Translations under genes and position numbers: made by a program
Notes under the pieces: model-generated
What the model was told of the DNA's origin: nothing
Database searches by the model: none
The model's input: only the letters and a program-made list of their open reading frames with translations
Shown here: piece by piece, positions 1 through 64,000 of the stretch
How positions within the stretch are numbered: the stretch's first letter is position 1
Layout: each line of letters opens with the position of its first letter
Assembly (NCBI RefSeq): GCF_003046175.1
Contig: NZ_PZZM01000001.1
Location: 186,001-250,000 of the forward strand
DNA length: 64,000 nt
Source of the DNA: Bosea sp. 124
GTDB lineage: Bacteria > Pseudomonadota > Alphaproteobacteria > Rhizobiales > Beijerinckiaceae
Direction: 5' to 3'

Positions 1-429
1 CACGCGATGGGCCAGGCGGTCGAGATCGAGATCGCCGACGCGATAGACCGTGGGCTCCGAGGCCGGCGCGCCACGGCGGCGGGCCAGAACCTCGACCCGG
101 GCGAGAAGCTCGGAAAAGGCATAAGGCTTGGGCAGGTAGTCGTCGCCGCCGGCACGCAGGCCCTTCACGCGGTCGTCGACCTGCGCCAGGGCGGAGAGGA
201 TCAGCGCCGGGGTCGCATCCTTCTGCTCGCGCAGCGAACGGATCAGCGAGAGGCCGTCGAGGCGGGGCAGCATGCGGTCGACGACGAGCACGTCGTAGCC
301 GCCGCCCTCGGCCATGGCATAGCCCTGGAGGCCATCCCCGGCATGGTCGGCGACATGACCGGCCTCACGAAAGGCCTTGGTCAGATAGGCCGCAGCCTCG
401 GCATCATCTTCGACGATCAGGAGTCGCAT
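1..429 (-). CDS. OmpR-family response regulator, C-terminus cut by window edge
   Basis: The gene starts with ATG at 429 and reads off the left edge, leaving 143 residues. The receiver domain is complete: acidic pair D8-D9, phospho-acceptor D51 in the segment VVDRMLPRLDG, and the conserved lysine in DDYLPKPYAF. Only the start of the DNA-binding domain (VYRVGDLDLDRLAHR) remains. It lies downstream of the HtrA protease gene on the same strand, 125 bases away, and its kinase is probably just beyond the edge. It is a different protein from the regulator at 7457-8125. Its target genes cannot be told from the sequence; control of the neighbouring envelope protease would be a reasonable guess. Confidence 0.93.
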   Translation of the reverse strand, partial: MRLLIVEDDAEAAAYLTKAFREAGHVADHAGDGLQGYAMAEGGGYDVLVVDRMLPRLDGLSLIRSLREQKDATPALILSALAQVDDRVKGLRAGGDDYLPKPYAFSELLARVEVLARRRGAPASEPTVYRVGDLDLDRLAHRV

Positions 430-554
430 AAGCTAAGCCTAGCCCAGAAAACACAAAAACGGCAGGCCGGAAGATACGCATCCGGCCTGCCGCGGTGAAG
501 GCTGGTCTCCCGGCGGGGGGCGACAGACTGCCGGGAGAACGCAAGCCTACCTGA

Positions 555-1745
555 TCAGGCCGCCGGCTGGCGACCAACCTCGAAGCTGATCTCGCGCTCC
601 TTGCCGTCGCGCCAGACCATGATCTTGGCCTTGGAGCCCGGCGCATACTTGGCGATCTTGCGCGAGAGGTCGCGCGCATCCTTGATCTGCTCGCCATCGA
701 CCGAGATGATCGTGTCGCCACGCTTGATACCGGCCTTGGCGGCGGGACCGTCCTTCTCGGCGGCGGCAACGAGGGCGCCATGGGCATCCTTGAGACCGAT
801 CGCGTCGGCGACTTCGCTGGTGACCGGCTGGATCTGCACGCCGATGAAGCCGCGCGAGACCTTGCCGTCCTTCTTCAGCGCCGCGACGACCTGTTCGACG
901 GTCGAGGCGGGAACCGCGAAGGCGATGCCGACATTGCCGCCCGACGGCGAGAAGATCGCGGTGTTGACGCCGACGACTTCGCCCTTCTGGTTGAAGGTCG
1001 GGCCACCCGAATTGCCGCGGTTCACGGCCGCATCGATCTGCAGGAAGTCGTCGTAGGGGCCCGAGCCGATGTCGCGACCCTGGGCCGAGACGATGCCGGC
1101 CGTGACGGTGCCGCCGAGGCCGAAGGGATTGCCGACCGCCAGGACCCAGTCGCCGATACGCGGCTTGCCGGAGGCGAGCTGGACGAAGGGGTAGTTGCCG
1201 CTCTCGGTGACCTTGAGCAGGGCCAGGTCGGTGCGCGGATCGGTGCCGATGACCTTGGCGTTCAGGGTCTTGCCGTCATCGGTGACGAGCTGGACCTCGG
1301 CCGCCTTCTCGACGACGTGGTTGTTGGTCACGACATAGCCGTCCTGGCTGATGAAGAAGCCAGAGCCCTGGGCCATGGCCTGCTGGGCCTTGGGCCGCTC
1401 GGGACGCGCGCCACGCATGCCCTGCTGCTGCTGCTCGAAGAAGCGGCGCAGGCCAGGCGGCAGATCGTCGAGGCTGCCCTGGCCGTCGTCGTCGGCGGCA
1501 CCATCACCCTTGATCTTGACGCGGACGGAGACGACGGCGGGCTTCACCTTCTCGACCATGTCGGCGAAGGACGGGAGGTTAGTCTGGACGCCCGAGAGCT
1601 GGATCGGCTGGGCGAAGGCGGGATGATCGAACTTCAGCGCGCCATCGGCGAGACCGGCGGCAAGGCCGATGCCAAGCGTCGCAGCGCCGGCCAGCAAAGC
1701 GCCGCGCTTCAGGATGGACCGCGAGGGAGTCTTGGTGGTGGTCAT
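555..1745 (-). CDS. degP: HtrA/Do-like periplasmic serine protease with one PDZ domain
   Basis: This 396-residue protein has an N-terminal signal or anchor segment (about 14-34), a trypsin-like HtrA domain and a single C-terminal PDZ domain (about 290-390). The catalytic triad is visible: H143 in TNNHVV, D173 in RTDLALL and S246 in NRGNSGGP. The family degrades or refolds damaged envelope proteins in the periplasm. Classical DegP has two PDZ domains and about 480 residues, so this is a shorter, DegS-like architecture. A Q-rich and charged loop lies at about 80-125. It follows the ccm genes, a linkage known in rhizobia (cycHJKL-degP). A 139-base gap upstream with an inverted repeat suggests its own promoter. 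Confidence 0.93.
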   Translation of the reverse strand: MTTTKTPSRSILKRGALLAGAATLGIGLAAGLADGALKFDHPAFAQPIQLSGVQTNLPSFADMVEKVKPAVVSVRVKIKGDGAADDDGQGSLDDLPPGLRRFFEQQQQGMRGARPERPKAQQAMAQGSGFFISQDGYVVTNNHVVEKAAEVQLVTDDGKTLNAKVIGTDPRTDLALLKVTESGNYPFVQLASGKPRIGDWVLAVGNPFGLGGTVTAGIVSAQGRDIGSGPYDDFLQIDAAVNRGNSGGPTFNQKGEVVGVNTAIFSPSGGNVGIAFAVPASTVEQVVAALKKDGKVSRGFIGVQIQPVTSEVADAIGLKDAHGALVAAAEKDGPAAKAGIKRGDTIISVDGEQIKDARDLSRKIAKYAPGSKAKIMVWRDGKEREISFEVGRQPAA

Positions 1746-1809
1746 GGGAGAACCTCGAATTCAGCGGCAGGGCCTTCCCTGCTCGTGACGAGGACCATGA
1801 CGGGCGGCG

Positions 1810-1849
1810 CCTTACGCCGATTTCGCCCGAAGATGACGTTTTCGTAAGG
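1810..1849. promoter_or_regulatory. Inverted repeat upstream of the HtrA gene
   Basis: CCTTACG at 1810-1816 is repeated inverted as CGTAAGG at 1843-1849, with 26 bases between them, in the 139-base gap between ccmH and the HtrA gene. The spacing puts the half sites about three helical turns apart, which would suit a dimeric regulator. Two response regulators are encoded nearby, but assigning either to this site is inference. Confidence 0.35.
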
Positions 1850-1884
1850 TAACGATTTGTTTCTGCCCGGCTGGGCGGCGCGGC

Positions 1885-2373
1885 TCAGGGCGCGTCGTCG
1901 CCCAGAAGGCGCTCGACCCGGCGGCGCTCATCCTCCGAGAGCGGCGCCGCGCTGGCCGGCGCCGCCATTGCCCTGCCCCGACGCCACATGAAGCCGAGCG
2001 CCGCCAGCAGGATCAGGAAGGGCGCAGCCCAGAGCAGCGCCGTCCGGACGTCGAAGGGAGGGCGCAGCAGAACGAAATCGCCGTAGCGCGCCACGACGAA
2101 ATCGCGCACGGCGCGGTCGCTGTCGCCGGCGACGAGCCGCTCGCGCACGAGCACGCGCAGATCCTTGGCGAGCGGCGCGTCCGAATCGTCGATCGACTGG
2201 TTCTGGCAGACGAGGCAGCGCAGCTCCGAGGAGATCGCGCGGGCACGCTGCTCCATGGCGGCATCGGGCAGGATCTCGCCGGGCTGCACGGCAACCGCCG
2301 GACAAGTCAGGGCAAGGCCGACCAGCGCAGCGAGGACGATGCGGGGCATGGCGGCGGGACGCATCGCGCTCAC
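1885..2373 (-). CDS. ccmH: Cytochrome c biogenesis thiol protein CcmH (CycL)
   Basis: The 162-residue protein has an N-terminal signal sequence, the redox motif LRCLVCQNQS (C53, C56) that reduces apocytochrome c haem-binding cysteines, and a C-terminal membrane helix at about 112-130. With CcmF and CcmI it forms the haem ligase module in the cytoplasmic membrane, active site facing the periplasm. The GTG start at 2373 overlaps the ccmF stop codon (GTGA), showing translational coupling; an ATG three codons in is the alternative start. Length is normal for the short CcmH form without a fused CcmI part. Confidence 0.95.
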   Translation of the reverse strand: MSAMRPAAMPRIVLAALVGLALTCPAVAVQPGEILPDAAMEQRARAISSELRCLVCQNQSIDDSDAPLAKDLRVLVRERLVAGDSDRAVRDFVVARYGDFVLLRPPFDVRTALLWAAPFLILLAALGFMWRRGRAMAAPASAAPLSEDERRRVERLLGDDAP

Positions 2374-4352
2374 TCCGCCGGCTGCGCGGCGACGCGGGCC
2401 GGCATGGCGCGCCTCGGCGCCCCCAGCCGGAAGCGCCGGTCGGTCAGCGAGAGCGCGCCACCGAACGCCATCACGATCGCACCGATCCAGATCAGCAGGA
2501 TCAGCGGCTTGTCGTAGAGCCTGACAGCGATGCCGCCATCGCCTTGCGGCTCGCCCAGCGCGACATAAGCCTGGCTCAGCCCGTCGGTGCGGATACCAGC
2601 CTCCGTCGTCGGCATGGCGCGGGCGGTATAGACGCGCTTGGCGGCTTCGACCGGGCTGAGCTCGCGATTGCCTGAGAAGATCTGGAAACGCGCGACCTCG
2701 GCGCGGAAATTCGGCCCGCTGCGCGGCAGGACCGATTCCAGCACCACGGTGTAGCGGCCGCTGGTCAGGCGTTCGCCGGGTTTGAGCACGCCGATCGCCT
2801 CCGTGCTCCAGGCGGCGGCGGCAATGCCGATCACGCTAAGGCCGACGCCGGCATGGGCGAACGCCGTGCCCCAGGCCGAGCGCGGCAGGCCTTTGGCCCG
2901 CGAGAGCACCGCCGGCCAGCCGCTGGCGCGGGCGACGATGCGCTCGCCCAGATCGAAGGCAGCGCCCGCGACCAGGAAGACGCCGAGGCCGATGCCGAGC
3001 GGCGCCAACACAGGGCCTCCCGATGTCAGGGCGATCATGGTCAGCGCCACCAGAATGGCGAGCCCGAAGGCGACCGCATTGCGCTGTGCCGCCCCGAGCA
3101 GATCGCCGCGTTTCCAGGCGAGCGACTGGCCGAGCGGCAGGACCAACAGCAACGGCACCAGCACGGGAACGAAAGTAGCGTTGAAGAAGGGCGGGCCGAC
3201 CGAGATCTTGTCGCCGGTCAGCATCTCCAGCACGAGCGGATAGAGCGTGCCGATGAAGACGGTGGCGCAGGCGGTGGCGATGAAGACGTTGTTGACGACG
3301 AGCGCGCCCTCCCGCGAGACCGGGGCGAAGAGGCCACCCTGCCGCAGGAGCGGCGCGCGCCAGGCAAACAGCGCCAGCGATCCACCGACGAAGAAGATCA
3401 GGATTCCGAGGATGAAGAGACCGCGGGACGGGTCGCTCGCAAAGGAATGCACCGAGGTCAGCACGCCGGAGCGGACGATGAAGGTGCCGAGCAGCGAGAG
3501 CGAGAAGGTCAGGATCGCGAGCAGGATCGTCCAGACCTTGAGCGCGTCGCGCTTCTCCATCACCACGGTCGAATGGATCAGCGCGGTGCCGGCGAGCCAG
3601 GGCATCAGCGAGGCATTCTCGACCGGGTCCCAGAACCACCAACCGCCCCAGCCCAGTTCGTAATAGGCCCAGTACGAGCCCATCGCGATGCCGAGCGTCA
3701 GGAAGACCCAGGCTAGCAGCGTCCAGGGCCGCACCGCCCGGGCCCAGACCGCGTCGATGCGGCCGTCGATCAGCGCCGCGACGGCGAAGGCATAGGTGAT
3801 CGAGAAGCCGACATAGCCGACATAGAGCAGCGGCGGATGGATCGCGAGACCGAGGTCCTGCAGGATCGGGTTGAGGTCCTGCCCATCCGGCGGGGCCGGC
3901 AGCACCCGGCGGAACGGGTTCGAGGTCAGCAGGGTAAAGGCGAGAAAGGCGACGGTGACCATGCCCTGCGCGGCCAGCGTGCCGGCCCGCAGCCGCACGG
4001 GCAAGGAGCGGCGCGACAGCGCGACAAGCGCGCCGAACAGCGTCAAGATCAGCACCCAGAGCAGCATCGAGCCTTCGTGGTTGCCCCAGACGGAGGTGAA
4101 TTTGTAGATCAGCGGCTGCGTCGAATGGGAATTGGCAACGACGTTCTCGACCGAAAAGTCCGAGCGCACATAGGAGACGACGAGCGCGCCGAAGGAGAAC
4201 GCGACCAGCAGGAAGCAGGTGATCGCCGCAGCAGAGCCGACGCTGGCCAGCGCCCGGTCATGACGCGCGACGCCCCACAGCGGCACCAGCGACTGGACGA
4301 CGGCGACGCCGAGCGCGAGCGCGAGCGCGAAATGACCGATCTCGACGATCAT
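2370..4352 (-). CDS. ccmF: Haem lyase subunit CcmF (CycK)
   Basis: This 660-residue polytopic membrane protein carries the signature WWFWDPVENASLMPWL of the haem-handling family in its first half, followed by many hydrophobic helices and a periplasmic domain near the C-terminus. CcmF takes haem from holo-CcmE and attaches it to apocytochrome c. It starts 7 bases after the ccmE stop and overlaps ccmH at its end, so it lies in the middle of a tight ccmI-E-F-H operon. Length and motifs are those of the family. Confidence 0.97.
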   Translation of the reverse strand: MIVEIGHFALALALGVAVVQSLVPLWGVARHDRALASVGSAAAITCFLLVAFSFGALVVSYVRSDFSVENVVANSHSTQPLIYKFTSVWGNHEGSMLLWVLILTLFGALVALSRRSLPVRLRAGTLAAQGMVTVAFLAFTLLTSNPFRRVLPAPPDGQDLNPILQDLGLAIHPPLLYVGYVGFSITYAFAVAALIDGRIDAVWARAVRPWTLLAWVFLTLGIAMGSYWAYYELGWGGWWFWDPVENASLMPWLAGTALIHSTVVMEKRDALKVWTILLAILTFSLSLLGTFIVRSGVLTSVHSFASDPSRGLFILGILIFFVGGSLALFAWRAPLLRQGGLFAPVSREGALVVNNVFIATACATVFIGTLYPLVLEMLTGDKISVGPPFFNATFVPVLVPLLLVLPLGQSLAWKRGDLLGAAQRNAVAFGLAILVALTMIALTSGGPVLAPLGIGLGVFLVAGAAFDLGERIVARASGWPAVLSRAKGLPRSAWGTAFAHAGVGLSVIGIAAAAWSTEAIGVLKPGERLTSGRYTVVLESVLPRSGPNFRAEVARFQIFSGNRELSPVEAAKRVYTARAMPTTEAGIRTDGLSQAYVALGEPQGDGGIAVRLYDKPLILLIWIGAIVMAFGGALSLTDRRFRLGAPRRAMPARVAAQPAE

Positions 4353-4359
4353 GCGCGCC

Positions 4360-4890
4360 TCACGGCTTGGCCTGTGAAGCTGGGGGAGCCTGCGGCGCCT
4401 GCGCGCCGCCGCCGCCCGGCTGCCAGTGCCCCTGCTTCTTCAGCGTATCGGCGACTTCGCGCGGCATATAGGTCTCGTCGTGCTTGGCGAGGACGGAATC
4501 GGCGCGGAACCGGCCCGCGCCCTCGAACACACCTTCGGTGACGACGCCCTGCCCCTCGCGGAAGAGATCCGGCAGCAGGCCTTCATAGCTCACCTTGATC
4601 GCGGTGCGGCTGTCGGTGATCGAGAAGACGACGCGCTGGCCCGGCCCGCGCGCGACGGAGCCCTGCTCCACCAACCCGCCGAGGCGCATGCGGGTGCCGG
4701 GCGCGACGCCCTTCTCCGCGATCTCGGTCGGGCCATAGAAGAACACGATCGTGTCGCGCAGCGCGAACAGGACGAGCCCGGCGGCGAGGCAGAGCACGGC
4801 ACCCGCCGCGCCGATCAGCACGAGCCGCCGCTGCTTGCGGGTCAGACGTCGCTTCGCGGCAACCGGCCGCAATGGCTCGGCGGCGGTCAT
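4360..4890 (-). CDS. ccmE: Haem chaperone CcmE (CycJ)
   Basis: The 176-residue protein has one N-terminal membrane helix (about 22-44) and a periplasmic OB-fold domain. The haem-binding motif is present as HDETYMP, with the covalent haem histidine at H137 and the axial tyrosine at Y141. CcmE receives haem from CcmC/CcmD (not in the window) and delivers it to CcmF. The C-terminal tail is rich in G, A, Q and P, which is usual and poorly conserved. Its ATG overlaps the ccmI stop (ATGA). Confidence 0.96.
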
Positions 4891-5993
4891 GGTGCGGTCT
4901 CCTTCAGCGAAAGTTCGTCCGCGAGCGCATCGAGTGCCGCCAGGGCCGGCTCATCCTGCACCAAACGCTGGCGCGCTGTCGCGAGAGCCTCCCGCGCCGC
5001 CGGCTTGTCACCCAGCACCGTCTGCGAACGGATCAGGCGCGTCCATTCCGGCAAGGTGCCGCCGCCGACCTTGAGGCGTTCGGCCAGGCCGTCGACCATG
5101 GCGCGGATCGCCACCTGCCGTTCGGCGGGCGGCAGCGTCGCGATCCCGCCGGCACCGCTGGTATCGGTTTCCAGCCGCTCGAGGCGCTGGCGCACGGCCT
5201 GCGTCCAGGGAGCATCGGGCACAGCATCGCCGAGCAATGCGCGCAAGGCAGCGATAGCGGCGGGTGCATCGCCATCCTGCTCCTGGCCGATGGCGAGGAA
5301 AAAGCGGGCACGGGCATTCTTCGGATCGAGCCTGACCGCCTCGGCCATGCTGTCGCGGGCAGCGGCCGTGACGACGCCGCCGGCGGCCAGCGTGCGCGCT
5401 TCGCCCAATCCGGCATGCGCCTCGGAATTCGCCGCGCCATGGCGGATCGCGGCCGCAAAGGCCGTGGCGGCATCATCATAGCGGCCCTGGCGCATATAGA
5501 CCGGCGCGATCACCGACCAGCCCTTGCCGTCGGAGGGATTGGCGGCGAGATGGGTCTCGATGCGCGTCAGCGCCAGCGCGAAATCCTGGCGCGACGGATC
5601 TGCCTGAAGCCGTGCGGCGAGGGGCTGGTCCGGGTTTCCCGGCGAGCCATAGGCGCCGTAGACCAGCAAGGCCAGAAGCGGCACGCAGGACAAGGCGAGC
5701 GCCGAGCTGGCGCGACGGCGGCGCAGCGACGATTCCGTCTCGCCGGCGGGACCTGCCTCGTCGCCGGATGCGCGCAGCAGGCGTCGCGCCGCTTCGGCGC
5801 GCGCGGCCTCGGCCTCGCTTTGTCCGATCAGCCTGCGGGTGAGATCGCGGTCGATCTCGGCAAGCTGGGCACGGTAGAGGCTCGTCGCATCGGCGCCATC
5901 GGCGAAGGCCGCCGCCCGGCCATGGCTGAGCGGCCAGAGCAGGGCGAAGATCGCCGCCCCCGTCATGACCGCGAAGATGATCCAGATCAGCAT
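4887..5993 (-). CDS. ccmI: Cytochrome c biogenesis protein CcmI (CycH), TPR chaperone
   Basis: The 368-residue protein begins with a membrane helix at the extreme N-terminus ([20 protein letters not shown]), has a second helix at about 97-116 and then a periplasmic region with TPR-like repeats (about 130-260) that binds the C-terminal helix of apocytochrome c. It is the first gene of the ccmI-E-F-H operon. A 77-base gap separates it from the histidine kinase gene upstream, so transcription from the regulator genes may continue into it. This gene order is the rhizobial cycHJKL order. Confidence 0.93.
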
Positions 5994-6070
5994 GGCAAGC
6001 TCTTAGCCAAAGATGGCCGCGGCTTCATGTCCGAAGATGGCGACAAAGGGTCACGCAGGGCGATCATGGC

Positions 6071-7447
6071 TCAGACGGAGGGCAGTGCGAGGCGGACCCG
6101 CAAACCGCCGAGCGGCGAGCGCTGCAGCGCGATTTCGCCGCCATAGAGCTTGGCGAGGTCGCCCACGATCGAAAGGCCGAGCCCCGAGCCCGGCGTGGCC
6201 TCGTCGAGGCGCCGGCCGCGCTTGAGGACATCCGCCATCGCCTCGTCGGGCAGGCCGGGGCCATCATCGTCGATCAGCAGGACAACCCGGCCTGGTGTGT
6301 CGTATTGCCCCTTGTCCAGCGAGACTTCGACCGTCGCCTCCGCCCATTTGAAGGCATTGTCGAGGAGATTGCCGAGCATTTCCTCAAAATCCTGCTTCTC
6401 GCCGCGGAAGCGGGCGCGAGGGGGCACATTGTGGCTGCCGGCGATGCCCTTGCCCTGCGAGATCTTGGTGAAGGTCCGGATCAGGGCATCAAGCGACGGC
6501 GCCATCTCGGTGACGCCGCCGAGCGCGCCGGAGAGGGCCGCCGCGCGGGCCCGGTCAAGATAGTACTGGACCTGGTCGCGCATGATCGCGGCCTGGGTCT
6601 TCACGGTCTGGGGCAAGTGGCCGTCGCCAGCCTCTGCCTCGTTCAGCATAACGCTGAGCGGTGTCTTGAGGGCGTGGGCGAGGTTGCCGACCTGCGTGCG
6701 TGCGCGGTCCAGGATTTCGTGATTGGCGTCGATGAGCTGGTTGAGTTCGCCCGCGAGCGGCGCGAGATCGGGCGGATAGCGACCGACGATGCGCGGCGTC
6801 TCGCCGGTGCGGACCATGCCGACGGCGGCGCCGAGGCGCACGAGCGGGCGCAGCCCGAACCGCACCTGGATGATGGTGGAGGCGACGAGCGCCAGGCCAA
6901 GCAGGAGAAAGGTCATGGTCAGCGCCAGGCGGAAATCCCGGATGTCCGCGTCGATCTCGTCGGACGGCGCCGCCACGGCCACGGTGAAGCGGCCATCCTC
7001 GCCGACGTCGATCTCGCGCTCGAGGATGCGCAGCGAGCGGTCGTCAGGGCCGGAGACATAGCTTTCGCGCAGGCCGCGCGCATTGGGCACGATCGGCTGG
7101 TCGAGCAGCTTGGGCAGTTGCCCGCCGACGAGCGAGCGCGAGGCACGGATCGTCGGCCGCTCTCCGTCGAGCCGGATGATCTGCCAGTACCAACCCGACA
7201 GCGGCAGGTCGAAGCGCGGCTCGCCGAGATCGCCGATCGCCTGGCGCTCGGTCTCGGGCGGGGCGGCGAGGTCGGCGATCAGTTCCTTGATGTAGACGCT
7301 CAGGCGCTCGTCGAAGCCACGCTCGGCCGAGCGGCGATAGAAGGTCGTGAGGCCGAAGCCGGCCAGCATCAGGACCAGCGCGCAGCAGATCGCCGCCGAA
7401 ATGAAAAGCCGCGCGCCAAGCGAATAGCGATGCGACCGAATCGGCAT
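6071..7447 (-). CDS. Membrane sensor histidine kinase, PhoQ/FeuQ-like
   Basis: The 458-residue kinase has a transmembrane helix at about 11-33, a periplasmic sensor of about 140 residues, a second helix at about 175-197 and a cytoplasmic HAMP/dimerisation region. The phospho-acceptor is H258 in NLAHALKTPLSV. The N box (GNLLDNAFKWA), D box (DDDGPGLPDE) and G box (GSGLGLSIV) are intact. It starts 9 bases after its response regulator, so the two form one pair. In rhizobia, FeuPQ genes lie beside cycHJKL, and this pair is in that position; the FeuQ name is therefore supported by position as well as type, but the signal sensed is unknown. Confidence 0.92.
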   Translation of the reverse strand: MPIRSHRYSLGARLFISAAICCALVLMLAGFGLTTFYRRSAERGFDERLSVYIKELIADLAAPPETERQAIGDLGEPRFDLPLSGWYWQIIRLDGERPTIRASRSLVGGQLPKLLDQPIVPNARGLRESYVSGPDDRSLRILEREIDVGEDGRFTVAVAAPSDEIDADIRDFRLALTMTFLLLGLALVASTIIQVRFGLRPLVRLGAAVGMVRTGETPRIVGRYPPDLAPLAGELNQLIDANHEILDRARTQVGNLAHALKTPLSVMLNEAEAGDGHLPQTVKTQAAIMRDQVQYYLDRARAAALSGALGGVTEMAPSLDALIRTFTKISQGKGIAGSHNVPPRARFRGEKQDFEEMLGNLLDNAFKWAEATVEVSLDKGQYDTPGRVVLLIDDDGPGLPDEAMADVLKRGRRLDEATPGSGLGLSIVGDLAKLYGGEIALQRSPLGGLRVRLALPSV

Positions 7448-7456
7448 CGCCGGGGA

Positions 7457-8125
7457 TCAGACCTTCTCGGGCGCGGCTGCGATATAGCCCAGGCCGCGGA
7501 CGGTCTCGATGACCTCGACGCCCAGCTTCTTGCGCAACCGGCCGACGAAGACCTCGATCGTGTTGGAATCGCGGTCGAAATCCTGGTCGTAGAGATGCTC
7601 GACCAGTTCCGTTCGCGAGACCACGCGGCCCTGATGATGCATCAGATAGGCCAGCAGCCGGTATTCGTGCGAGGTCAGCTTGACCGGGTTGCCATCGACC
7701 ACCACCCGGCTTGCGCGCGTATCGAGCCGGACTGGCCCGCAGACGAGTTCGGAGGTGGCATGACCAGCGGCGCGGCGCAGCAGCGCCCGCACTCGGGCCA
7801 GCAGCTCCTCGACGTGGAAGGGCTTGGTGACATAGTCGTCGGCGCCGGCGTCGAAGCCCGCAACCTTGTCGCTCCAGCGATCGCGTGCGGTGAGGATCAG
7901 GACCGGCATCGCCTTGCCGGCCCGGCGCCAGCCCTGCAGCACGGCGACGCCGTCGACCTTCGGCAGGCCGAGATCGAGGATGACGGCGTCGTAGGGCTCG
8001 GTCTCGCCTAGATACAGCCCCTCCTCGCCGTCGAAAGCCTTGTCAACGGCGTAGCCGGCATTCTCCAGCGCGGTGACGATCTGGCGGTTGAGGTCCTTGT
8101 CGTCCTCGACGACGAGCAGTCTCAC
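7457..8125 (-). CDS. OmpR/PhoP-family response regulator, FeuP-like
   Basis: The 222-residue protein has a receiver domain (D8-D9, phospho-acceptor D51 in VILDLGLPKVDG, lysine in DDYVTKPFH) and a winged-helix DNA-binding domain with the recognition region around RDSNTIEVFVGRLRKKLG. It precedes its kinase by 9 bases. FeuP-type regulators of rhizobia control envelope and export functions such as cyclic glucan export. The target genes are not shown in this window, though the ccm operon follows directly. Confidence 0.94.
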   Translation of the reverse strand: MRLLVVEDDKDLNRQIVTALENAGYAVDKAFDGEEGLYLGETEPYDAVILDLGLPKVDGVAVLQGWRRAGKAMPVLILTARDRWSDKVAGFDAGADDYVTKPFHVEELLARVRALLRRAAGHATSELVCGPVRLDTRASRVVVDGNPVKLTSHEYRLLAYLMHHQGRVVSRTELVEHLYDQDFDRDSNTIEVFVGRLRKKLGVEVIETVRGLGYIAAAPEKV

Positions 8126-8168
8126 GGTCGGTCAGCTCCTGTTGGCGATGGGCAAAGCGTGGTTTTGG

Positions 8169-8489
8169 TCAGCGGATGGTCGCGACCTTGCCCGACTGTC
8201 CTTCGAGCGTCACGCGGGCAACACGTCCGTCACGCTTCAGCGTCGTCACCACATAGACATACTCTTCGCCTTGCCGGCAAAGCCGGATGCGCACGACCTC
8301 GCCCGGCGCGGCGTGACGGGCATGGCGGGAGGCCTGCGCCGGCTGCATGACGCGGCCTTCCGCGACGGCGTCGCGCGTCTCGTCGGCGGACAGACAGGAG
8401 ATCGGCTCCTGACTGTCGATCTGGACGATCGGCAGCGGTGTCGCCAGCAGGGCCAGGGCGAAGATGGGTTCGACGGGCATCATCGACAT
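8169..8489 (-). CDS. Small exported PepSY-like protein
   Basis: The 106-residue protein has a short hydrophobic N-terminus (IFALALLATPLP) that may be a signal peptide. Its C-terminal half, ending EYVYVVTTLKRDGRVARVTLEGQSGKVATIR when read in pieces, resembles the beta strands of a PepSY domain. It sits 43 bases upstream of the response regulator and on the same strand, so it could be the first gene of the regulator-kinase operon and may act in signalling or as a regulated envelope protein. The family call is by pattern only. Confidence 0.6.
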   Translation of the reverse strand: MSMMPVEPIFALALLATPLPIVQIDSQEPISCLSADETRDAVAEGRVMQPAQASRHARHAAPGEVVRIRLCRQGEEYVYVVTTLKRDGRVARVTLEGQSGKVATIR

Positions 8490-8544
8490 CGGCTAATCCC
8501 GCACGCGTGAACGCGCCATGAATGCTGCGACGCGTCAGACTATG

Positions 8545-11500
8545 TCACCGTACCGGCACGCGTCCACGCCATTCATGGCCGCGCCCCGCCACCGCGCTGA
8601 TCTGGGCGATCACAATCGCGAATTCGGCCTGGGGCGCGCCGAAATCGGCCAATTCGAGAGCAGCCGGGTAGGTCCAGGCGGGGGTGCTCGTTCGTGTCCG
8701 GCGCAGCTCCGTGTCACCGTTGTGGACCATGATCTCGTAGAGTTCCGCCTCTTCGCCCAAGGGCACCTCGGCCAGATCCCAGGAATCGCCGTCGATGCGC
8801 GTGCGCCTGATCCAGCCGATTTCGACCGCAGCGGCCACGCGCCGCGCCCGGGGATGTACCGGAGACAGCGGCGCGAGCGCTGCGATGCTGGCGGTGGCGG
8901 TAATCTCGACCATGGAGGGATCGCCGAGGTCGCGCTGCACGGGCCCGATGCGATAGCGCCGCTCCTGCCCGAGATCGGCCAGATCGTCGGTGAGCGACAC
9001 GGCAGCCCCGTCGAGGACGACAACCCGCGAACCGATCGGCAGGCTGCGCCCGGCGGCGGCCTCGGAGCCGGCGATGCCGCGCAGGAATCCCGACAGCCGG
9101 AACTGCCGCGTTCCGACCAGCTCGACATGCGCGACGGTCACGATCTCGACCGTGCCGTCCGCGTCGAGAAGCGCCAGCGCGTTGGCGCCCGCGAGCGCCA
9201 CCTCCGGCGCGACGGAGGAAAGGATGCCGCCCCGCAGACGGAGATCGAGCACGGCATGGGGATCCGTCCGCCAGATCGGGCCGGGCGGCAGGACCGTCAG
9301 GGTCTCGCCGACGATCGAGGGCGCCTCGATCAGGCGCAGCAGGTCGAACTGGCCGGCACCATCGGCCTGCCAGACGGCGAGCGCGCCCGGCCAAGGCGAT
9401 GCGAAGGCCGCCAGCGACAAAAGCGGCGGCGGCGGCACCCGGACGATCGGCAGCGCGAAGGGGACGACCATCGGCCGGCCGGGCAGCGCCGGCGCTGTCT
9501 TCGGCGGCCTCGGCAGGCTCGGCGCGCCGCTGCTGCGGTAGATCGCCGGCTCGACGGCGCGCGCGGCGGCCTTCCGGGTCGGGCCGTCATCGATCCGCGT
9601 CAGACGGAAGAGACGCTCATCCCCGTCGACCGGGAGGGCCACGACATCCCCTGGCTCGAGATCCAGGCAGCGCGGCGAGAGGTCGAGTTCCAGCGTCTCG
9701 CGGCCGGCCCAGACCTCCTGAAGCCGTTGATCTGCAAGGCGCTGGCCTTCTGCAGGCCGGGTCACGATCGCGGTCTCGACGCCGATCTCGCGGCGGGCGG
9801 CTCCGGCCAAACGGCGCGAGCGGGCCGCCGCCGCGCGATAGTCGCTTTCGGCGTCGCTGAAGCCCAACCGCAATTCGAGGGGCAGTTCGCTCTCCTGGGC
9901 CCGGCGGAGCTCATAGGGGCGGCCATCGCGGTCGAGCACCCAGTCATCCTGGCCAAGACGGCGCGCGACGGTCCCGGCCCGGCCGCGAAAGACGAGCTTG
10001 CCCGCGCTCATCGTCGCGTCGAAGCCGAAGGCCTGGCTTAGGGGCTCGAGTGCCTGCCGCGGCGAAAGCGGCCGGTCCAGCACATAGCCGTCGAGGAAGC
10101 CGTCGACCGAAATGGCGTCAGCCGCGGGCAGGCCGAAATCGGCCAGGACACGGCGCAGGAGCCGGTCGACCGGCGTACCCTCGATCCGGCCGTTGAGCCA
10201 ATGGCCGGTGTCGTAGCTCGCACCATCGGCCCAGACCCCGCCGAGATCGGGAAAGGCCGGAAACGGCCGGGCATCATAGCTCCAGACATAGATATTGGCT
10301 GGATCGACCATGCGGATGCCGGTCACCGGATGAACCGGGTTGCGGCTGGCCTCGAAGCCTTCGCGTGCCGGATCGAAACCGGAGATGATCGCCTCCAGGC
10401 CCCGCGCCTGCACCAGATCGTCGCGTGCACCGCTGGAGAAATACGGATAGCCGCTCTCGGCCGATTTCGCATCGGGGAAGACATTGGGCGCATTCGCGCC
10501 CTTGTCGACGGCCGGCATGCCGATCTCGGTCAGCCAGATCGGCTTGGCGCCGGGCACGAAGGCGGTCGCCGTGATCTCGACGCCGCCGGCGCGCTCGACA
10601 TGGGGATAGCTCCACCAGCCGAGGAGATCCTTCTGCCGGAACACCCATGGCTTGCCATGGGCACCGTCCGTGATCGGCAGGCGCGTCTGCGCAAGGCGCC
10701 CGGCTGCATCGGCATAGTACCAGTCATAGGCCTCGCCGGCGTTCAGACGGCCGCGAAGATAGCCGGGATCGCTCGGCCCCGTCGCGATGCCTGCATCGGC
10801 GTGGTCGCTGGTGTCGCGCCAGTCGGAGAGCGGCGGGTAAAAGTCGATGCCGATCGCGCCGATCGTAGGCGATGCCCAGAGCGGATCGAGCGGAAAGGCG
10901 ACATCCTGCCCGCCATTGCGGGTATGGGCCCCGTATTCAGTCCAGTCGGCGGCATAGGTCAGCGTCGCCGAGGGCAGCAGCGTCCCGACTTCGCCTGCAA
11001 GACTGACCAGCCCATCCACCATCGGATAGCCCGCCGCGCCACGCACCCGCGTCAAGCCCGGCAATTCCGAGCCGAGCACGAAGCCGCTGACGCCTCCCGC
11101 CACCTGGGCGAGCATGGCGTAATGCAGGATGAAGCGGCGGTAGCTCCATTCATCCGGGCTCGCGCAGACGATCCGCTCGCCATCGATCGACATATCCGCG
11201 GCGCCGACCGTGCCGAGGAAGCTCGCGACCTGCCCGTCCGCTGCGGCGGTTCCGTCGACGCTGCCGGGGCTTTCGGGGGCCGGCGCGCAGGTGATGCGGC
11301 CGCGCCAGGGGTAATGCGGCTGGCCCGGCGCGCCACTGGCGGGGTCCGGCAGCGCGTTGCCGGCCGGGACGTCCATCATCACGAAGGGATAAAGCACGAC
11401 CTCGAGGCCATAATCGTCACGCAGGCGGCGGATGAGCCGGATCACGCTCTCATCCGAGGGCGTTCCGCCAAAGGCCGGCCGGCCGCCGAACTCGCTGACG

Positions 11501-12462
11501 ACGCGCGCGGATGGTCGCATCAGCCCCGCAACGGTCCATTCGGCCCCGGTCGTCGGTTTGTGCGCGATCTCGACGCGGGGCGAGAGCGTACAGGCACCGG
11601 CGCGCAGATCGTCGCCGAACCAGGTGACCACGAGGGAGACGCGCCGGAGGTTGGGACAGAGCGCAGTGAGGTGCCCGAGCGCGGTATCCACGTCCGAGCC
11701 GCCATAGAGCTGGTGGCGGGTCAGGCTCCCGGTCACGCCGGGCTCGGGCTCGTGGCTGACCGCGCGGGTCTCGTAGACGAATTCGCTCGCGCCGGGGATC
11801 AGCGTGACGGCGCGGATCATGCCGCCGAGCCCATCGACCGCGCGCACCACCTCGAAGGCGAATTGCGGCACGCGGTTGCCGTAGTCGCCCAGCGGAAAGC
11901 GCTCGAACACGACATAGGCCAGGCCGCGATAGGCCGGCGCCGCACCAGCCTCCTTGGCTGCGATCAGCGGATCGGGCTCCTGCGCCTCATGACCGTGATG
12001 GACGCGCATGCCGACCGTGGTGACATCGAGTTCCCGACCGTCGACCCAGATGCGCCGGACGAAGGCGATCTGCCCCTCGCACAATCCGATCGCGAGATTG
12101 GCGTAGTAGCTGTACGTCGTCTCGACGGTCTTCTGGCGCGGGCTGCCCTTGCCGCCGCCCTTGCTGCGCGTCACCGTGACCTTGATCTCCTCCTCGAAGC
12201 GCGTCGCCCAGATCAACTGGCCGCCGATGCGGGCGCGGCCATAGACGCGCGGGATCGCCGCGCCTTCGCTGGCGGCCAGCCCGTCGATCTCGGTCAGGCG
12301 CGGTCCTTCGACCACCTTCGTGCTGCCGCCTCCGCCGAGGACGGACTGGTCGATGCGGGCGCCGGCGATGCCACCGATCGCCTGGCCTATGACGGCGCCG
12401 ATCGGGCCGCCCAGAGCCGTGCCGAGCACGCTGCCCGCGACCTGCAGAAGAAGCGTCGCCAT
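8545..12462 (-). CDS. GTA baseplate/host-specificity protein (gp15, TIM-barrel 'megatron')
   Basis: This 1305-residue protein is the last gene of the gene transfer agent cluster. It begins with a glycine-rich hydrophobic segment (LLQVAGSVLGTALGGPIGAV), has a tail-protein domain, a central TIM-barrel-like domain with Trp/Tyr-rich segments (around 400-720) and C-terminal fibronectin/receptor-contact parts. In RcGTA the equivalent forms the large baseplate hub that contacts the recipient. The start at 12462 is chosen because its ATG overlaps the stop of the preceding NlpC gene (TGATG); a longer reading of 1323 residues from 12516 would overlap that gene. The reading frame is unbroken. Confidence 0.93.
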   Translation of the reverse strand: MATLLLQVAGSVLGTALGGPIGAVIGQAIGGIAGARIDQSVLGGGGSTKVVEGPRLTEIDGLAASEGAAIPRVYGRARIGGQLIWATRFEEEIKVTVTRSKGGGKGSPRQKTVETTYSYYANLAIGLCEGQIAFVRRIWVDGRELDVTTVGMRVHHGHEAQEPDPLIAAKEAGAAPAYRGLAYVVFERFPLGDYGNRVPQFAFEVVRAVDGLGGMIRAVTLIPGASEFVYETRAVSHEPEPGVTGSLTRHQLYGGSDVDTALGHLTALCPNLRRVSLVVTWFGDDLRAGACTLSPRVEIAHKPTTGAEWTVAGLMRPSARVVSEFGGRPAFGGTPSDESVIRLIRRLRDDYGLEVVLYPFVMMDVPAGNALPDPASGAPGQPHYPWRGRITCAPAPESPGSVDGTAAADGQVASFLGTVGAADMSIDGERIVCASPDEWSYRRFILHYAMLAQVAGGVSGFVLGSELPGLTRVRGAAGYPMVDGLVSLAGEVGTLLPSATLTYAADWTEYGAHTRNGGQDVAFPLDPLWASPTIGAIGIDFYPPLSDWRDTSDHADAGIATGPSDPGYLRGRLNAGEAYDWYYADAAGRLAQTRLPITDGAHGKPWVFRQKDLLGWWSYPHVERAGGVEITATAFVPGAKPIWLTEIGMPAVDKGANAPNVFPDAKSAESGYPYFSSGARDDLVQARGLEAIISGFDPAREGFEASRNPVHPVTGIRMVDPANIYVWSYDARPFPAFPDLGGVWADGASYDTGHWLNGRIEGTPVDRLLRRVLADFGLPAADAISVDGFLDGYVLDRPLSPRQALEPLSQAFGFDATMSAGKLVFRGRAGTVARRLGQDDWVLDRDGRPYELRRAQESELPLELRLGFSDAESDYRAAAARSRRLAGAARREIGVETAIVTRPAEGQRLADQRLQEVWAGRETLELDLSPRCLDLEPGDVVALPVDGDERLFRLTRIDDGPTRKAAARAVEPAIYRSSGAPSLPRPPKTAPALPGRPMVVPFALPIVRVPPPPLLSLAAFASPWPGALAVWQADGAGQFDLLRLIEAPSIVGETLTVLPPGPIWRTDPHAVLDLRLRGGILSSVAPEVALAGANALALLDADGTVEIVTVAHVELVGTRQFRLSGFLRGIAGSEAAAGRSLPIGSRVVVLDGAAVSLTDDLADLGQERRYRIGPVQRDLGDPSMVEITATASIAALAPLSPVHPRARRVAAAVEIGWIRRTRIDGDSWDLAEVPLGEEAELYEIMVHNGDTELRRTRTSTPAWTYPAALELADFGAPQAEFAIVIAQISAVAGRGHEWRGRVPVR

Positions 12463-12905
12463 CAGTCGGTCACTCCGGGAAAGGAGAAGCGGTGGCTCAG
12501 ATGCCGCCGCCACCACGGCGAGAAGGCAACTTCGCCGACCTGCGCGCTGTCATGGGCATGGATGATGCGGTCGGGCGCACTCAGGATGGCGCAGTGCTTG
12601 GCCGGGAGATGCGCGCGCCAACGGAACAGCAGGACATCGCCCGGCCGTTCCAGGTCTCGCCCGACCGGTACGAGATGGCGCAGCGCCGCCGTGGCGAGCG
12701 TTTCCATTCCGAGACTTTCCGCCCAGCTCGGCGAATAGGGCGGCAGGGTCTCCGGCTCGGTTCCGTAGAGGTCCCGCCAGACGCCGCGCACCAGCCCGAG
12801 ACAGTCGCAGCCGACATCGCGCAGCGAGGCCTGATGGTGATAGGGCGTACCGAGCCAGAGCCGGGACGCCGCGACGATGTCGGCCCGCGAGATGGCGGCC
12901 GTCAT
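12462..12905 (-). CDS. GTA NlpC/P60-family peptidoglycan hydrolase (gp14)
   Basis: The 147-residue protein has the NlpC/P60 active-site layout: the cysteine in GCDCLGL (about 33-35), a histidine in KHCAIL and a second polar/histidine site at IIHAHD. In GTA particles this protein sits at the tail tip and opens the murein of the recipient cell. Its ATG overlaps the stop of gp13 (ATGA) and its stop overlaps the gp15 start, so all three are translationally coupled. Confidence 0.93.
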   Translation of the reverse strand: MTAAISRADIVAASRLWLGTPYHHQASLRDVGCDCLGLVRGVWRDLYGTEPETLPPYSPSWAESLGMETLATAALRHLVPVGRDLERPGDVLLFRWRAHLPAKHCAILSAPDRIIHAHDSAQVGEVAFSPWWRRHLSHRFSFPGVTD

Positions 12906-13783
12906 CGGAACAGGCTCCCGCCGTCGAGCGTCCCGTCGCCGGGCCTGACGCCTCCGATGATGAAGTCGTTGCCCGGGATATGCGGGAAGCCGCGGAAATT
13001 AATGCTGTTGCCGAATTTCGACTGGCAGGTCGCGAAGCTCTTGTCGCAACCGGGCGAGACGGTGAAGGCGTCGCCCGCAGCGATCGGCGCAGGCGGCGCC
13101 TGCCAGAGCTGGAGCGCGACCAGACCGCCGGCCGCGCCATGGCGCTTCACCTCGGTCGCGAAGCCGACATTGGCGCCGGCGGTGAAGACGAGACGGCCGC
13201 CGGTGAAATGCCCATCCGCGAAGCCCACGAGCGCCGGGGCGGTCAGACCGAGGCGACCGTCGCTCGTCACGACATTGGCCGCGACCGCCGCCAACGCCAC
13301 GCCGCAGCGCCCATCGCCGAGATCCGCCGAGCAGGAGCGCATGTAGAGTCGGCCGCGCTCCTCGTCGAACGCCTTGGCGAGCCCCCGCACCTCGGCGGTG
13401 AAGCCGGTGTCGCCGCGTCGGATTTCGCCGACGAAACCTGTTTCCAGCAGCACGCGCTGCGAGACGTCGGCCCAGTTCGTCAGCCAGATCGAGACGCGGG
13501 CGTCGTCGTAGAGCCCGCGCGCGAGGTCGGCCTCGTTCAGGCCGGTCGCCGCGAAGGCGCCCGAAACCTCGCCGCCGCCGATGGCGAAGCCGAGTTCGGC
13601 CGAAGCCTCGGCCGCTTCCAGGCCTGTCGCGGCCGCGAAGACGATGCCATCGAAGCTCAGGGGCCCGTCGTGATCGGTAAAGCCGAGCACGGCGCCATCG
13701 CGGCGCGTCAGGCTCCAGCAGCGGCAGAGCGTCGTCGCGCCCTGGACGAGATGGGCGGCAAGGGCTTCAGGAATGTCGCGCAT
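12902..13783 (-). CDS. GTA tail hub protein, DUF2163/phage BR0599 type (gp13)
   Basis: The 293-residue protein starts at MRDIPEALAAHLVQG; an upstream in-frame start at 13846 is unlikely because it lacks family similarity. It has an N-terminal DUF2163 domain and a C-terminal BR0599-type domain. Cysteines in MRSCSADLGDGRCGV and GCDKSFATC are in the positions that, in the related lambda tail protein gpL, hold an iron-sulfur cluster; cluster binding here is inference. It links the distal tail to the baseplate. Confidence 0.9.
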   Translation of the reverse strand: MRDIPEALAAHLVQGATTLCRCWSLTRRDGAVLGFTDHDGPLSFDGIVFAAATGLEAAEASAELGFAIGGGEVSGAFAATGLNEADLARGLYDDARVSIWLTNWADVSQRVLLETGFVGEIRRGDTGFTAEVRGLAKAFDEERGRLYMRSCSADLGDGRCGVALAAVAANVVTSDGRLGLTAPALVGFADGHFTGGRLVFTAGANVGFATEVKRHGAAGGLVALQLWQAPPAPIAAGDAFTVSPGCDKSFATCQSKFGNSINFRGFPHIPGNDFIIGGVRPGDGTLDGGSLFR

Positions 13784-13829
13784 CGGGCTGTCCTTCTGGG
13801 ATGATCCTGCCTCGCGGAAAGATTTCGCC

Positions 13830-14471
13830 TCAGGGCTTGATCTCAACGATGGGGATCTTGGGGATTTCGCCGGCCTCGAAGGCGGAGAGATCGACCTCGA
13901 TCGCGTCGATGTCGAAGCGCACCGGTACGTCGAAGAGGAAGCCGGCCGTCACCATGGCGCCCGGTCCCGGCAGATGGCCGGCGGCGAAGGTGACGCGTCC
14001 GGTCGCGGCATCGCAGGTGACATGGCCGGGGTCGTCGGCCGGGACGCCATCGACCGCGACGGCGACCTCGCCAGGCACCGGCTTGGTGATCGGCCGGCGA
14101 TAGGTCGCGATGCCGGTGCCGTAGTGCTTGCAGAGCTGGAAGGTCCCGGTGACGCCATCACCGATGCCGATCGCCTGATCGGTCGCGGCCGGCGCCTGCG
14201 AGGGCGGGCAGCTCTTCCAGTCGAGCCTGTCACGCCAGCGGAAGCCGTACAGGCGCCCGCGCCGCTCCTCGAAGAAGGCAACGACGGCGGCCAGCGCATC
14301 GAGCGTGCGGATGCCGACGCCGGCGTCGTAGCGCCGCCGCGAATGGGCCCAACGGCTGTTGCGCACCTCGCGGCCCGAGGCCAGCGTCACGATCTGCGTC
14401 AGGCGCTCGGGCCCGCCGCGCGCGCCGCGGGCGATGTCGGTCGGGAAGCGGATCTCGTGGAAATCGGTCAT
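13830..14471 (-). CDS. GTA distal tail protein, DUF2460 (gp12)
   Basis: The 213-residue protein begins MTDFHEIRFPTDIARGARGG, the typical N-terminus of DUF2460 (TIGR02217) tail proteins, followed by the conserved RRYDAGVGIRTLDAL region and the GFRWRDRLDWKS segment. In RcGTA it is the distal tail protein between the tube and the hub. It lies between the tape measure and hub genes, in the order found in other GTA clusters. Confidence 0.92.
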   Translation of the reverse strand: MTDFHEIRFPTDIARGARGGPERLTQIVTLASGREVRNSRWAHSRRRYDAGVGIRTLDALAAVVAFFEERRGRLYGFRWRDRLDWKSCPPSQAPAATDQAIGIGDGVTGTFQLCKHYGTGIATYRRPITKPVPGEVAVAVDGVPADDPGHVTCDAATGRVTFAAGHLPGPGAMVTAGFLFDVPVRFDIDAIEVDLSAFEAGEIPKIPIVEIKP

Positions 14472-14483
14472 CGCCTCAAGCCC

Positions 14484-15086
14484 TCACAAGGCGCGGCCGC
14501 CGCGCGCCACGGCGCGCGCGATCGCCGCCGCAACCTGCGCCTCCGAGCGGCGGAAGCTGTCGGCATCGGGGGTCGAGACCTGCACGACCACGCTGAGCGG
14601 ACGGGCCGCCTCGCCGGAGGACCGCACGCCGAGGCGGCCATCGGCGCCGCGCGACAGCGGCAGGATCGCCTCCGCGCCGCGCTCGCCCATCAGGCCGAGG
14701 CCGCGCCCCAACGGAAAGTATGAGGGCGAGGCGATGACGCCACCCTCGGCGAAGGGCGCGACCGGCAAGGCTGCGCCACCTCCGAACCCGCCCAGGCCGA
14801 GACCGCCGGTGAACAGCCCCGTCAGGCTCTTCACTCCGGTGCCGAGCAGGCTGGAGAGCCCCGTCTGCAGCGGCTTCAGCGCCGATTTCAGCAGCGTCTC
14901 GGTGATCGAGCGGCCGACGCTGCGCAGCACATCCTCGAAGCGCTTGCCCTCGACGATGCCCTTGGCGAAGGCGTTGGTGATCGACTTGCCGAAGCTGTCG
15001 GCCGATTTGCCGAGGCTTTGCGTCAGCGAGCCGAGCTGCCGCATGTCGGTCAGGCGTGAGGAGAGCACGATGTCGTCGTCGGGCAT
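14484..15086 (-). CDS. GTA tail tape measure protein (gp11)
   Basis: The 200-residue protein is short compared with phage tape measures, as expected for the short GTA tail. An N-terminal helical part (about 1-75, with repeated hydrophobic heptads) is followed by a glycine-rich hydrophobic segment (TGLFTGGLGLGGFGGG) and the motif FAEGGVIASPSYFPLGRGLG found in tape measure C-termini. The gene is in the expected place after the assembly chaperones. Confidence 0.9.
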   Translation of the reverse strand: MPDDDIVLSSRLTDMRQLGSLTQSLGKSADSFGKSITNAFAKGIVEGKRFEDVLRSVGRSITETLLKSALKPLQTGLSSLLGTGVKSLTGLFTGGLGLGGFGGGAALPVAPFAEGGVIASPSYFPLGRGLGLMGERGAEAILPLSRGADGRLGVRSSGEAARPLSVVVQVSTPDADSFRRSEAQVAAAIARAVARGGRAL

Positions 15087-15122
15087 GGCGGATCTCGCAA
15101 TCGGAAAACGAAGGACGCCGGC

Positions 15123-15332
15123 TCAGGCGTCGGGATGGGCGGCCATCAGGGCCCGAAGCGCATCGCGTGCGGGCACCTCTGACATGTGTTCGGTCCGATG
15201 GGCCCGGAGCGCCGCGCCGATCTCGCGCGGGGTCGCGGCCCAGAAGGTCTCGGGCGGCCAGCCGAGCCGGCCGAGCCCGAAGGCCATGACCTCGCGCCAG
15301 GGAAACGGGACGGCCGCCGCCGGCGGGATCAA
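15123..15332 (-). CDS. GTA tail assembly chaperone, rcc01693-like (gp10.1), TTG start
   Basis: This 69-residue protein contains PFPWREVMAFGLGRLGWPPETFWAATPREI, the typical core of the small rcc01693 family encoded between gp10 and the tape measure in GTA clusters. The only sensible start is TTG at 15332, which overlaps the gp10 stop (TTGA), so the two are translationally coupled. Longer readings of this frame run through gp10 in the wrong frame and were discarded. Confidence 0.85.
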   Translation of the reverse strand: MIPPAAAVPFPWREVMAFGLGRLGWPPETFWAATPREIGAALRAHRTEHMSEVPARDALRALMAAHPDA

Positions 15333-15700
15333 GCCGCCGGCGGCTGAGGAGGGCGTGGCCCGGCGCCGGCCTCCGTCGCAGATTCGTCGGCCGGATCGCC
15401 GAAAGTCGCGTCGAGCAGGGCGATCGCGGCCCTGATCGCGCCGTTCAGGCCGCCGTCGAAGGCGAAGCTCGCCACCTGATCCTCGCTGACGCTGCTGCCG
15501 GCGCCGCGCAGGCCGGCCGTGAGGATGCGCGTCACGTCCCGCGCCGAGAGCCTGCCCCCGGAGAAGCGCTCGCCCAGCGCCGGCAGGCTGTCCACGCTGA
15601 ACGCATGCTCGAGTTTGGCAAGCGCCCCCAGGCTGAGGCGCATCGGCAACGGCTCGCCCTCGACCATCAGAACCGTTTCGCCGCGATAGCGGTTGACCAT
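15329..15700 (-). CDS. GTA gp10 family protein (tail assembly chaperone)
   Basis: The 123-residue protein starts MVNRYRGETVLMVEGEPLPMRLSLGALAKLE, the usual pattern of the GTA gp10 family, which pairs with the following small protein as a tail assembly chaperone. A GTG five codons upstream overlaps the gp9 stop, but the AAGGGGG run five bases before the ATG at 15700 makes that ATG the better start. The C-terminal tail is Pro/Ala rich. Confidence 0.88.
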   Translation of the reverse strand: MVNRYRGETVLMVEGEPLPMRLSLGALAKLEHAFSVDSLPALGERFSGGRLSARDVTRILTAGLRGAGSSVSEDQVASFAFDGGLNGAIRAAIALLDATFGDPADESATEAGAGPRPPQPPAA

Positions 15701-15711
15701 GCCAGCCCCCT

Positions 15712-16122
15712 TCACAGCGCCACGAAGGCGAGCTGACCGGCCGATTCCAGCGAGAGGTCGAAGGTGACCTCGCCGGCATGGTCGCCACGATATTCCAGGC
15801 TCGAGAGCTGGAACGGCCCTGTGATCGTGCCGAAATCGGGCACGATCACCTGCCAGTCGCGGATCGTGCCGTCGAAGAAGAGCTGGCGCACCAGCGCGTC
15901 GGAAGCCTCCTCCTTGAAGATGCCGGCACCACTGATTGCGGCGCGCCGCATCCCTGCCCCCGCCAGCAATTCGCGCCAGCGGCCGGCCGATTCGGAATGC
16001 GTCACATCCACCGTCTCCGCGTTAAAGGCGATCTGCCGGGCGCGCAGCCCGGCGACCGTGACGAAGCCGCCCTCCGCATCCTCCGCCTTGAGCAGCAGGT
16101 CCTTGCCCTTCTGTGCCGACAT
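15712..16122 (-). CDS. GTA major tail tube protein (gp9)
   Basis: The 136-residue protein (MSAQKGKDLLLKAEDAEGG) has the length and layout of the TP901-1-type major tail proteins of GTAs, with the conserved RARQIAFNAETVDVTHSES region and the C-terminal FDLSLESAG segment. It polymerises into the tail tube. It lies between the tail terminator gene and gp10. Confidence 0.93.
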   Translation of the reverse strand: MSAQKGKDLLLKAEDAEGGFVTVAGLRARQIAFNAETVDVTHSESAGRWRELLAGAGMRRAAISGAGIFKEEASDALVRQLFFDGTIRDWQVIVPDFGTITGPFQLSSLEYRGDHAGEVTFDLSLESAGQLAFVAL

Positions 16123-16153
16123 ACGGCGTCTCCTTCATCCGGTGTTGGTGAAA

Positions 16154-16564
16154 TCAGAGGGTTTCGGTCACGGCACGGAAGTGGATCGCGACGAAGGCGA
16201 GCCCGGACGCGCCGTCCCGCGCCAGCCGGCTGGAGTGCCAGCGCAGATTGACGAGCCCGTGCCCGGCCGGCGCGAGCGGTGCGTCGTTCAAGGCCGCGAC
16301 GACCAGCGCCGCGGCCTCCAAAGCCTGCCGGGAGGAACTGCTTTCTCCGGCCCAGACGGTGAGCCCGAGATTCTGTTCGCAGCCCCGGTCGCTGCCGGTC
16401 GACCAGTCGCGCGCCTCGACATCGCCATGGACGATGTAGAGGCCGCTCGCAGCGCGGGGCGCCTCGTCATGGATGCGGCCGGGGCCGATCAGCGCCGTGA
16501 GGGCTGAATCCGCCTGCAGCCGGGCCTGGATCGCGGAGCGCAATGCGAGGATCGCGTCGCTCAT
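16154..16564 (-). CDS. GTA tail terminator, DUF3168 (gp8)
   Basis: The 136-residue protein begins MSDAILALRSAIQARLQAD and has the DUF3168 pattern with IVHGDVEARDWSTGSDRG and the VNLRWHSSRLARD segment. Members cap the tail tube at the head-proximal end. Its ATG overlaps the gp7 stop. Confidence 0.92.
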   Translation of the reverse strand: MSDAILALRSAIQARLQADSALTALIGPGRIHDEAPRAASGLYIVHGDVEARDWSTGSDRGCEQNLGLTVWAGESSSSRQALEAAALVVAALNDAPLAPAGHGLVNLRWHSSRLARDGASGLAFVAIHFRAVTETL

Positions 16565-16905
16565 GGCGTGCTCTCCAGGACGTGGCAGACGAGACGGCGC
16601 CGGCTGCCATCAGGATCGGCAACCGCGCGGATGTCGAAAAGGCGCTCGCCGTCGCGCAGGCGCTGGCCGGCATCGACGCCCGTGCGCCAGCGCATCGTGA
16701 CGCGGTGCGTCGCGGCCTGCTCGGACCGACCCCGGCGCCAATGCTCACCACCCGAGAGCCATTCGACCTGCGCCCACAGCGCTGCGACGGTCTCAAAGGC
16801 CTGTGTCGCCCCGCCGATCCCGTCCGGCGTCGCGACCGCGGCCTCGAGCACGAGCCGGCGCCGCAGCGTACCGACGGGCACGCCCTCGCCGTTGATGTCC
16901 GCCAT
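16561..16905 (-). CDS. GTA head closure protein (gp7)
   Basis: The 114-residue protein has the head-tail adaptor pattern GTLRRRLVLEAAVATPDGIGG, then WAQVEWLSGGE, and ends with FDIRAVADPDGSRRRLVCHVLE. It joins the connector to the tail. It overlaps gp8 by four bases. Confidence 0.91.
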   Translation of the reverse strand: MADINGEGVPVGTLRRRLVLEAAVATPDGIGGATQAFETVAALWAQVEWLSGGEHWRRGRSEQAATHRVTMRWRTGVDAGQRLRDGERLFDIRAVADPDGSRRRLVCHVLESTP

Positions 16906-16907
16906 GG

Positions 16908-17477
16908 TCAGAGCCTCGCGCGGCGGAACGGCGCGATCAGCGCCATGATCTCCGGCGGCAGCGCCTCGGCATCGCGCCCGACGACATCGCCGCGGCGCTC
17001 GAACCAGCGTCCCGCCAGCCGCAGCACCGCCTGCCGCAGCAGGACCGGCACCGCGACCGCGGTCGCGCCGAAGCCGGCGACGACGTCAATCTCGATCGCG
17101 CCGCGCGAACGGCCGATCTCGGGCACCTCCGCCACGACCCGCACGACCGGCGGATCGGCGGCCCTGTCGAGTTGCAGCGCCTCGGCGGCGACCGGCTGCG
17201 CTACACCCAGCACGTCATAGACACGTGCGGCCGTGATCGCGCCGACCGGCGAAAGCGGCAGGCGAATCTCGCCGCTCTCGGGCCAGCGGTCGATCACGAT
17301 GCGCCAGGTCTGGTCGACCAGGAGCCTGCCGGACGCGGCCTCGACCATCAGCCGGGCGGCTGTGATCAGCGTGCCGAGCAAATCGTCCTCCGCCGTCTGG
17401 TCGAGCCGCAGGAAAAGCCTAGCTTCGGAGAGTGAAACCGGCTCCTGCGCCGGCGGGGTCAAGGCAAGCGGCGTCAT
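16908..17477 (-). CDS. GTA head-tail connector protein (gp6)
   Basis: The 189-residue protein begins with the connector motif EPVSLSEARLFLRLDQTAEDDLL and LITAARLMVEAASGR seen in head-tail connectors of HK97-like phages and GTAs. A GGAG motif stands eight bases before the ATG. In other GTA clusters it follows the capsid gene directly; here 1.8 kb with two opposite-strand protease genes lies between, so it may need its own promoter or read-through transcription. Confidence 0.92.
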   Translation of the reverse strand: MTPLALTPPAQEPVSLSEARLFLRLDQTAEDDLLGTLITAARLMVEAASGRLLVDQTWRIVIDRWPESGEIRLPLSPVGAITAARVYDVLGVAQPVAAEALQLDRAADPPVVRVVAEVPEIGRSRGAIEIDVVAGFGATAVAVPVLLRQAVLRLAGRWFERRGDVVGRDAEALPPEIMALIAPFRRARL

Positions 17478-17551
17478 GATCGCTCCGATTCAGGGTTCAA
17501 TTGCAGGGGCCGACGCGCTATCCAGCGCCTCCTGTCCTGGGAGGAGCGCCG

Positions 17552-18331
17552 ATGCGCGTCGGATATCTGATCGCCTTGGCCGGCCTCGCCTGCGGCATGA
17601 CGCTGGCCGCGAAACCCGCGGGCGCTGTCGTCGGCGGCCGCGATGGCGGGCCGGCGGCAGGCTCGACGCTGATGGTCCTGAATGCGCGCGGCGGCGTCTG
17701 CACCGGCATCGTCCTGTCGGCGCGCGCGATCCTGACGGCGGCCCATTGCGCGGCCGGCGGCACGGATCTGCGCATCCATTGGAAGGACGGCGGCGGCGAG
17801 CCCGTGCTGATCGCGCCGACCGCCGTCGCCCTCCACCCCGAGTTCAATGCCAATGCGGTAGCGGCGCGGCGGCGCTCGATCGACCTTGCTCTCATCCGGC
17901 TGGGCGAGCCGCTTCCGGCCCGTTTCACGCCCGCCGTGCTCGTCGATGGTGCGCAGCCGCGCGCCGGCGCTCCGGTCATGCTGGCAGGCTATGGCGTCTC
18001 GCGGGAGGGCGAGGCTCGAAGCACCGGCGTCTATCGCTCCGCCACCCTCGCCGTGGTCGAGCCCTATGGTCCGGGACGGGTCCTGCTCTGGGCAGCCGAT
18101 CAAGCCGGAGCCGGCAAGCGCCCGGGGCCCGGCGCCTGCCAGGGCGATTCAGGCGGGCCGATGACCGGCAGCGATGGCGGCATCGTCGCCGTCACGAGCT
18201 GGTCGACCGGACCTGCCGGCAAGAGTTGCGGCTTGTTGAGCCAGGGTGTGCTGGTCTCGCCGCAGCGCGCCTGGATCGACGGGACGCTCTCGAGATGGGC
18301 CGAGCGTGCGTCCTGGACGAACGGTCGCTGA
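17552..18331 (+). CDS. Secreted chymotrypsin-fold serine protease 1, inserted in the GTA cluster
   Basis: The 259-residue protein (S1 family) starts at the ATG preceded by GGGAGGAG; an upstream in-frame start at 17501 lacks a signal sequence. A signal peptide ends at about residue 26 (PAGA), directly before VVGGRDGG, the usual N-terminus of an activated chymotrypsin-like enzyme. Catalytic residues are H65 (LTAAHC), D111 (SIDLALI) and S200 (CQGDSGGP). The position equal to trypsin Asp189 is glycine (G194), so trypsin specificity is not expected. It is convergent to nothing and reads against the GTA genes; the next gene is a paralogue. Confidence 0.93.
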   Translation: MRVGYLIALAGLACGMTLAAKPAGAVVGGRDGGPAAGSTLMVLNARGGVCTGIVLSARAILTAAHCAAGGTDLRIHWKDGGGEPVLIAPTAVALHPEFNANAVAARRRSIDLALIRLGEPLPARFTPAVLVDGAQPRAGAPVMLAGYGVSREGEARSTGVYRSATLAVVEPYGPGRVLLWAADQAGAGKRPGPGACQGDSGGPMTGSDGGIVAVTSWSTGPAGKSCGLLSQGVLVSPQRAWIDGTLSRWAERASWTNGR

Positions 18332-18396
18332 CGGAAAGGCTGGACTGCGCCGCAGCAGCCCATAGATTAGGCGTGTTCGTCCATCTGGTTCGCATC

Positions 18397-19239
18397 ATGT
18401 CATCGCGCGCGTTCGCCTTCATTCTCGCCACTGCTCTCGTTGCCGGCCTGTCGCCGGCGCTTGCCGTCGTCGGTGGCACGACTTCGCAGGATGTGCGGGG
18501 CGCGCGAGCCTCGACACTGCGTGTCGAGACCAGCCGGGGCGAACTCTGCTCGGGAGCGGCGATCGCGCCGGAACTGGTCCTGACCGCGGCGCATTGCCTG
18601 ATGGGCGGCGGCTCGGTCAGCGTCGTCAGCCTCGATCCGCGCTTCCGTGCACGCCGGCATGCCGTCATCGCGGTGCTTCCGCATCCGAGCTTCGTGCCCG
18701 GGACCACGCCGCGCACCCAGCCCGGCACCGATCTCGCGATGTTGCGGCTGGCGGCCCCGTTGCCCGCCGATATCCAGCCGGTCACGCTCGGCGGAGGACT
18801 TTGGCAAGGCGAGACCGTGACCATGGCCGGCTTCGGCCTCTCGGTCGAAGACAACAAGAAGACGGCGCGGCGCCTGCGCGAGACCAGGCTGGTCAACGCA
18901 GGCAACTACACCACGCAGAACACGGTCAAGGTCGCCGTCGATGCCGAAGCCAAGGGCGAAAGCCCGGGCGCCGGCGCCTGCCGCGGCGATTCCGGTGGTC
19001 CCGTGCTGCGCGGCAACGCCCATTCGCGCGATCTCGTCGGCATCGTGAGCTGGTCGAGCGGGCCGCTGAATTCGCGCGCCCGGCGCATCTGTGGCGGCTT
19101 CACCGCGATCACGCCGGTCAGCGAACATCGCAGCTGGATCACGGAGGCTGCGGCGCGATTGCTCGCGATGGGGCCGAACCCGCGCCAACTCGAGCGCGAA
19201 CCTCCGGCCGCCGGCTATAGCTGGTGGTTCTCGCGCTGA
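18397..19239 (+). CDS. Secreted chymotrypsin-fold serine protease 2, inserted in the GTA cluster
   Basis: The 280-residue paralogue of the upstream protease has a signal peptide (FAFILATALVAGLSPALA) followed directly by VVGGTTSQ. Catalytic residues are H67 (LTAAHC), D112 (GTDLAML) and S199 (CRGDSGGP), with glycine at the trypsin Asp189 position. A GTG eight codons upstream is an alternative start. It follows protease 1 by 65 bases on the same strand and ends 48 bases from the convergent capsid gene. The pair probably arose by tandem duplication. Extracellular or periplasmic action is expected; substrates are unknown. Confidence 0.92.
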   Translation: MSSRAFAFILATALVAGLSPALAVVGGTTSQDVRGARASTLRVETSRGELCSGAAIAPELVLTAAHCLMGGGSVSVVSLDPRFRARRHAVIAVLPHPSFVPGTTPRTQPGTDLAMLRLAAPLPADIQPVTLGGGLWQGETVTMAGFGLSVEDNKKTARRLRETRLVNAGNYTTQNTVKVAVDAEAKGESPGAGACRGDSGGPVLRGNAHSRDLVGIVSWSSGPLNSRARRICGGFTAITPVSEHRSWITEAAARLLAMGPNPRQLEREPPAAGYSWWFSR

Positions 19240-19267
19240 GGACGGGGCGCGAACGCCCCGCCCGTCC
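19240..19267. terminator. Hairpin between protease 2 and the convergent capsid gene
   Basis: GGGGCG (19244-19249) pairs with CGCCCC (19254-19259) around the loop CGAA, extended by GGAC (19240-19243) with GTCC (19264-19267) across a four-base bulge. It lies one base after the protease 2 stop and 20 bases from the capsid stop. There is no T run, so termination strength is uncertain. If it works in both directions it would also reduce GTA transcription into the downstream tail genes. Confidence 0.5.
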
Positions 19268-19287
19268 GCATCGGCTCACTTGCCGGC

Positions 19288-20532
19288 TCAGACCGCGAAT
19301 TTCAGGCCCTTGATCGCCGCGAAGTCCTGCACGCCGCCGCCGACGCGCTTGGTCGTGTAGAACAGCACATAGGGCTTGGCGGAGTAGGGATCCCGCAGGA
19401 TGCGGACGCCGGCCCGGTCGACGACGAGATAGCCGCGCCGGAAGTCGCCGAAGGCGAGCGAGACCGCGTTGTTGGCGATATTGGGCATGTCCTCCGCCTC
19501 GACCAGCGGGAAGCCGAGCAGCGTCGCCGGAGCCCCGACCGAAGCCGGTGGCTGCCAGAGATACTGGCCGGTCGTGTCCTTGAACTTGCGCACCTGGGCT
19601 TGCGTCTTGCGGTTCATCACGAAGGAGGCGTTCTGGCGATAGCCGGCCTTCAGCGCATAGACGAGATCGACCAGGATGTCGGAGGGGCTGGACGCGGCAA
19701 AGGCGCCGGCGACGCCTGTGTTGAGCACGCCGAGACTGCCCCAGCTCCAGACCCCGTCGGCCGCCGTCGGATAGGCCAGGAAGCCCTTGGGCTTGTCGAT
19801 GCCGTCCCCGTTGACGAAGGCCGCGCCTTCCTGCTCGGCGAAGGCGCTCTCCACCTCCTCGGCGATCCACTGGTCGATGTTGACGATGGCGTCGTCGAGC
19901 AGGGTCTGGGTCGCAGCCGGCATGGCATAGAGCTCCATGGCCGGGAAGGAGAGTTCGGCCAGTGCCGGGGAGCCGGTCTGCGGGCGGGCGGACGTCTCGG
20001 CGACCCAGCCGGAGGCAGGGCCCGTGGTTGAGAAAGCCTTCTTGTAGGTGCCGGACGAAATCGTCCGGACGGTGGCGATGGCGCGGATCGGGGACACCGT
20101 CGCCAGCCGCCGCAGGATCTCGCTCTCGACGCCCGACGGCGCGAGATAGCCGCCATCGGGGCCAGAGCCCGCCGAGAGCGCCTTGCCCTCCAGCCGCTTC
20201 AGACCGCCGGCCTCGCCGCTGCGGATGTAGGATGCGAAGGCAGCCTTGTGCTCTCCCACCAGCGGATCGCGCGGCTCGTCGCGGCCGAGCGCCGGGCGGC
20301 TGCGGTCGAGCGTCAGCCGGTCGATGCGGCGCATCGCGTCGTCGAGCGCGGCATCCATCCGCGCCATCTTTTCCTCGGTCAGCGGGTCCGCGCCATGGCG
20401 GGTCTCGATCTCGGCGAGGCGCTCGTCATTGCTGACGCGGTAACTTTCCAGCATGTAGCGCAGATCGTCGAAGGCCAGCGACAGATCGGCGCCGGCGGCT
20501 TTGCTCTCGGGAGCGTGGTTGGCAGTGGTCAT
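19288..20532 (-). CDS. GTA major capsid protein, HK97 family (gp5)
   Basis: The 414-residue protein has an N-terminal helical delta domain (about 15-80, with LSLAFDDLRYMLESYRVSNDERLAEIE) that is removed during maturation, then the HK97 fold with typical segments such as TISSGTYKKAF, FPAMELYAMPAATQTLLDDA and EVESAFAEQEGAAFVNGDG. It forms the head of the GTA particle. It follows the protease gene by 24 bases. Downstream, the usual gp6 neighbour is displaced by the inserted protease genes. Confidence 0.95.
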   Translation of the reverse strand: MTTANHAPESKAAGADLSLAFDDLRYMLESYRVSNDERLAEIETRHGADPLTEEKMARMDAALDDAMRRIDRLTLDRSRPALGRDEPRDPLVGEHKAAFASYIRSGEAGGLKRLEGKALSAGSGPDGGYLAPSGVESEILRRLATVSPIRAIATVRTISSGTYKKAFSTTGPASGWVAETSARPQTGSPALAELSFPAMELYAMPAATQTLLDDAIVNIDQWIAEEVESAFAEQEGAAFVNGDGIDKPKGFLAYPTAADGVWSWGSLGVLNTGVAGAFAASSPSDILVDLVYALKAGYRQNASFVMNRKTQAQVRKFKDTTGQYLWQPPASVGAPATLLGFPLVEAEDMPNIANNAVSLAFGDFRRGYLVVDRAGVRILRDPYSAKPYVLFYTTKRVGGGVQDFAAIKGLKFAV

Positions 20533-20556
20533 GGTCTCTCCTCGGGTGGAACGGGT

Positions 20557-21111
20557 TCAGGAGCGGGCAAAAGCGGCTTGGCCAGAGGCGGCTCGGGCAG
20601 AGGGCGGCGTGCAACGCAGTGCCTTGACGGCGGTGACGCGCGCCTGCGGCAGCATCGGAAAGGTGACGATCGAGACCTCCCAGAGATCGACCCGCTCCAG
20701 CCGGCGCAGGCCGCTGCGCGGCTCGGTGCGGGCCTTTTCCGAGCGGAAGCCGATCGAGAGCCCATCGACTGCGCCCTCCCGCATCAGCGCATGGATCTCG
20801 CGGGCACGGGCCACGGCCAGCGAAAGCTGGCCGCGAACGAAGAGCCCGCGCCCATCCTCGGCGAGCGCGACCCAGCGCCCGATCGGCTCGGCCGGATCGT
20901 GCTGCCAAAGCAGCTTGACGCCCCCCGGACCGCGCCGAACGAGGCTGTCGCGGAAGGCCCCGGGCTCGACCACGTCCTTGCCGAGATCGGCGATGCCGAA
21001 CAGGCTTGCATAGCCCTCGAAGAGACCGTCGGGCCTGATCCGCGCCGGCGGCAGGGGCAGGAACTTGGATTCGCGTGCGAAGGGCCCGGTCGCAAGAGCG
21101 CTCCTCATCAT
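20557..21111 (-). CDS. GTA prohead protease, U35 family (gp4)
   Basis: The 184-residue protein has the HK97 prohead protease pattern: FEGYASLFGIADLGKDVVEPGAF, the active histidine in LLWQHD and the nucleophile serine in VDGLSIGFR, then LWEVSIVTFPMLPQA. It trims the capsid delta domain. Its start overlaps the preceding small gene by four bases. Confidence 0.93.
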   Translation of the reverse strand: MMRSALATGPFARESKFLPLPPARIRPDGLFEGYASLFGIADLGKDVVEPGAFRDSLVRRGPGGVKLLWQHDPAEPIGRWVALAEDGRGLFVRGQLSLAVARAREIHALMREGAVDGLSIGFRSEKARTEPRSGLRRLERVDLWEVSIVTFPMLPQARVTAVKALRCTPPSARAASGQAAFARS

Positions 21112-21305
21112 CGGGCGCCCTCCCCGCCCTTTCCGGCTCGGGCCTTGCCGAAACGCGCCGCGCCGCCTTCCAGCCGGGCCAGGTTGCGCACGAAACGGCT
21201 GAAGATCTCGGTGTTCGCAGGCCCGCGCTGCGGTTTCTGCGGCGGCGACCGGCCAGAACTGGAGGATGGCGGCGGCGACGGCTTCTTTTCTCCGGAACGC
21301 GTCAT
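21108..21305 (-). CDS. Small Pro/Ser/Lys-rich protein in the GTA cluster
   Basis: This 65-residue frame lies between the membrane mini-protein and the prohead protease and overlaps both neighbours by four bases, which argues that it is translated. The N-terminal half is rich in Pro, Ser and Lys; the C-terminal half (TEIFSRFVRNLARLEGG) could form a helix. I recognise no family. It may be a GTA-specific accessory gene. Confidence 0.5.
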   Translation of the reverse strand: MTRSGEKKPSPPPSSSSGRSPPQKPQRGPANTEIFSRFVRNLARLEGGAARFGKARAGKGGEGAR

Positions 21306-21502
21306 GGCTGGTCCCCCTCGTGACGGGCGTTGAAGCGGTTGAGTTCGCGTACGAATTCGTCGAAGCGACGGTTGGCGGCAGTCAGTTCACGCAGCACGAA
21401 GAAGGCGAAGGCCGAGGCCGAGGCGGCCCAGAGCAGCAGGCCGAGATGGCCGACATCGGCGCGCCCGACAAAGGCGGCGACGATCTGTTCGAGCAGGTTC
21501 AT
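21302..21502 (-). CDS. Single-helix membrane mini-protein in the GTA cluster (g3.5 position)
   Basis: The 66-residue protein starts with the ATG at 21502, which overlaps the portal stop (ATGA); a longer 127-residue reading overlaps the portal gene and is rejected. A hydrophobic helix (HLGLLLWAASASAFAFFVL) is followed by a charged helix (RRFDEFVRELNRFNARHE). RcGTA also has a small gene between portal and protease; similarity of function is inference. Confidence 0.65.
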   Translation of the reverse strand: MNLLEQIVAAFVGRADVGHLGLLLWAASASAFAFFVLRELTAANRRFDEFVRELNRFNARHEGDQP

Positions 21503-22683
21503 GAGCCCGTCCCTCCGGCCGCCGGCGCCCGGCCGTAGCCGACCGCCTCGCGCTTCTCGTCCTCGCCGAGGAAGGTCGCGGCGGAGAGCCTCCGCCAGAG
21601 CGATTCCCGCTCCTCGGCGAGCGCCTCGATGGCATCGAGATCGGGCTCCAGCGTCAGCTCGCCGCCGAAGGCCGGACCAAGCCATTGCGCCAGCGACTGC
21701 GCCGTGCGCCGGACCAGCGGAATCGCGGTCTGGCGCCAGAAGGCGCGATTGGCCTCGGCGAAATTGGCATGGGTGTTGTCTCCCGGCAGGCCGAGCAGCA
21801 GCGGCGGCACGCCGAAGGCGAGCGCGATCTCGCGTGCCGCCACGCCCTTGGCGGCGACGAAGTCGAGTTCTGCCGGCGTCAGCGAGAGTGGCTTCCAGTC
21901 GAGCCCGCCCTCGAGCAGCAGCGGGCGGCCGGCATTGCGTGCGCCCTGGAAACTCTCTTCCAGTTCGGCCTTCAGGCGCTCGAACTGCGCCTCACTGAGA
22001 CTCGCACCGTCCGGGCTGTCATAGACCAGCGCGCCCGACGGCCTCGCCGCATTGTCGAGCAGGGCCTTGTGCCAGTGGCTGGCGGCGTTGTGGATGTCGA
22101 GCGAACAGGCGGCAGGCTCGATCGGCGAGAGGCCATAATGGTCGTCGACCGGGTGGAACAGCGTCAGGTGCAGGATCGGCGGCACGCCGCCCTCGTCTTG
22201 CCGGAAGCGGATGGTGTCGCCGCCGACCGTATAGTCATAGGCTTCCGGCCAGCCGTCGCGGCCGGGTACGATCCGCATCCGGTCCGGCCGCAGCGCATAG
22301 AGTTCTCGTGGCTCGTGGCCTGCGCTGGCCGCCTCGACATAGGCGTTGCCAGCGACAAGCAGATGGCCGAACAGCGTCTCGCGGAAGGCGATGCCGCCCT
22401 GGCGCGGATTGGGCCTGTCGATCAGGGCCAGTGCAGGGTGCTCGGGCACCTCGCGCGCACCAACCTTGGCGACGAGCGGAGTCTGGGCCGCCGCCTCCGC
22501 GATCAGCCGGACACAACGATGCACGACCGGGTTGCGCTCATAGCCCTCGCGGGCGAGCGCCGCATAATCGCGCGGCGTCCAGACCGGACGCCCCGCCTCG
22601 TGCAGGGCGATCAGCGGCCCGACGCGCGAGCGCTTGCGTTCCGGCGCGGCGGGGCCGCGCAGGTTGCGAAGGAAGTTGAGCAT
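21499..22683 (-). CDS. GTA portal protein, HK97 family (gp3)
   Basis: The 394-residue protein carries portal motifs: NPVVHRCVRLIAEAAAQTPL, PNPRQGGIAFRETLFGHLLVAGNAYVE, DHYGLSPIEPA and GVPPLLLGLPGDNTHANFAEA. It forms the dodecameric portal at one head vertex. It is separated from the terminase gene by a 151-base gap filled largely by a palindromic repeat. Its stop overlaps the next small gene. Confidence 0.95.
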   Translation of the reverse strand: MLNFLRNLRGPAAPERKRSRVGPLIALHEAGRPVWTPRDYAALAREGYERNPVVHRCVRLIAEAAAQTPLVAKVGAREVPEHPALALIDRPNPRQGGIAFRETLFGHLLVAGNAYVEAASAGHEPRELYALRPDRMRIVPGRDGWPEAYDYTVGGDTIRFRQDEGGVPPILHLTLFHPVDDHYGLSPIEPAACSLDIHNAASHWHKALLDNAARPSGALVYDSPDGASLSEAQFERLKAELEESFQGARNAGRPLLLEGGLDWKPLSLTPAELDFVAAKGVAAREIALAFGVPPLLLGLPGDNTHANFAEANRAFWRQTAIPLVRRTAQSLAQWLGPAFGGELTLEPDLDAIEALAEERESLWRRLSAATFLGEDEKREAVGYGRAPAAGGTGS

Positions 22684-22721
22684 GGAGGTCTCGCTGTTGG
22701 GTGCGTTGAACGCGTGTCGTC

Positions 22722-22829
22722 ATGCTCGGGCTCGACCCGAGCATCTCCCGCCGAGAGATTCTCGGGTCTGCGAGGAATTTATCCCTGGTCCAGCCATAGC
22801 CCGGGCCCGAGGGCTCCGCCCGAGAATGA
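22722..22829. repeat. REP-like palindromic element between terminase and portal
   Basis: ATGCTCGGG (22722-22730) and CCCGAGCAT (22736-22744) form a nine-pair hairpin with loop CTCGA. About 10 bases on, ATTCTCGGG (22754-22762) is repeated inverted as CCCGAGAAT near 22820-22828, enclosing a second GC-rich palindrome (GCCCGGGC, GGGCTCCGCCC). This is the structure of the dispersed intergenic repeats of many Hyphomicrobiales genomes. It lies inside the GTA transcription unit. Confidence 0.75.
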
Positions 22830-22834
22830 CGCTG

Positions 22835-24187
22835 TCAGATTCCCCTCACCCGCGGCCGGCCCTTCGGGCCCAGCATGAGATGGGTCAGTGCCCAGACCAG
22901 CGCGTCGAGCCGGTCCGGCGAGCGGCCGGAGCTGAGGCCGCCCGGCCCGAAATCGCACATCTCGTCCTCAAGCGCGGGGAAGGTGCCGGCATGGCGTACT
23001 CTCCCCTGCGCATAGAGTGCGGCGACTGGCTCGGCCCGCAGATATTTCCCGCGCGTCGCCCTGACTGCGGTTACCGGCACGCCCGCATCGACCTCGCCGA
23101 TGACGGAGGTCGCCATCTCGCCGCCCTGGTTGACCTCGACGACCAGCGCATCGGCCTCGAAACGCCGGTAGAGCGCGACGGCCTTTGCCGCCCATTCATG
23201 CGGGCGGGCGCCCGACACCGTGCCGTCCTCCAGCACATGGCCGAAGCCATCTCGATCGATGCCGGCCACGACCAAGCCGCAGGCATCCGCCCGCTGCGAG
23301 GACGAGGCGGGAGGATCGACCGCGACCACGATCCGCGCCAGGGTCGGCGCCGCGGCTTCGCGGCAGGCCTCGATCATGGCGCGCGTCCAGAGCGCGTCGG
23401 CGCTCTCCTCGACCAGTTCGCCATCGAGTTCCTGCCGGCCGAGCCGCGTGCCGCCATAGGTCTGCGTCACGCTGCGGATGAAGTCGGCCGCCAGGTTGAA
23501 GCGGTTCGCGCTCGTACCCGCGCGGCTGAGCGCGACATGCGGATCGGTCAGGAGACGCTTGATCAAGGGCACCGGGCGCGGCGTCGTCGTGACGATCTGG
23601 CGCGGCCTGTCGCCGAGGCGAAGCCCGAATTGCAGCATGTCCCAGCACTCCTGAAGGTTTGGCCATTTCGCCAGTTCGTCGGACCAGGCGGCACCGAATT
23701 GCGGGCCGCGCAGCCCTTCCGGGTCTTCCGCCGAGAAGGCCTGCGCGATCGCGCCGTTGGGCCATTCGAGACGCCGCCGCGACGGCGACCATGTCGGTCG
23801 TTCCCAGCGCGTGTGGATCGAAAGCAGTCCGGAAACACCTTCGATCATCACATCGCGCACCTGCCCTTGCGTTTCGCCGACGAGGGCGATGCGGCCGGAG
23901 AACGAGCTCGCGAAGGGTGACAGGCCGAGAGCCATGCCCTTGATCCATTCCGCACCCGTGCGGGTCTTGCCCGCGCCACGCCCGCCCAGCACCAGCCAAA
24001 CCGCCTTGTCGTCGGCACCCAGCGCAGGCTTCTGGTCCAGCCTTCCCCAATAGATCCAGTCGTCGACGACGACCTCAACCAGATCCGGCGGCAATTCCGG
24101 AAGCAGGCGGCGCAACAGCCTCGCCTGCGTCTTCAGCGATAAGGCGCTCCATGCGGCGTGCCAGCTCGCGGCGCAGTTCGGCGACAT
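22835..24187 (-). CDS. GTA terminase large subunit (gp2)
   Basis: The ATPase/nuclease packages host DNA into GTA heads. Walker A is GGRGAGKTRT, a Walker B/catalytic region is AAWSDELAKW, the coupling motif follows, and the nuclease domain begins at IVVAVDPPASS with later acidic sites. The start is uncertain: the frame is open to 24358, and the ATG at 24187 (giving 450 residues) is chosen because the sequence becomes family-like at about LKTQARLLRRLLPELPPDL; it still overlaps the preceding gene by 113 bases. Confidence 0.92.
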   Translation of the reverse strand: MSPNCAASWHAAWSALSLKTQARLLRRLLPELPPDLVEVVVDDWIYWGRLDQKPALGADDKAVWLVLGGRGAGKTRTGAEWIKGMALGLSPFASSFSGRIALVGETQGQVRDVMIEGVSGLLSIHTRWERPTWSPSRRRLEWPNGAIAQAFSAEDPEGLRGPQFGAAWSDELAKWPNLQECWDMLQFGLRLGDRPRQIVTTTPRPVPLIKRLLTDPHVALSRAGTSANRFNLAADFIRSVTQTYGGTRLGRQELDGELVEESADALWTRAMIEACREAAAPTLARIVVAVDPPASSSQRADACGLVVAGIDRDGFGHVLEDGTVSGARPHEWAAKAVALYRRFEADALVVEVNQGGEMATSVIGEVDAGVPVTAVRATRGKYLRAEPVAALYAQGRVRHAGTFPALEDEMCDFGPGGLSSGRSPDRLDALVWALTHLMLGPKGRPRVRGI

Positions 24188-24479
24188 GGCGCAATCCGGC
24201 GGTAGACGAGAGATCATCGTTCGACTTGTCCTCCCGGCCCAGTGTGGCCGCCTCGAGCGCCACCAGCTCGCGGACGGTGCGGGCGAGAACCGCCAGCGCC
24301 TTGGCATCGGCCTCGCTCGCCGCCGCTCCCTTCGGCAGTTCGTCGAGACGCGCCTCATGCGCGTCGAGCTGACGCTTGGCGGCCCGCCACAGCTTCGTCA
24401 CCACGGCCTTGCGGCCAACGGCCAAGCGCTTGCCCTTCGCGGCCGGCAGCGCCAGCGCATCGTCGTCTTCATCGGTCAT
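24075..24479 (-). CDS. Small terminase-like first gene of the GTA cluster (gp1)
   Basis: The 134-residue protein is helical and charged (VVTKLWRAAKRQLDAHEARLDEL, LARTVRELVALEAATLG) with little clear domain similarity, as is usual for GTA gp1, the small terminase. The ATG at 24479 is chosen over the ATG at 24485 because GGAG stands six bases before it and immediately adjacent to the other. It is downstream of a good promoter and its 3' end overlaps the large terminase. Confidence 0.75.
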   Translation of the reverse strand: MTDEDDDALALPAAKGKRLAVGRKAVVTKLWRAAKRQLDAHEARLDELPKGAAASEADAKALAVLARTVRELVALEAATLGREDKSNDDLSSTAGLRHVAELRRELARRMERLIAEDAGEAVAPPASGIAAGSG

Positions 24480-24506
24480 GGACATCTCCGGCGGCCAGAC
24501 ATGCCA

Positions 24507-24535
24507 AAGCCGCCGGCTGAGGGGCGCGGCGGCTT
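24507..24535 (-). other. Leader hairpin in front of the GTA cluster
   Basis: AAGCCGCCG (24507-24515) pairs with CGGCGGCTT (24527-24535) around an 11-base loop. It lies between the likely transcription start near 24563 and the first GTA start codon, so it would form in the 5' leader of the GTA mRNA. It has no following T run on the minus strand, so it looks more like a leader structure than a strong terminator. Confidence 0.5.
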
Positions 24536-24569
24536 GCTTCGTCTGGTCACAGTTCGTGAGCGTTCCCGA

Positions 24570-24598
24570 TGTCTATCCGATCAGCGTCACGGTGTCAA
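24570..24598 (-). promoter_or_regulatory. Sigma70-type promoter for the GTA cluster
   Basis: On the minus strand, TTGACA (24598-24593) is followed after exactly 17 bases by TAGACA (24575-24570), a near-consensus alphaproteobacterial housekeeping promoter. The predicted start of transcription is near 24563, about 84 bases before the first GTA start codon. Whether a GafA-type activator also binds nearby cannot be read from the sequence. Confidence 0.65.
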
Positions 24599-24639
24599 GG
24601 ATTAATTTCCTACAGCTCTGAAGGGCAGATCGGCCGCCG

Positions 24640-25221
24640 TCAAACCTGTTCCTTCTCGACCCATTTGTAGGTCGCGGCCGGGACATATTGCTCCATCCTG
24701 TCGAGCAGGGTCGCGGGCTGCGTATCGGTGATCGCCATGGCGCGGTGGGTCTGCTTGAGGAAACCCGCCTCCACCGTGTTGTCCAGGAACGCCGCCAGCG
24801 GATCGTAGAAGCCCGCGACGTTGAGGAAAGCGAGCGGTTTGTCGTGGATACCGAGCTGGCCCCAGGTCCAGATCTCGAACAGCTCCTCGAAGGTGCCGAT
24901 GCCGCCCGGCATGGCGATGAAGCCATCGGACAGCTCCGCCATCCGCGCCTTGCGGATATGCATGGTCTCGACGACCTCCAGCCGCGTCAGCCCGTAATGG
25001 CCGACTTCCTTCTCACGAAGGGCGCGGGGGATGATGCCGTGGACCTCGCCGCCGGCCGCCAGCGCGGCGTCGGCGACGATGCCCATCAGCCCGACCGCGC
25101 CGCCGCCATAGACCAGAACCATGCCGCGCCGGGCGATCTCCGCGCCCATGGCGCGCGCGGCATCTGCATAGACAGGTTCGTTTCCGGGATTGGACCCGCA
25201 GAAGACACAGACCGATTTCAT
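24640..25221 (-). CDS. LOG-family (TIGR00730) Rossmann-fold protein
   Basis: The 193-residue protein has the LOG signature [16 protein letters not shown] and the N-terminal [13 protein letters not shown] motif. LOG enzymes release cytokinin bases from their ribotides or act as nucleotide 5'-monophosphate phosphoribohydrolases; the bacterial substrate is often not known. The ATG overlaps the stop of the upstream peptidase gene (ATGA). A longer reading from 25440 lies inside that gene and is rejected. Confidence 0.93.
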
Positions 25222-26615
25222 GAAACAGCCTTTTCGGCACCGAGCGCCTGCATGATCCGCGCCCAGGAACGCTGGCCCTTGTGGAAGGACGAGAGGTCGT
25301 ATTTCTCGTTGGGCGAATGGACACGGTCGTCGTCGAGTCCGAAGCCGACCAGCAGCGTGTCCATGCCGAGCAGGCGCTTGAAATCGCCGACGACCGGAAC
25401 CGAGCCGCCCGAGCCGATGGTCACGGCCTTGCGGCCCCACTCCTCGGTCAGGGCGGCGCGCGCGCTGGTGAGTGCCGGCGAATCCAGCGGCACCGCGATC
25501 GCAGGCGAGGCGCCATGCTCGATGAAGCTTGCGGTGACGTCGGCCGGGAGGCGTGCACGCACGAAAGCCTGGAAGCTGGCTGCGATCTTCTGCGGATCCT
25601 GCTTTCCCACCAGGCGAAACGAGATCTTGGCGAAGGCTTTGCCGGCGATCACGGTCTTGGTGCCTTCCCCGGTATAGCCGCCCCAGATGCCGTTGACGTC
25701 GCAGGTCGGGCGCGACTGGATCTGCTCGATCAGCATGCGGCCCTTCTCGCCGATCGAGTGTTTCAGGCCGATCTGGCCGAGGAACTCCGCTTCGGTGAGG
25801 TTGAGATCGGCCCAGTCCGCCTTCTGCTGGTTGGTCGGTTCCTCGACGCCCTCATAGAAGCCCGGCAGCGTGATCTTGCCGGTCTCGTCATGCAGGGCAG
25901 CCACGATGGTCGCCAGCACATAGATCGGATTGGCAGCAGCTCCGCCGAACAGCCCCGAATGCAGGTCCCTGTCGGCGCAGGTGATCGTGACCTCCTGATA
26001 GACCATGCCGCGCAGCGAGGCGGTGATCGCCGGGGTTTCGCGATCCCACATGCCGGTGTCGCAGACGAGGGCGAAATCGGCCTTCAGCTCCTCCGCGTTC
26101 TCGCGGACGAAGGCCGGCAGGTTGAGCGAACCCGATTCCTCCTCACCCTCGACCATGATGGTGACGCCGATGGGCAGATCGCCGGTCTCGGCAAGCGTCG
26201 CCCGCATCGCCTCGACGAAGGTCATGACCTGGCCCTTGTCGTCGCAGGCCCCGCGCCCGACGATGACCTTGCGACCGGGCTCGATCTCCCTGACCACCGG
26301 CTTGAACGGCTCGGTGTCCCAGAGTTCGAGCGGATCGACCGGCTGCACGTCGTAATGGCCATAGAACAGCACGTGCGGCGCACCGGGCTTCGGGCGATGG
26401 CCGAGCACGACCGGATGGCCGGGCGTCTCGCGCAGGCCGGCGGTGAAGCCGAGCGATTCCAGATCCCTGGCCAGCCATTCCGCGGCGCGGCGGCTGTCGG
26501 CCGCGTAGGCCGAGTCGGTCGAGATCGAGGGGATCTCAAGCCAGGAGGAGAGGCGCGCGAGCGAACCCTCGAGATCGGCATCGAGACGGGCGAGGATGGC
26601 GGGGAGCTTGGACAT
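25218..26615 (-). CDS. M20-family dipeptidase/metallopeptidase
   Basis: The 465-residue protein has M20 metal-binding motifs: the histidine in [13 protein letters not shown], the aspartate in [11 protein letters not shown], the Glu pair in VEGEEESGS and later the aspartate of VCDTGMWDR and a C-terminal histidine region ([11 protein letters not shown]). The dimerisation domain lies in the middle. It hydrolyses dipeptides or related amides in the cytoplasm. ATG at 26615 is chosen; a GTG eight codons upstream is the alternative. It is coupled to the LOG gene. Confidence 0.93.
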
Positions 26616-26704
26616 GGCACTCGGCAAGGCTGGGCTCACGAGCGAACGGGAGCCGATTCAGATGGCGCCATCATGGCAAGGCTTGGCGGGTAAGGTAAGT
26701 CAGC

Positions 26705-26818
26705 CTACCGACCGAGGCCGCGCAGCGTCTCGAAAAGCTGCTGTTCCTGTTCCGCGGCTTGCAAGCGCGTCGCGGAAAGCACTGCGAACACGACCCACAT
26801 CACGGCTTCATTCGCCAT
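26705..26818 (-). CDS. Possible 37-residue membrane peptide
   Basis: A short frame (MANEAVMWVVFAVLSATRLQ...) encodes one hydrophobic helix followed by a charged tail in the 301-base interval upstream of the peptidase gene. There is no convincing ribosome binding site, and a longer reading starts at 26980 inside the next gene. It is listed because otherwise this interval holds nothing recognisable. Confidence 0.25.
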   Translation of the reverse strand: MANEAVMWVVFAVLSATRLQAAEQEQQLFETLRGLGR

Positions 26819-26916
26819 ACGCGCCTGTCCAGGCAGAAGGTCTCGCCGGTTGATCCCGAAGTGACCGAAACGACCACATCGTCGTGCAGCGCGAGGCAGA
26901 TTCGATGTGAAGCGCT

Positions 26917-27288
26917 CTATTGCACGACCACTTCGTAATTGAGCCTCGCACAACCCGAGCCCCACGTGTCTTTTCCGCATATATAAATGACGTAGTTATC
27001 CGACCCTGAGAACCCGGCCCTCGGAATGTAATAGAACGTCACCTCTCCGATCTGTCGCAATATTCCGTTCGCAGGAGGTTTCAGCGCGACGATCTTGTCC
27101 ATCCTCCAAGTGCCTGCCACCTGATAGGTATGGCCGCATCCCTGTGCGTTCATCGTGGCGTGCAGCGTCACCCGATCGTTGGTATTGAGATACCACTTCG
27201 GTCCATTGACGACGCACTCCGCCGCCGCCGGCGAACAGCACACGAGCAGGGTCATAAAAATCGAGCAACGGATACGCGCGACTTCCAC
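26917..27288 (-). CDS. Small secreted protein with two likely disulfides, unknown function
   Basis: The 123-residue protein has a signal peptide ending near AAAE (about 23-24). The mature part has four cysteines (C25, C51, C104, C113), which may form two disulfides, and a stretch VTFYYIPRAGFSGSDNYVIY that resembles strands of bacterial Ig-like/cadherin-like domains. Base composition is clearly more AT-rich than in the neighbours, which points to acquired DNA. No function can be assigned. Confidence 0.75.
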   Translation of the reverse strand: MEVARIRCSIFMTLLVCCSPAAAECVVNGPKWYLNTNDRVTLHATMNAQGCGHTYQVAGTWRMDKIVALKPPANGILRQIGEVTFYYIPRAGFSGSDNYVIYICGKDTWGSGCARLNYEVVVQ

Positions 27289-27360
27289 AGTTCCTCCTCG
27301 TCAGCCGAAACGACCGACCGTACAGAGGATACACCGTTCGCGCACGCTCAGCAGCCTGCC

Positions 27361-28902
27361 TTAGCGCTTGCCACCCATCATCGAGCCCAGCACGCCGCGC
27401 AGGATCGCGGTGCCGACCTGCCGGCCGATCGAAGTCGCGGCCGAGCGCGCTGCCGAGGTGATGATCTTCTCGGTCATGCTCTGCGGCAGGGCGCCACCCC
27501 GGCTGCCGGGGCCGGTCTTCGGCCGTGGCGCATTCGAATTGCCGCCGAGCCAGCCGCCGATCGTGTCGAGGATGCCGCCATCGCCCGTGGTCGAGGCCTC
27601 GATCGGCTCGCCATCGGGAGTCAGGTTCTTGCGCTTCATCAGCTCTTCATAAGCCGAGTCGCGGTCGACCATCGTGTCGTACTTGCCCTTGAAACCGGAC
27701 TCGTTCAGCGCCTGCTGGCGGATCTGGACAGTGCAGGGACCGACCTGTGCCATCGGTGGGGCGATCAGGGTGCGCTCGACGATGGTCGGCGTGCCCTTGC
27801 CCTCCAGCGTCGAGGTCAGCGCCTCGCCGACCGCGAGCTGCATGATCGCCTCGGCGGTGTTGATCTTCGGGTTCTGGCGAAAGGTCTCTGCGGCGGCCTT
27901 GACCGCCTTCTGGTCGCGCGGGGTGAAGGCGCGCAGCGCGTGCTGGACGCGGTTGCCGAGCTGGGCCAGCACGGTGTCGGGAATGTCGAGCGGGTTCTGC
28001 GTCACGAAATAGACGCCGACGCCCTTCGAGCGGATCAGGCGGACGACCTGCTCGACCGCCGTCAGCAGCGCCTTCGGCGCGCCGTTGAAGAGCAGATGCG
28101 CCTCGTCGAAGAAGAAGACGAGCTTGGGCTTCTCCAGATCGCCGACCTCGGGCAGTTGCTCGAACAGCTCCGAGAGCAGCCAGAGCAGGAAGGTCGCATA
28201 GAGCCGCGGATTGGCCATCAGCTTGTCGGCCGCCATGATATTGACGATGCCGCGGCCGTAGCGGTCCAGCTTCATCAGATCGGCAATGTCGAGCGCCGGC
28301 TCGCCAAAGAACATGTCGCCCTTCTGGTTCTCCAGCACCAGCAGCGCGCGCTGGATCGTGCCGACGGTCTGCGAGGTCACGTTGCCGTATTTCGTCGTCA
28401 GGTCCTTGGCGTTCTCGGCGATGAAGCCGAGGATCGCGCGCAGATCCTTGAGATCGAGCAGCAGGAGCTTCTGCTCGTCGGCGATGCGGAAAGCGATGTT
28501 GAGCACGCCCTCCTGCGTCTCGTTGAGATCGAGCAGTCGCGCCAGAAGCAGCGGCCCCATCTCGGAAATGGTGGCGCGGACGGGGTGGCCCTGCTCGCCG
28601 AAGACGTCCCAGAACACGGTGGTGAACTGGTCGGGTTCGTATTTCACGCCGATCTCTTCGGCGCGCTTGACGAAGGGTGGCTTGGAATCGCCCGGCGCCG
28701 CGATGCCCGAGAGGTCGCCCTTGATGTCAGCGGCGAAGACCGGGACGCCCGCTTTGGCGAAGCCCTCGGCCATGACCTGCAGCGTCACGGTCTTGCCGGT
28801 GCCGGTCGCGCCCGTCACGAGGCCGTGGCGGTTGGCGAGCTTGAGCAGCAGGTTTTCTGCCTTCCAGCTTTTGCCGATCAGAATCGCGCCGTCATCCGCC
28901 AT
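27361..28902 (-). CDS. HerA/DUF853-family ATPase (YjgR-like)
   Basis: The 513-residue protein has Walker A GATGTGKTVT at about 31-40, Walker B LVFFFDEAHLLF at about 258 and the sensor region VYFVTQNPLDIPD. The C-terminal part is Gly/Pro-rich (SNAPRPKTGPGSRGG) and ends in a helix with a hydrophobic GTAILRGVLGSMM. HerA-FtsK-like ATPases are hexameric motors; the role of the DUF853 branch is not established. It is divergent from the DUF2267 gene, with 173 bases between them. Confidence 0.92.
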   Translation of the reverse strand: MADDGAILIGKSWKAENLLLKLANRHGLVTGATGTGKTVTLQVMAEGFAKAGVPVFAADIKGDLSGIAAPGDSKPPFVKRAEEIGVKYEPDQFTTVFWDVFGEQGHPVRATISEMGPLLLARLLDLNETQEGVLNIAFRIADEQKLLLLDLKDLRAILGFIAENAKDLTTKYGNVTSQTVGTIQRALLVLENQKGDMFFGEPALDIADLMKLDRYGRGIVNIMAADKLMANPRLYATFLLWLLSELFEQLPEVGDLEKPKLVFFFDEAHLLFNGAPKALLTAVEQVVRLIRSKGVGVYFVTQNPLDIPDTVLAQLGNRVQHALRAFTPRDQKAVKAAAETFRQNPKINTAEAIMQLAVGEALTSTLEGKGTPTIVERTLIAPPMAQVGPCTVQIRQQALNESGFKGKYDTMVDRDSAYEELMKRKNLTPDGEPIEASTTGDGGILDTIGGWLGGNSNAPRPKTGPGSRGGALPQSMTEKIITSAARSAATSIGRQVGTAILRGVLGSMMGGKR

Positions 28903-29075
28903 GAGCCTGCCTGTTGTGCTTTCGATGGGTCAGGGCAAGGGTGTAGCGAAAGGCGCCGGCCGGCGGAAGCCCGATCGCGGCGCAGACTATCGGCTTGATC
29001 CAATCGTTGATATATGAACTATCTCGCCGTCACTCGCCGCAACCAATAGGATGAAGACCATGCAGGACCAACACC

Positions 29076-29462
29076 ATGGATGAACTGATCTCCCGCGTGA
29101 TCGCGGCCTCGGGCCTCAATGAGGAACTCGCCCGCAAGGCGATCGGCATCATCCTCGCCTTCCTGCAGAAGGAAGGCCCCCCGGCCGAGATCGGCGAGCT
29201 GATGAGCGCGCTGCCGGGTGCGCAGGACCTCGCCAATGCCGAGGGCGGCGCCAAGGGTGGCTTGATGGGCATGGTCGGCGGTCTGATGGGTGGTGGCGGC
29301 GGCGTCATGGCGCTGGGCGGCCAGTTGATGGGCGCCGGCCTCTCGATGGGCCAGATCCAATCCGTCTCGAAGGAGATGTTCGCGGTCGGCCGCGAGAAGG
29401 CGGGCGAGGACGCGATGGGCGCAATCGTCGGCGCCATCCCGGGGCTCGGCCAGTTCGTCTGA
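29076..29462 (+). CDS. DUF2267-like small protein
   Basis: The 128-residue protein begins with a helical segment (MDELISRVIAASGLNEELARKAIGIILAFLQKEGP) of the DUF2267 type, followed by a Gly/Met-rich segment (GGLMGMVGGLMGGGGGVMALGG) and a C-terminal helix. It could be cytoplasmic or membrane-associated. A strong hairpin terminator follows. Function is unknown. Confidence 0.75.
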   Translation: MDELISRVIAASGLNEELARKAIGIILAFLQKEGPPAEIGELMSALPGAQDLANAEGGAKGGLMGMVGGLMGGGGGVMALGGQLMGAGLSMGQIQSVSKEMFAVGREKAGEDAMGAIVGAIPGLGQFV

Positions 29463-29486
29463 GCATCCATATCGCAAGGCAAGAGC

Positions 29487-29520
29487 ACAACGCCGCCGCG
29501 AGGCGGCGTTGTTGTTTCGG
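29487..29520 (+). terminator. Rho-independent terminator after the DUF2267 gene
   Basis: An 11-base-pair perfect stem (29487-29497 with 29502-29512, loop GCGA) is followed by TGTTT. It lies 25 bases after the stop codon of the DUF2267 gene and separates it from mutA. Confidence 0.85.
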
Positions 29521-29647
29521 GCCCCAGCCAGCGCGGCGCAGGTTTGCGCAGGCCCGGTGCGACGAAGTAGGAATGGTGATGCGTCGCCAGCCATGGCAAT
29601 GACCGCCTCGCGACTGCACAAGCGGCAAGAGACGAGGATCGGCGCGC

Positions 29648-31627
29648 ATGAAATCGGCCCCAGCATCCGACCTGCCCTTCATGGACGCCTTTGCCGCGCC
29701 CTCGCAGGAGGCATGGCGCGCCGCGGTCGACAAGGTTCTGAAGGGCGCCGATTTCGAGAAGCGGCTGGTCGGCAAGACCGCCGACGACATTCGCATCGAG
29801 CCGCTTTATGAAGCCGCCTCCCCGGCGCTCAGGCCGTTGCGCGGCGAGGCCGGCCGCTGGCATGTCGCCGTCCGCCTCGACCACCCCGAACCGGCGGAGG
29901 CGCAAAAGCTCGCTCTCGCCGATCTCGAAGGCGGGGCGGATTTCCTGTCCATCGCCTTTGCCGGCGCACGCGCGGCGCGCGGCTACGGGCTCGTCGCCGA
30001 CGATGTCGCAGCACTCGACGCCAGCCTCGACGGCGCGATGCTCGACCTCATCCGGCTGCGCCTGGATCCGGCTCCGCAAGGCCGCGTCAATGCGCTGCTG
30101 CTGGCGGCCCTCGTCGAAAAACGCGGTCTCTCGCCCGACACGCTAACGATCGATTTCGGGCTGGACCCGATCGGACTTCTGGCTAGCCAAGGTTCCCTCG
30201 CGGCACCCTGGCCGGAGATCGGCCGCCGGCTCGCCGATACGGTCCGTGCTCTGAAGGCTCGCGGCTTTGCCGGACCATTCATCACTGCCGATGCCCGGCC
30301 CTGGCACGAGGCCGGCGCCAGCGAGGCACAGGAACTCGGCGCGATGCTGGCGACGGCGATCGCCTATCTGCGCGCTCTGGAGAATGAGGGCTTCCCGCTG
30401 GAGGAGGCGCGGGACGCGATCTCCTTCGTTCTCGTCGCCGATACTGACGAATTCCTGACCATCGCCAAGTTCCGCGCGGCGCGCCTGCTCTGGCAGCGCG
30501 TGCAGCAGGCCTGCGGCCTGTCGCCGAAGCCGATGATCCTGCATGCCGAGACGGCCTGGCGCTCGCTGACCCGGCGCGACCCCTGGGTCAATCTGCTGCG
30601 CGGCACGATCGCGACCTTCTCGGCCGGCATCGGCGGCGCGGATTCCCTGATCGTGCAGCCCTTCACCGCCGCGCTCGGCCTGCCGGACGGCTTCGCCCGC
30701 CGCGTCGCGCGCAACACGCAGCTCGTTTTGCTGGAGGAGGCCAATCTCTGGCGCGTCGCCGACCCGGCTGCAGGTGCCGGCAGCTTCGAAGCGCTGACGC
30801 TGGCGTTGTGCGAGCAGGCCTGGGGCGTGCTGCAAGGGCTGGAGCAGCGAGCCGCGGACGGCCTGCCCGGCATCGTTGCGGCCCTCGCCAGCGGAACCGT
30901 GCAGGCCGATCTCGCCAAGCAGCGCGAGGCACGGGCGAAGGCGATCGCCACCCGCCGCGAACCGATCACCGGCACGAGCGAGTTCCCCAATCTTAAGGAA
31001 ACGCCGGTCGCCGTGCTCGCTGTCGCACCCGTCGGGCGGCCGACGCCGAGGACAGAGCTGCGCAAGGCTTCAGAGCAGGATCAGGGCGATCTCATCGACC
31101 AGCTCGCGGGGGGCGCGACGCGCGATGCGGCACTGAGTGCGCCGGAGGACAGCGTGCAAGCCCAGGCCCTGCCCTCGCAGCGGCTGGCCGAGCCTTTCGA
31201 GGTCCTCCGGGACAAGGCGGATGCCGCCCCGCAGCGCCCGGTCGTCTTTCTGGCGACGCTTGGGCCGATCGCCGATTTCACAGCGCGCGCCGGCTTTGCG
31301 CGCAATCTGTTCGAGGCCGGCGGACTGTCGGCACCAAGCGGCGGCGGCTTTGCGAAGGACGGCGTGACCGACATAGCGGCCCTCGTCGCAGCCTGCACCG
31401 CATCGGGCGCCCGCCTCGCCTGCCTCTGCGGTTCGGACGCCGCCTATGCGGCTGAAGGCCGTGCCGCGTCGCAAGCGCTGACCACAGCCGGCGCGACCGT
31501 CTGGCTGGCGGGTCGCCCCGGCGACATGGAAGCAGAGCTGAACCAAGCGGGTGTCACCTCGTTCATCTATGCGGGTGGCGATGTCATCGAGGCGCTCACG
31601 CGCGCCCATGCCATCGTCGCTGCCTGA
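29648..31627 (+). CDS. mutA: Methylmalonyl-CoA mutase small (beta) subunit
   Basis: The 659-residue protein has the mutase TIM-barrel domain (about 30-440), with segments such as MILHAETAWRSLTRRDPWVNLLRGTIATFSAGIGGADS and ADPAAGAGSFEALT, and a degenerate B12-like domain at the C-terminus without the DxHxxG motif. This is the non-catalytic partner of MutB in the propionate/ethylmalonyl-CoA pathway that interconverts methylmalonyl-CoA and succinyl-CoA. A GAGG site precedes the ATG. It begins a mutA-thiD-mutB unit. Confidence 0.95.
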   Translation: MKSAPASDLPFMDAFAAPSQEAWRAAVDKVLKGADFEKRLVGKTADDIRIEPLYEAASPALRPLRGEAGRWHVAVRLDHPEPAEAQKLALADLEGGADFLSIAFAGARAARGYGLVADDVAALDASLDGAMLDLIRLRLDPAPQGRVNALLLAALVEKRGLSPDTLTIDFGLDPIGLLASQGSLAAPWPEIGRRLADTVRALKARGFAGPFITADARPWHEAGASEAQELGAMLATAIAYLRALENEGFPLEEARDAISFVLVADTDEFLTIAKFRAARLLWQRVQQACGLSPKPMILHAETAWRSLTRRDPWVNLLRGTIATFSAGIGGADSLIVQPFTAALGLPDGFARRVARNTQLVLLEEANLWRVADPAAGAGSFEALTLALCEQAWGVLQGLEQRAADGLPGIVAALASGTVQADLAKQREARAKAIATRREPITGTSEFPNLKETPVAVLAVAPVGRPTPRTELRKASEQDQGDLIDQLAGGATRDAALSAPEDSVQAQALPSQRLAEPFEVLRDKADAAPQRPVVFLATLGPIADFTARAGFARNLFEAGGLSAPSGGGFAKDGVTDIAALVAACTASGARLACLCGSDAAYAAEGRAASQALTTAGATVWLAGRPGDMEAELNQAGVTSFIYAGGDVIEALTRAHAIVAA

Positions 31628-31640
31628 ACCGGAGCATGCC

Positions 31641-32465
31641 GTGACTGCCATCGCCCTGACCATCGCCGGCTCGGATTCCAGCGGGGGAGCCGGCATCCAG
31701 GCCGACCTCAAGACCTTCGCGGCGCATCAGGTCTATGGCGCCAGCGTCATCGTCGCGCTGACGGCCCAAAACACGAAGGGCGTCAGCGCGATCCATGCGG
31801 TGCCGGCCGATTTCGTCGCCAAGCAAATGGATGCGGTGTTCGAGGATCTCGACGTCGCGGCCGTCAAGATCGGCATGCTGGCGACGGCCGAACTGATCGA
31901 GACCGTGGCCGCCGGGCTGAAGCGGCACAAGGCGCGCCATATCGTGCTCGACCCGGTCATGGTCGCGGCCTCGGGCGCGAGACTGCTGGAGAACGAGGCG
32001 GTCGATGCAATCCGGCGCCATATCTTCCCGCTCGCGACCCTGATCACGCCGAACCTGCCGGAGGCCGCCGCCCTGCTCGGCAGCAGCGTCGCCGAGACCG
32101 ACGATGCCGTCGAGAAGCAGGCCGACAGGCTGGCTGCGCTCGGTGCCGCCAATGTCCTGATCAAGGGCGGCCATGGCAGCGGCGACAGCAGCAGCGACCT
32201 GCTGCTGCTCGCAGGCGGCAGCCGCCAGCGCTTCGATGCGCCGCGCATCACGACCCGCAACACCCATGGCACGGGCTGCACGCTCTCGTCTGCCATCGCA
32301 TCGGGGCTGGCGAAGGGGCTTCCGCTGCCGGAAGCGGTCGGCCACGCGAAGAGCTATATCTCGGCGGCGATCGCCGCTGCCGACGAGGTTCCGGTTGGCC
32401 ACGGCCACGGACCGGTGCATCATTTCCACCATTGGTGGGACCGAACGGGCGGGAGCAAGCCATGA
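31641..32465 (+). CDS. thiD: Hydroxymethylpyrimidine/phosphomethylpyrimidine kinase (ThiD-like)
   Basis: The 274-residue protein starts with GTG at 31641 ([23 protein letters not shown]) and has the ribokinase-fold signatures [24 protein letters not shown] and [14 protein letters not shown] with the catalytic GTGC. ThiD phosphorylates HMP in thiamine synthesis. The gene sits 13 bases after mutA and its stop overlaps the mutB start (ATGA), so it is part of the mutase operon. No other thiamine gene is near. A PdxK-like or other pyrimidine-kinase role cannot be excluded. Confidence 0.9.
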
Positions 32466-34627
32466 CAGCCATCCCCGATTTCGCGACGCTGTCCTTTGCC
32501 GACGGCCATGCCCCGGCTCCGGTCGCGCCACCGTCCGGCGATGATTGGCTGACGCCGGAAGGCATTCCGGTGAAGCCGATCTTCACGGCGGACGACCGCG
32601 ACGGCCTGCCTTTCGTCGAGACGCTGCCGGGCATCGCGCCCTATCTGCGCGGCCCCTACCCGACCATGTATGTCAACCAGCCCTGGACGATCCGGCAATA
32701 TGCGGGCTTCTCGACGGCGGAGGATTCCAACGCCTTCTACCGGCGCAACCTCGCGGCGGGCCAGAAAGGCCTGTCCGTCGCCTTCGATCTCGCGACCCAT
32801 CGCGGCTATGATTCCGACCATCCGCGCGTCGGCGGCGATGTCGGCATGGCCGGCGTCGCGATCGACTCGATCTACGACATGCGCACGCTGTTCTCGGGCA
32901 TCCCGCTCGACCAGATGAGCGTGTCGATGACCATGAACGGCGCCGTGCTGCCGGTGCTGGCGCTTTACATCGTCGCGGCGGAAGAACAGGGCGTGCCTGC
33001 GGCGAAACTCTCGGGGACGATCCAGAACGACATCCTCAAGGAATTCATGGTCCGCAACACCTATATCTACCCGCCCTCGCCCTCGATGCGGATCATCGGC
33101 GACATCTTCTCCTACACCTCGGCCAACATGCCGAAGTTCAACTCGATCTCGATCTCCGGCTATCACATGCAGGAGGCCGGCGCGACGCAGGACCTCGAAC
33201 TCGGCTACACGCTGGCCGACGGCGTCGAATACATCCGCGCCGGCCAGCGGGCGGGCCTCGGCGTCGATGCCTTTGCGCCACGGCTGTCCTTCTTCTGGGC
33301 CATCGGCATGAACTTCTTCATGGAGGTGGCGAAGCTGCGCGCGGGCCGGCTGATCTGGGCGAAGCTGGTCAAGGATTTCGGCGCGACCAACGAGAAATCG
33401 CTGCCGCTGCGGACGCATTGCCAGACATCCGGCTGGTCTCTGACGGCGCAGGATGTCTTCAACAACGTGCCGCGCACGATGATCGAGGCGATGGCGGCGA
33501 CGCAGGGCCACACCCAGTCCCTGCATACCAATGCGCTCGACGAGGCCTTGGCCCTTCCGACCGACTTCTCGGCCCGCATCGCCCGCAACACCCAGATCGT
33601 GCTGCAGCAGGAGAGCGGCACCGGCCGGATCATCGATCCCTGGGGCGGCTCCTATTATGTCGAGCGGCTGACCGCCGAACTGGCGAAGAAGGCCTGGGCC
33701 CATATCCAGGAGGTCGAGGCGCTCGGCGGCATGGCCAAGGCGATCGAAGCCGGCATCCCGAAGCTGCGCATCGAGGAGGCCGCCGCCAAGACGCAGGCGC
33801 GCATCGACGGCGGCCAGCAGGCGATCATCGGCGTCAACATGTTCAAGCCGAGCAACGAGGCCTCGATCGACGTGCTCAAGGTCGACAACGCCTCCGTGCG
33901 GGCCCAGCAGTTCGACAAACTGCGGAGGCTCAAGGCCGAGCGCAGCGAGGCCGATGTCCAGGCCGCGCTGAGCGCCCTGACCAACGGCGCGAAGGGCGAC
34001 GCCAACCTGCTCGACCTCGCCGTGAAGGCGGCGCGCGCCAAGGCGACAGTCGGCGAGATTTCGATGGCGATGGAGCAGGTCTTCGGGCGCCACCGGGCCG
34101 AGATCAAGTCGATCTCGGGGGTCTACAAGCGGGAGGTCGGCACGATGAACCCAGCCGTCATGCGCGTGCAGATGATGACGCATGCGTTCGAGGAGGCCGA
34201 CGGACGCCGCCCGCGCATCCTCGTCGCCAAGATGGGGCAGGACGGACATGACCGCGGCCAGAAGGTGATCGCCTCGGCCTTTGCCGATCTCGGCTTCGAC
34301 GTCGATATCGGGCCGCTTTTCGCCACGCCGGACGAGGCGGCGCGGCAGGGCGTCGAGAACGATGTCCACATCATCGGCGTCTCGTCGCTGGCAGCAGGAC
34401 ATCTGACGCTGGTGCCGGAACTGAAGGCCGCGCTCGCCAAGGCCGGCCGGCCCGACATCATGATCGTCGTCGGCGGCGTCATCCCGCCGCAGGATTTCGA
34501 TGCGCTGATCGAAGCCGGAGCCTCCGCGATCTTCCCGCCCGGCACGGTCATCGCGGATGCCGCCGAGAAGCTGCTGGAAGACCTCAACGGCCGGCTGGGC
34601 TATGTCCAGCGCAGCGCCGCCGAATAA
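32462..34627 (+). CDS. mutB: Methylmalonyl-CoA mutase large (catalytic) subunit
   Basis: The 721-residue protein (MutB/ScpA type) has the substrate-binding TIM barrel with [18 protein letters not shown] and [16 protein letters not shown], and a C-terminal B12-binding domain with [10 protein letters not shown], the cobalt-ligating histidine at H596, and [11 protein letters not shown]. The start at 32462 is preferred because it overlaps the thiD stop. It uses adenosylcobalamin and is repaired by MeaB, encoded at 45.4 kb. Confidence 0.97.
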
Positions 34628-34630
34628 CAG

Positions 34631-34658
34631 ACAGGCGCGGCCGGCGGGCCGCGCCTGT
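34631..34658. terminator. Bidirectional hairpin between mutB and the secreted Tyr/Gly/Pro protein
   Basis: A perfect 12-base-pair stem (34631-34642 with 34647-34658, loop GGCG) lies three bases after the mutB stop. On the minus strand it is followed by CTGTTATT, and it also lies downstream of the convergent small gene, so it can serve both. Confidence 0.75.
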
Positions 34659-34687
34659 CCCATGGTCACGGACGTCGCTGCGCGACA

Positions 34688-34954
34688 CTAGCGCCAGCCA
34701 TGACCATAGCCGTAACCGTAGCGCGGCGGGGGCGGCCGGAAGCCGTAACCGTCATTGTAATGCTGCCAGCGGCGGCGCCCCCAGTAGCCATGAACGGCCG
34801 GCGGCGGCGGGCGCCAGCCATAGGCCGGTGCCTCGCTCTCGTAGCGCGGGCCAAAGGCTTCGGCAGGGCCGACAGTGACGACGCTGGCAGCGGCCAGGGC
34901 CGCGGCGCCGATGGCAAGGCTGGCTAGGCTGGTCGCGGCGAACTTGCGGAACAT
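34688..34954 (-). CDS. Small secreted Tyr/Gly/Pro/Arg-rich protein
   Basis: The 88-residue protein starts at MFRKFAATSLASL; a longer reading from 35044 lacks a signal peptide at its N-terminus. The signal peptide probably ends at PAEA (about 32). The mature part is low-complexity, with RPPPPAVHGYWGRRRWQHYN and RPPPPRYGYGYGHGWR, typical of small exported proteins common in Hyphomicrobiales. No function is known. Confidence 0.75.
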   Translation of the reverse strand: MFRKFAATSLASLAIGAAALAAASVVTVGPAEAFGPRYESEAPAYGWRPPPPAVHGYWGRRRWQHYNDGYGFRPPPPRYGYGYGHGWR

Positions 34955-35071
34955 GGTCCTCGTCCTGTGTGGTGGCCAGGGAACATCCCCTCGCCTGACA
35001 CGGACATTGGCTTCTCGCGCCTGAACGGCGCTTGAGGCTGGCATTCACCCGCCGTTTAGCTGCGCCGCCGC

Positions 35072-35860
35072 TTAGCCGCCCGCCGCCTGCCGGCGCTTGA
35101 GCAGCAGCGAGGCGGCGATCAACACCAGCGCGACGATACCGATCAGAAGCGTGCAGGCGGCATTGATCTCGGGCGAGACCCCGAGCCGGATCGCCGAATA
35201 GAGCCGCATCGGCAGGGTGGTCGCACCGGGCCCGGTGGTGAAGCTCGCGATCACGAGGTCGTCGAGCGAAAGCGTGAAGGCCAGCATCCAGGCGGCGGCG
35301 ATGGCCGGCCAGATCAGTGGCAGGGTGACGGTGGTGAAGGTGACCAGCGGCGTCGCGCCGAGATCGCGAGCCGCTTCCTCCAGCGAACGGTCGAATGCAG
35401 CGAGACGCGCCTGCACGACAATGCAGGCGAAGCCGAGGCTGAAGGTCGCGTGGGCGATCGTCACCGTCCAGAAGCCGCGTTCGATATCGGCCGCGACGAA
35501 GAGCAGCAGCAGGGACAGCCCGGTGATGACCTCCGGCATGACCAGCGGCGCCAGCACCATGCCCGAGAAGAGCATGCGACCGCGGAAGCGGCCATGCCGG
35601 GCCAGAGCCAGCGCCGCGAGCGTGCCGAGGCCGGTCGCCAGCGTCGCCGAGACGAAGGCCAGCCTGAGGCTCAGCCAGGCTGCATCGAGCAAGGGCTGGT
35701 TCGACAGCAATGTGCCGTACCAGCGCGTCGAGAACCCGCCCCAGACCGTGACCAGCCGCGAGGCGTTGAAGGAGTAGGCGATCAGCGCCAGGATCGGCAC
35801 ATACAGGAAGGCGAAGCCGGCCACGAGTGCGAGGATGAGACCGGGGCCGAGGCGTCTCAT
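35072..35860 (-). CDS. potI: Polyamine ABC transporter permease (PotI/PotC-like)
   Basis: The 262-residue membrane protein has about six helices and the ABC permease EAA motif (EEAARDLGATPLVTFTTVTLPLI). It starts at MRRLGPGLILALVAG and overlaps the upstream permease stop by four bases. A longer reading through that permease gene is a shadow. It ends the potF-G-H-I unit. Confidence 0.92.
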   Translation of the reverse strand: MRRLGPGLILALVAGFAFLYVPILALIAYSFNASRLVTVWGGFSTRWYGTLLSNQPLLDAAWLSLRLAFVSATLATGLGTLAALALARHGRFRGRMLFSGMVLAPLVMPEVITGLSLLLLFVAADIERGFWTVTIAHATFSLGFACIVVQARLAAFDRSLEEAARDLGATPLVTFTTVTLPLIWPAIAAAWMLAFTLSLDDLVIASFTTGPGATTLPMRLYSAIRLGVSPEINAACTLLIGIVALVLIAASLLLKRRQAAGG

Positions 35861-36762
35861 CGCGCCCCTCCGCCCTCGCCTGCCCGCGCCAGCCGGGCGC
35901 GCTGGAGCAAGGCGAGCGGCAGGACCAGCGCGACCAGCAGGACGATCGCGACCGCCGAGGCCAGCGGCCAGTCGCGCGACGAGAAGGTGCTCCAGAGCAG
36001 ATTGCCGATCATCACGGTGTCGGGCCCGCCGAGCAGGTCGGGGATCACGAATTCGCCGACCGACGGGATGAAGACGAGCGCCGCGCCCGCCAGGATGCCG
36101 GGCAACGACAGCGGCAGCGTCACCGTGGCGAAGGCCTTCACCGGGCTCGCACCGAGATCGGCCGCAGCCTCGAGCAGGCTGCGATCGAGCTTCTCCAGGG
36201 TTGCGAAGAGCGGCAGCACCATGAAGGGCAAGTAGGAATAGACCATGCCGACCAGCACGGCGGCCTCGGTGTTCAGGAGCCGCAAGGGTTCGGTCGTCAG
36301 GCCAAGCGCACCGAGCACCATGTCGAGCAGCCCGTCCGGCCGCAGGATGCCGATCCAAGCGTAGATCCGGATCAGGAAGGAGGTCCAGAACGGCAGGATG
36401 ACCAGCACCAGCAGGACGGGGCGCCAGCCCGGGGGCGCGGCCGCCATGGCATAGGCCAGCGGGTAGCCGATCGTAAGCGCGATCAGCGTCGTCAGCGTCG
36501 CGATGCGCAAGGAGTAGAGATAGCTCTGCCAGTACAGCGAATCCTCGGCGAGCAGACGGAAATTCTCGAGGTCGAGCCCGGCCAGAAAATCACCCAGCTT
36601 CGCCAGTCCCTCGAAATGCGGCGCGTAGGGTGGCAGCGCCGTATCGGCATCTGACAGCGCGATGCGCAACACCATTGCGAAGGGCGCGAGGAAGAACAAC
36701 AGCAGCCAGAGATAGGGCACGGCCACGACGAGGCGGGCGAACGCGCGAGACTTTCCCATCAT
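35857..36762 (-). CDS. potH: Polyamine ABC transporter permease (PotH/PotB-like)
   Basis: The 301-residue permease has about six helices and the EAA motif LEAAADLGASPVKAFATVTLPLS. The start at 36762 (MMGKSRAF) is chosen because longer readings run into the inverted repeat upstream (Pro-rich junk sequence). It forms the channel with the following permease. Confidence 0.92.
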   Translation of the reverse strand: MMGKSRAFARLVVAVPYLWLLLFFLAPFAMVLRIALSDADTALPPYAPHFEGLAKLGDFLAGLDLENFRLLAEDSLYWQSYLYSLRIATLTTLIALTIGYPLAYAMAAAPPGWRPVLLVLVILPFWTSFLIRIYAWIGILRPDGLLDMVLGALGLTTEPLRLLNTEAAVLVGMVYSYLPFMVLPLFATLEKLDRSLLEAAADLGASPVKAFATVTLPLSLPGILAGAALVFIPSVGEFVIPDLLGGPDTVMIGNLLWSTFSSRDWPLASAVAIVLLVALVLPLALLQRARLARAGEGGGAR

Positions 36763-36802
36763 GAACGGCAGCCGGACAGGCACGGCGCCGATGCAGGGCG
36801 CA

Positions 36803-36934
36803 TCCCCTCCCCCCGCTTGCGGTGGGGAGGGATAGGGTGGGGGGCAGTGCCGCTCGGCGAAACGATTAAGGACAAAGTTCCGGCTTTCCGGCCCCCCATC
36901 CCTATCCCTTCCCCGCCGCAAGCGGGGGGAAGGG
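36803..36934. repeat. Inverted repeat inside the polyamine operon
   Basis: A C-rich then G-rich arm at about 36803-36842 is repeated inverted, with small differences, at about 36892-36934, with about 50 bases between the arms. It contains the runs CCCCTCCCCCC/GGGGGGAAGGG and GGGATAGGGTGGGG/CCCCATCCCTATCCC. It fills most of the 196-base gap between the ATPase and permease genes and could fold into a long stem in the mRNA. Confidence 0.75.
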
Positions 36935-36958
36935 AACATGTCGAGCCCCATTGCTCCC

Positions 36959-38134
36959 TCATGGCGGCAGGACCAGCCCGCCCTCGACATCCCAGGACAG
37001 CCAGACCTTGTCCTCCCAGGCGAAGGGTCGCGCCGTCCGGCGCGTGCGGTTGGCGAGCGCGACCTTCATCAGCCGGCCGCCTTCGCCACCGACCATGACC
37101 TGCACCATGGTGACGTCACCGAGATAGCCGATGTCCCAGATCTCGCCCGCCACCTTGTTGAACGTTCCTGCCGGCTCGTCATGGCCTAGGTCGACCTTCT
37201 CCGGCCGCAGACCGACGAGAATGGACGCGCCCGGCGCAAAGGCCGGGGCCTCCTCATCGAGTTCAACATCGCCGGCAAGCTCCGTCGCGACCCTGACGAG
37301 ATCGCCCTCGATGGCCGTGACGCGCCCCTCCAGAATATTGATGTCGCCGACGAACTCGGCGACGTAGCGATTGGCCGGCGCCTCGTAGATCAGGTCCGGC
37401 GGGCCGGTCTGGACGAGCCTGCCGTGGTCCATCACCGCCATCCGGTCGGCCATCGTCATGGCCTCGTCCTGATCGTGCGTGACGACCATGAAGGTCGTGC
37501 CGAGTTCGCTTTGCAGATCCATCAGCTCGAACTGCGTCGCCTCGCGCAGCTTGCGGTCGAGCGCCGCCATCGGCTCGTCCAGCAGCAGCAGCTTCGGGCG
37601 CTTGGCGAGGGCGCGGGCGAGTGCAACCCGCTGGCGCTGGCCGCCCGAGAGCTGGTCCGGCCGGCGTGCGCCCAGCCCCTCCAGCCTGACCAGCGCCAGC
37701 ATCTCCGCGACGCGCCGCGCGATCTCGGCACGCGGCAGTCTCTCGCGCTTCAGCCCATAGGCGACATTGTCCGCGACGTTGAGATGAGGGAACAGCGCAT
37801 AGGACTGGAACATCATGTTGACCGGCCGCAGATGCGGCGGCACGGCCGTGATGTCGACGCCGTCGATCAGGATTTCCCCGGCATCGGGCGTCTCGAACCC
37901 CGCCAGCATGCGCATCAGCGTGGTCTTGCCGCAGCCGGAGGGGCCGAGCAGCGCGAAGAACTCGCGCGGGTAGAGCGCGAGCGACAATTCGTCGACCGCA
38001 GTCACCGGGCCGAAGCGCTTGCTGACATTGCGGAATTGGACGAGCGGCGTCGCGGCCGGGTCGTTCCACGGCTGGAAGGACCGGCGCACACTGCCGGGTG
38101 ATGCCTTGCGCCTGGCAGGCGTGCCGCCGCTCAC
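36959..38134 (-). CDS. potG: Polyamine ABC transporter ATPase (PotG/PotA-like)
   Basis: The 391-residue protein has Walker A GPSGCGKTT, Q-loop NMMFQSYALFPHL, signature LSGGQRQRVALAR, Walker B LLLLDEPMAALD and H-loop VVTHDQDEA, then a C-terminal TOBE domain with VGLRPEKVDL. It powers uptake of putrescine or spermidine. The first 25 or so residues before PLVQFRNVSKRFG are not conserved. It follows the binding protein gene by 60 bases. Confidence 0.95.
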   Translation of the reverse strand: MSGGTPARRKASPGSVRRSFQPWNDPAATPLVQFRNVSKRFGPVTAVDELSLALYPREFFALLGPSGCGKTTLMRMLAGFETPDAGEILIDGVDITAVPPHLRPVNMMFQSYALFPHLNVADNVAYGLKRERLPRAEIARRVAEMLALVRLEGLGARRPDQLSGGQRQRVALARALAKRPKLLLLDEPMAALDRKLREATQFELMDLQSELGTTFMVVTHDQDEAMTMADRMAVMDHGRLVQTGPPDLIYEAPANRYVAEFVGDINILEGRVTAIEGDLVRVATELAGDVELDEEAPAFAPGASILVGLRPEKVDLGHDEPAGTFNKVAGEIWDIGYLGDVTMVQVMVGGEGGRLMKVALANRTRRTARPFAWEDKVWLSWDVEGGLVLPP

Positions 38135-38194
38135 CGGCCCGTCCCGCTCACATCAGTCCAGTTCACGTCAGTCCAGCCCATTTGCCGGCCCCGC

Positions 38195-39307
38195 TCACTT
38201 GCCGGTCTTCACCCGGGTCCAGATCCGGTTGACCAGACGCTGCGACTTCTGGTCGTAGGGCGTGATCGTGTAGAGACGGGCCATCACCGCCTCCGGTGGA
38301 TAGATGCCCGGATTGTCGCGCACCGCGGCCGAGAGCAGCGGCTTGGAGGCCAGGTTGCCGTTGGCATACTGGATGAAATCCGAATTCTTGGCCGCCATCA
38401 CCGGCCGGTTGACGAAATCGATGAAGGCCAGCGCCGCCTCCGGGTTGCCGGCATCCTTGGGGATGACGAAGGAATCGAACCACATCAGCGCGCCCTCCTT
38501 CGGAATCGCATAGGCGATCTCGACCTTGTTCTTGGCCTCTTCCGCACGTTTCTTCGCCTGCAGCACGTCGCCGGAATAGCCGACCGCGAGGCAGATATCC
38601 CCATTCGCCAGCGCGTTGATGTATTCCGAGGAATGGAATTTCTGGATATGCGGGCGGATCTTGCGCAGCAATTCGCCGGCCTTGTTCAGGTCGGCTTCCG
38701 CCTTCGAGTCCGGGTTGAGGCCGAGATAGCGCAAGGCGGCCGGGAACATCTCCTCGACCGCATCGAGCACATGGACGCCGCAGTTGGAGAGCTTCTTGAG
38801 CTGGTCGGGCTCGAACAGGATCTTCCAGCTGTCGATGACCGCGTCGGGGCCGAGCCGCTCCCTGATCTTGGCGACGTTGTAGCCGATGCCGGTAGTGCCC
38901 CACATGTAGTTCACGGCATATTTGTTGCCGGGATCGTATTTGGCGAGGCGCCCCTGGATTTCGGGCCAGGCATTCTTGAGGTTCGGCACTTTGGCGGCGT
39001 CGATCGGCGCGTAGAGGCCGAGCGGGATATGCCGCGGCAGGAAGGAGGCGGTGACGACGATCAGGTCGTAGCCCGTCTTGCCGGCCAGAAGCTTGGTCTC
39101 GACGGTCTCCATCTGGTCGAAGGTGTCGTAGACGACGGTGATCCCGGTTTCCTTCTTGAAGGCGTCCAGCACCTCCGGATCGACATAGTCCGACCAGTTG
39201 TAGATGCGCAGTTCCTTGTTCTGCGCGCCGGCAGAACCGGCCGCCAGAAGCGAAAGCCCCAGCGCCGCACCCGATACGATCCCCTTCAGCCAGCCACGCG
39301 CCGTCAT
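38195..39307 (-). CDS. potF: Periplasmic polyamine-binding protein (PotF-like)
   Basis: The 370-residue protein has a signal peptide ending near AGA (GLSLLAAGSAGAQ) and the PotF/PotD pattern LRIYNWSDYVDPEVLDAFKKETGI, YMWGTTGIGYN and FIDFVNRP. The start at 39307 follows GAGGGGGA. It binds polyamine in the periplasm and delivers it to the permeases encoded downstream; it is the first gene of the operon. Confidence 0.95.
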   Translation of the reverse strand: MTARGWLKGIVSGAALGLSLLAAGSAGAQNKELRIYNWSDYVDPEVLDAFKKETGITVVYDTFDQMETVETKLLAGKTGYDLIVVTASFLPRHIPLGLYAPIDAAKVPNLKNAWPEIQGRLAKYDPGNKYAVNYMWGTTGIGYNVAKIRERLGPDAVIDSWKILFEPDQLKKLSNCGVHVLDAVEEMFPAALRYLGLNPDSKAEADLNKAGELLRKIRPHIQKFHSSEYINALANGDICLAVGYSGDVLQAKKRAEEAKNKVEIAYAIPKEGALMWFDSFVIPKDAGNPEAALAFIDFVNRPVMAAKNSDFIQYANGNLASKPLLSAAVRDNPGIYPPEAVMARLYTITPYDQKSQRLVNRIWTRVKTGK

Positions 39308-39438
39308 GATCCGTCCGATTCCCCCTCTGGCAGACGGCGCCGAAGCTAGCAGCTTGGCCACGCGCCTCAAGCCGTTGTGATCCGGCGGCGCCGGCAAACC
39401 ATCTTGCGATGCAACATGGCTGCCACATATCATCATCC

Positions 39439-40200
39439 ATGCGCGCCGCCCGGCTTGTCCCTCTGCTTGTCCTGCTGTTGTTCCTCCTACCCTTGGTCAC
39501 GCATGCGGCCTGGTGGTCGATGCGGGGTGGCGCGGATGACTGGCGGCGGGCCGACTGGTCGAGCGCGAAGCTTCTCCCCGCGGCCTCCATCGAACCCGAG
39601 GCGACGGTGCATGTCTTCGCCGCCCGGGTCGGCCGCTGGCGCGGCGTCTTTGCGCATCATTCCTGGGTGGTGGTGAAGGAGCGCGGCGCCAGCGCCTATA
39701 CGCGTTTCGACGTGGTCGGCTGGGGCACGCCGGTGCGCGTCAACCATCGCGAGGCGGACGGGCGCTGGTATGGCAACCTTCCCGAACTCGTCACCGAGGT
39801 CCGGGGCGAGGCGGCGGAGCGGCTCATCCCGCGCATCCGAGAAGCCGTGAAAGCTTACGCCTATGCCACGCCCGGCACCTATCAGGCCTGGCCAGGGCCG
39901 AATTCGAACAGCTTTGTCCAGCACGTCATGGCCGAAGTGCCCGAGCTCGCGCAGGCTCTGCCGCCAACCGCGATCGGCAAGGATTTCCGCAATGATGGCC
40001 TCTTCGCCGGGTTCACCCCAAGCCGCACCGGCGTGCAGGCCTCGCTTTACGGATTGGCCGGTGTGACGATCGGCTGGGTCGAGGGCATCGAGGTCAACCT
40101 GCTCGGCCTCGTCGCGGGCTTCGACCTGCGCAGCCCGGCGCTGAAGCTGCCCGGCTGGGGGCGGATCAGCCCGCTTGGCTCGTCCAGCCCGTCTTCCTAG
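39439..40200 (+). CDS. DUF3750 family protein
   Basis: The 253-residue protein has an N-terminal hydrophobic segment (LVPLLVLLLFLLPLVTHA) and DUF3750 features such as VFAARVGRWRGVFAHHSWVVVKE, VGWGTPVRVNHREADG and WPGPNSNSFVQHV. The HHSW and NSNSF segments resemble an NlpC-like or LRAT-like fold with possible catalytic residues, but this is inference. It is convergent with the transglycosylase, with three bases between them. Confidence 0.85.
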   Translation: MRAARLVPLLVLLLFLLPLVTHAAWWSMRGGADDWRRADWSSAKLLPAASIEPEATVHVFAARVGRWRGVFAHHSWVVVKERGASAYTRFDVVGWGTPVRVNHREADGRWYGNLPELVTEVRGEAAERLIPRIREAVKAYAYATPGTYQAWPGPNSNSFVQHVMAEVPELAQALPPTAIGKDFRNDGLFAGFTPSRTGVQASLYGLAGVTIGWVEGIEVNLLGLVAGFDLRSPALKLPGWGRISPLGSSSPSS

Positions 40201-40203
40201 ACG

Positions 40204-41043
40204 CTAGTTGCGCAGCACGACGCAGTTGCCCCCGGCATGCCTCAACCGGCCGCAGAAGGCGCTCGCCTCGCGCGCGGTCTGCATCGGCAGGCGGACGCGG
40301 TAGAACGGCGCGCGGCCCCTTCCTGCGATGCGAGAGCCGAGGATCAGCGTCGGCCGGTCGGCGAGCAGCGAGGCGAAACGCACGGCGAGCGCCTGGTAGG
40401 ACCGGATCGCCCGCGCCTTGGAGACGTTACCGGCGAGCTGGACGCCGAACGGCGCGTAGACACCCTCGATCAGAGCGGGCGGCGCCGCGCGGCGGATCGA
40501 CGCCACGGTCGGCAGGCAATCGGTCCTGTCGGTCGTCGGGTCGGGCGGCGTCTCGCCGGCGCCCGGGCGCCACTCCTCAATGCCGCGGCCGGTGATGAAG
40601 CGCACATAGGCTTGCGTCTCCAGCGGCAACCCGCCGCCCTGGCCGAGCCAGCGTGCAAGCCGCGTCGGCCCGGCATTATAGGCTGCGGCGGCAAGGCCGA
40701 GATTCCCGAACTGGGCCTTCAGCGCAGCCAGATAGGCGGCGGAGGCCGGGATCGCGGCTTCGGGATCGAACGGATCGGCAAGGCCGCGCTCATTGGCCGT
40801 GCCCGGCATGAACTGCGCCACGCCCTGCGCGCCCGCGCGGCTGGTGACGTTCGGCCGGAAGCTGCTTTCGCGCCAGATCAGCCGGGTGAAGAACGCGACC
40901 GGCAGCTTGCTCTCGCCTGCCGCCCGTTCGATGAGGCGGCAGATTGTTTCGGCAATGCTCTCCTGCGGCTCAGCCGCGAGGGCTCGGGGGGCCACGAACG
41001 ATGTGGCCAGAGCGAGTGAGATCAGGAGAGCCGCCAGCCTCAC
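40204..41043 (-). CDS. Lytic transglycosylase (SLT domain)
   Basis: The 279-residue protein has a signal peptide (LAALLISLALATSFVAPRALA), an SLT domain with catalytic E59 in IWRESSF, and the motifs SRAGAQGVAQFMPGTA and AAYNAGP. The C-terminal part (about 180-279) resembles a SPOR-like region and carries a cysteine pair. It cuts murein in the periplasm. Its start overlaps the stop of the next gene upstream by four bases. Confidence 0.92.
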   Translation of the reverse strand: MRLAALLISLALATSFVAPRALAAEPQESIAETICRLIERAAGESKLPVAFFTRLIWRESSFRPNVTSRAGAQGVAQFMPGTANERGLADPFDPEAAIPASAAYLAALKAQFGNLGLAAAAYNAGPTRLARWLGQGGGLPLETQAYVRFITGRGIEEWRPGAGETPPDPTTDRTDCLPTVASIRRAAPPALIEGVYAPFGVQLAGNVSKARAIRSYQALAVRFASLLADRPTLILGSRIAGRGRAPFYRVRLPMQTAREASAFCGRLRHAGGNCVVLRN

Positions 41044-42323
41044 ACTGCGTCCAGCGCCTGCGCCAGATCCGAGATCAGGTCCTCGATGTTCTCGATCCCG
41101 ACAGAGATGCGGATCAGCGCATCGGTGAGACCAATCTCCTCGCGCAGTTCGCGCGCTACGCCCGAATGCGTCATCGCGGCCGGATGCGAGACCAGCGTTT
41201 CCGTGCCGCCGAGCGAGACAGCGAGTTTCATGATCTGGAGGTTGTCAAGCAGCGCGAAGGCCTCCTTCTCGCCACCGACGACATCGAAAGCGAAGGTCGA
41301 GCCAGCCGCCGTGCATTGCCGGTCGAAGACGGCCTTGCGGGCATCGCCCTGCGCCAGCGCGCCAAGGTAATGCACCTTGGCCACTTTGGGATGGCGCGAG
41401 AGGTATTCGGCGACGAGCTTGGCGTTCTCGTTGGCGCGGCTCATGCGGATGTCGAGCGTCTCGAGCGAGCGCATCAGCATCCAGCAGGAGTTCGGGTCGA
41501 GCTGCGTACCGAGCGAACCGCGCCAGCCCTTGACCTGCCGTACCAGCTTGTCCGAGCCGCTGATCGAGCCGCCGACAAGGTCGGAGTGGCCGCCGACATA
41601 TTTGGTCAGCGAGAGCAGCGAGAGATCGGCGCCGTGCTTCAGCGGCTTCTGGTATTTCGGCCCGAGCATGGTGTTGTCGACCACGACCGGCGGGCGATAG
41701 CCCTGCGATTTCTCCAGTTCGTCCGCGAGCGTCGCGCAGCCGGCGAGGTCGACCAGCCCGTTGGTCGGGTTCGCCGGCGTCTCGACCAGGATCATGCCGA
41801 CGCGGCCCTTGGCGGCGGCGGCCTTCGCCGTCTCTCGCATCTGGACCACGTCGAGCCCGTCGGTGAAGCCGAAGGGCGTGACGCCGAAAGCACCCATCTG
41901 GTTCTTCAGCAGGGTTTCGGTGCCGCCATAGAGCGGGCGCGAGTGGATGACGGTGTCGCCCGGCCGCAAGAACGCGAAGCAGGTCGTGGCGATCGCGGCC
42001 ATGCCGCTGGCGAAGACGGCACAGCGCTCCGCCTCGTCCCAGATCGCCAGGCGATCCTCCAGGATTTCCATGTTGGGGTGGTTGAAGCGGGAATAGACCA
42101 GGCCCGGCTTCTCGCCCGGCTTGGGCTGGCGGCGGCCGGAGGTGAAGTCGAAGAAGTCCTTGCCCTGCTGGGCATTCTGGAAAACGAAGGTCGAGGTCAG
42201 GAAGATCGGCGGCTTGAGCGAGCCCTCCGACATCGCGGGCGAATAGCCGAAGCCCATCATCAGGGTCTCGGGATGGAGCTTGCGGTTGGCGATCCGGTCC
42301 TTGTGATAGCTGTCGTCGCTCAT
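41040..42323 (-). CDS. Cystathionine gamma-synthase family PLP enzyme
   Basis: The 427-residue protein has the Cys/Met-metabolism PLP fold: SRFNHPNMEILEDRLA, the PLP-phosphate region ASGMAAI, the ETPANPT motif, and the PLP lysine K241 in SLTKYVGGHSD. Family members act as methionine gamma-lyase, cystathionine gamma-synthase or gamma-lyase; the sequence alone does not decide. The divergent Lrp regulator gene suggests amino-acid-induced catabolism, which favours a gamma-lyase. Confidence 0.9.
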   Translation of the reverse strand: MSDDSYHKDRIANRKLHPETLMMGFGYSPAMSEGSLKPPIFLTSTFVFQNAQQGKDFFDFTSGRRQPKPGEKPGLVYSRFNHPNMEILEDRLAIWDEAERCAVFASGMAAIATTCFAFLRPGDTVIHSRPLYGGTETLLKNQMGAFGVTPFGFTDGLDVVQMRETAKAAAAKGRVGMILVETPANPTNGLVDLAGCATLADELEKSQGYRPPVVVDNTMLGPKYQKPLKHGADLSLLSLTKYVGGHSDLVGGSISGSDKLVRQVKGWRGSLGTQLDPNSCWMLMRSLETLDIRMSRANENAKLVAEYLSRHPKVAKVHYLGALAQGDARKAVFDRQCTAAGSTFAFDVVGGEKEAFALLDNLQIMKLAVSLGGTETLVSHPAAMTHSGVARELREEIGLTDALIRISVGIENIEDLISDLAQALDAV

Positions 42324-42379
42324 GATGGCCTCGCTGGTTGAACTCTAGCCGAAACGCTCGCGGGTTCGCTCTGGATTTG

Positions 42380-42390
42380 AGGATAATCCT
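42380..42390. promoter_or_regulatory. Palindrome in the divergent promoter of the PLP enzyme and lrp genes
   Basis: AGGATAATCCT is a perfect palindrome around one base in a more AT-rich part of the 156-base divergent region. Lrp proteins bind short, weakly conserved palindromes, often in their own promoters, so this is a candidate site for the adjacent regulator. Confidence 0.4.
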
Positions 42391-42479
42391 GCTATGGGAC
42401 GATTGCTTGGATGCATTCAACTCCCTATGGATTCATTTCAGCAGCTTACTGCCAATGAAAAGCCATGCAGGAGCAGACC

Positions 42480-42938
42480 ATGCTCGACAGCGTCGATCGT
42501 CGCATGCTCGCCGTCCTTCAGGAGGATGGCCGCATCACCAACCAGGACCTGTCGCAGAAGGTCGGCCTCTCGCCGACGCCCTGCCTGCGCCGGTTGAAGC
42601 GGCTCGAGGATACCGGCGTGATCCAGGGCTATTCGGCCACCGTCGACCCCAAGGCCTATGGCCTGCCGTTCAGCGTCTTCGTCTCGGTCAGGCTGTCGCA
42701 GCAGACGCAGGAGAACATCGCCGAATTCGAGAAGGCGGTCGAGGGCTGGGGCGAGGTGACCGAATGCTATCTGATGACCGGCTCGCAGGATTACCTGCTG
42801 CGCGTGCTGACCGACGGCATCGAAGGCTATGAGCGCTTCCTGAAGCAGAAGATGACGCGGCTCAAATGCATCCAGTCGGTCGAATCCAACTTCGCCCTCG
42901 CCACGGTCAAGAAGCGCATCGGCCTGCCGCCGATCTGA
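42480..42938 (+). CDS. Lrp/AsnC-family transcriptional regulator
   Basis: The 152-residue protein has an N-terminal winged helix (LDSVDRRMLAVLQEDGRITNQDLSQKVGLSPTPCLRR when read in pieces) and a C-terminal RAM ligand-binding domain (GSQDYLLRVLTDGIEGYERF). The ATG at 42480 is chosen as AGGAG stands seven bases before it; an ATG at 42465 is the alternative. It probably controls the divergent PLP enzyme gene in response to an amino acid. Confidence 0.94.
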   Translation: MLDSVDRRMLAVLQEDGRITNQDLSQKVGLSPTPCLRRLKRLEDTGVIQGYSATVDPKAYGLPFSVFVSVRLSQQTQENIAEFEKAVEGWGEVTECYLMTGSQDYLLRVLTDGIEGYERFLKQKMTRLKCIQSVESNFALATVKKRIGLPPI

Positions 42939-42957
42939 GCGGCCTGTCCCGTCGGGA

Positions 42958-43980
42958 TCAGGCGCCCTTGCCGCGATCCATCGCGCGGCGCACCACCTGC
43001 GTGACCTCGCTGTCCGACAGGAACAGGTCATGCCGCAGCATGCTCCAGCCCCGGCCGGAGGTGTCGGCGACGCGAACGCCCAGCGCCTCGAGACGGGCGC
43101 GATCCGCCGCGCCGGCCCGGGCGACGCCACCGGCGATGCGGGCGGAAATTGCCAGCGCCCTGTCGCCCGGATCGATGATCAGCGTCATGCGGCGGGCGAG
43201 CGGGCCGAGCTTTCCGACCGTCTGCTCGAAGGCGTCGATGTCGATGTCGGGAGAGGCGAGGACGACCGAGCCGATGCGGGCATAGACATCGGCCGAATCG
43301 CGCAGCTCGCGCAGACCTTCCAGCGTCAGGAAGGTGCCCATCGAATGCGCGACGATGTGAATGCGGCCGACGGTCGGGTTCGCGACCAGCGCCTGCAGCG
43401 CCTTGACGAAGCCGTCGCGCGACCAGAGCGCGCTCTCGCGATCATAGGCGTAGTCGAAGAGCTTGCCGCCCGAGGGCCAGGAGAAGATCGCGGTACGGCC
43501 TTGGAATTCAAGCGAATGGGATAGCTGGCCGGCGCTGCGCGCGGCGGATTCGAAGGTCTCGTTGTAGCCATGCACGTAAAGCAGCACGTCGCGCCCGGTC
43601 GCGGCCTGGGCGAAGGCGCGGCCGGGCTCGGCCGAGGTCTGGCCGTCGATGCCAAGCACGGCCCAGTCGCCGCTGACGGCCGAGGAGACGCGGCCGGAGA
43701 TGCCGTTGCCGGGCGGGGAGAGCCGTGCCTCGGCGAAAATCAGTGAGCCGCGATCGGAGCCGAAGAAGGGCTGGCGCGAGCCCAGGGGCTTGCGTGTGGT
43801 GACGACGAGGAGTTCCGGCTCCTTGCCCAGCGCCGAGGCATCGGCCCGCGTCGGCTCCGAGAACGGCGAGACAGCGGCTTCGGTCTGGGCGCAGGCCGAG
43901 AGCACCAGCGAGAGCAGCGCAGCGAGAGCCGCCATGCGACAGAAAGGAGCGTGCCGCGAAACAGGCATCGTGTCAGGCAT
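42958..43980 (-). CDS. DUF900 alpha/beta hydrolase, lipoprotein (copy 1)
   Basis: The protein (about 340 residues) has a lipoprotein signal peptide with lipobox LSAC, and an alpha/beta hydrolase domain of the DUF900 type: VLLYVHGYNETFESAA, IFSWPSGG and the nucleophile in AHSMGT. The start is uncertain among ATGs at 43980 and 43968. It is a paralogue of the next gene upstream. The substrate is unknown; a membrane-anchored esterase is likely. Confidence 0.85.
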   Translation of the reverse strand: MPDTMPVSRHAPFCRMAALAALLSLVLSACAQTEAAVSPFSEPTRADASALGKEPELLVVTTRKPLGSRQPFFGSDRGSLIFAEARLSPPGNGISGRVSSAVSGDWAVLGIDGQTSAEPGRAFAQAATGRDVLLYVHGYNETFESAARSAGQLSHSLEFQGRTAIFSWPSGGKLFDYAYDRESALWSRDGFVKALQALVANPTVGRIHIVAHSMGTFLTLEGLRELRDSADVYARIGSVVLASPDIDIDAFEQTVGKLGPLARRMTLIIDPGDRALAISARIAGGVARAGAADRARLEALGVRVADTSGRGWSMLRHDLFLSDSEVTQVVRRAMDRGKGA

Positions 43981-44100
43981 CCGGTGGGTTGTGAGCGGCC
44001 GAGTTGGCCAGCACCATCTTAACGACAGGCTAACGCGGCCATAATGCGGCAAGACGACGGACGCGCCGACATTTGCCGTGGATTGCCTGCCTGATTTCGC

Positions 44101-45267
44101 TCAGCGGCCGCCGGAAATGATCGTTATCGGGGCCGCCACCACAAGACCGACCGTCGAGCCGACCGTGCCGACGACACCGCCGGCAATGTCGCCGAGCCGG
44201 TCGCCGAACTGCGGCCCGGCGGTGGCGATACCCTTGTCGGCCTGCAGGCGCTGGCCGATCATCTGCACGACCTTGGGCGACGAGGCGAACTTGCTATGGT
44301 TCAAGCTATCGCCCGATGCCACTTCCGAAAGATCGATGATCCGTGCGCCGAGCTTGTCCAGTTCGGCGATGATGTCCTTGTCCTTGGCAGAAACCGCACC
44401 GAGCCGGGTCTTGTCGCCGGCGAAGCGCCGCGAGAAGTCCAGCGCGCGGTCGTCGGCCGAGACGAAGACCGTCACCGGCCGCTTGATCTCGCGCATTTGC
44501 GTCCTGAACACGTCGAGATCAACATCCGGCGCCGCCAGCATAATGTCACGCAGCTTGCCTCCGAAGGTGCCGTCGCCGCGGATAGAGGCCTGCCGCACCG
44601 CTTCCAGCGTCAGCAATGTCCCCATCGAATGGGCGAGGATGTCCATGCGCGTCGTGCCGAGGTCGCGCGCGATCGCCCTCAGATTCAGCTCCAGGAAGTC
44701 GCGCGAATAATAGGCGCTCTCGCGATCATAGGGGTAGGCCAGCAATTGCCCGCGCGACGGCCAGGTGAACAGCACCGGCACGCCCTTGAAGCCGGAATCA
44801 TGGACGATCTGCGCGAATCGAAAGGCGGCATCGGCAAAATTGGTATTGAAGCCGTGGACGAAGACCAGCACGTCGCGCTGCGCGGCCGGCCGGCTCATGA
44901 TCTCGCGGCGGACATCGGCGACGATCGGGGCGAGATCGAGCCGCTGGACGCCGGTGACGGTGAAATGCTTGGCCGGGTCGCTCGGGCCGGAATCAGGCAG
45001 TTCCAATTCGCCCGGCTTGTGGGTGCGCGGCACGGTGAAGTCGAGCCGTGCGAAGGCGAGCTTCGGGCCACGCTCACCGCTGAAATAGACCGGCTCGGCC
45101 GAAGCCTCGCGCGTCGTAGCCACGAAAATCTCGACCTTGCCGGCGATTTCCGTCGAGGGCGTCTTGTTGACCTCGAGCACGCGCGCCGTGCCGCAGGCGC
45201 CGAGCGCCAGCGGCGCAAGCAAGGCCCATACAAGAACTCGAAGCCGCAACGCTGTGAACGCGATCAT
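44101..45267 (-). CDS. DUF900 alpha/beta hydrolase, lipoprotein (copy 2)
   Basis: The 388-residue protein has a lipoprotein signal with lipobox LGAC and the same core as its neighbour: VLVFVHGFNTNFADAAF, LFTWPSRGQ, YDRESAYYSRDF and nucleophile AHSMGT. The ATG at 45267 is used rather than a TTG two codons upstream. The two copies are separated by 120 bases and probably arose by tandem duplication, now well diverged. Confidence 0.87.
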   Translation of the reverse strand: MIAFTALRLRVLVWALLAPLALGACGTARVLEVNKTPSTEIAGKVEIFVATTREASAEPVYFSGERGPKLAFARLDFTVPRTHKPGELELPDSGPSDPAKHFTVTGVQRLDLAPIVADVRREIMSRPAAQRDVLVFVHGFNTNFADAAFRFAQIVHDSGFKGVPVLFTWPSRGQLLAYPYDRESAYYSRDFLELNLRAIARDLGTTRMDILAHSMGTLLTLEAVRQASIRGDGTFGGKLRDIMLAAPDVDLDVFRTQMREIKRPVTVFVSADDRALDFSRRFAGDKTRLGAVSAKDKDIIAELDKLGARIIDLSEVASGDSLNHSKFASSPKVVQMIGQRLQADKGIATAGPQFGDRLGDIAGGVVGTVGSTVGLVVAAPITIISGGR

Positions 45268-45386
45268 TCTCAACTGCTCTCACCGAACCGACGCATGATC
45301 AAGATGCAGGCATGACACAGCGATGACGCAATCGGCTGCGCGGCCGAGCCTTGTCGCACGCCGTCCAGCCTTGCTAGGTGGGCGTC

Positions 45387-46391
45387 ATGGTCGATATCAC
45401 CGCTCCTGCCGCCAATCGTGCCGATGTCGCCGGTCTTGCCGCAGCCCTGCTCGCGGGCGACCGGGCGGCGCTGGCGCGCGCCATCACGCTGGCGGAATCG
45501 CGACGTGCCGACCATCGCGAGCAGGCGCGCGCCTTGATCCAGCAGCTCCTGCCGAAGACCGGCGGGGCGATCCGTGTCGGCATCACCGGCGTTCCCGGAG
45601 TCGGCAAATCGACGACCATCGACGCGCTCGGCAGCTTTCTGACGGCCAAGGGCCACAAGGTCGCGGTACTCGCCGTCGATCCGTCCTCGACCCGTAGCGG
45701 CGGCTCGATCCTCGGCGACAAGACCCGGATGGCGCGCCTCGCAATCGATCCTCTCGCCTATATCCGGCCCTCACCCTCCTCGGGAACGCTCGGCGGCGTC
45801 GCGGCCCGGACGCGCGAGACCATGTTGCTCTGCGAGGCCGCCGGCTTCGACGTCATCCTGGTCGAGACGGTCGGCGTCGGCCAGTCGGAGACGGCGGTCG
45901 CGGATCTGACCGATTTCTTCCTGGTGCTGATGCTGCCCAATGCCGGTGACGAGTTACAGGGCATCAAGAAGGGCATCATCGAACTGGCCGACATGATCGC
46001 GGTCAACAAGGCCGACGGCACCGGAGCCACGGCGGCGCGGGCGGCAGCGGCCCAGTATCAGGCCGCGCTGCACATCCTTGCGCCAACCTCGGCACTCTGG
46101 TCGACGCCGGCCGTGACCATCTCCGGCCTGAATGGAGAAGGGCTTGAGGCGCTCTGGGCCAAGGTCGAGGAGCATCGCGCCCGCCATGAGGCAAAAGGGC
46201 TGATCGTCGAGAAGCGCCGTCGCCAGGACGTGAAATGGATGTGGGCCATGGTCGAGGACCGGCTTCAGGCCAGACTCCGCCACGACCCCGCGCTCAAGGC
46301 GCGCACGCCGGCCCTCGAAGCTGCAGTCGCCGCCGGCACGCTCGCGCCGACCCTTGCGGCCGAGGAAATCGCCCAGGCACTGGGGCTTTGA
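45387..46391 (+). CDS. meaB: Methylmalonyl-CoA mutase GTPase chaperone MeaB
   Basis: The 334-residue G3E GTPase has Walker [10 protein letters not shown] (68-76), switch regions [17 protein letters not shown] and ETVGVGQSE, and base recognition NKAD. It protects and reactivates the adenosylcobalamin enzyme MutAB. The ATG at 45387 follows AGGTGG; a GTG three codons upstream is possible. It lies 11 kb from mutB and directly precedes pcp. Confidence 0.95.
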
Positions 46392-46392
46392 G

Positions 46393-47031
46393 ATGAAGGA
46401 CGCGCGGCCGATGGACATCCTCGTGACGGGTTTCGGCCCCTTCCCCCGCGTCCGTGTCAATCCGACCACCGGGCTGGCGCGGGCGGTCGCCGCCCGGCTG
46501 AAGCGCTCCGGCCTCGCCGCGCAGGCCCTCGTCGTCGAGACCAGCTACGGCACCGGCCTGCCGGCGCTGCGGGCGCATCTCGCGCAGCAGCGTCCCAAGG
46601 CCATCCTGATGCTGGGGCTGGCCGCCCGCTCCCGCTTCGTGCGTGTCGAGCTGTTCGGACGCGGCCATGCCAGCCCGCTCCATGCCGACGCGACCGGCGG
46701 CACGCCGAAGGCTGGCGCCGCGCGCCCGACCACGCTCCCCGCCCGCACGACCGCCAGTGCACAAGGCGCGCTCGCCGCGCTGCGACGCCGCGGTATCCGC
46801 AGCCGGCTGTCGCCCTCGGCCGGGCGCTATCTCTGCGACGCCTGCTATGCGGCGGCCCTCGCCGAGACACGCGGAACGGCGACGCCGGTGCTGTTCGTGC
46901 ACGTGCCCTGGCTGCGGCCGGCGCCCGGGCTGCGGCCGAAAGCGCGAGTCGCAGCCTTCAGGCCGAGCGCGGCAACGCTCGCGGGCAGCCTCGCCGCCAT
47001 CGGCGCGGCCCTGGCGCGCCAGGGCCGCTAG
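46393..47031 (+). CDS. pcp: Pyrrolidone-carboxylate peptidase-like protein (C15)
   Basis: The 212-residue protein has the C15 pattern: ILVTGFGPFPRVRVNPT at the N-terminus, the catalytic cysteine C148 in SAGRYLCDACY and histidine H170 in FVHVPW; E86 may be the third residue. It removes N-terminal pyroglutamate. The middle (about 95-125) is diverged and Ala/Arg/Thr-rich. It starts one base after the meaB stop, so the two are cotranscribed. Confidence 0.85.
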   Translation: MKDARPMDILVTGFGPFPRVRVNPTTGLARAVAARLKRSGLAAQALVVETSYGTGLPALRAHLAQQRPKAILMLGLAARSRFVRVELFGRGHASPLHADATGGTPKAGAARPTTLPARTTASAQGALAALRRRGIRSRLSPSAGRYLCDACYAAALAETRGTATPVLFVHVPWLRPAPGLRPKARVAAFRPSAATLAGSLAAIGAALARQGR

Positions 47032-47132
47032 ACCGTCATTCGAGCGGCCGAGCGGCCTCCCCGGCCCGTCCCGGAACGGTACAGCCCGGCACGGCACGGC
47101 GCTTGAACGCTTCGGCCATGACGGAGATTTCG

Positions 47133-48509
47133 ATGGCTCTTTCCCGGCGTGCGCTGCTGGCCACGGCCTTTTTCGGCACAGCGTCGCTCGCTGCCGCTCC
47201 GGCAATCGGCCAGGCGCCCCGGCGCGCAACGCCCGGGCCGCTCGGGCCATTCGGGCTCGATGCGGCGCAGTTTGGCCTGAGGCCGGGGTCCGCTGACGAC
47301 CAATCGCAACAGTTCCAGGCCGCGCTCGGCGAAGCCGCACGCCGCGACGCCCCACTGGTGATCGCACCGGGGCGCTACCGCATCTCACGTGTCGCGCTGC
47401 CCAATGGCGCGCGCCTGATCGGCGTGCCGGGCGCCACCCATCTCATCGCGGCGCAGGCCGGTCCGCTCCTCGTCGCCCGCGGGCTGGAACGGGTCGCGCT
47501 CTCCGGCATGACATTGGACGGGCTCGACATCCGCGTCGCAGGCCGCGACGGCCTGCTGAACGCAGACGACGTGGCCGATCTCGGCATCCGCGATTGTGCC
47601 TTCGTCCATGCCGGCTCGGTCGGACTCGTCTTGAGCCGGACGGGCGGCAGCGTCGAGGCCAGCCAATTCCGGGCGATGCGCGAATCGGCGCTGTTCTCGC
47701 TGGATTCGCGCGGACTCCAGATCGAGCGCAACCAGGTCGAGGATTGCGGCAATAACGGCATCCAGCTCTGGCGCAGCCAGCCGGGCGACGAGCGCTCGAT
47801 GGTCCGGGGCAACCGCGTCGAGCGCATTCGCGCCGATGCCGGCGGCGACGGCCCCAACGGCAACGGCATCAGCCTCTACAAGGCCGGCGGCGTCATCATC
47901 GAGGGCAATTCCCTGCGCGACTGCGCCCTGACCTTCATCCGCAACAACTCCGGCTCGGGCGTGCAGATCCTCGGCAATCAGGGCCGGCGCTGCGGCGAAT
48001 GCGGGATCTATGCGGAATTCGCCTTCGAGGGCGCCATCATCGCGAACAATCTCGTCGAGGATTGCGCGCAGGGCGCCAACATCACCAATCTCGACCATGG
48101 CGGCAGGCTGTCGGTCTTCGCCAACAACATCATCCGCAACGCCCGCAAGGGCCTCTATCCCGGGGTGAAGGAGCCGATCGGCGGCATCGGCGTGCATGTC
48201 GAGGCTGAAGCCACCGTCACCGGCAACGTCATCGAGAATGCCAGCGAGACCGGCATCTCCCTCGGCTGGTCCTGGGGCATGCGCAACCTCGTCGCGACCG
48301 GCAACATGGTGCGCAAGACCGGCATCGGCATCGCCGTCTCGGTGGTTCCAAAGCAGCGCAACGCGCTGATCGCCGGCAACGTCATCGCCGAGGCGACGCG
48401 TGGCGCGGTTGTCGGCACGGAATACGGCAAGGTCGTCACCGGCGATCTGACCAAAGGCCCCGATGCAAGGGCGGCCGGCGTCAGGGTCGAGAACAACGCG
48501 GTGGGGTGA
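47133..48509 (+). CDS. Tat-exported parallel beta-helix protein (TIGR03808)
   Basis: The 458-residue protein begins with a twin-arginine signal (SRRALLATAFFGTASLAAAPAIG) and then has many repeats of the form NxV-x-G-N/xNxIxxx of a right-handed parallel beta helix (for example GNRVERI, GNSLRDC, GNVIENA). Members of TIGR03808 are found in Hyphomicrobiales and have no known function; a polysaccharide-related role is a guess. Start 47133 follows GGAG; 47118 is an alternative. It is convergent with the asparaginase gene. Confidence 0.88.
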   Translation: MALSRRALLATAFFGTASLAAAPAIGQAPRRATPGPLGPFGLDAAQFGLRPGSADDQSQQFQAALGEAARRDAPLVIAPGRYRISRVALPNGARLIGVPGATHLIAAQAGPLLVARGLERVALSGMTLDGLDIRVAGRDGLLNADDVADLGIRDCAFVHAGSVGLVLSRTGGSVEASQFRAMRESALFSLDSRGLQIERNQVEDCGNNGIQLWRSQPGDERSMVRGNRVERIRADAGGDGPNGNGISLYKAGGVIIEGNSLRDCALTFIRNNSGSGVQILGNQGRRCGECGIYAEFAFEGAIIANNLVEDCAQGANITNLDHGGRLSVFANNIIRNARKGLYPGVKEPIGGIGVHVEAEATVTGNVIENASETGISLGWSWGMRNLVATGNMVRKTGIGIAVSVVPKQRNALIAGNVIAEATRGAVVGTEYGKVVTGDLTKGPDARAAGVRVENNAVG

Positions 48510-48525
48510 GCGATGAGGCGGGAGC

Positions 48526-49524
48526 TCAGCTCGCCGCCGACCTGACCCGCCCGACCTCGATGCCGTTCCAGTTCGTCATGATGCTCTCGCGCAAGGGGGA
48601 GAAGGCGACCAGCTCCGCCTCGTCCATCGGCAGGAAGCGCGCGATCAGGGCGGCCATGACCACCTCCGCTGCCCGGCCGGCGCCGTCGTCGCATTTCAGC
48701 GCGATGCCGTAGCCGAGCTCCGGCAGGGCACCGCAATAGACGCCTTCGGCGCCGGTCTTGATGAAGATGCGTGCGCGCAGCAGGTCCATGGCGCGGGTGT
48801 CGAAGCGGCCAGTGCCTGCGACCATGAAGGGATGGGCAGCGGCGGCCTTGCGGATGCGGGCAGCGGCCCTGGCACGCTCGGGACTGAGCCCATGGCCAGT
48901 GCCGAAGCGGGCGAAGCCGAGCGCCAGCGCCTTCAGCGGCACGGCATAGGTCGGGATCGAGCAACCATCCGTGCCCATCGCGTCCGCCGAATGGGCCGCG
49001 CCGGTTACATCCTCCAACGCACCGCGCACGGCCTGCTGCACGGCGTGACCGGCCTTGACATAACCGGCGGGATCTTCGTCGAGGCCGCAGGCCAGGCAGA
49101 CGAAGCCGGCATGCTTGCCGGAACAGTTGTTGTTGAGCGCGCTCGGCTCGCCGCCGGCCTGGGCGATGGCGCGGGCGGCGGCCTCGTTCATCGGCCAATG
49201 CGTGCCGCATTCGAGGCAGCCGGCATCGCGCCCGGCCTTGCGCAGCATGGCGAGCGAGGTCTCGGCATGGAGCGGCTCGCCCGAATGCGACGAAACGGCG
49301 AGCGCGATCTCCGGCTCGGTCAGCCCGTAACGGTCCGCGGCGCCGCTCTCGAACAGCGGCAGCGCCTGGATCGCCTTGACGGCAGAGCGCGGAAAGACCG
49401 GGCGATCGATGTCGCCGGCCGAGAACACCACGGCGCCGTCGGCGTCGATCACCAGCGCAGCGCCGCGATGACGCGACTCGACCGTGCTGCCGCGCGTCAC
49501 CTCGGCGAGGATCGGGTTTTCCAT
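48526..49524 (-). CDS. ansA: Class 3 L-asparaginase (rhizobial type)
   Basis: The 332-residue enzyme has the residues of the Rhizobium etli ReAV class: the SxxK pair S47/K50 (SAVK), S79, zinc ligands C134 and C188 and K137 (NNNCSGKHAG, DGCSIP), in nearly the same numbering. It hydrolyses asparagine to aspartate and ammonia in the cytoplasm. The ATG at 49524 is chosen as GGAG lies just before it. A much longer reading to 50430 runs through the divergent hydrolase gene and is a shadow. Confidence 0.93.
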   Translation of the reverse strand: MENPILAEVTRGSTVESRHRGAALVIDADGAVVFSAGDIDRPVFPRSAVKAIQALPLFESGAADRYGLTEPEIALAVSSHSGEPLHAETSLAMLRKAGRDAGCLECGTHWPMNEAAARAIAQAGGEPSALNNNCSGKHAGFVCLACGLDEDPAGYVKAGHAVQQAVRGALEDVTGAAHSADAMGTDGCSIPTYAVPLKALALGFARFGTGHGLSPERARAAARIRKAAAAHPFMVAGTGRFDTRAMDLLRARIFIKTGAEGVYCGALPELGYGIALKCDDGAGRAAEVVMAALIARFLPMDEAELVAFSPLRESIMTNWNGIEVGRVRSAAS

Positions 49525-49680
49525 CGTCGTCTCCATCGGATGCGCCATGCGCCAACCGCGAAGCTTTGTGCCGGCCGGTGCTCGACCTGTCAAAAGCCAT
49601 GGCGCAGACTGGGGCCAACTGCCATGAAAGCCGCCTCCCTCAGGAGCGCCGTGCCAGTGCGAGGCAAGCCGGAGCCAGGA

Positions 49681-50505
49681 ATGTCGCCCGACTACGAAAC
49701 CGAATACAACAATCGCGCCCGTGTTCCCGAGCATCCCGCGCTGATCGCGGGCTGGGCGCGCGACTCCGCCGCCTATCGATCGGAAGCCGTGTGCGAACTC
49801 GGCATTTCCTATGGCGAGGGCGAGCGCCAGCGCTACGACCTGTTCAAGCCCGAAACCGTGCGCGGCAACGCGATCGCGATGTTCGTCCATGGCGGCTACT
49901 GGCAGGCGCTCGACCGGAGCTTCTTCTCGCATATGGCACGGGGGCTGAACCGGCTCGGCGTGCCCGTCGCGGTGGTGGGCTATGATCTCTGCCCGCAGGT
50001 CGAGCTCGGCCATATCGTCTGGGAGCTGCAGCAGGCGGCCGCGGCGCTGTGGCGGCGCTTTTCGCTGCCGGTGGTCGCGACGGGGCATTCGGCCGGCGGC
50101 CATCTCTCGGCCTGCCTGCTCGCGACCAACTGGGCCAATGTCGATCCCGACCTGCCCGAGCAGCTCGTGCCGGCGGCCTATGGCATCTCGGGGCTCTACA
50201 ATCTGAAGCCGCTCACCGAGACCAGCATCAACACGGCGCTGGGGCTGAGCTTCGAGGCGGCGGAGCGGGAGAGCCCGCTGTTCTGGCCTGCCCCCTCCGG
50301 GCTCGTCATGGACGCGGTGGTCGGCGCGGCCGAGAGCGAGGAGTATTTCAAGCAGAGCCGGCGCATCGTCGATGTCTGGGGGCTGGAGGGCGTGCGCACG
50401 CGCTATGAGGAGATTCCCGGCGCGAACCATTTCGCCGTGATCGCCGGCCTCCCCGACCCGGAGGACGCCATGACCCGCCGGATCGCCGCGCTTGCAGGCG
50501 CCTGA
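49681..50505 (+). CDS. Alpha/beta hydrolase, kynurenine-formamidase-like
   Basis: The 274-residue protein has the oxyanion HGG motif (FVHGGYW, 70-72), the nucleophile S137 in GHSAGGH and a C-terminal histidine in IPGANHF. This layout matches the hormone-sensitive-lipase and arylformamidase-like esterases, and the similarity to bacterial kynurenine formamidase-type hydrolases makes this a plausible, not proven, function. An upstream in-frame ATG at 49624 is possible. It is divergent from the asparaginase gene. Confidence 0.85.
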   Translation: MSPDYETEYNNRARVPEHPALIAGWARDSAAYRSEAVCELGISYGEGERQRYDLFKPETVRGNAIAMFVHGGYWQALDRSFFSHMARGLNRLGVPVAVVGYDLCPQVELGHIVWELQQAAAALWRRFSLPVVATGHSAGGHLSACLLATNWANVDPDLPEQLVPAAYGISGLYNLKPLTETSINTALGLSFEAAERESPLFWPAPSGLVMDAVVGAAESEEYFKQSRRIVDVWGLEGVRTRYEEIPGANHFAVIAGLPDPEDAMTRRIAALAGA

Positions 50506-50620
50506 TCCGACCGCGCTTGATCTGACCCTGCCGGAGGCTCTATCCAGAGCGCGAGAGCATCGGCCACGAAACGTGGCGCCCGGTTTTCGGGGCGATGCTC
50601 AGATGAACCCGGAGCCTCCG

Positions 50621-50857
50621 ATGCAGACCTTCTTCGTCGAGATCAAATGCAAGCTCGGCAAGACCTATGAGGTCGCCAGCGAACTCGCCGACCGCGAGAT
50701 CGCCTCGGAGATTTATTCGACGGCGGGTAACTACGATATCCTGGCGAAATTCCATGTCGCGGCCGATGTCGATATCGGCCATTTCGTCGCGCAGAAGGTG
50801 CAGTCGATCCCCGAGATCGCCGACACCCACACGATCATCACCTTCAAGGCGTTCTGA
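50621..50857 (+). CDS. Stand-alone Lrp/AsnC ligand-binding (RAM) domain protein
   Basis: The 78-residue protein (MQTFFVEIKCKLGKTYEVASEL...) is a RAM domain without a DNA-binding part, with the core AGNYDILAKFHVAADVDIGHFV and a C-terminal strand. The ATG at 50621 follows GGAG by seven bases; other in-frame ATGs upstream are less likely. Such SAM proteins may form ligand-gated multimers or modulate Lrp proteins. It lies 115 bases after the hydrolase gene and may be cotranscribed. Confidence 0.88.
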   Translation: MQTFFVEIKCKLGKTYEVASELADREIASEIYSTAGNYDILAKFHVAADVDIGHFVAQKVQSIPEIADTHTIITFKAF

Positions 50858-51125
50858 GCGACGCAACGCCGCGCAGGCGACGCGCCTGATCGGCTCGGCA
50901 GATTTCGCGAGTCGCCAGAATCCCTTACGGGCATTGGCTGACAGGCCGATTCAAGCTGTTAACACGCTGATTCAACGAAGCCGCTTCAGGTGGCTGCGTC
51001 TGCCGCCGCTCAAACCTGCCCGTCCCTGCCTGCGATTAATGCGTGATCCGCGCTTGACGGCGTCCCCCCATTCGCGCGACCTCGGCTGCTCCTGGCATTG
51101 AGCCGACGCCGCTGGAGCCGCCGCG

Positions 51126-53423
51126 ATGAAGAGCAACCTGTCCCCCGATCTCCGCTCGGGCGCGCTCGTCTATCACCGTGTTCCCCGCCCTGGTAAGATC
51201 GAGATTCAGGCGACCAAGCCGCTCGGCAACCAGCGCGACCTCGCGCTCGCCTATTCGCCTGGCGTCGCCGCTGCCTGCGAGGCCATCGTCGACGACCCCG
51301 CCCAGGCAGCCGAGCTGACCTCGCGGCAAAACCTGGTCGCCGTGATCACCAACGGCACGGCGGTGCTGGGCCTGGGCGACATCGGCCCGCTCGCCTCCAA
51401 GCCGGTGATGGAGGGCAAGGCCGTCCTGTTCAAGAAATTCGCCGGAATCGACTGCTTCGACATCGAGGTCGAGCAGAAGAACATCGAGAAATTCGTCGAG
51501 GTGGTCGCGGCGCTGGAGCCGACCTTCGGCGGGATCAATCTCGAGGACATCAAGGGTCCGGAATGTTTCGAGATCGAGGAGCAGCTCAAGGCCCGGATGC
51601 AAATCCCGGTCTTCCATGACGACCAGCACGGCACCGCGATCATCGTCTCGGCGGCGATCCTCAACGGGCTCGATCTCGCGGGCAAGCATATCGGCGAGGT
51701 CAAGATCGTCGTCTCGGGCGCGGGCGCGGCGGCGCTGGCCTGCCTCAACCTGCTGGTCGAGCTCGGCGCGCAGCGCAAGAACATCTGGGTCACCGACCTC
51801 GAAGGCGTCGTCCACAAGGGCCGCAACACCCTGATGGACCGCTGGAAGGAGATCTATGCCCAGGAGACCGATGCGCGCACGCTCGCCGAGGTGATCGAAG
51901 GCGCCGACATCTTCCTCGGTCTCTCGGCCGCGGGCGTGCTGAAGCCCGAGATGGCCAAGCGCATGGGCCCCAAGCCCTTGATCCTGGCGCTCGCCAATCC
52001 CAACCCCGAAATCACACCGGAGGACGCGCTGGCCGCGCGGCCCGACGCGATGATCTGCACCGGCCGGTCGGATTATCCGAACCAGGTCAACAACGTCCTG
52101 TGCTTCCCCTACATCTTCCGTGGCGCGCTCGACGTGCAGGCGACGACGATCAACGAAGCGATGAAGCTTGCGGCCGTGCGCGCCATCGCGGCGCTGGCCC
52201 GCGAGGCGACCTCCGACATCGCGGCACGCGCCTATGGCGGCGAGGCCTCGACCTTCGGGGCGACCTCGCTGATCCCGAACCCGTTCGATCCGCGCCTGAT
52301 CATCCGCATCGCGCCCGCCGTCGCACAGGCCGCGATGGCGACCGGCGTGGCGCGCAAGCCACTGGCCGACATCGAGGCATATCGCGAGGAATTGTCGCGC
52401 TTCGTCTTCCGCTCCGGCTTCATCATGAAGCCGCTCTTCGCCCAGGCGAAGGCCGATCCCAAGCGCATCATCTACGCGGAAGGCGAGGATGAGCGCGTGC
52501 TGCGGGCGGCGCAGGTCGCACTGGAGGAAGGGCTCGCGATCCCGATCCTGATCGGCCGCCCGAGCGTGATCGAGACCCGCGTCAAGCGCTTCGGCCTGTC
52601 GCTGCGGCCCGGCGTCGATTTCGAGGTGATCAACCCCGAGGACGATCCGCGCTATCGCGACTATGTCGCGACCTATCTCGACATCGCCGGCCGGCGCGGC
52701 GTCACGCCCGAGGCGGCGCGCTCGCTGGTGCGCACCAACAACACGGTGATCGCCGCGCTCGCCGTCGCGCGGGGCGAGGCCGACGCGATGATCACCGGGC
52801 TCGAAGGCCGCTTCATGTCGCGGCTGCGGCACATCAAGGACATCATCGGGCTGGCGCCCGGCGTCTCCGACATCTCGGCGATGACCCTGATCATCACCAA
52901 CAAGGGCGCCTTCTTCCTCGCCGACACCCATATCAAGAACGACCCGAGCGCCGAGGAAATCGCCGACATGACGGTGCTGGCGGCAAGCCATGTCACCCGC
53001 TTCGGCATCGAGCCCAAGATCGCCCTGCTCTCGCATTCCGATTTCGGCGCGGCCGACACGCCGTCCGCGCTCAAGATGCGCAAGGCGGCAACGCTGATCC
53101 GCGAGCGGGCGCCCGAACTCGAATGCGACGGCGAGATGGAGGCTGATACCGCGCTGAGCGCGATCGTTCGCGAGCGCGTGCTGCCCTCCTCGCGACTCAA
53201 GGGCGTCGCCAACGTGCTGATCTTCCCGAACCTCGACGCCGCCAACATCGCTTATCAGTTCGCGAAGGTGCTGGCGGACGCACTGCCTGTCGGGCCGATC
53301 CTGATCGGCGCGGCCAAGCCCGTGCATATCCTCACCGGCTCGGTGACGGCGCGCGGCGTCGTCAATATGACCGCGGTCGCGGTGGTAGAGGCGCAGGAGC
53401 GCGCGGCGGCTGCGGCAGGCTGA
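51126..53423 (+). CDS. maeB: NADP-dependent malic enzyme with phosphotransacetylase-like domain
   Basis: The 765-residue protein has the malic enzyme domain (about 10-430: [27 protein letters not shown] read in parts, and [10 protein letters not shown] for NADP) fused to a C-terminal phosphotransacetylase-like domain (about 435-755: [17 protein letters not shown]). It decarboxylates malate to pyruvate, giving NADPH. The fused domain is typical of this MaeB/TME type and usually serves regulation. GGAG precedes the ATG. No partner genes are in the unit. Confidence 0.95.
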
Positions 53424-53450
53424 CGGCCTGCCTCCTCCCAAGGATGCTAC

Positions 53451-53475
53451 GCCAAGTCCGCTTTTCGGGCTTGGC
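53451..53475 (+). terminator. Hairpin after maeB
   Basis: GCCAAG-T-CCG (53451-53460) pairs with CGG-G-CTTGGC (53466-53475), a ten-base stem with one G-T wobble and loop CTTTT. It lies 28 bases after the maeB stop, between it and the peptide-binding gene. There is no T run afterwards. Confidence 0.55.
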
Positions 53476-53552
53476 ACGTCCTTGCCGGCGGGTTCTACTT
53501 CCCGATGACGGCGCCTGCGTCGCGGCAGGATCGCCATCAAGGGGAGGCTTCC

Positions 53553-55154
53553 ATGCTCGACCTCACGCGCCGCGCAGCAGCCCTGATGCTGGCAGCCGCG
53601 CTGCTGCTGTCCTGTGCCGCAGGAGCCCTGGCCCAGGGCGTGTTCCATCGCGGCAATGACGGCGATCCGGAGACGCTCGACCCCCACAGAACCTCGACGG
53701 TGGCGGAAGCGCATCTGCTGCGCGACCTCTTTGAGGGGCTGGTGATCCACAGCATGAAGGGGGAGGTCGTTCCCGGCGTCGCCGAGAGCTGGGCGACGAG
53801 CGAGGATGGCAGGACATGGCGCTTCGCCCTGCGCGCCAACGCCCGCTGGTCGAATGGCGATCCGGTGACGGCGGCGGATTTCGTGTTCTCGCTCAGGCGC
53901 ATGCTCGATCCGCAGACCGGCGCGAAATATGCCGCCCTGCTCTACCCGATCCTGAACGCCGAGAAGATCAACAAGGGCACTGAGGGCGCCAGGCTCGAGG
54001 ATCTCGGCGTCAGGGCGATCGACGCGCACAGCCTCGAGATCACGCTGGAGCGGCCGACGCCGTATTTCCTCGAACTGCTGACGCACCAGACCGGGCTGCC
54101 AGTGCATCGCGCCACGGTCGAGGCATTCGGGAAGGACTTCGTCAAACCGGAGCACTGGGTCTCGAACGGCGCCTATGTGCTGAAGGAATTCGTGCCGAAC
54201 TCGCATATCCGCCTCGACCGGAACAAGGCCTTCCACGACGCCGCGAATGTCAGGATCGACACGGTGATCTACTACCCGACCTCGGACCTCGCCGTGGCGG
54301 CGCGGCGTTTCCAGGCCGGGGAACTGCACCTGACCACCGACATCCCGGCCGACCAGATCAAGAGCCTGCGCGCGAAGCTCGGCGCGCAGGTCAGGGTCTC
54401 GCCCTATCTCGGCACCTATTTCCTCGTGCTCAACACGGCGAAGCGACCGTTCGACGACGCCCGGGTGCGCCGGGCGCTCTCGCTCGCGATCGACCGCGAG
54501 TTCATCGCCGAGACGATCTGGGCCGGCACGATGCTGCCGGCCTATGGCGTGATCCCGCCTCAGATCGGCAATTACGGCGAGCGCGCCGAGCTCGACTTCA
54601 AGATGGCTTCGCCGCTCGATCGGGAGGACGAGGCCAAGAAGCTGCTGGCTGCAGCCGGCTTCGGGCCCGGCCTGCCGCTGCGGCTGGAGCTGCGCTACAA
54701 CCGCAGCGACAACAACCGCCGCACCGTCGTCACCATCGCAGAGCAATGGAAGGCGATCGGCGTGGAGACGTCCCTGTTCGAGACGGACAACCCGAGCCAT
54801 TTCGCCCATCTGCGCGAAGGCGGAGATTTCGACGTCGCTCGTTATGGCTGGATCGGGGACTATTCCGATCCGCAGGATTTCCTCTTCCTGTTCCAGAGCG
54901 ACAATGCCGGCTTCAATTTCGGCAAATATGCCGATCCGCAGTTCGACATGCTGATGAAGCTCGCCGCTGCGGAAACGGACCTCGTCAAGCGCGCGGCCAT
55001 CCTGCGCGAAGCCGACAGCATCATCGCGCGCGACCAGCCCTGGATTCCGGTGCTGCATTATTCGACCAAGAATCTGGTCTCGCCAAAGCTTGCCGGCTTC
55101 GAGCCGAATCTGCGCGGGGCGATCCCGACGCGGTTCCTCAGCCTCAAACCATAG
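53553..55154 (+). CDS. Peptide ABC transporter substrate-binding protein (OppA-like)
   Basis: The 533-residue protein (family 5 solute-binding) has a signal peptide (ALMLAAALLLSCAAGALAQ), the N-terminal FHRGNDGDPETLDPHRT and the RRALSLAIDREFI pattern near 310. It starts at 53553 after GGGGAGG. No permease or ATPase gene is adjacent, so it is an orphan that must use a transporter elsewhere or serve another role, such as a MppA-like murein tripeptide binder. Confidence 0.93.
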   Translation: MLDLTRRAAALMLAAALLLSCAAGALAQGVFHRGNDGDPETLDPHRTSTVAEAHLLRDLFEGLVIHSMKGEVVPGVAESWATSEDGRTWRFALRANARWSNGDPVTAADFVFSLRRMLDPQTGAKYAALLYPILNAEKINKGTEGARLEDLGVRAIDAHSLEITLERPTPYFLELLTHQTGLPVHRATVEAFGKDFVKPEHWVSNGAYVLKEFVPNSHIRLDRNKAFHDAANVRIDTVIYYPTSDLAVAARRFQAGELHLTTDIPADQIKSLRAKLGAQVRVSPYLGTYFLVLNTAKRPFDDARVRRALSLAIDREFIAETIWAGTMLPAYGVIPPQIGNYGERAELDFKMASPLDREDEAKKLLAAAGFGPGLPLRLELRYNRSDNNRRTVVTIAEQWKAIGVETSLFETDNPSHFAHLREGGDFDVARYGWIGDYSDPQDFLFLFQSDNAGFNFGKYADPQFDMLMKLAAAETDLVKRAAILREADSIIARDQPWIPVLHYSTKNLVSPKLAGFEPNLRGAIPTRFLSLKP

Positions 55155-55259
55155 AAAACGCCGGGGCGCTCCGCGTCGTCGGCGGGCATTCGCCCTCGCG
55201 CCTGCGAGATGTCTCGGCTAGGAAGGGTACGCCCTCAACCTGCTGACGAGACCCGATCG

Positions 55260-56117
55260 ATGAGCCGCATTGTCTATGTGAATGGCGCCTACCTGCCGGA
55301 AGAGGACGCCAAGATCTCGATCTTCGACCGCGGCTTCATCTTCGGCGACGGCATCTACGAGGTCTCGGCGGTGATCGGCGGCAAGCTCGTCGATTGCGAG
55401 GCGCATCTGGCCCGGCTGGAGCGCTCCTGCGGCGAGATCCGGCTTGCCCTGCCCTGGTCGAAGGCCGAGCTGGTCGCGATCCATGAGGAGCTGATCAAGC
55501 GAAACAGCCTCGACGAGGGCGGGATCTATCTCCAGGTCTCGCGTGGTGCGTCGGATCGCGAATTCGCCTTCCCGAAGGATGTCGCCCCGACGCTGGTGAT
55601 GTTCACCCAGGCCCGCAATTTCGTGAATGTGCCGACGGCCAAGACCGGCATCAAGGTCGTCTCGACGCCCGATCTGCGCTGGGCGCGCCGTGACATCAAG
55701 AGCGTCAACCTGCTGGCCCCGGTCCTCGCCAAGCAGTTCGCGGCCGAAAGCGGCGCGCAGGAAGCCTGGCTCGTCGAGGACGGCGTCGTCACAGAGGGCG
55801 CATCCTCGACGGCCTGGATCGTCAAGGGCAAGACGCTGATCTCGCGGCCCTTGTCGAACAAGGTGCTGCCCGGCATCACCCGCAAGGCGGTGCTCGCCTT
55901 CATCGCCGAAACCGGCTTCGCCTTCGAGGAGCGCGAATTCACCTTGCAGGAGGCGCTGGACGCCGAGGAGGCCTTCATCACCTCCGCCACCAGCCTCGTC
56001 ATGCCGGTGACCACGATCGACGGCCACACCATCCACAACGGCGCGCCGGGGCCGACGGCGCTGCGCCTGCGCGAAATCTATATCGATTTTGCGCGCAAGG
56101 GCGGCGTTCTGGGCTGA
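55260..56117 (+). CDS. dat: D-amino-acid transaminase
   Basis: The 285-residue fold-type IV PLP enzyme begins MSRIVYVNGAYLPEEDAKISIFDRGF. The PLP lysine is K147 in RRDIKSVNLL, and the cofactor tail loop is VTEGASSTAW, later TSATSLVMPV. Residues and length match D-alanine aminotransferases rather than branched-chain ones. It makes D-amino acids such as D-glutamate for the wall, or degrades them. It is convergent with the guanine deaminase gene. Confidence 0.92.
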   Translation: MSRIVYVNGAYLPEEDAKISIFDRGFIFGDGIYEVSAVIGGKLVDCEAHLARLERSCGEIRLALPWSKAELVAIHEELIKRNSLDEGGIYLQVSRGASDREFAFPKDVAPTLVMFTQARNFVNVPTAKTGIKVVSTPDLRWARRDIKSVNLLAPVLAKQFAAESGAQEAWLVEDGVVTEGASSTAWIVKGKTLISRPLSNKVLPGITRKAVLAFIAETGFAFEEREFTLQEALDAEEAFITSATSLVMPVTTIDGHTIHNGAPGPTALRLREIYIDFARKGGVLG

Positions 56118-56125
56118 TGACACCA

Positions 56126-56158
56126 CGAGGAACCCCTCTCCTTACAGGAGAGAGTTCT
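56126..56158. repeat. Single arm of the palindromic repeat between dat and guaD
   Basis: GGAACCCCTCTCC-TTACA-GGAGAGAGTTC forms a hairpin between the two convergent genes; its core (CTCTCC TTACA GGAGAG) is also found at 61581-61597. The guanine deaminase stop codon (TTA on the plus strand, 56142-56144) lies inside this loop. It may also act as a terminator. Confidence 0.6.
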
Positions 56159-57464
56159 GCGTCGGCGTCACCCGCTCCCCCATCACATAGGTCGCGACGA
56201 CGTTGCGCTCGTCGCCCAGCGTGACCAGCACGAAGAGCTCTTCCGCCAGATCGCGCGCCGTCTCGAGCCGGTGCGCCATCGCGCGCTGGGCCGTGGGATC
56301 GAGCACGACAATATCGGCTTCGCGGCCGGGCTCCAGCGAGCCGATCAGGTGGTCGAGCTTCAGCGCCCTGGCATTGCCGCGCGTGATCGCATGCAGAGCG
56401 GCGAAGGCCGAGAGCGATTGCCCCTGCAACTGCAGCACCTTGTAGGCTTCCGACATCGTCCTCAGCATCGAATAGGAGGTGCCGCCACCGATATCGGTCG
56501 CGACCGCGACCGGCACCCCCTCGGCACGGGCTCGCGCCCAGTCGAACAGCCCGGAGCCGAGGAAGAGGTTCGAGGTCGGGCAGAAGACCGCGACCGTGTC
56601 ACTCTCCGCAAAGCGCCGCCATTCCCGGTCGGTCATGTGGATGCAGTGGCCAAGCAGGCTGCGGGGGCCAAGCAACCCATAACGCTGGTAGATGCCGGCA
56701 TAGTCGCCGGCCTCCGGGTAAAGCTCGTTGGCGAAGGCGATCTCGGCCCGGTTCTCGTTGATATGGGTCTGGACGTGACAGTCGGGATACTCGGCCGCGA
56801 GCCGCCCGGCAGCCTCCATCTGCTGCGGCGTCGAGGTCACGGCGAAGCGCGGGCTGATCGCGTAGAGCTGCCGTCCCTTGCCGTGCCAGCGCTCGATCAG
56901 CGCCTTTGAGTCAGCATAGCCGCTCGCCGCCGTGTCGGTCAGCGCGTCCGGCGCATTGCGGTCCATCATCACCTTGCCGGCGACCATGCGGGTGTTGCGG
57001 CGCTCCGATTCGCGAAACAGCGCCTCCGCCGACTGCGGATGCACGGAACAGTAGATCACCGCCGTCGTCGTGCCATGGCTGAGCAGTTCGTCGAGCAGGA
57101 AGGTCGCGAGCTTTTCCGGATGGCCCTGCTGCGCCAGCTTCTGCTCCTCGACGAAGGTGTAGCGGTTGAGCCAGTCCATCAGTTGCGCACCATAGGAGGC
57201 GATGACCTGGGTCTGCGGCATGTGCAGATGCGCGTCGATGAAGCCCGGCATGATCAGATGCGGGCGATGATCGACGACCTCGGCGTTCGCGGGCAGCGAC
57301 GACAGCAATGCGCCCGCCTCGCCTGCCGCGCGGACGATGCCGCCCTCGATCACGATCAGCCCGTCCGCGACATAGCGATGGGCGGCCTCGCCTGCGTCAT
57401 GCGGGTCGTCGACGAACCAGAGCAGGCGGCCGCGCAGAGCGCGAATGGCAGTCGTTTCGCTCAC
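56142..57464 (-). CDS. guaD: Guanine deaminase
   Basis: The 440-residue amidohydrolase has the metal motif PGFIDAHLHMPQ (H79, H81), the histidine of QTHINEN, LGHCIHM and the aspartate in VATDIGGGTSYS. It converts guanine to xanthine, feeding the xanthine dehydrogenase encoded divergently. The start is GTG at 57464 (SETTAIRALRG). The last residues and stop codon come from a repeat element. Confidence 0.94.
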   Translation of the reverse strand: MSETTAIRALRGRLLWFVDDPHDAGEAAHRYVADGLIVIEGGIVRAAGEAGALLSSLPANAEVVDHRPHLIMPGFIDAHLHMPQTQVIASYGAQLMDWLNRYTFVEEQKLAQQGHPEKLATFLLDELLSHGTTTAVIYCSVHPQSAEALFRESERRNTRMVAGKVMMDRNAPDALTDTAASGYADSKALIERWHGKGRQLYAISPRFAVTSTPQQMEAAGRLAAEYPDCHVQTHINENRAEIAFANELYPEAGDYAGIYQRYGLLGPRSLLGHCIHMTDREWRRFAESDTVAVFCPTSNLFLGSGLFDWARARAEGVPVAVATDIGGGTSYSMLRTMSEAYKVLQLQGQSLSAFAALHAITRGNARALKLDHLIGSLEPGREADIVVLDPTAQRAMAHRLETARDLAEELFVLVTLGDERNVVATYVMGERVTPTQNSLL

Positions 57465-57532
57465 GGGGCTTTGGACTCCGGCTCAATTTCACATCACATC
57501 TGCACCAAATCAAAGCTTCCGGCCAAGCGGCG

Positions 57533-57557
57533 ATCATGCCTAATCTGCGGGCATGAT
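57533..57557. promoter_or_regulatory. Palindrome in the guaD-xdhA divergent promoter
   Basis: ATCATGCC (57533-57540) is repeated inverted as GGCATGAT (57550-57557) with nine bases between, a perfect 8-9-8 palindrome. It lies in the 119-base region between the divergent guaD and xdhA starts, 27 bases before xdhA. It is a good candidate for the operator of a purine-responsive regulator, which is not in the window. Confidence 0.5.
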
Positions 57558-57583
57558 GTGTCTTCCCGGACGAGACGGCCCGG

Positions 57584-59071
57584 ATGCGTAACACACTGCG
57601 CTTCCTCCTCGGCGACGAGCGGGTCGAGATCGCTTCCTGCGATCCCACCCTGACGGTGCTCGATTGGCTGCGGCTCGACAGGCGCATGACGGGCAGCAAG
57701 GAAGGCTGCGCCGAGGGCGATTGCGGCGCCTGCACCGTCGTCGTCGGCCGGCTCGATCGCGGCCGCCTGCGCTACGAGGCGATCAATGCCTGCATCCGCT
57801 TCCTGCCGACGCTGGATGGCTGCCAGCTGCTGACGGTCGAGCATCTGAAGGGCGGGGACGGCGCGCTGCATCCGGTGCAGCAGGCGATGGTCGACTGCCA
57901 CGGCTCGCAATGCGGCTTCTGCACGCCCGGCTTCGTGATGTCGCTATTCGCGCTCTGGCTGAACGAGGACACGCCATCCGTGGCCCGAATCGAGGACGCG
58001 CTGGCGGGCAATCTCTGCCGCTGCACCGGCTATGAGCCCATCATCGCGGCAGCGCAGCAAATGTACCGCATCGGCAATCGGGATGGCTTGGCGAAAGGCC
58101 GCAAGGCGGTCGCGGTGGGGCTGCGGGACCTCGCCGACGAGGAGACCTTGACCCTCCACGCTCCGGGCGGCGTCTTCAGCGCGCCCGCGACGGTCGAGGC
58201 GCTCGTCGATCTGGTGAAGCTCCATCCGAAAGCAACGCTGGTGGCGGGCGCGACCGATGTCGGGCTCTGGGTGACGAAGGGCATGCAAAGGCTCGATCCG
58301 GTGCTCTATCTCGGCCGGATCGAGGCGCTGCGCGTCGTCGAAGACCTGGGTGACCATCTGCGCATCGGCGCGATGGCGACGCATGCGGAGGTGCGCCCGG
58401 CGCTGGCCGCGCTCTCGCCCCAACTCGACGAGCTGATGCGCCGCTTCGGCGGCGAGCAGGTCCGCAATGCCGGCACGATCGGCGGCAACATCGCCAATGG
58501 CTCGCCGATCGGCGACCTGCCGCCCGCCTTGATCGCGATGGGGGCGATGCTGGTGCTGCGCCGCGGCGCCGAGCGCCGGACGATCCCGCTGGAAGCCTTC
58601 TTTCTCGACTATCGCAAGCAGGATCGGCGCGAAGGCGAGTTCGTCGAGGCCGTGATCGTGCCGAAGCCGGCGCCGGACGCGCTGCTCCATGTCTCGAAGA
58701 TCTCGAAGCGCTTCGACGAGGACATCTCGGCCGTCTGCGGCGCCTTCCTGCTCAAGATCGGCAGCGACGGCCGGATCGCGGAGGCGCGCCTCGCCTATGG
58801 CGGCATGGCCGGCATTCCCAAGCGCGGCGCAGCCGCCGAGTCGGCGCTGATCGGCCAGAGCTGGGGCGACACCGCCGTTGCTGCCGCCATCGCCGCCCTC
58901 CCCGGCGATTTTTCACCGCTCAGCGACATGCGCGCCTCGGCCAGCTACCGTCTCAGCGTCGCCGGCAATCTGCTGCGGCGCTTCCTGATCGAAACGACCC
59001 AGCCACGGGTCGAGACCCGCATCGCCGGGCTGCTGGCCGGCGCCCTGACAGAGGCCACCGCCCATGGCTGA
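57584..59071 (+). CDS. xdhA: Xanthine dehydrogenase small subunit (FeS/FAD)
   Basis: The 495-residue protein has two [2Fe-2S] clusters, ligated by C42, C47, C50 and C70 and by C110, C113, C145 and C147 (GCAEGDCGAC, CHGSQCGFCTPG, NLCRCTGY), then a FAD domain (about 190-400) with GGNIANGSPIGD. It passes electrons from the molybdenum subunit. It overlaps xdhB by eight bases. Confidence 0.96.
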   Translation: MRNTLRFLLGDERVEIASCDPTLTVLDWLRLDRRMTGSKEGCAEGDCGACTVVVGRLDRGRLRYEAINACIRFLPTLDGCQLLTVEHLKGGDGALHPVQQAMVDCHGSQCGFCTPGFVMSLFALWLNEDTPSVARIEDALAGNLCRCTGYEPIIAAAQQMYRIGNRDGLAKGRKAVAVGLRDLADEETLTLHAPGGVFSAPATVEALVDLVKLHPKATLVAGATDVGLWVTKGMQRLDPVLYLGRIEALRVVEDLGDHLRIGAMATHAEVRPALAALSPQLDELMRRFGGEQVRNAGTIGGNIANGSPIGDLPPALIAMGAMLVLRRGAERRTIPLEAFFLDYRKQDRREGEFVEAVIVPKPAPDALLHVSKISKRFDEDISAVCGAFLLKIGSDGRIAEARLAYGGMAGIPKRGAAAESALIGQSWGDTAVAAAIAALPGDFSPLSDMRASASYRLSVAGNLLRRFLIETTQPRVETRIAGLLAGALTEATAHG

Positions 59072-61406
59072 TGCACGCAAACGGCTGGAGATCGAGCCTG
59101 CGGCGGGACAGGTCGGCTCGGCGCGCATCCATGATTCCGCCGCCCGGCACGTTGCAGGCGAGGCGGTCTATATCGACGATATCGCCGCCCCTGTCGGGCT
59201 TCTGCACGCCTATCTCGGCTTGAGCAGCATCGCCCATGGCAAGCTGATCTCACTCGATCTCGATGCGGTGCGCGCGGCGCCAGGCGTCATAGCCGTGCTT
59301 ACGGCTGCCGACATTCCGGGCGCCAACGACATCTCCTCGACGCATCGCCACGACGAGCCGGTCTTCGCGACGAACCTGGTCTTGCATCACGGCCAGCCGC
59401 TGTTCGCGGTGGTCGCCGAAACGCGCGAGGCGGCACGGCATGCGGCTACGCTCGCCAAGGCGGTCTATGACGAGGCCAAGCCGCTGCTTGACGTGGCCGC
59501 AGCGCGCGCCGCTGGCGGCACGCTCGTCACCGATCCGCTCAAGCTGGAGCGCGGCGATGTCGGCGCGGCCATGGCGGCCAGCCCGCGCCGGCTCAAAGGC
59601 AAGATGGAGATCGGGGGCCAAGACCATTTCTACCTCGAAAGCCAGATCGCACTCGCCATCCCCGGCGAGGACGAGGACATGCAGGTCTTCTCCTCGACGC
59701 AGCATCCGAGCGAAGTCCAGCACATGGTCGCCGCCGTGCTGGGCGTCGGCTCGCATGCGGTCACCGTCGAGGTCCGGCGCATGGGCGGCGGTTTCGGCGG
59801 CAAGGAGACGCAGTCCAATCTGTTCGCCTGCGTCGCGGCGCTGGCCGCCCGCAAGCTGAAGCGGCCGGTGAAGCTCAGGCCGGACCGCGACGACGACATG
59901 GTCATCACCGGCAAGCGCCATGATTTCGTCTGCGATTACGAGATCGGCTTCGACGACGAGGGCCGCATTCATGCGGTCGACGCCGTCTATGCGGCACGCT
60001 GCGGCTGGAATGCCGATCTGTCGGGCCCGGTGACCGACCGGGCACTGTTCCACATGGACAACTGCTATTTCTACCCGGCCGTGCGTGCCCGATCCGAACC
60101 CCTGCTCACCAACACCGTGTCCAACACGGCATTCCGGGGCTTTGGCGGGCCACAGGGCATGGTCGGGGCCGAGCGGTTTATCGAGGAGGTCGCTTTTGCA
60201 ACCGGGCTCGACCCGCTCGAAGTGCGCAAGCGCAACCTCTATGGCGGGCCTGGACGCGATGTCACGCCCTATCACCAGACCGTCGAGGACAATATCGCCG
60301 GCCACCTAATCGACCGGCTGGAGCAGGCTTGCGACTACCGCGCCCGTCAGGCGGCGATCCGGCAGGCGAATACAGCAAGCCCCATCGTCAAGCGCGGCAT
60401 CGCGCTGACCCCGGTCAAGTTCGGCATCTCCTTCACCGCGACCTGGTACAATCAGGCCGGCGCGCTGGTACATGTCTATACCGACGGCACGATCATGCTG
60501 AACCATGGCGGCACCGAGATGGGCCAGGGGCTCTACGTCAAGGTGGCGCAGGTGGTGGCGCAGGCCTTCGGCATCGGGCTCGACCAGATCAAGATCACCG
60601 CCACCACGACGGCCAAGGTCCCCAACACCTCGGCGACGGCTGCCTCCTCGGGCTCCGATCTCAACGGCATGGCCGCGCTCGACGCCTGCGAGACGATCAA
60701 GGCACGTCTCGTCGCCTTTGCGGCGGCGAAATGGAACGTGCTGCCGGCCGACATCGCCTTCCTGCCCGGCCGCGTGCGGATCGGTGCGCACGAGATCGGC
60801 TTTCCCGAGCTGATCGCAGCGGCCTATATGGGCCGCGTTCAGCTCTCGGCCACCGGCTTCTATGCGACGCCGAAAATCCACTGGGACCGCAAGGCGGGCC
60901 GCGGCCACCCGTTCTACTATTTCGCTTATGGCGCGGCCGCCGCCGAGGTCGCCATCGACACGCTGACCGGCGAATACAGGGTCGAGCGCGTCGACATCCT
61001 GCATGATTGCGGAACGTCGCTGAACCCGGCGATCGACAAGGGCCAGATCGAAGGCGGCTTCATTCAGGGCATGGGCTGGCTCACCACCGAGGAACTGGTC
61101 TGGGACGAGAAGGGGCGGCTGCGAACGCACGCCCCCTCGACCTACAAGATTCCCGTCGCCTCCGACCGGCCGCGTATCTTCAATGTCGCGCTGCTGGAGG
61201 ATGCGCCCAACCGGGAGCCGACGATCCACCGCTCCAAGGCGGTCGGCGAACCACCGCTGATGCTGGCGATCTGCGTGCTGCACGCTCTGTCGGATGCGGT
61301 GGCGAGCGTCGGCGGGCACAGGATCTGCCCCAGGCTCGACGCGCCGGCGACGCCCGAGCGGGTGCTGGCGGCGGTGGAGCGCGTCAGGGCGGAGGCAGGG
61401 CGATGA
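59064..61406 (+). CDS. xdhB: Xanthine dehydrogenase large subunit (molybdopterin)
   Basis: The 780-residue protein has the molybdopterin-binding pattern: GGQDHFYLESQIAL, RMGGGFGGKET, NTAFRGFGGPQG, HGGTEMGQGLYVKVAQV and the catalytic glutamate in KAVGEPPLML. It oxidises hypoxanthine and xanthine to urate. The gene directly follows xdhA; the following gap before xdhC contains a repeat element. Confidence 0.96.
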   Translation: MADARKRLEIEPAAGQVGSARIHDSAARHVAGEAVYIDDIAAPVGLLHAYLGLSSIAHGKLISLDLDAVRAAPGVIAVLTAADIPGANDISSTHRHDEPVFATNLVLHHGQPLFAVVAETREAARHAATLAKAVYDEAKPLLDVAAARAAGGTLVTDPLKLERGDVGAAMAASPRRLKGKMEIGGQDHFYLESQIALAIPGEDEDMQVFSSTQHPSEVQHMVAAVLGVGSHAVTVEVRRMGGGFGGKETQSNLFACVAALAARKLKRPVKLRPDRDDDMVITGKRHDFVCDYEIGFDDEGRIHAVDAVYAARCGWNADLSGPVTDRALFHMDNCYFYPAVRARSEPLLTNTVSNTAFRGFGGPQGMVGAERFIEEVAFATGLDPLEVRKRNLYGGPGRDVTPYHQTVEDNIAGHLIDRLEQACDYRARQAAIRQANTASPIVKRGIALTPVKFGISFTATWYNQAGALVHVYTDGTIMLNHGGTEMGQGLYVKVAQVVAQAFGIGLDQIKITATTTAKVPNTSATAASSGSDLNGMAALDACETIKARLVAFAAAKWNVLPADIAFLPGRVRIGAHEIGFPELIAAAYMGRVQLSATGFYATPKIHWDRKAGRGHPFYYFAYGAAAAEVAIDTLTGEYRVERVDILHDCGTSLNPAIDKGQIEGGFIQGMGWLTTEELVWDEKGRLRTHAPSTYKIPVASDRPRIFNVALLEDAPNREPTIHRSKAVGEPPLMLAICVLHALSDAVASVGGHRICPRLDAPATPERVLAAVERVRAEAGR

Positions 61407-61444
61407 ACACCCGATGCCTTACCTCACCTACTGCGCGAACCCAC

Positions 61445-61609
61445 CGCGGGGAACCCTCTCCCGCAGGGAGAGGGCAGGGTGAGGGGTCGACCGTTGGACG
61501 TCTGAGCCACAACCTCACAACCGTTTCGCCGCAAGGTTTTCGCCTCGCTGGTCCAGGGGCCGACACCTCACCCCTGCCCCTCTCCTTACAGGAGAGGGGT
61601 TCCCCCCGC
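61445..61609. repeat. Inverted repeat element between xdhB and xdhC
   Basis: Arms at about 61445-61489 and 61561-61609 are inverted, imperfect copies of each other, about 70 bases apart. Each arm itself forms a hairpin: CCCTCTCC-CGCA-GGGAGAGGG on the left and CCCCTCTCC-TTACA-GGAGAGGGG on the right. The right core is shared with the element after dat. Confidence 0.75.
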
Positions 61610-61638
61610 GCTTTCGTTACGGTTGGGAGGGGGAAACG

Positions 61639-62493
61639 ATGACGCTGTCGCCCTTCCTTGCCCGCCACCTCCGCGACGGCGCCATCCTCGTCACCCTCAC
61701 CCGTGCGCAAGGCTCGACCCCGCGCGAAGCCGGCGCGGCGATGGCCGTGACCGCGACGGAGGCCGCCGGCACCATCGGCGGCGGGCAGCTCGAGTTCCAT
61801 TGCATCGACATCGCCCAGCTAATGCTCCGCGAGAGCACATTGGAGCGCGAGCTGGACATCCCGCTCGGCCCGCAGATGGGCCAGTGCTGCGGCGGGCGGG
61901 TGCAGATTTCGCTCCGCCGCGCCACCGCGGCCGATCTCGCCATGGTCGCGGCCCGCGAGAAGGCCGAAGCTTCCGCCCGGCCGGCCATCGTCATGCTCGG
62001 TGCCGGCCATACCGGGCGGGCGCTCGCCCGGACGCTGGCCCCCCTGCCCTTCGCGACGATCCTGATCGACGATCGCGATGGCGTGATGGACGGACTTCCG
62101 GCCGAGATCACCTGCATCCGCATGGCAGACCCCGTCACCGCCGTCGATGCAGCCAGAGCCGGTTCCGCCTTCGTGATCCTGACCCACAGTCACGCCCTGG
62201 ACTACCGGCTCGCCGAGGCGGTTCTGGCGCGCGGCGACGCAGCCTATGTCGGCATGATCGGCTCGGCGACGAAGCGCGCCCGCTTCGAATCCGGCTTTCT
62301 GCGCGCCGGCGGCAGGCGGGACGCGCTCGCGCGCCTCATCTGTCCGATCGGCGGCAGCGATGTGGACGACAAGCGTCCGGAGGTGATCGCGGCCTTGACG
62401 GTGGCCGAGCTGGTGCGGAGTTTGCTTAGCGGATCAAAGGCTTCCGGGGGAGCCGAAGCGGAGGAAAGAGCCGGCCATGAAGCAACCGCCTGA
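61639..62493 (+). CDS. xdhC: Xanthine dehydrogenase accessory protein XdhC
   Basis: The 284-residue protein has XdhC N-terminal motifs (LVTLTRAQGSTPREAGAAM, GTIGGGQLEF, GPQMGQCCGGRV) and a C-terminal Rossmann domain (VMLGAGHTGRALA, YVGMIGSATKRARF). It binds molybdopterin and sulfurates it before insertion into XdhB. It overlaps the following ABC gene by 17 bases. Confidence 0.95.
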   Translation: MTLSPFLARHLRDGAILVTLTRAQGSTPREAGAAMAVTATEAAGTIGGGQLEFHCIDIAQLMLRESTLERELDIPLGPQMGQCCGGRVQISLRRATAADLAMVAAREKAEASARPAIVMLGAGHTGRALARTLAPLPFATILIDDRDGVMDGLPAEITCIRMADPVTAVDAARAGSAFVILTHSHALDYRLAEAVLARGDAAYVGMIGSATKRARFESGFLRAGGRRDALARLICPIGGSDVDDKRPEVIAALTVAELVRSLLSGSKASGGAEAEERAGHEATA

Positions 62494-64000
62494 CCAGACG
62501 GTTCGCCCACGGCTTGCCCTGTCGCACATCTCCAAGAGCTTTCCGGGCGTGAAGGCGAACGAGGACATCAGCCTCAGCGTTCGGCCCGGCGAAATCCATG
62601 CCCTCCTCGGCGAGAACGGAGCCGGCAAGTCGACGCTGGTCAAGATCATCTACGGCGTGCAGCAGGCCGACGAGGGCACGATCGCCTGGGACGGCGAGAT
62701 CGCCGCGATCCCGTCGCCCAAGGCGGCGCGCAGGCTCGGCATCGGCATGGTGTTCCAGCATTTCTCGCTGTTCGACGCGATGACGGTGATCGAGAACATC
62801 GCACTCGGGCTTGACGAGGCGGTCGACCGCGACGCGCTGAAACGCCGCGTCGCGGCGATTCTGGAAAGCTATTCGCTGCCGCTCGACCCCGAGCGCGAGG
62901 TCCACACACTGTCCGTCGGCGAGCGCCAGCGCATCGAGATCGTGCGCTGCCTGCTGCAGAAGCCGAAGCTCCTGATCATGGACGAGCCGACCTCCGTGCT
63001 GACGCCGCAGGAGGTCGACAAGCTGTTCGGAACGCTGCGCCAGATCGCGTCCGAAGGCTGCGCGATCCTCTACATCTCGCACAAGCTGCACGAGATCAAA
63101 GCGCTCTGCGATGCGGCCACCATCCTGCGCGGCGGGAAGGTCGTCGCGACCTGCGATCCGAGAGTCGAGAGCACCAAGCGCATGGCCGAGCTGATGATCG
63201 GCGCCGAACTGCGCCAGATCGAGCATGGCCCCGGCGGCGGAGCCGGCGCCGTGCGGCTCTCCGTCTCCGGATTGACGCTCCCTGGCGAATCGCCTTTCGG
63301 CACCGACCTCGAAGCGGTGAGTTTCGAGGCCCGCGCCGGCGAGATTCTCGGCATTGCCGGCGTCGCCGGCAATGGCCAGTCCGAACTGCTGACGGCGCTA
63401 TCGGGCGAGAGGCCTGCCAGCCGGCCCGACGCAATCCGGCTCGACGGCAAGCCGATCGGAACGATGACGGCCGGCCCGCGCCGGGCGCTGGGGCTCGCCT
63501 GCGTGCCCGAGGAGCGCAACGGCCATGCCGCCGTGCCGGATTTCTCGCTGGCCGACAATGCCGTGCTGACAGCGCGCCACCGTCTGCCCTTGACGCCGCT
63601 GGGCATCATCAGCACGGGCGATGTGAAGCGCTTCGCCGATTCCGTGATCAAGCGCTTCGATGTCCGCACCACCGGCACCGCCGCGCTGGCCCGCTCGCTG
63701 TCGGGCGGAAACCTGCAGAAATTCATCATGGGCCGCGAGATCGGCCAGCAGCCCGGCGTGCTCGTGGTCTGCCAACCGACCTGGGGGGTGGATGCAGGTG
63801 CCGCCGCCGCGATCCGGCAGGAACTCGTCGATCTCGCCGCGAAGGGCTCGGCCGTGGTGGTGATCTCGCAGGACCTCGACGAACTGCTGGAGCTGGCCGA
63901 CCGGCTCTGCGTCATCAACGAGGGCCGGCTTTCGGCGCCGCGCGAGGTGGCGAGCCTCGGTATCGACGAGATCGGGCTGATGATGGGCGGCGTCCATGGC
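62477..64000 (+). CDS. ABC transporter ATPase, nucleoside/BMP-associated type, cut by window edge
   Basis: The 508 residues seen have two ABC domains. The first has Walker A GENGAGKST, signature LSVGERQRIEI and Walker B LLIMDEPTSV. The second is degenerate, with GVAGNGQSELL, signature LSGGNLQKFIMGREI and an altered Walker B, as is usual for transporters of the BMP (nucleoside) type. The frame is open at the right edge. Its overlap with xdhC and its place after the xdh genes suggest uptake of purines or purine nucleosides; the permeases and binding protein should follow beyond the edge. Confidence 0.93.
   Translation, partial: MKQPPDQTVRPRLALSHISKSFPGVKANEDISLSVRPGEIHALLGENGAGKSTLVKIIYGVQQADEGTIAWDGEIAAIPSPKAARRLGIGMVFQHFSLFDAMTVIENIALGLDEAVDRDALKRRVAAILESYSLPLDPEREVHTLSVGERQRIEIVRCLLQKPKLLIMDEPTSVLTPQEVDKLFGTLRQIASEGCAILYISHKLHEIKALCDAATILRGGKVVATCDPRVESTKRMAELMIGAELRQIEHGPGGGAGAVRLSVSGLTLPGESPFGTDLEAVSFEARAGEILGIAGVAGNGQSELLTALSGERPASRPDAIRLDGKPIGTMTAGPRRALGLACVPEERNGHAAVPDFSLADNAVLTARHRLPLTPLGIISTGDVKRFADSVIKRFDVRTTGTAALARSLSGGNLQKFIMGREIGQQPGVLVVCQPTWGVDAGAAAAIRQELVDLAAKGSAVVVISQDLDELLELADRLCVINEGRLSAPREVASLGIDEIGLMMGGVHG

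Follow-up and report, generated by a model that had tools for sequence, protein, structure and literature searches.

A conserved pair of S1-family serine proteases lodged in a GTA cluster of Bosea is likely kept for a GTA-independent host function

Introduction

GTAs are mostly discussed through their own genes. The window analyzed here, a stretch of 64,000 nucleotides from the genome of Bosea sp. 124 (5.47 Mb, one contig), raises a question about genes of another kind, as two genes for S1-family serine proteases stand inside its GTA cluster, between the capsid gene and the gene for the head-tail adaptor. Do these proteases serve the GTA, are they neutral cargo, or are they kept for the host cell? 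This passenger pair proved to be conserved across families and to be under purifying selection, and its fate could be followed in lineages with and without a GTA.

Results

The Protease Pair Lies within a GTA Cluster

The GTA cluster of the window is encoded on the minus strand. Its head genes (together 20557-24358) are those for the large terminase TerL (22835-24358), the portal (21499-22683) and the prohead protease (20557-21111), and next to them lies the gene for the major capsid protein gp5 (19288-20532; PF05065). On the other side of the protease pair are the gene for the head-tail adaptor gp6 (16908-17477; PF05135, PHROG 442 head-tail adaptor) and the tail block of gp7 to gp15 (8545-16905). 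The latter consists of gp7 (16561-16905), gp8 (16154-16564), the tail tube gene gp9 (15712-16122), gp10 (15329-15715; GTA-gp10 match), gp11 (assigned by position only, having no Pfam match), gp12 (13830-14471), gp13 (12902-13846), gp14 (12462-12905; NlpC/P60) and the megatron gene gp15 (8545-12516), which matched GTA_TIM and the NCBIfam GTA_megatron model (1640 bits). The order from TerL to gp15, including the GTA-specific gp10 and gp15, is that of RcGTA, and unlike in RcGTA, gp5 and gp6 are interrupted by the protease pair. Judged by gene order and GTA-specific genes, the cluster belongs to the RcGTA type. All of its frames from TerL to gp15 are open, in agreement with the original prediction that the GTA genes are intact on both sides of the insert.

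To the left of the GTA site, the window has genes for an OmpR-type response regulator (7457-8125, minus strand) and a sensor kinase (6071-7447, minus strand), and those for CcmE (4360-4890) and CcmF (2370-4352) are found further left. The right neighbors in Bosea are an M20 peptidase and a HerA-like ATPase (25218-28902, minus strand), instead of which many other genomes have a CxxCxxCC protein and a penicillin-binding protein.

The insert between gp6 and the capsid gene measures 1,810 bp (17477 to 19288), and both proteases are encoded on the plus strand, so that the predicted location, a 1.8-kb opposite-strand insert exactly at the gp5/gp6 junction, was confirmed. Copy 1 (17552-18331; 259 aa) diverges from gp6 across a spacer of 74 bp (17478-17551), the gp6-proximal part of which is conserved in Bosea. 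Copy 2 (18397-19239; 280 aa counted from ATG) converges on the capsid gene across a spacer of 48 bp (19240-19287). This convergent spacer contains a GGGGCG/CGCCCC inverted repeat without a T-run, which is not kept in all Bosea. From this geometry, antisense RNA between the pair and the GTA genes is possible. A scan for signals of the pair's own returned 0 promoter-like sites (sigma-70 patterns only) and 1 terminator-like site, located inside a gene, versus 0.7 expected. The GC contents of the proteases (0.727 and 0.700) lie within the range of seven GTA genes of the neighborhood (0.685-0.728), and no foreign composition of the pair was seen.

Anatomy of the Two Proteases

Both copies are open frames that matched PF00089 (Trypsin) with scores of 77.3 and 93.3 bits (cut-off 20.6), and the Pfam matches of the pair were limited to Trypsin and Trypsin_2. 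The triad contexts TAAHC, DLA and GDSGG were found in both. The H, D and S of the catalytic triad are kept in 123 of the 123 copies aligned (proteins of more than 200 residues, taken from stop-free frames), the two window copies among them. The AlphaFold model of copy 1, built from a 13-row alignment, has a pLDDT of 81.4 and a chymotrypsin-type two-barrel fold; it matched 1353 PDB chains at E <= 0.001, the best matches being trypsins and elastases. By triad, Pfam and the modeled fold of copy 1, the copies are thus assigned to the S1 (chymotrypsin) family. NCBIfam and PADLOC offered no usable family for the proteases, the PADLOC matches being weak.

A Sec signal peptide is predicted for each copy, with PAGA in copy 1 and PALA in copy 2 preceding the predicted mature start VVGG. 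These features bear out the prediction of two intact S1 proteases that would be exported. A signal-peptidase-type site (a small residue at -1, a small or aliphatic one at -3) stands directly before a V/I/L/M/A start in 122 of the 123 aligned copies (the exception being L028), and the mature position +3 is Gly in 103 of the 123. Both copies have the cysteines expected for the S1 pairs C42-C58 and C191-C220, as positioned by motif, and four cysteines are invariant across the 13 alignment rows. Copy 2 has a C-terminal extension ending in YSWWFSR. Trypsin has Asp at residue 189. This residue, placed by motif spacing six positions before the catalytic Ser, is Gly in both window copies (GPGACQGDSGG and GAGACRGDSGG), so a trypsin-type preference for Arg/Lys would not be expected.

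Position of the Pair across the Order and in Other Collections

In the order sample of 297 genomes, a protease match (E <= 1e-8) was found in 46 and a capsid match (E <= 1e-30) in 203. Four families accounted for 38 of the 46 protease matches (f1, 11; f20, 12; f36, 10; f50, 5), and the other eight (families f35, f28 and f2; E 4e-11 to 5e-10) were treated as other trypsins. The comparison covered 39 loci around protease matches, one capsid locus of the family that has no protease (L030) and 80 loci with a capsid from other families. An on-site protease together with a GTA was present in 20 genomes of the sample (f1, 10; f20, 8; f36, 2). The map of gp6, opposite-strand protease(s) and capsid was the same in 19 of these, while in the remaining one (L050) the contig stops on the gp6 side. 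Position and strand at the junction are conserved in three families, and the recent insertion, lacking in relatives, that had been named as a refuting outcome was rejected on this basis.

The 80 control GTA loci of other families, which have no junction protease, showed a median gp5/gp6 gap of 164.5 bp. The gap reached at least 500 bp in 13 of them (three annotated, the remainder inspected by eye), and a likely unrelated gene was seen at 3 of the 80 junctions. The junction therefore tolerates genes, if rarely. Of the idea that other GTA clusters commonly carry genes here, the tolerance thus stood and the commonness did not. At the gp5/gp6 junction, L092 has a zinc-type dehydrogenase with clear Pfam matches (about 2206-4017), L094 a PIN-like protein just below the Pfam cut-off (about 2218-3286) and L085 a 177-aa frame without a family name. 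Two of the 80 control-locus genomes (G034 and G274) have a weak off-site protease-like match.

The class sample of 367 genomes gave only five matches at E <= 1e-12, all in f1 and f36; in the order and class samples, strong relatives of the pair occur in its own order only. A large protein collection held 1001 proteins at E <= 1e-10, and among the best 120 of these 1001, all those with an organism name came from Bosea or Hyphomicrobiales. Among named records, Bosea stands closest to the window, and the identity of copy 1 to the loci L008-L012, from Bosea and Hyphomicrobiales, is 83-86%. Three matches to copy 2 in viral_contigs (L227, L228 and L229; IMG/VR) turned out to be GTA clusters of the Bosea type that carry the pair at this junction. 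Neither copy had a match among 50,697 phage records, and a phage origin of the pair was rejected on these grounds.

Proteases with and without the GTA Capsid in One Family

Family f1 was represented by 199 genomes. A GTA-type capsid was called at E <= 1e-90, and 3 of the 119 family capsid matches, with E above this value, were dropped as prophage-like. The protease was present in 146 of the 199 genomes and the GTA capsid in 116. Both occurred in 101 genomes of 26 genera, the protease without the capsid in 45 genomes of 17 genera, the capsid without the protease in 15 genomes of two genera (g5 and g159), and neither in 38 genomes. The protease adjoins the 3' end of the capsid gene on the opposite strand, at a distance of 3-3305 bp, in 100 of the 101 genomes with both; in the other one, they are on two contigs. 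Given the 15 GTA-bearing genomes without protease and the 38 with neither, the protease is not essential. Its frequency was higher with the GTA (101/116) than without it (45/83), with an odds ratio of 5.7 and a p of 3e-7 that take no account of kinship. Deletion of both together could suffice to explain this association, as could a partly GTA-linked benefit.

As a control gene for GTA presence, gp9 was searched for in the same 199 genomes (E <= 1e-20); it misses 8 of the 116 capsid-bearing genomes, and two weak matches (G334 and G423) were dropped. The 83 genomes without a GTA capsid kept the protease in 45 cases and gp9 in 5. The protease with neither capsid nor gp9 was found in 42 of the 83, and gp9 alone in 2. 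Eleven of the 45 capsid-less protease genomes are assemblies of at most 10 contigs, and some capsid absences stem from fragmented drafts (G320, G327 and G335). In several genera, for example g144 (9 genomes) and g133 (6), every sampled protease genome is without a GTA capsid.

GTA_TIM (PF13547), also tried as a GTA control, had matches in 155 of the 199 genomes and was rejected. The excess is apparently due to prophage copies and to another type, encoded by frames some 760-860 aa long. It should be noted that GTA_TIM-type genes occur elsewhere in some capsid-less protease genomes (e.g., G218, G348, G378, G423, G439 and G478), on other contigs or more than 1 Mb away, so that other RcGTA-like elements, perhaps prophages, may remain in capsid-less genomes. 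The f50 genome G150 (locus L056) has a capsid match (E 1e-104) at a place other than the site.

Sites without the GTA

On one side, the usual GTA site is bordered by the genes for a response regulator and a sensor kinase, with ccm genes adjacent to them, and on the other by the CxxCxxCC protein, then the penicillin-binding protein. In ten GTA-bearing genomes of nine other families, which carry no on-site protease, both neighbors were found in seven and one neighbor in three (in G004, the penicillin-binding protein only). Since the GTA stands beside at least one of the same neighbors in 10 of 10 genomes of other families, the GTA site is older than the insert.

We examined 53 loci that carry the protease but have no GTA capsid at the site; one genome is included twice (L016 and L162, to all appearances a single contig), L056 (G150) is counted, and 5 of the 45 capsid-less family genomes are left out (G335, G336, G368, G462 and G488). 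In 42 of the 53, a neighbor gene of the GTA site lies at most 5 kb from the protease with no GTA gene in the stretch, except for L183, where 43 residues of gp6 remain. The 42 include all five f50 loci, each with both neighbors, and 32 of the 40 f1 loci, ten of them with both. The other 11 are three f36 loci with non-matching flanks, three partly retained or fragmentary clusters (L171, L180 and L181) and five loci without a neighbor in reach.

The genome of Bosea sp. BK604 resembles the window over 1-8462, then has the pair and resembles the window again from 24635 onward; no capsid was found in this genome. At L171:8001-16994 (G373), the capsid beside the protease is reduced to its C-terminal end, with 41 residues matched, and gp6-gp15 are kept; no head gene was found in the 8 kb beyond the capsid remnant. 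This locus shows GTA decay in progress.

In genus g41 of f36, where flanks were compared for some loci only, a single protease has surroundings unlike the GTA site (L032, L034, L037 and L039). These genomes gave no GTA-type capsid match, apart from a weak one in G194, and it seems that the protease gene moved or that its surroundings were rearranged. Meanwhile, in the capsid-less loci L182, L190, L192 and L194 of g146, the protease is on the strand of the CxxCxxCC neighbor, which is inverted relative to the usual order.

Repeated Changes of GTA State and Selection on the Proteases

When the GTA state was mapped on the protease tree of 83 rows, 12 changes were counted, at least 9 of which are forced by well-supported branches; the rows are copy 1 or single copies, the GTA-bearing ones are thinly sampled (27), and the protease tree stands in for a species tree. 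Five genera (g4, g132, g142, g145 and g146) have GTA-bearing genomes alongside capsid-less ones with the protease by a GTA-site neighbor, and Bosea shows the same mixed state through BK604. We infer that losing the GTA is far more likely than acquiring a complete one anew at this position, with the pair enclosed in it.

The dN/dS ratios (Nei-Gojobori) of the proteases were 0.01-0.28 in ten GTA-less sets, namely two each from f36, f20, f50 and g160 and one each from g146 and g130. In Bosea with the GTA, the proteases had values of 0.04-0.21, compared with 0.07-0.17 in the capsid and 0.08-0.20 in gp6. Whether a GTA is present or not, the protease genes are maintained as coding sequences. Many protease matches carried flagged stop codons, which in the ten checked (fetched loci) were the natural end of the gene. 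A decaying insertion, the other possibility raised beforehand, was rejected in view of the purifying selection and the intact triads (123/123).

Discussion

What, then, keeps two proteases inside a GTA cluster? The findings probably reflect a pair of long vertical descent, which most likely inserted a single time at the GTA junction and is likely kept for a host function independent of the GTA. Many relatives without the cluster keep the enzyme genes in the same place, and the enzymes therefore likely serve the cell rather than GTA particles. Some genomes carry the GTA but not the pair, and others the pair but not the GTA, so that neither needs the other absolutely. The GTA would be the carrier that decays around the pair, and not the reverse.

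The shared junction suggests that a single entry between capsid and adaptor took place in an ancestor of several families of the order. The pair would be transcribed independently of the GTA, since transcription of its own is required in GTA-less genomes. With the GTA operon on, transcripts that run through the pair would be antisense to its genes. In S1 proteases, a new N-terminus completes the active site. Each enzyme is predicted to be made with a Sec signal peptide and without a propeptide, and signal peptidase would cut directly before the V/I/L start, which would fold back to complete the active site. As removal of the signal peptide would free the N-terminus needed for this, export is the predicted on-switch and the cytosolic enzyme would be inactive. 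Pairing of the cysteines into C42-C58 and C191-C220 (by position) would take place outside the cytoplasm. The enzyme may act in the periplasm or outside the cell on a host or environmental protein, with a pocket that is presumably unlike that of trypsin.

Other readings of the locus have to be weighed against these data. The original prediction considered that the proteases act in particle release or are switched in time with GTA expression. A role of this kind, for example in GTA lysis, would fit their fixed place inside the cluster and their higher rate in GTA-bearing genomes (101/116 versus 45/83). Trypsin-like peptidase domains can also be a requirement of GTA lysis, as reported for LypABC in PMC13236601. 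However, many genomes that lack a GTA capsid still have the proteases, with their triad and under purifying selection, GTAs do without them in 15 of the 116 GTA-bearing family genomes and at the 80 control junctions, and no CARD or ATPase family was matched in Pfam. We therefore consider it quite unlikely that the proteases serve the GTA. The benefit could instead fall to recipients or bystanders, survivors that digest protein from lysed producer siblings or prepare their surface for particle uptake, with GTA-less cheaters gaining as well. Both the tight linkage in GTA-bearing genomes and the persistence after GTA loss would then be explained, and cells without a GTA are argued, in the available text of PMC10883770, to profit from goods released by GTA-bearing cells. 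This is unlikely in view of g144 and g133, whose protease genomes are all without the capsid, so that producer siblings are not known there.

Neutral cargo, also proposed at the outset, would be passenger DNA at a tolerated junction, kept because nothing removed it; the likely unrelated gene at 3 of 80 control junctions is in its favor. Its probability is negligible, as it is contradicted by the dN/dS of 0.01-0.28 and the 123 of 123 intact triads, and the segment survives the loss of its GTA neighbors on either side. The clean order of neighbor, protease and neighbor at GTA-less sites might alternatively be the original state, with the pair first at the chromosomal site and the GTA arriving later around it. 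We regard this as very improbable, because the GTA adjoins one or both of the same neighbors in 10 of 10 genomes from nine other families that have no on-site protease, the pair is enclosed by GTA genes, and GTAs in partial decay occur (L171 and L183). Retention of the pair for the host thus remains the preferred explanation.

Morons of temperate phages are host-serving genes lodged between phage genes, and the pair is likely a set of moron-like host genes lodged in a GTA, with a function in the envelope or outside the cell. Like phage morons, it is inserted on the opposite strand between genes that are adjacent in relatives, is not needed by the particle in relatives and persists where the element is gone. 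Unlike them, it resides in a GTA and not in a prophage, at one junction conserved in three families, and its composition is that of the neighborhood, unlike composition being a common though not strict moron trait. Phage morons have a promoter and a terminator of their own; the scan of the pair, which for promoters covered sigma-70 patterns, gave nothing above chance. A benefit to the host, as morons provide, would be hinted at indirectly by the purifying selection on the pair in GTA-less lineages. In fold, triad and IVGG/VVGG-type start, the pair resembles secreted bacterial and fungal S1 trypsins (PDB 3i78, 1ppz and 1try), from which it differs by Gly in place of Asp189 (by motif spacing) and by a predicted start directly after the signal peptide.

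LypABC of Caulobacter crescentus is needed for GTA lysis and is likewise a case of trypsin-like serine peptidases connected with a GTA, as stated in the available text of PMC13236601. There, LypA and LypC have several domains, with CARD, ATPase or endonuclease parts among them, and are larger than the small proteins of the pair (259 and 280 aa). The pair further differs from LypABC in its predicted signal peptide and its occurrence with and without the GTA, and this persistence speaks against dependence on GTA lysis. A LypABC-type lysis system, with a CARD-like domain beside the peptidase and an NLR-type ATPase, was rejected, as Pfam gave only Trypsin and Trypsin_2.

That the proteases outlive the GTA is a new point. 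Among the matches listed from one open-licence library, no title or abstract reported such a pair outliving a GTA, and nothing relevant was found on morons. The pair can be used as a positional marker for GTA loss, it makes selection on the passenger separable from selection on the GTA, and it provides an enzyme that can be tested in GTA-bearing and GTA-less lineages alike. As a speculation that we hold to be unlikely, the GTA may be the long-term carrier of an enzyme pair kept more strongly than the GTA itself; the pair would mark extinct GTAs and might digest the protein of lysed siblings, to the profit of producers, recipients and GTA-less descendants.

Several loci showed additional features. 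In a GTA of genus g4 (L020:8500-9603), a 367-aa gene with a GGDSGS motif lies between copy 2 and the capsid gene on the capsid strand; it had no Pfam family above the cut-off, and L021 has a similar junction gap. At L033:6957-15929 (G236), one of the 19 loci with the common map, a stretch of about 7 kb with a terminase match and capsid fragments parts the protease from the capsid; a further phage element seems to have inserted there. In Bosea vaviloviae SD260 (L011:15263-19125), 44 residues matching the GTA large terminase lie beside the portal and are followed by a second phage-like set (a portal 28% identical, prohead- and adaptor-like matches), so that this GTA looks interrupted by another phage element. 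Four f20 loci (L051, L052, L053 and L059) have a third, more distant S1 protease off the GTA, with its triad intact.
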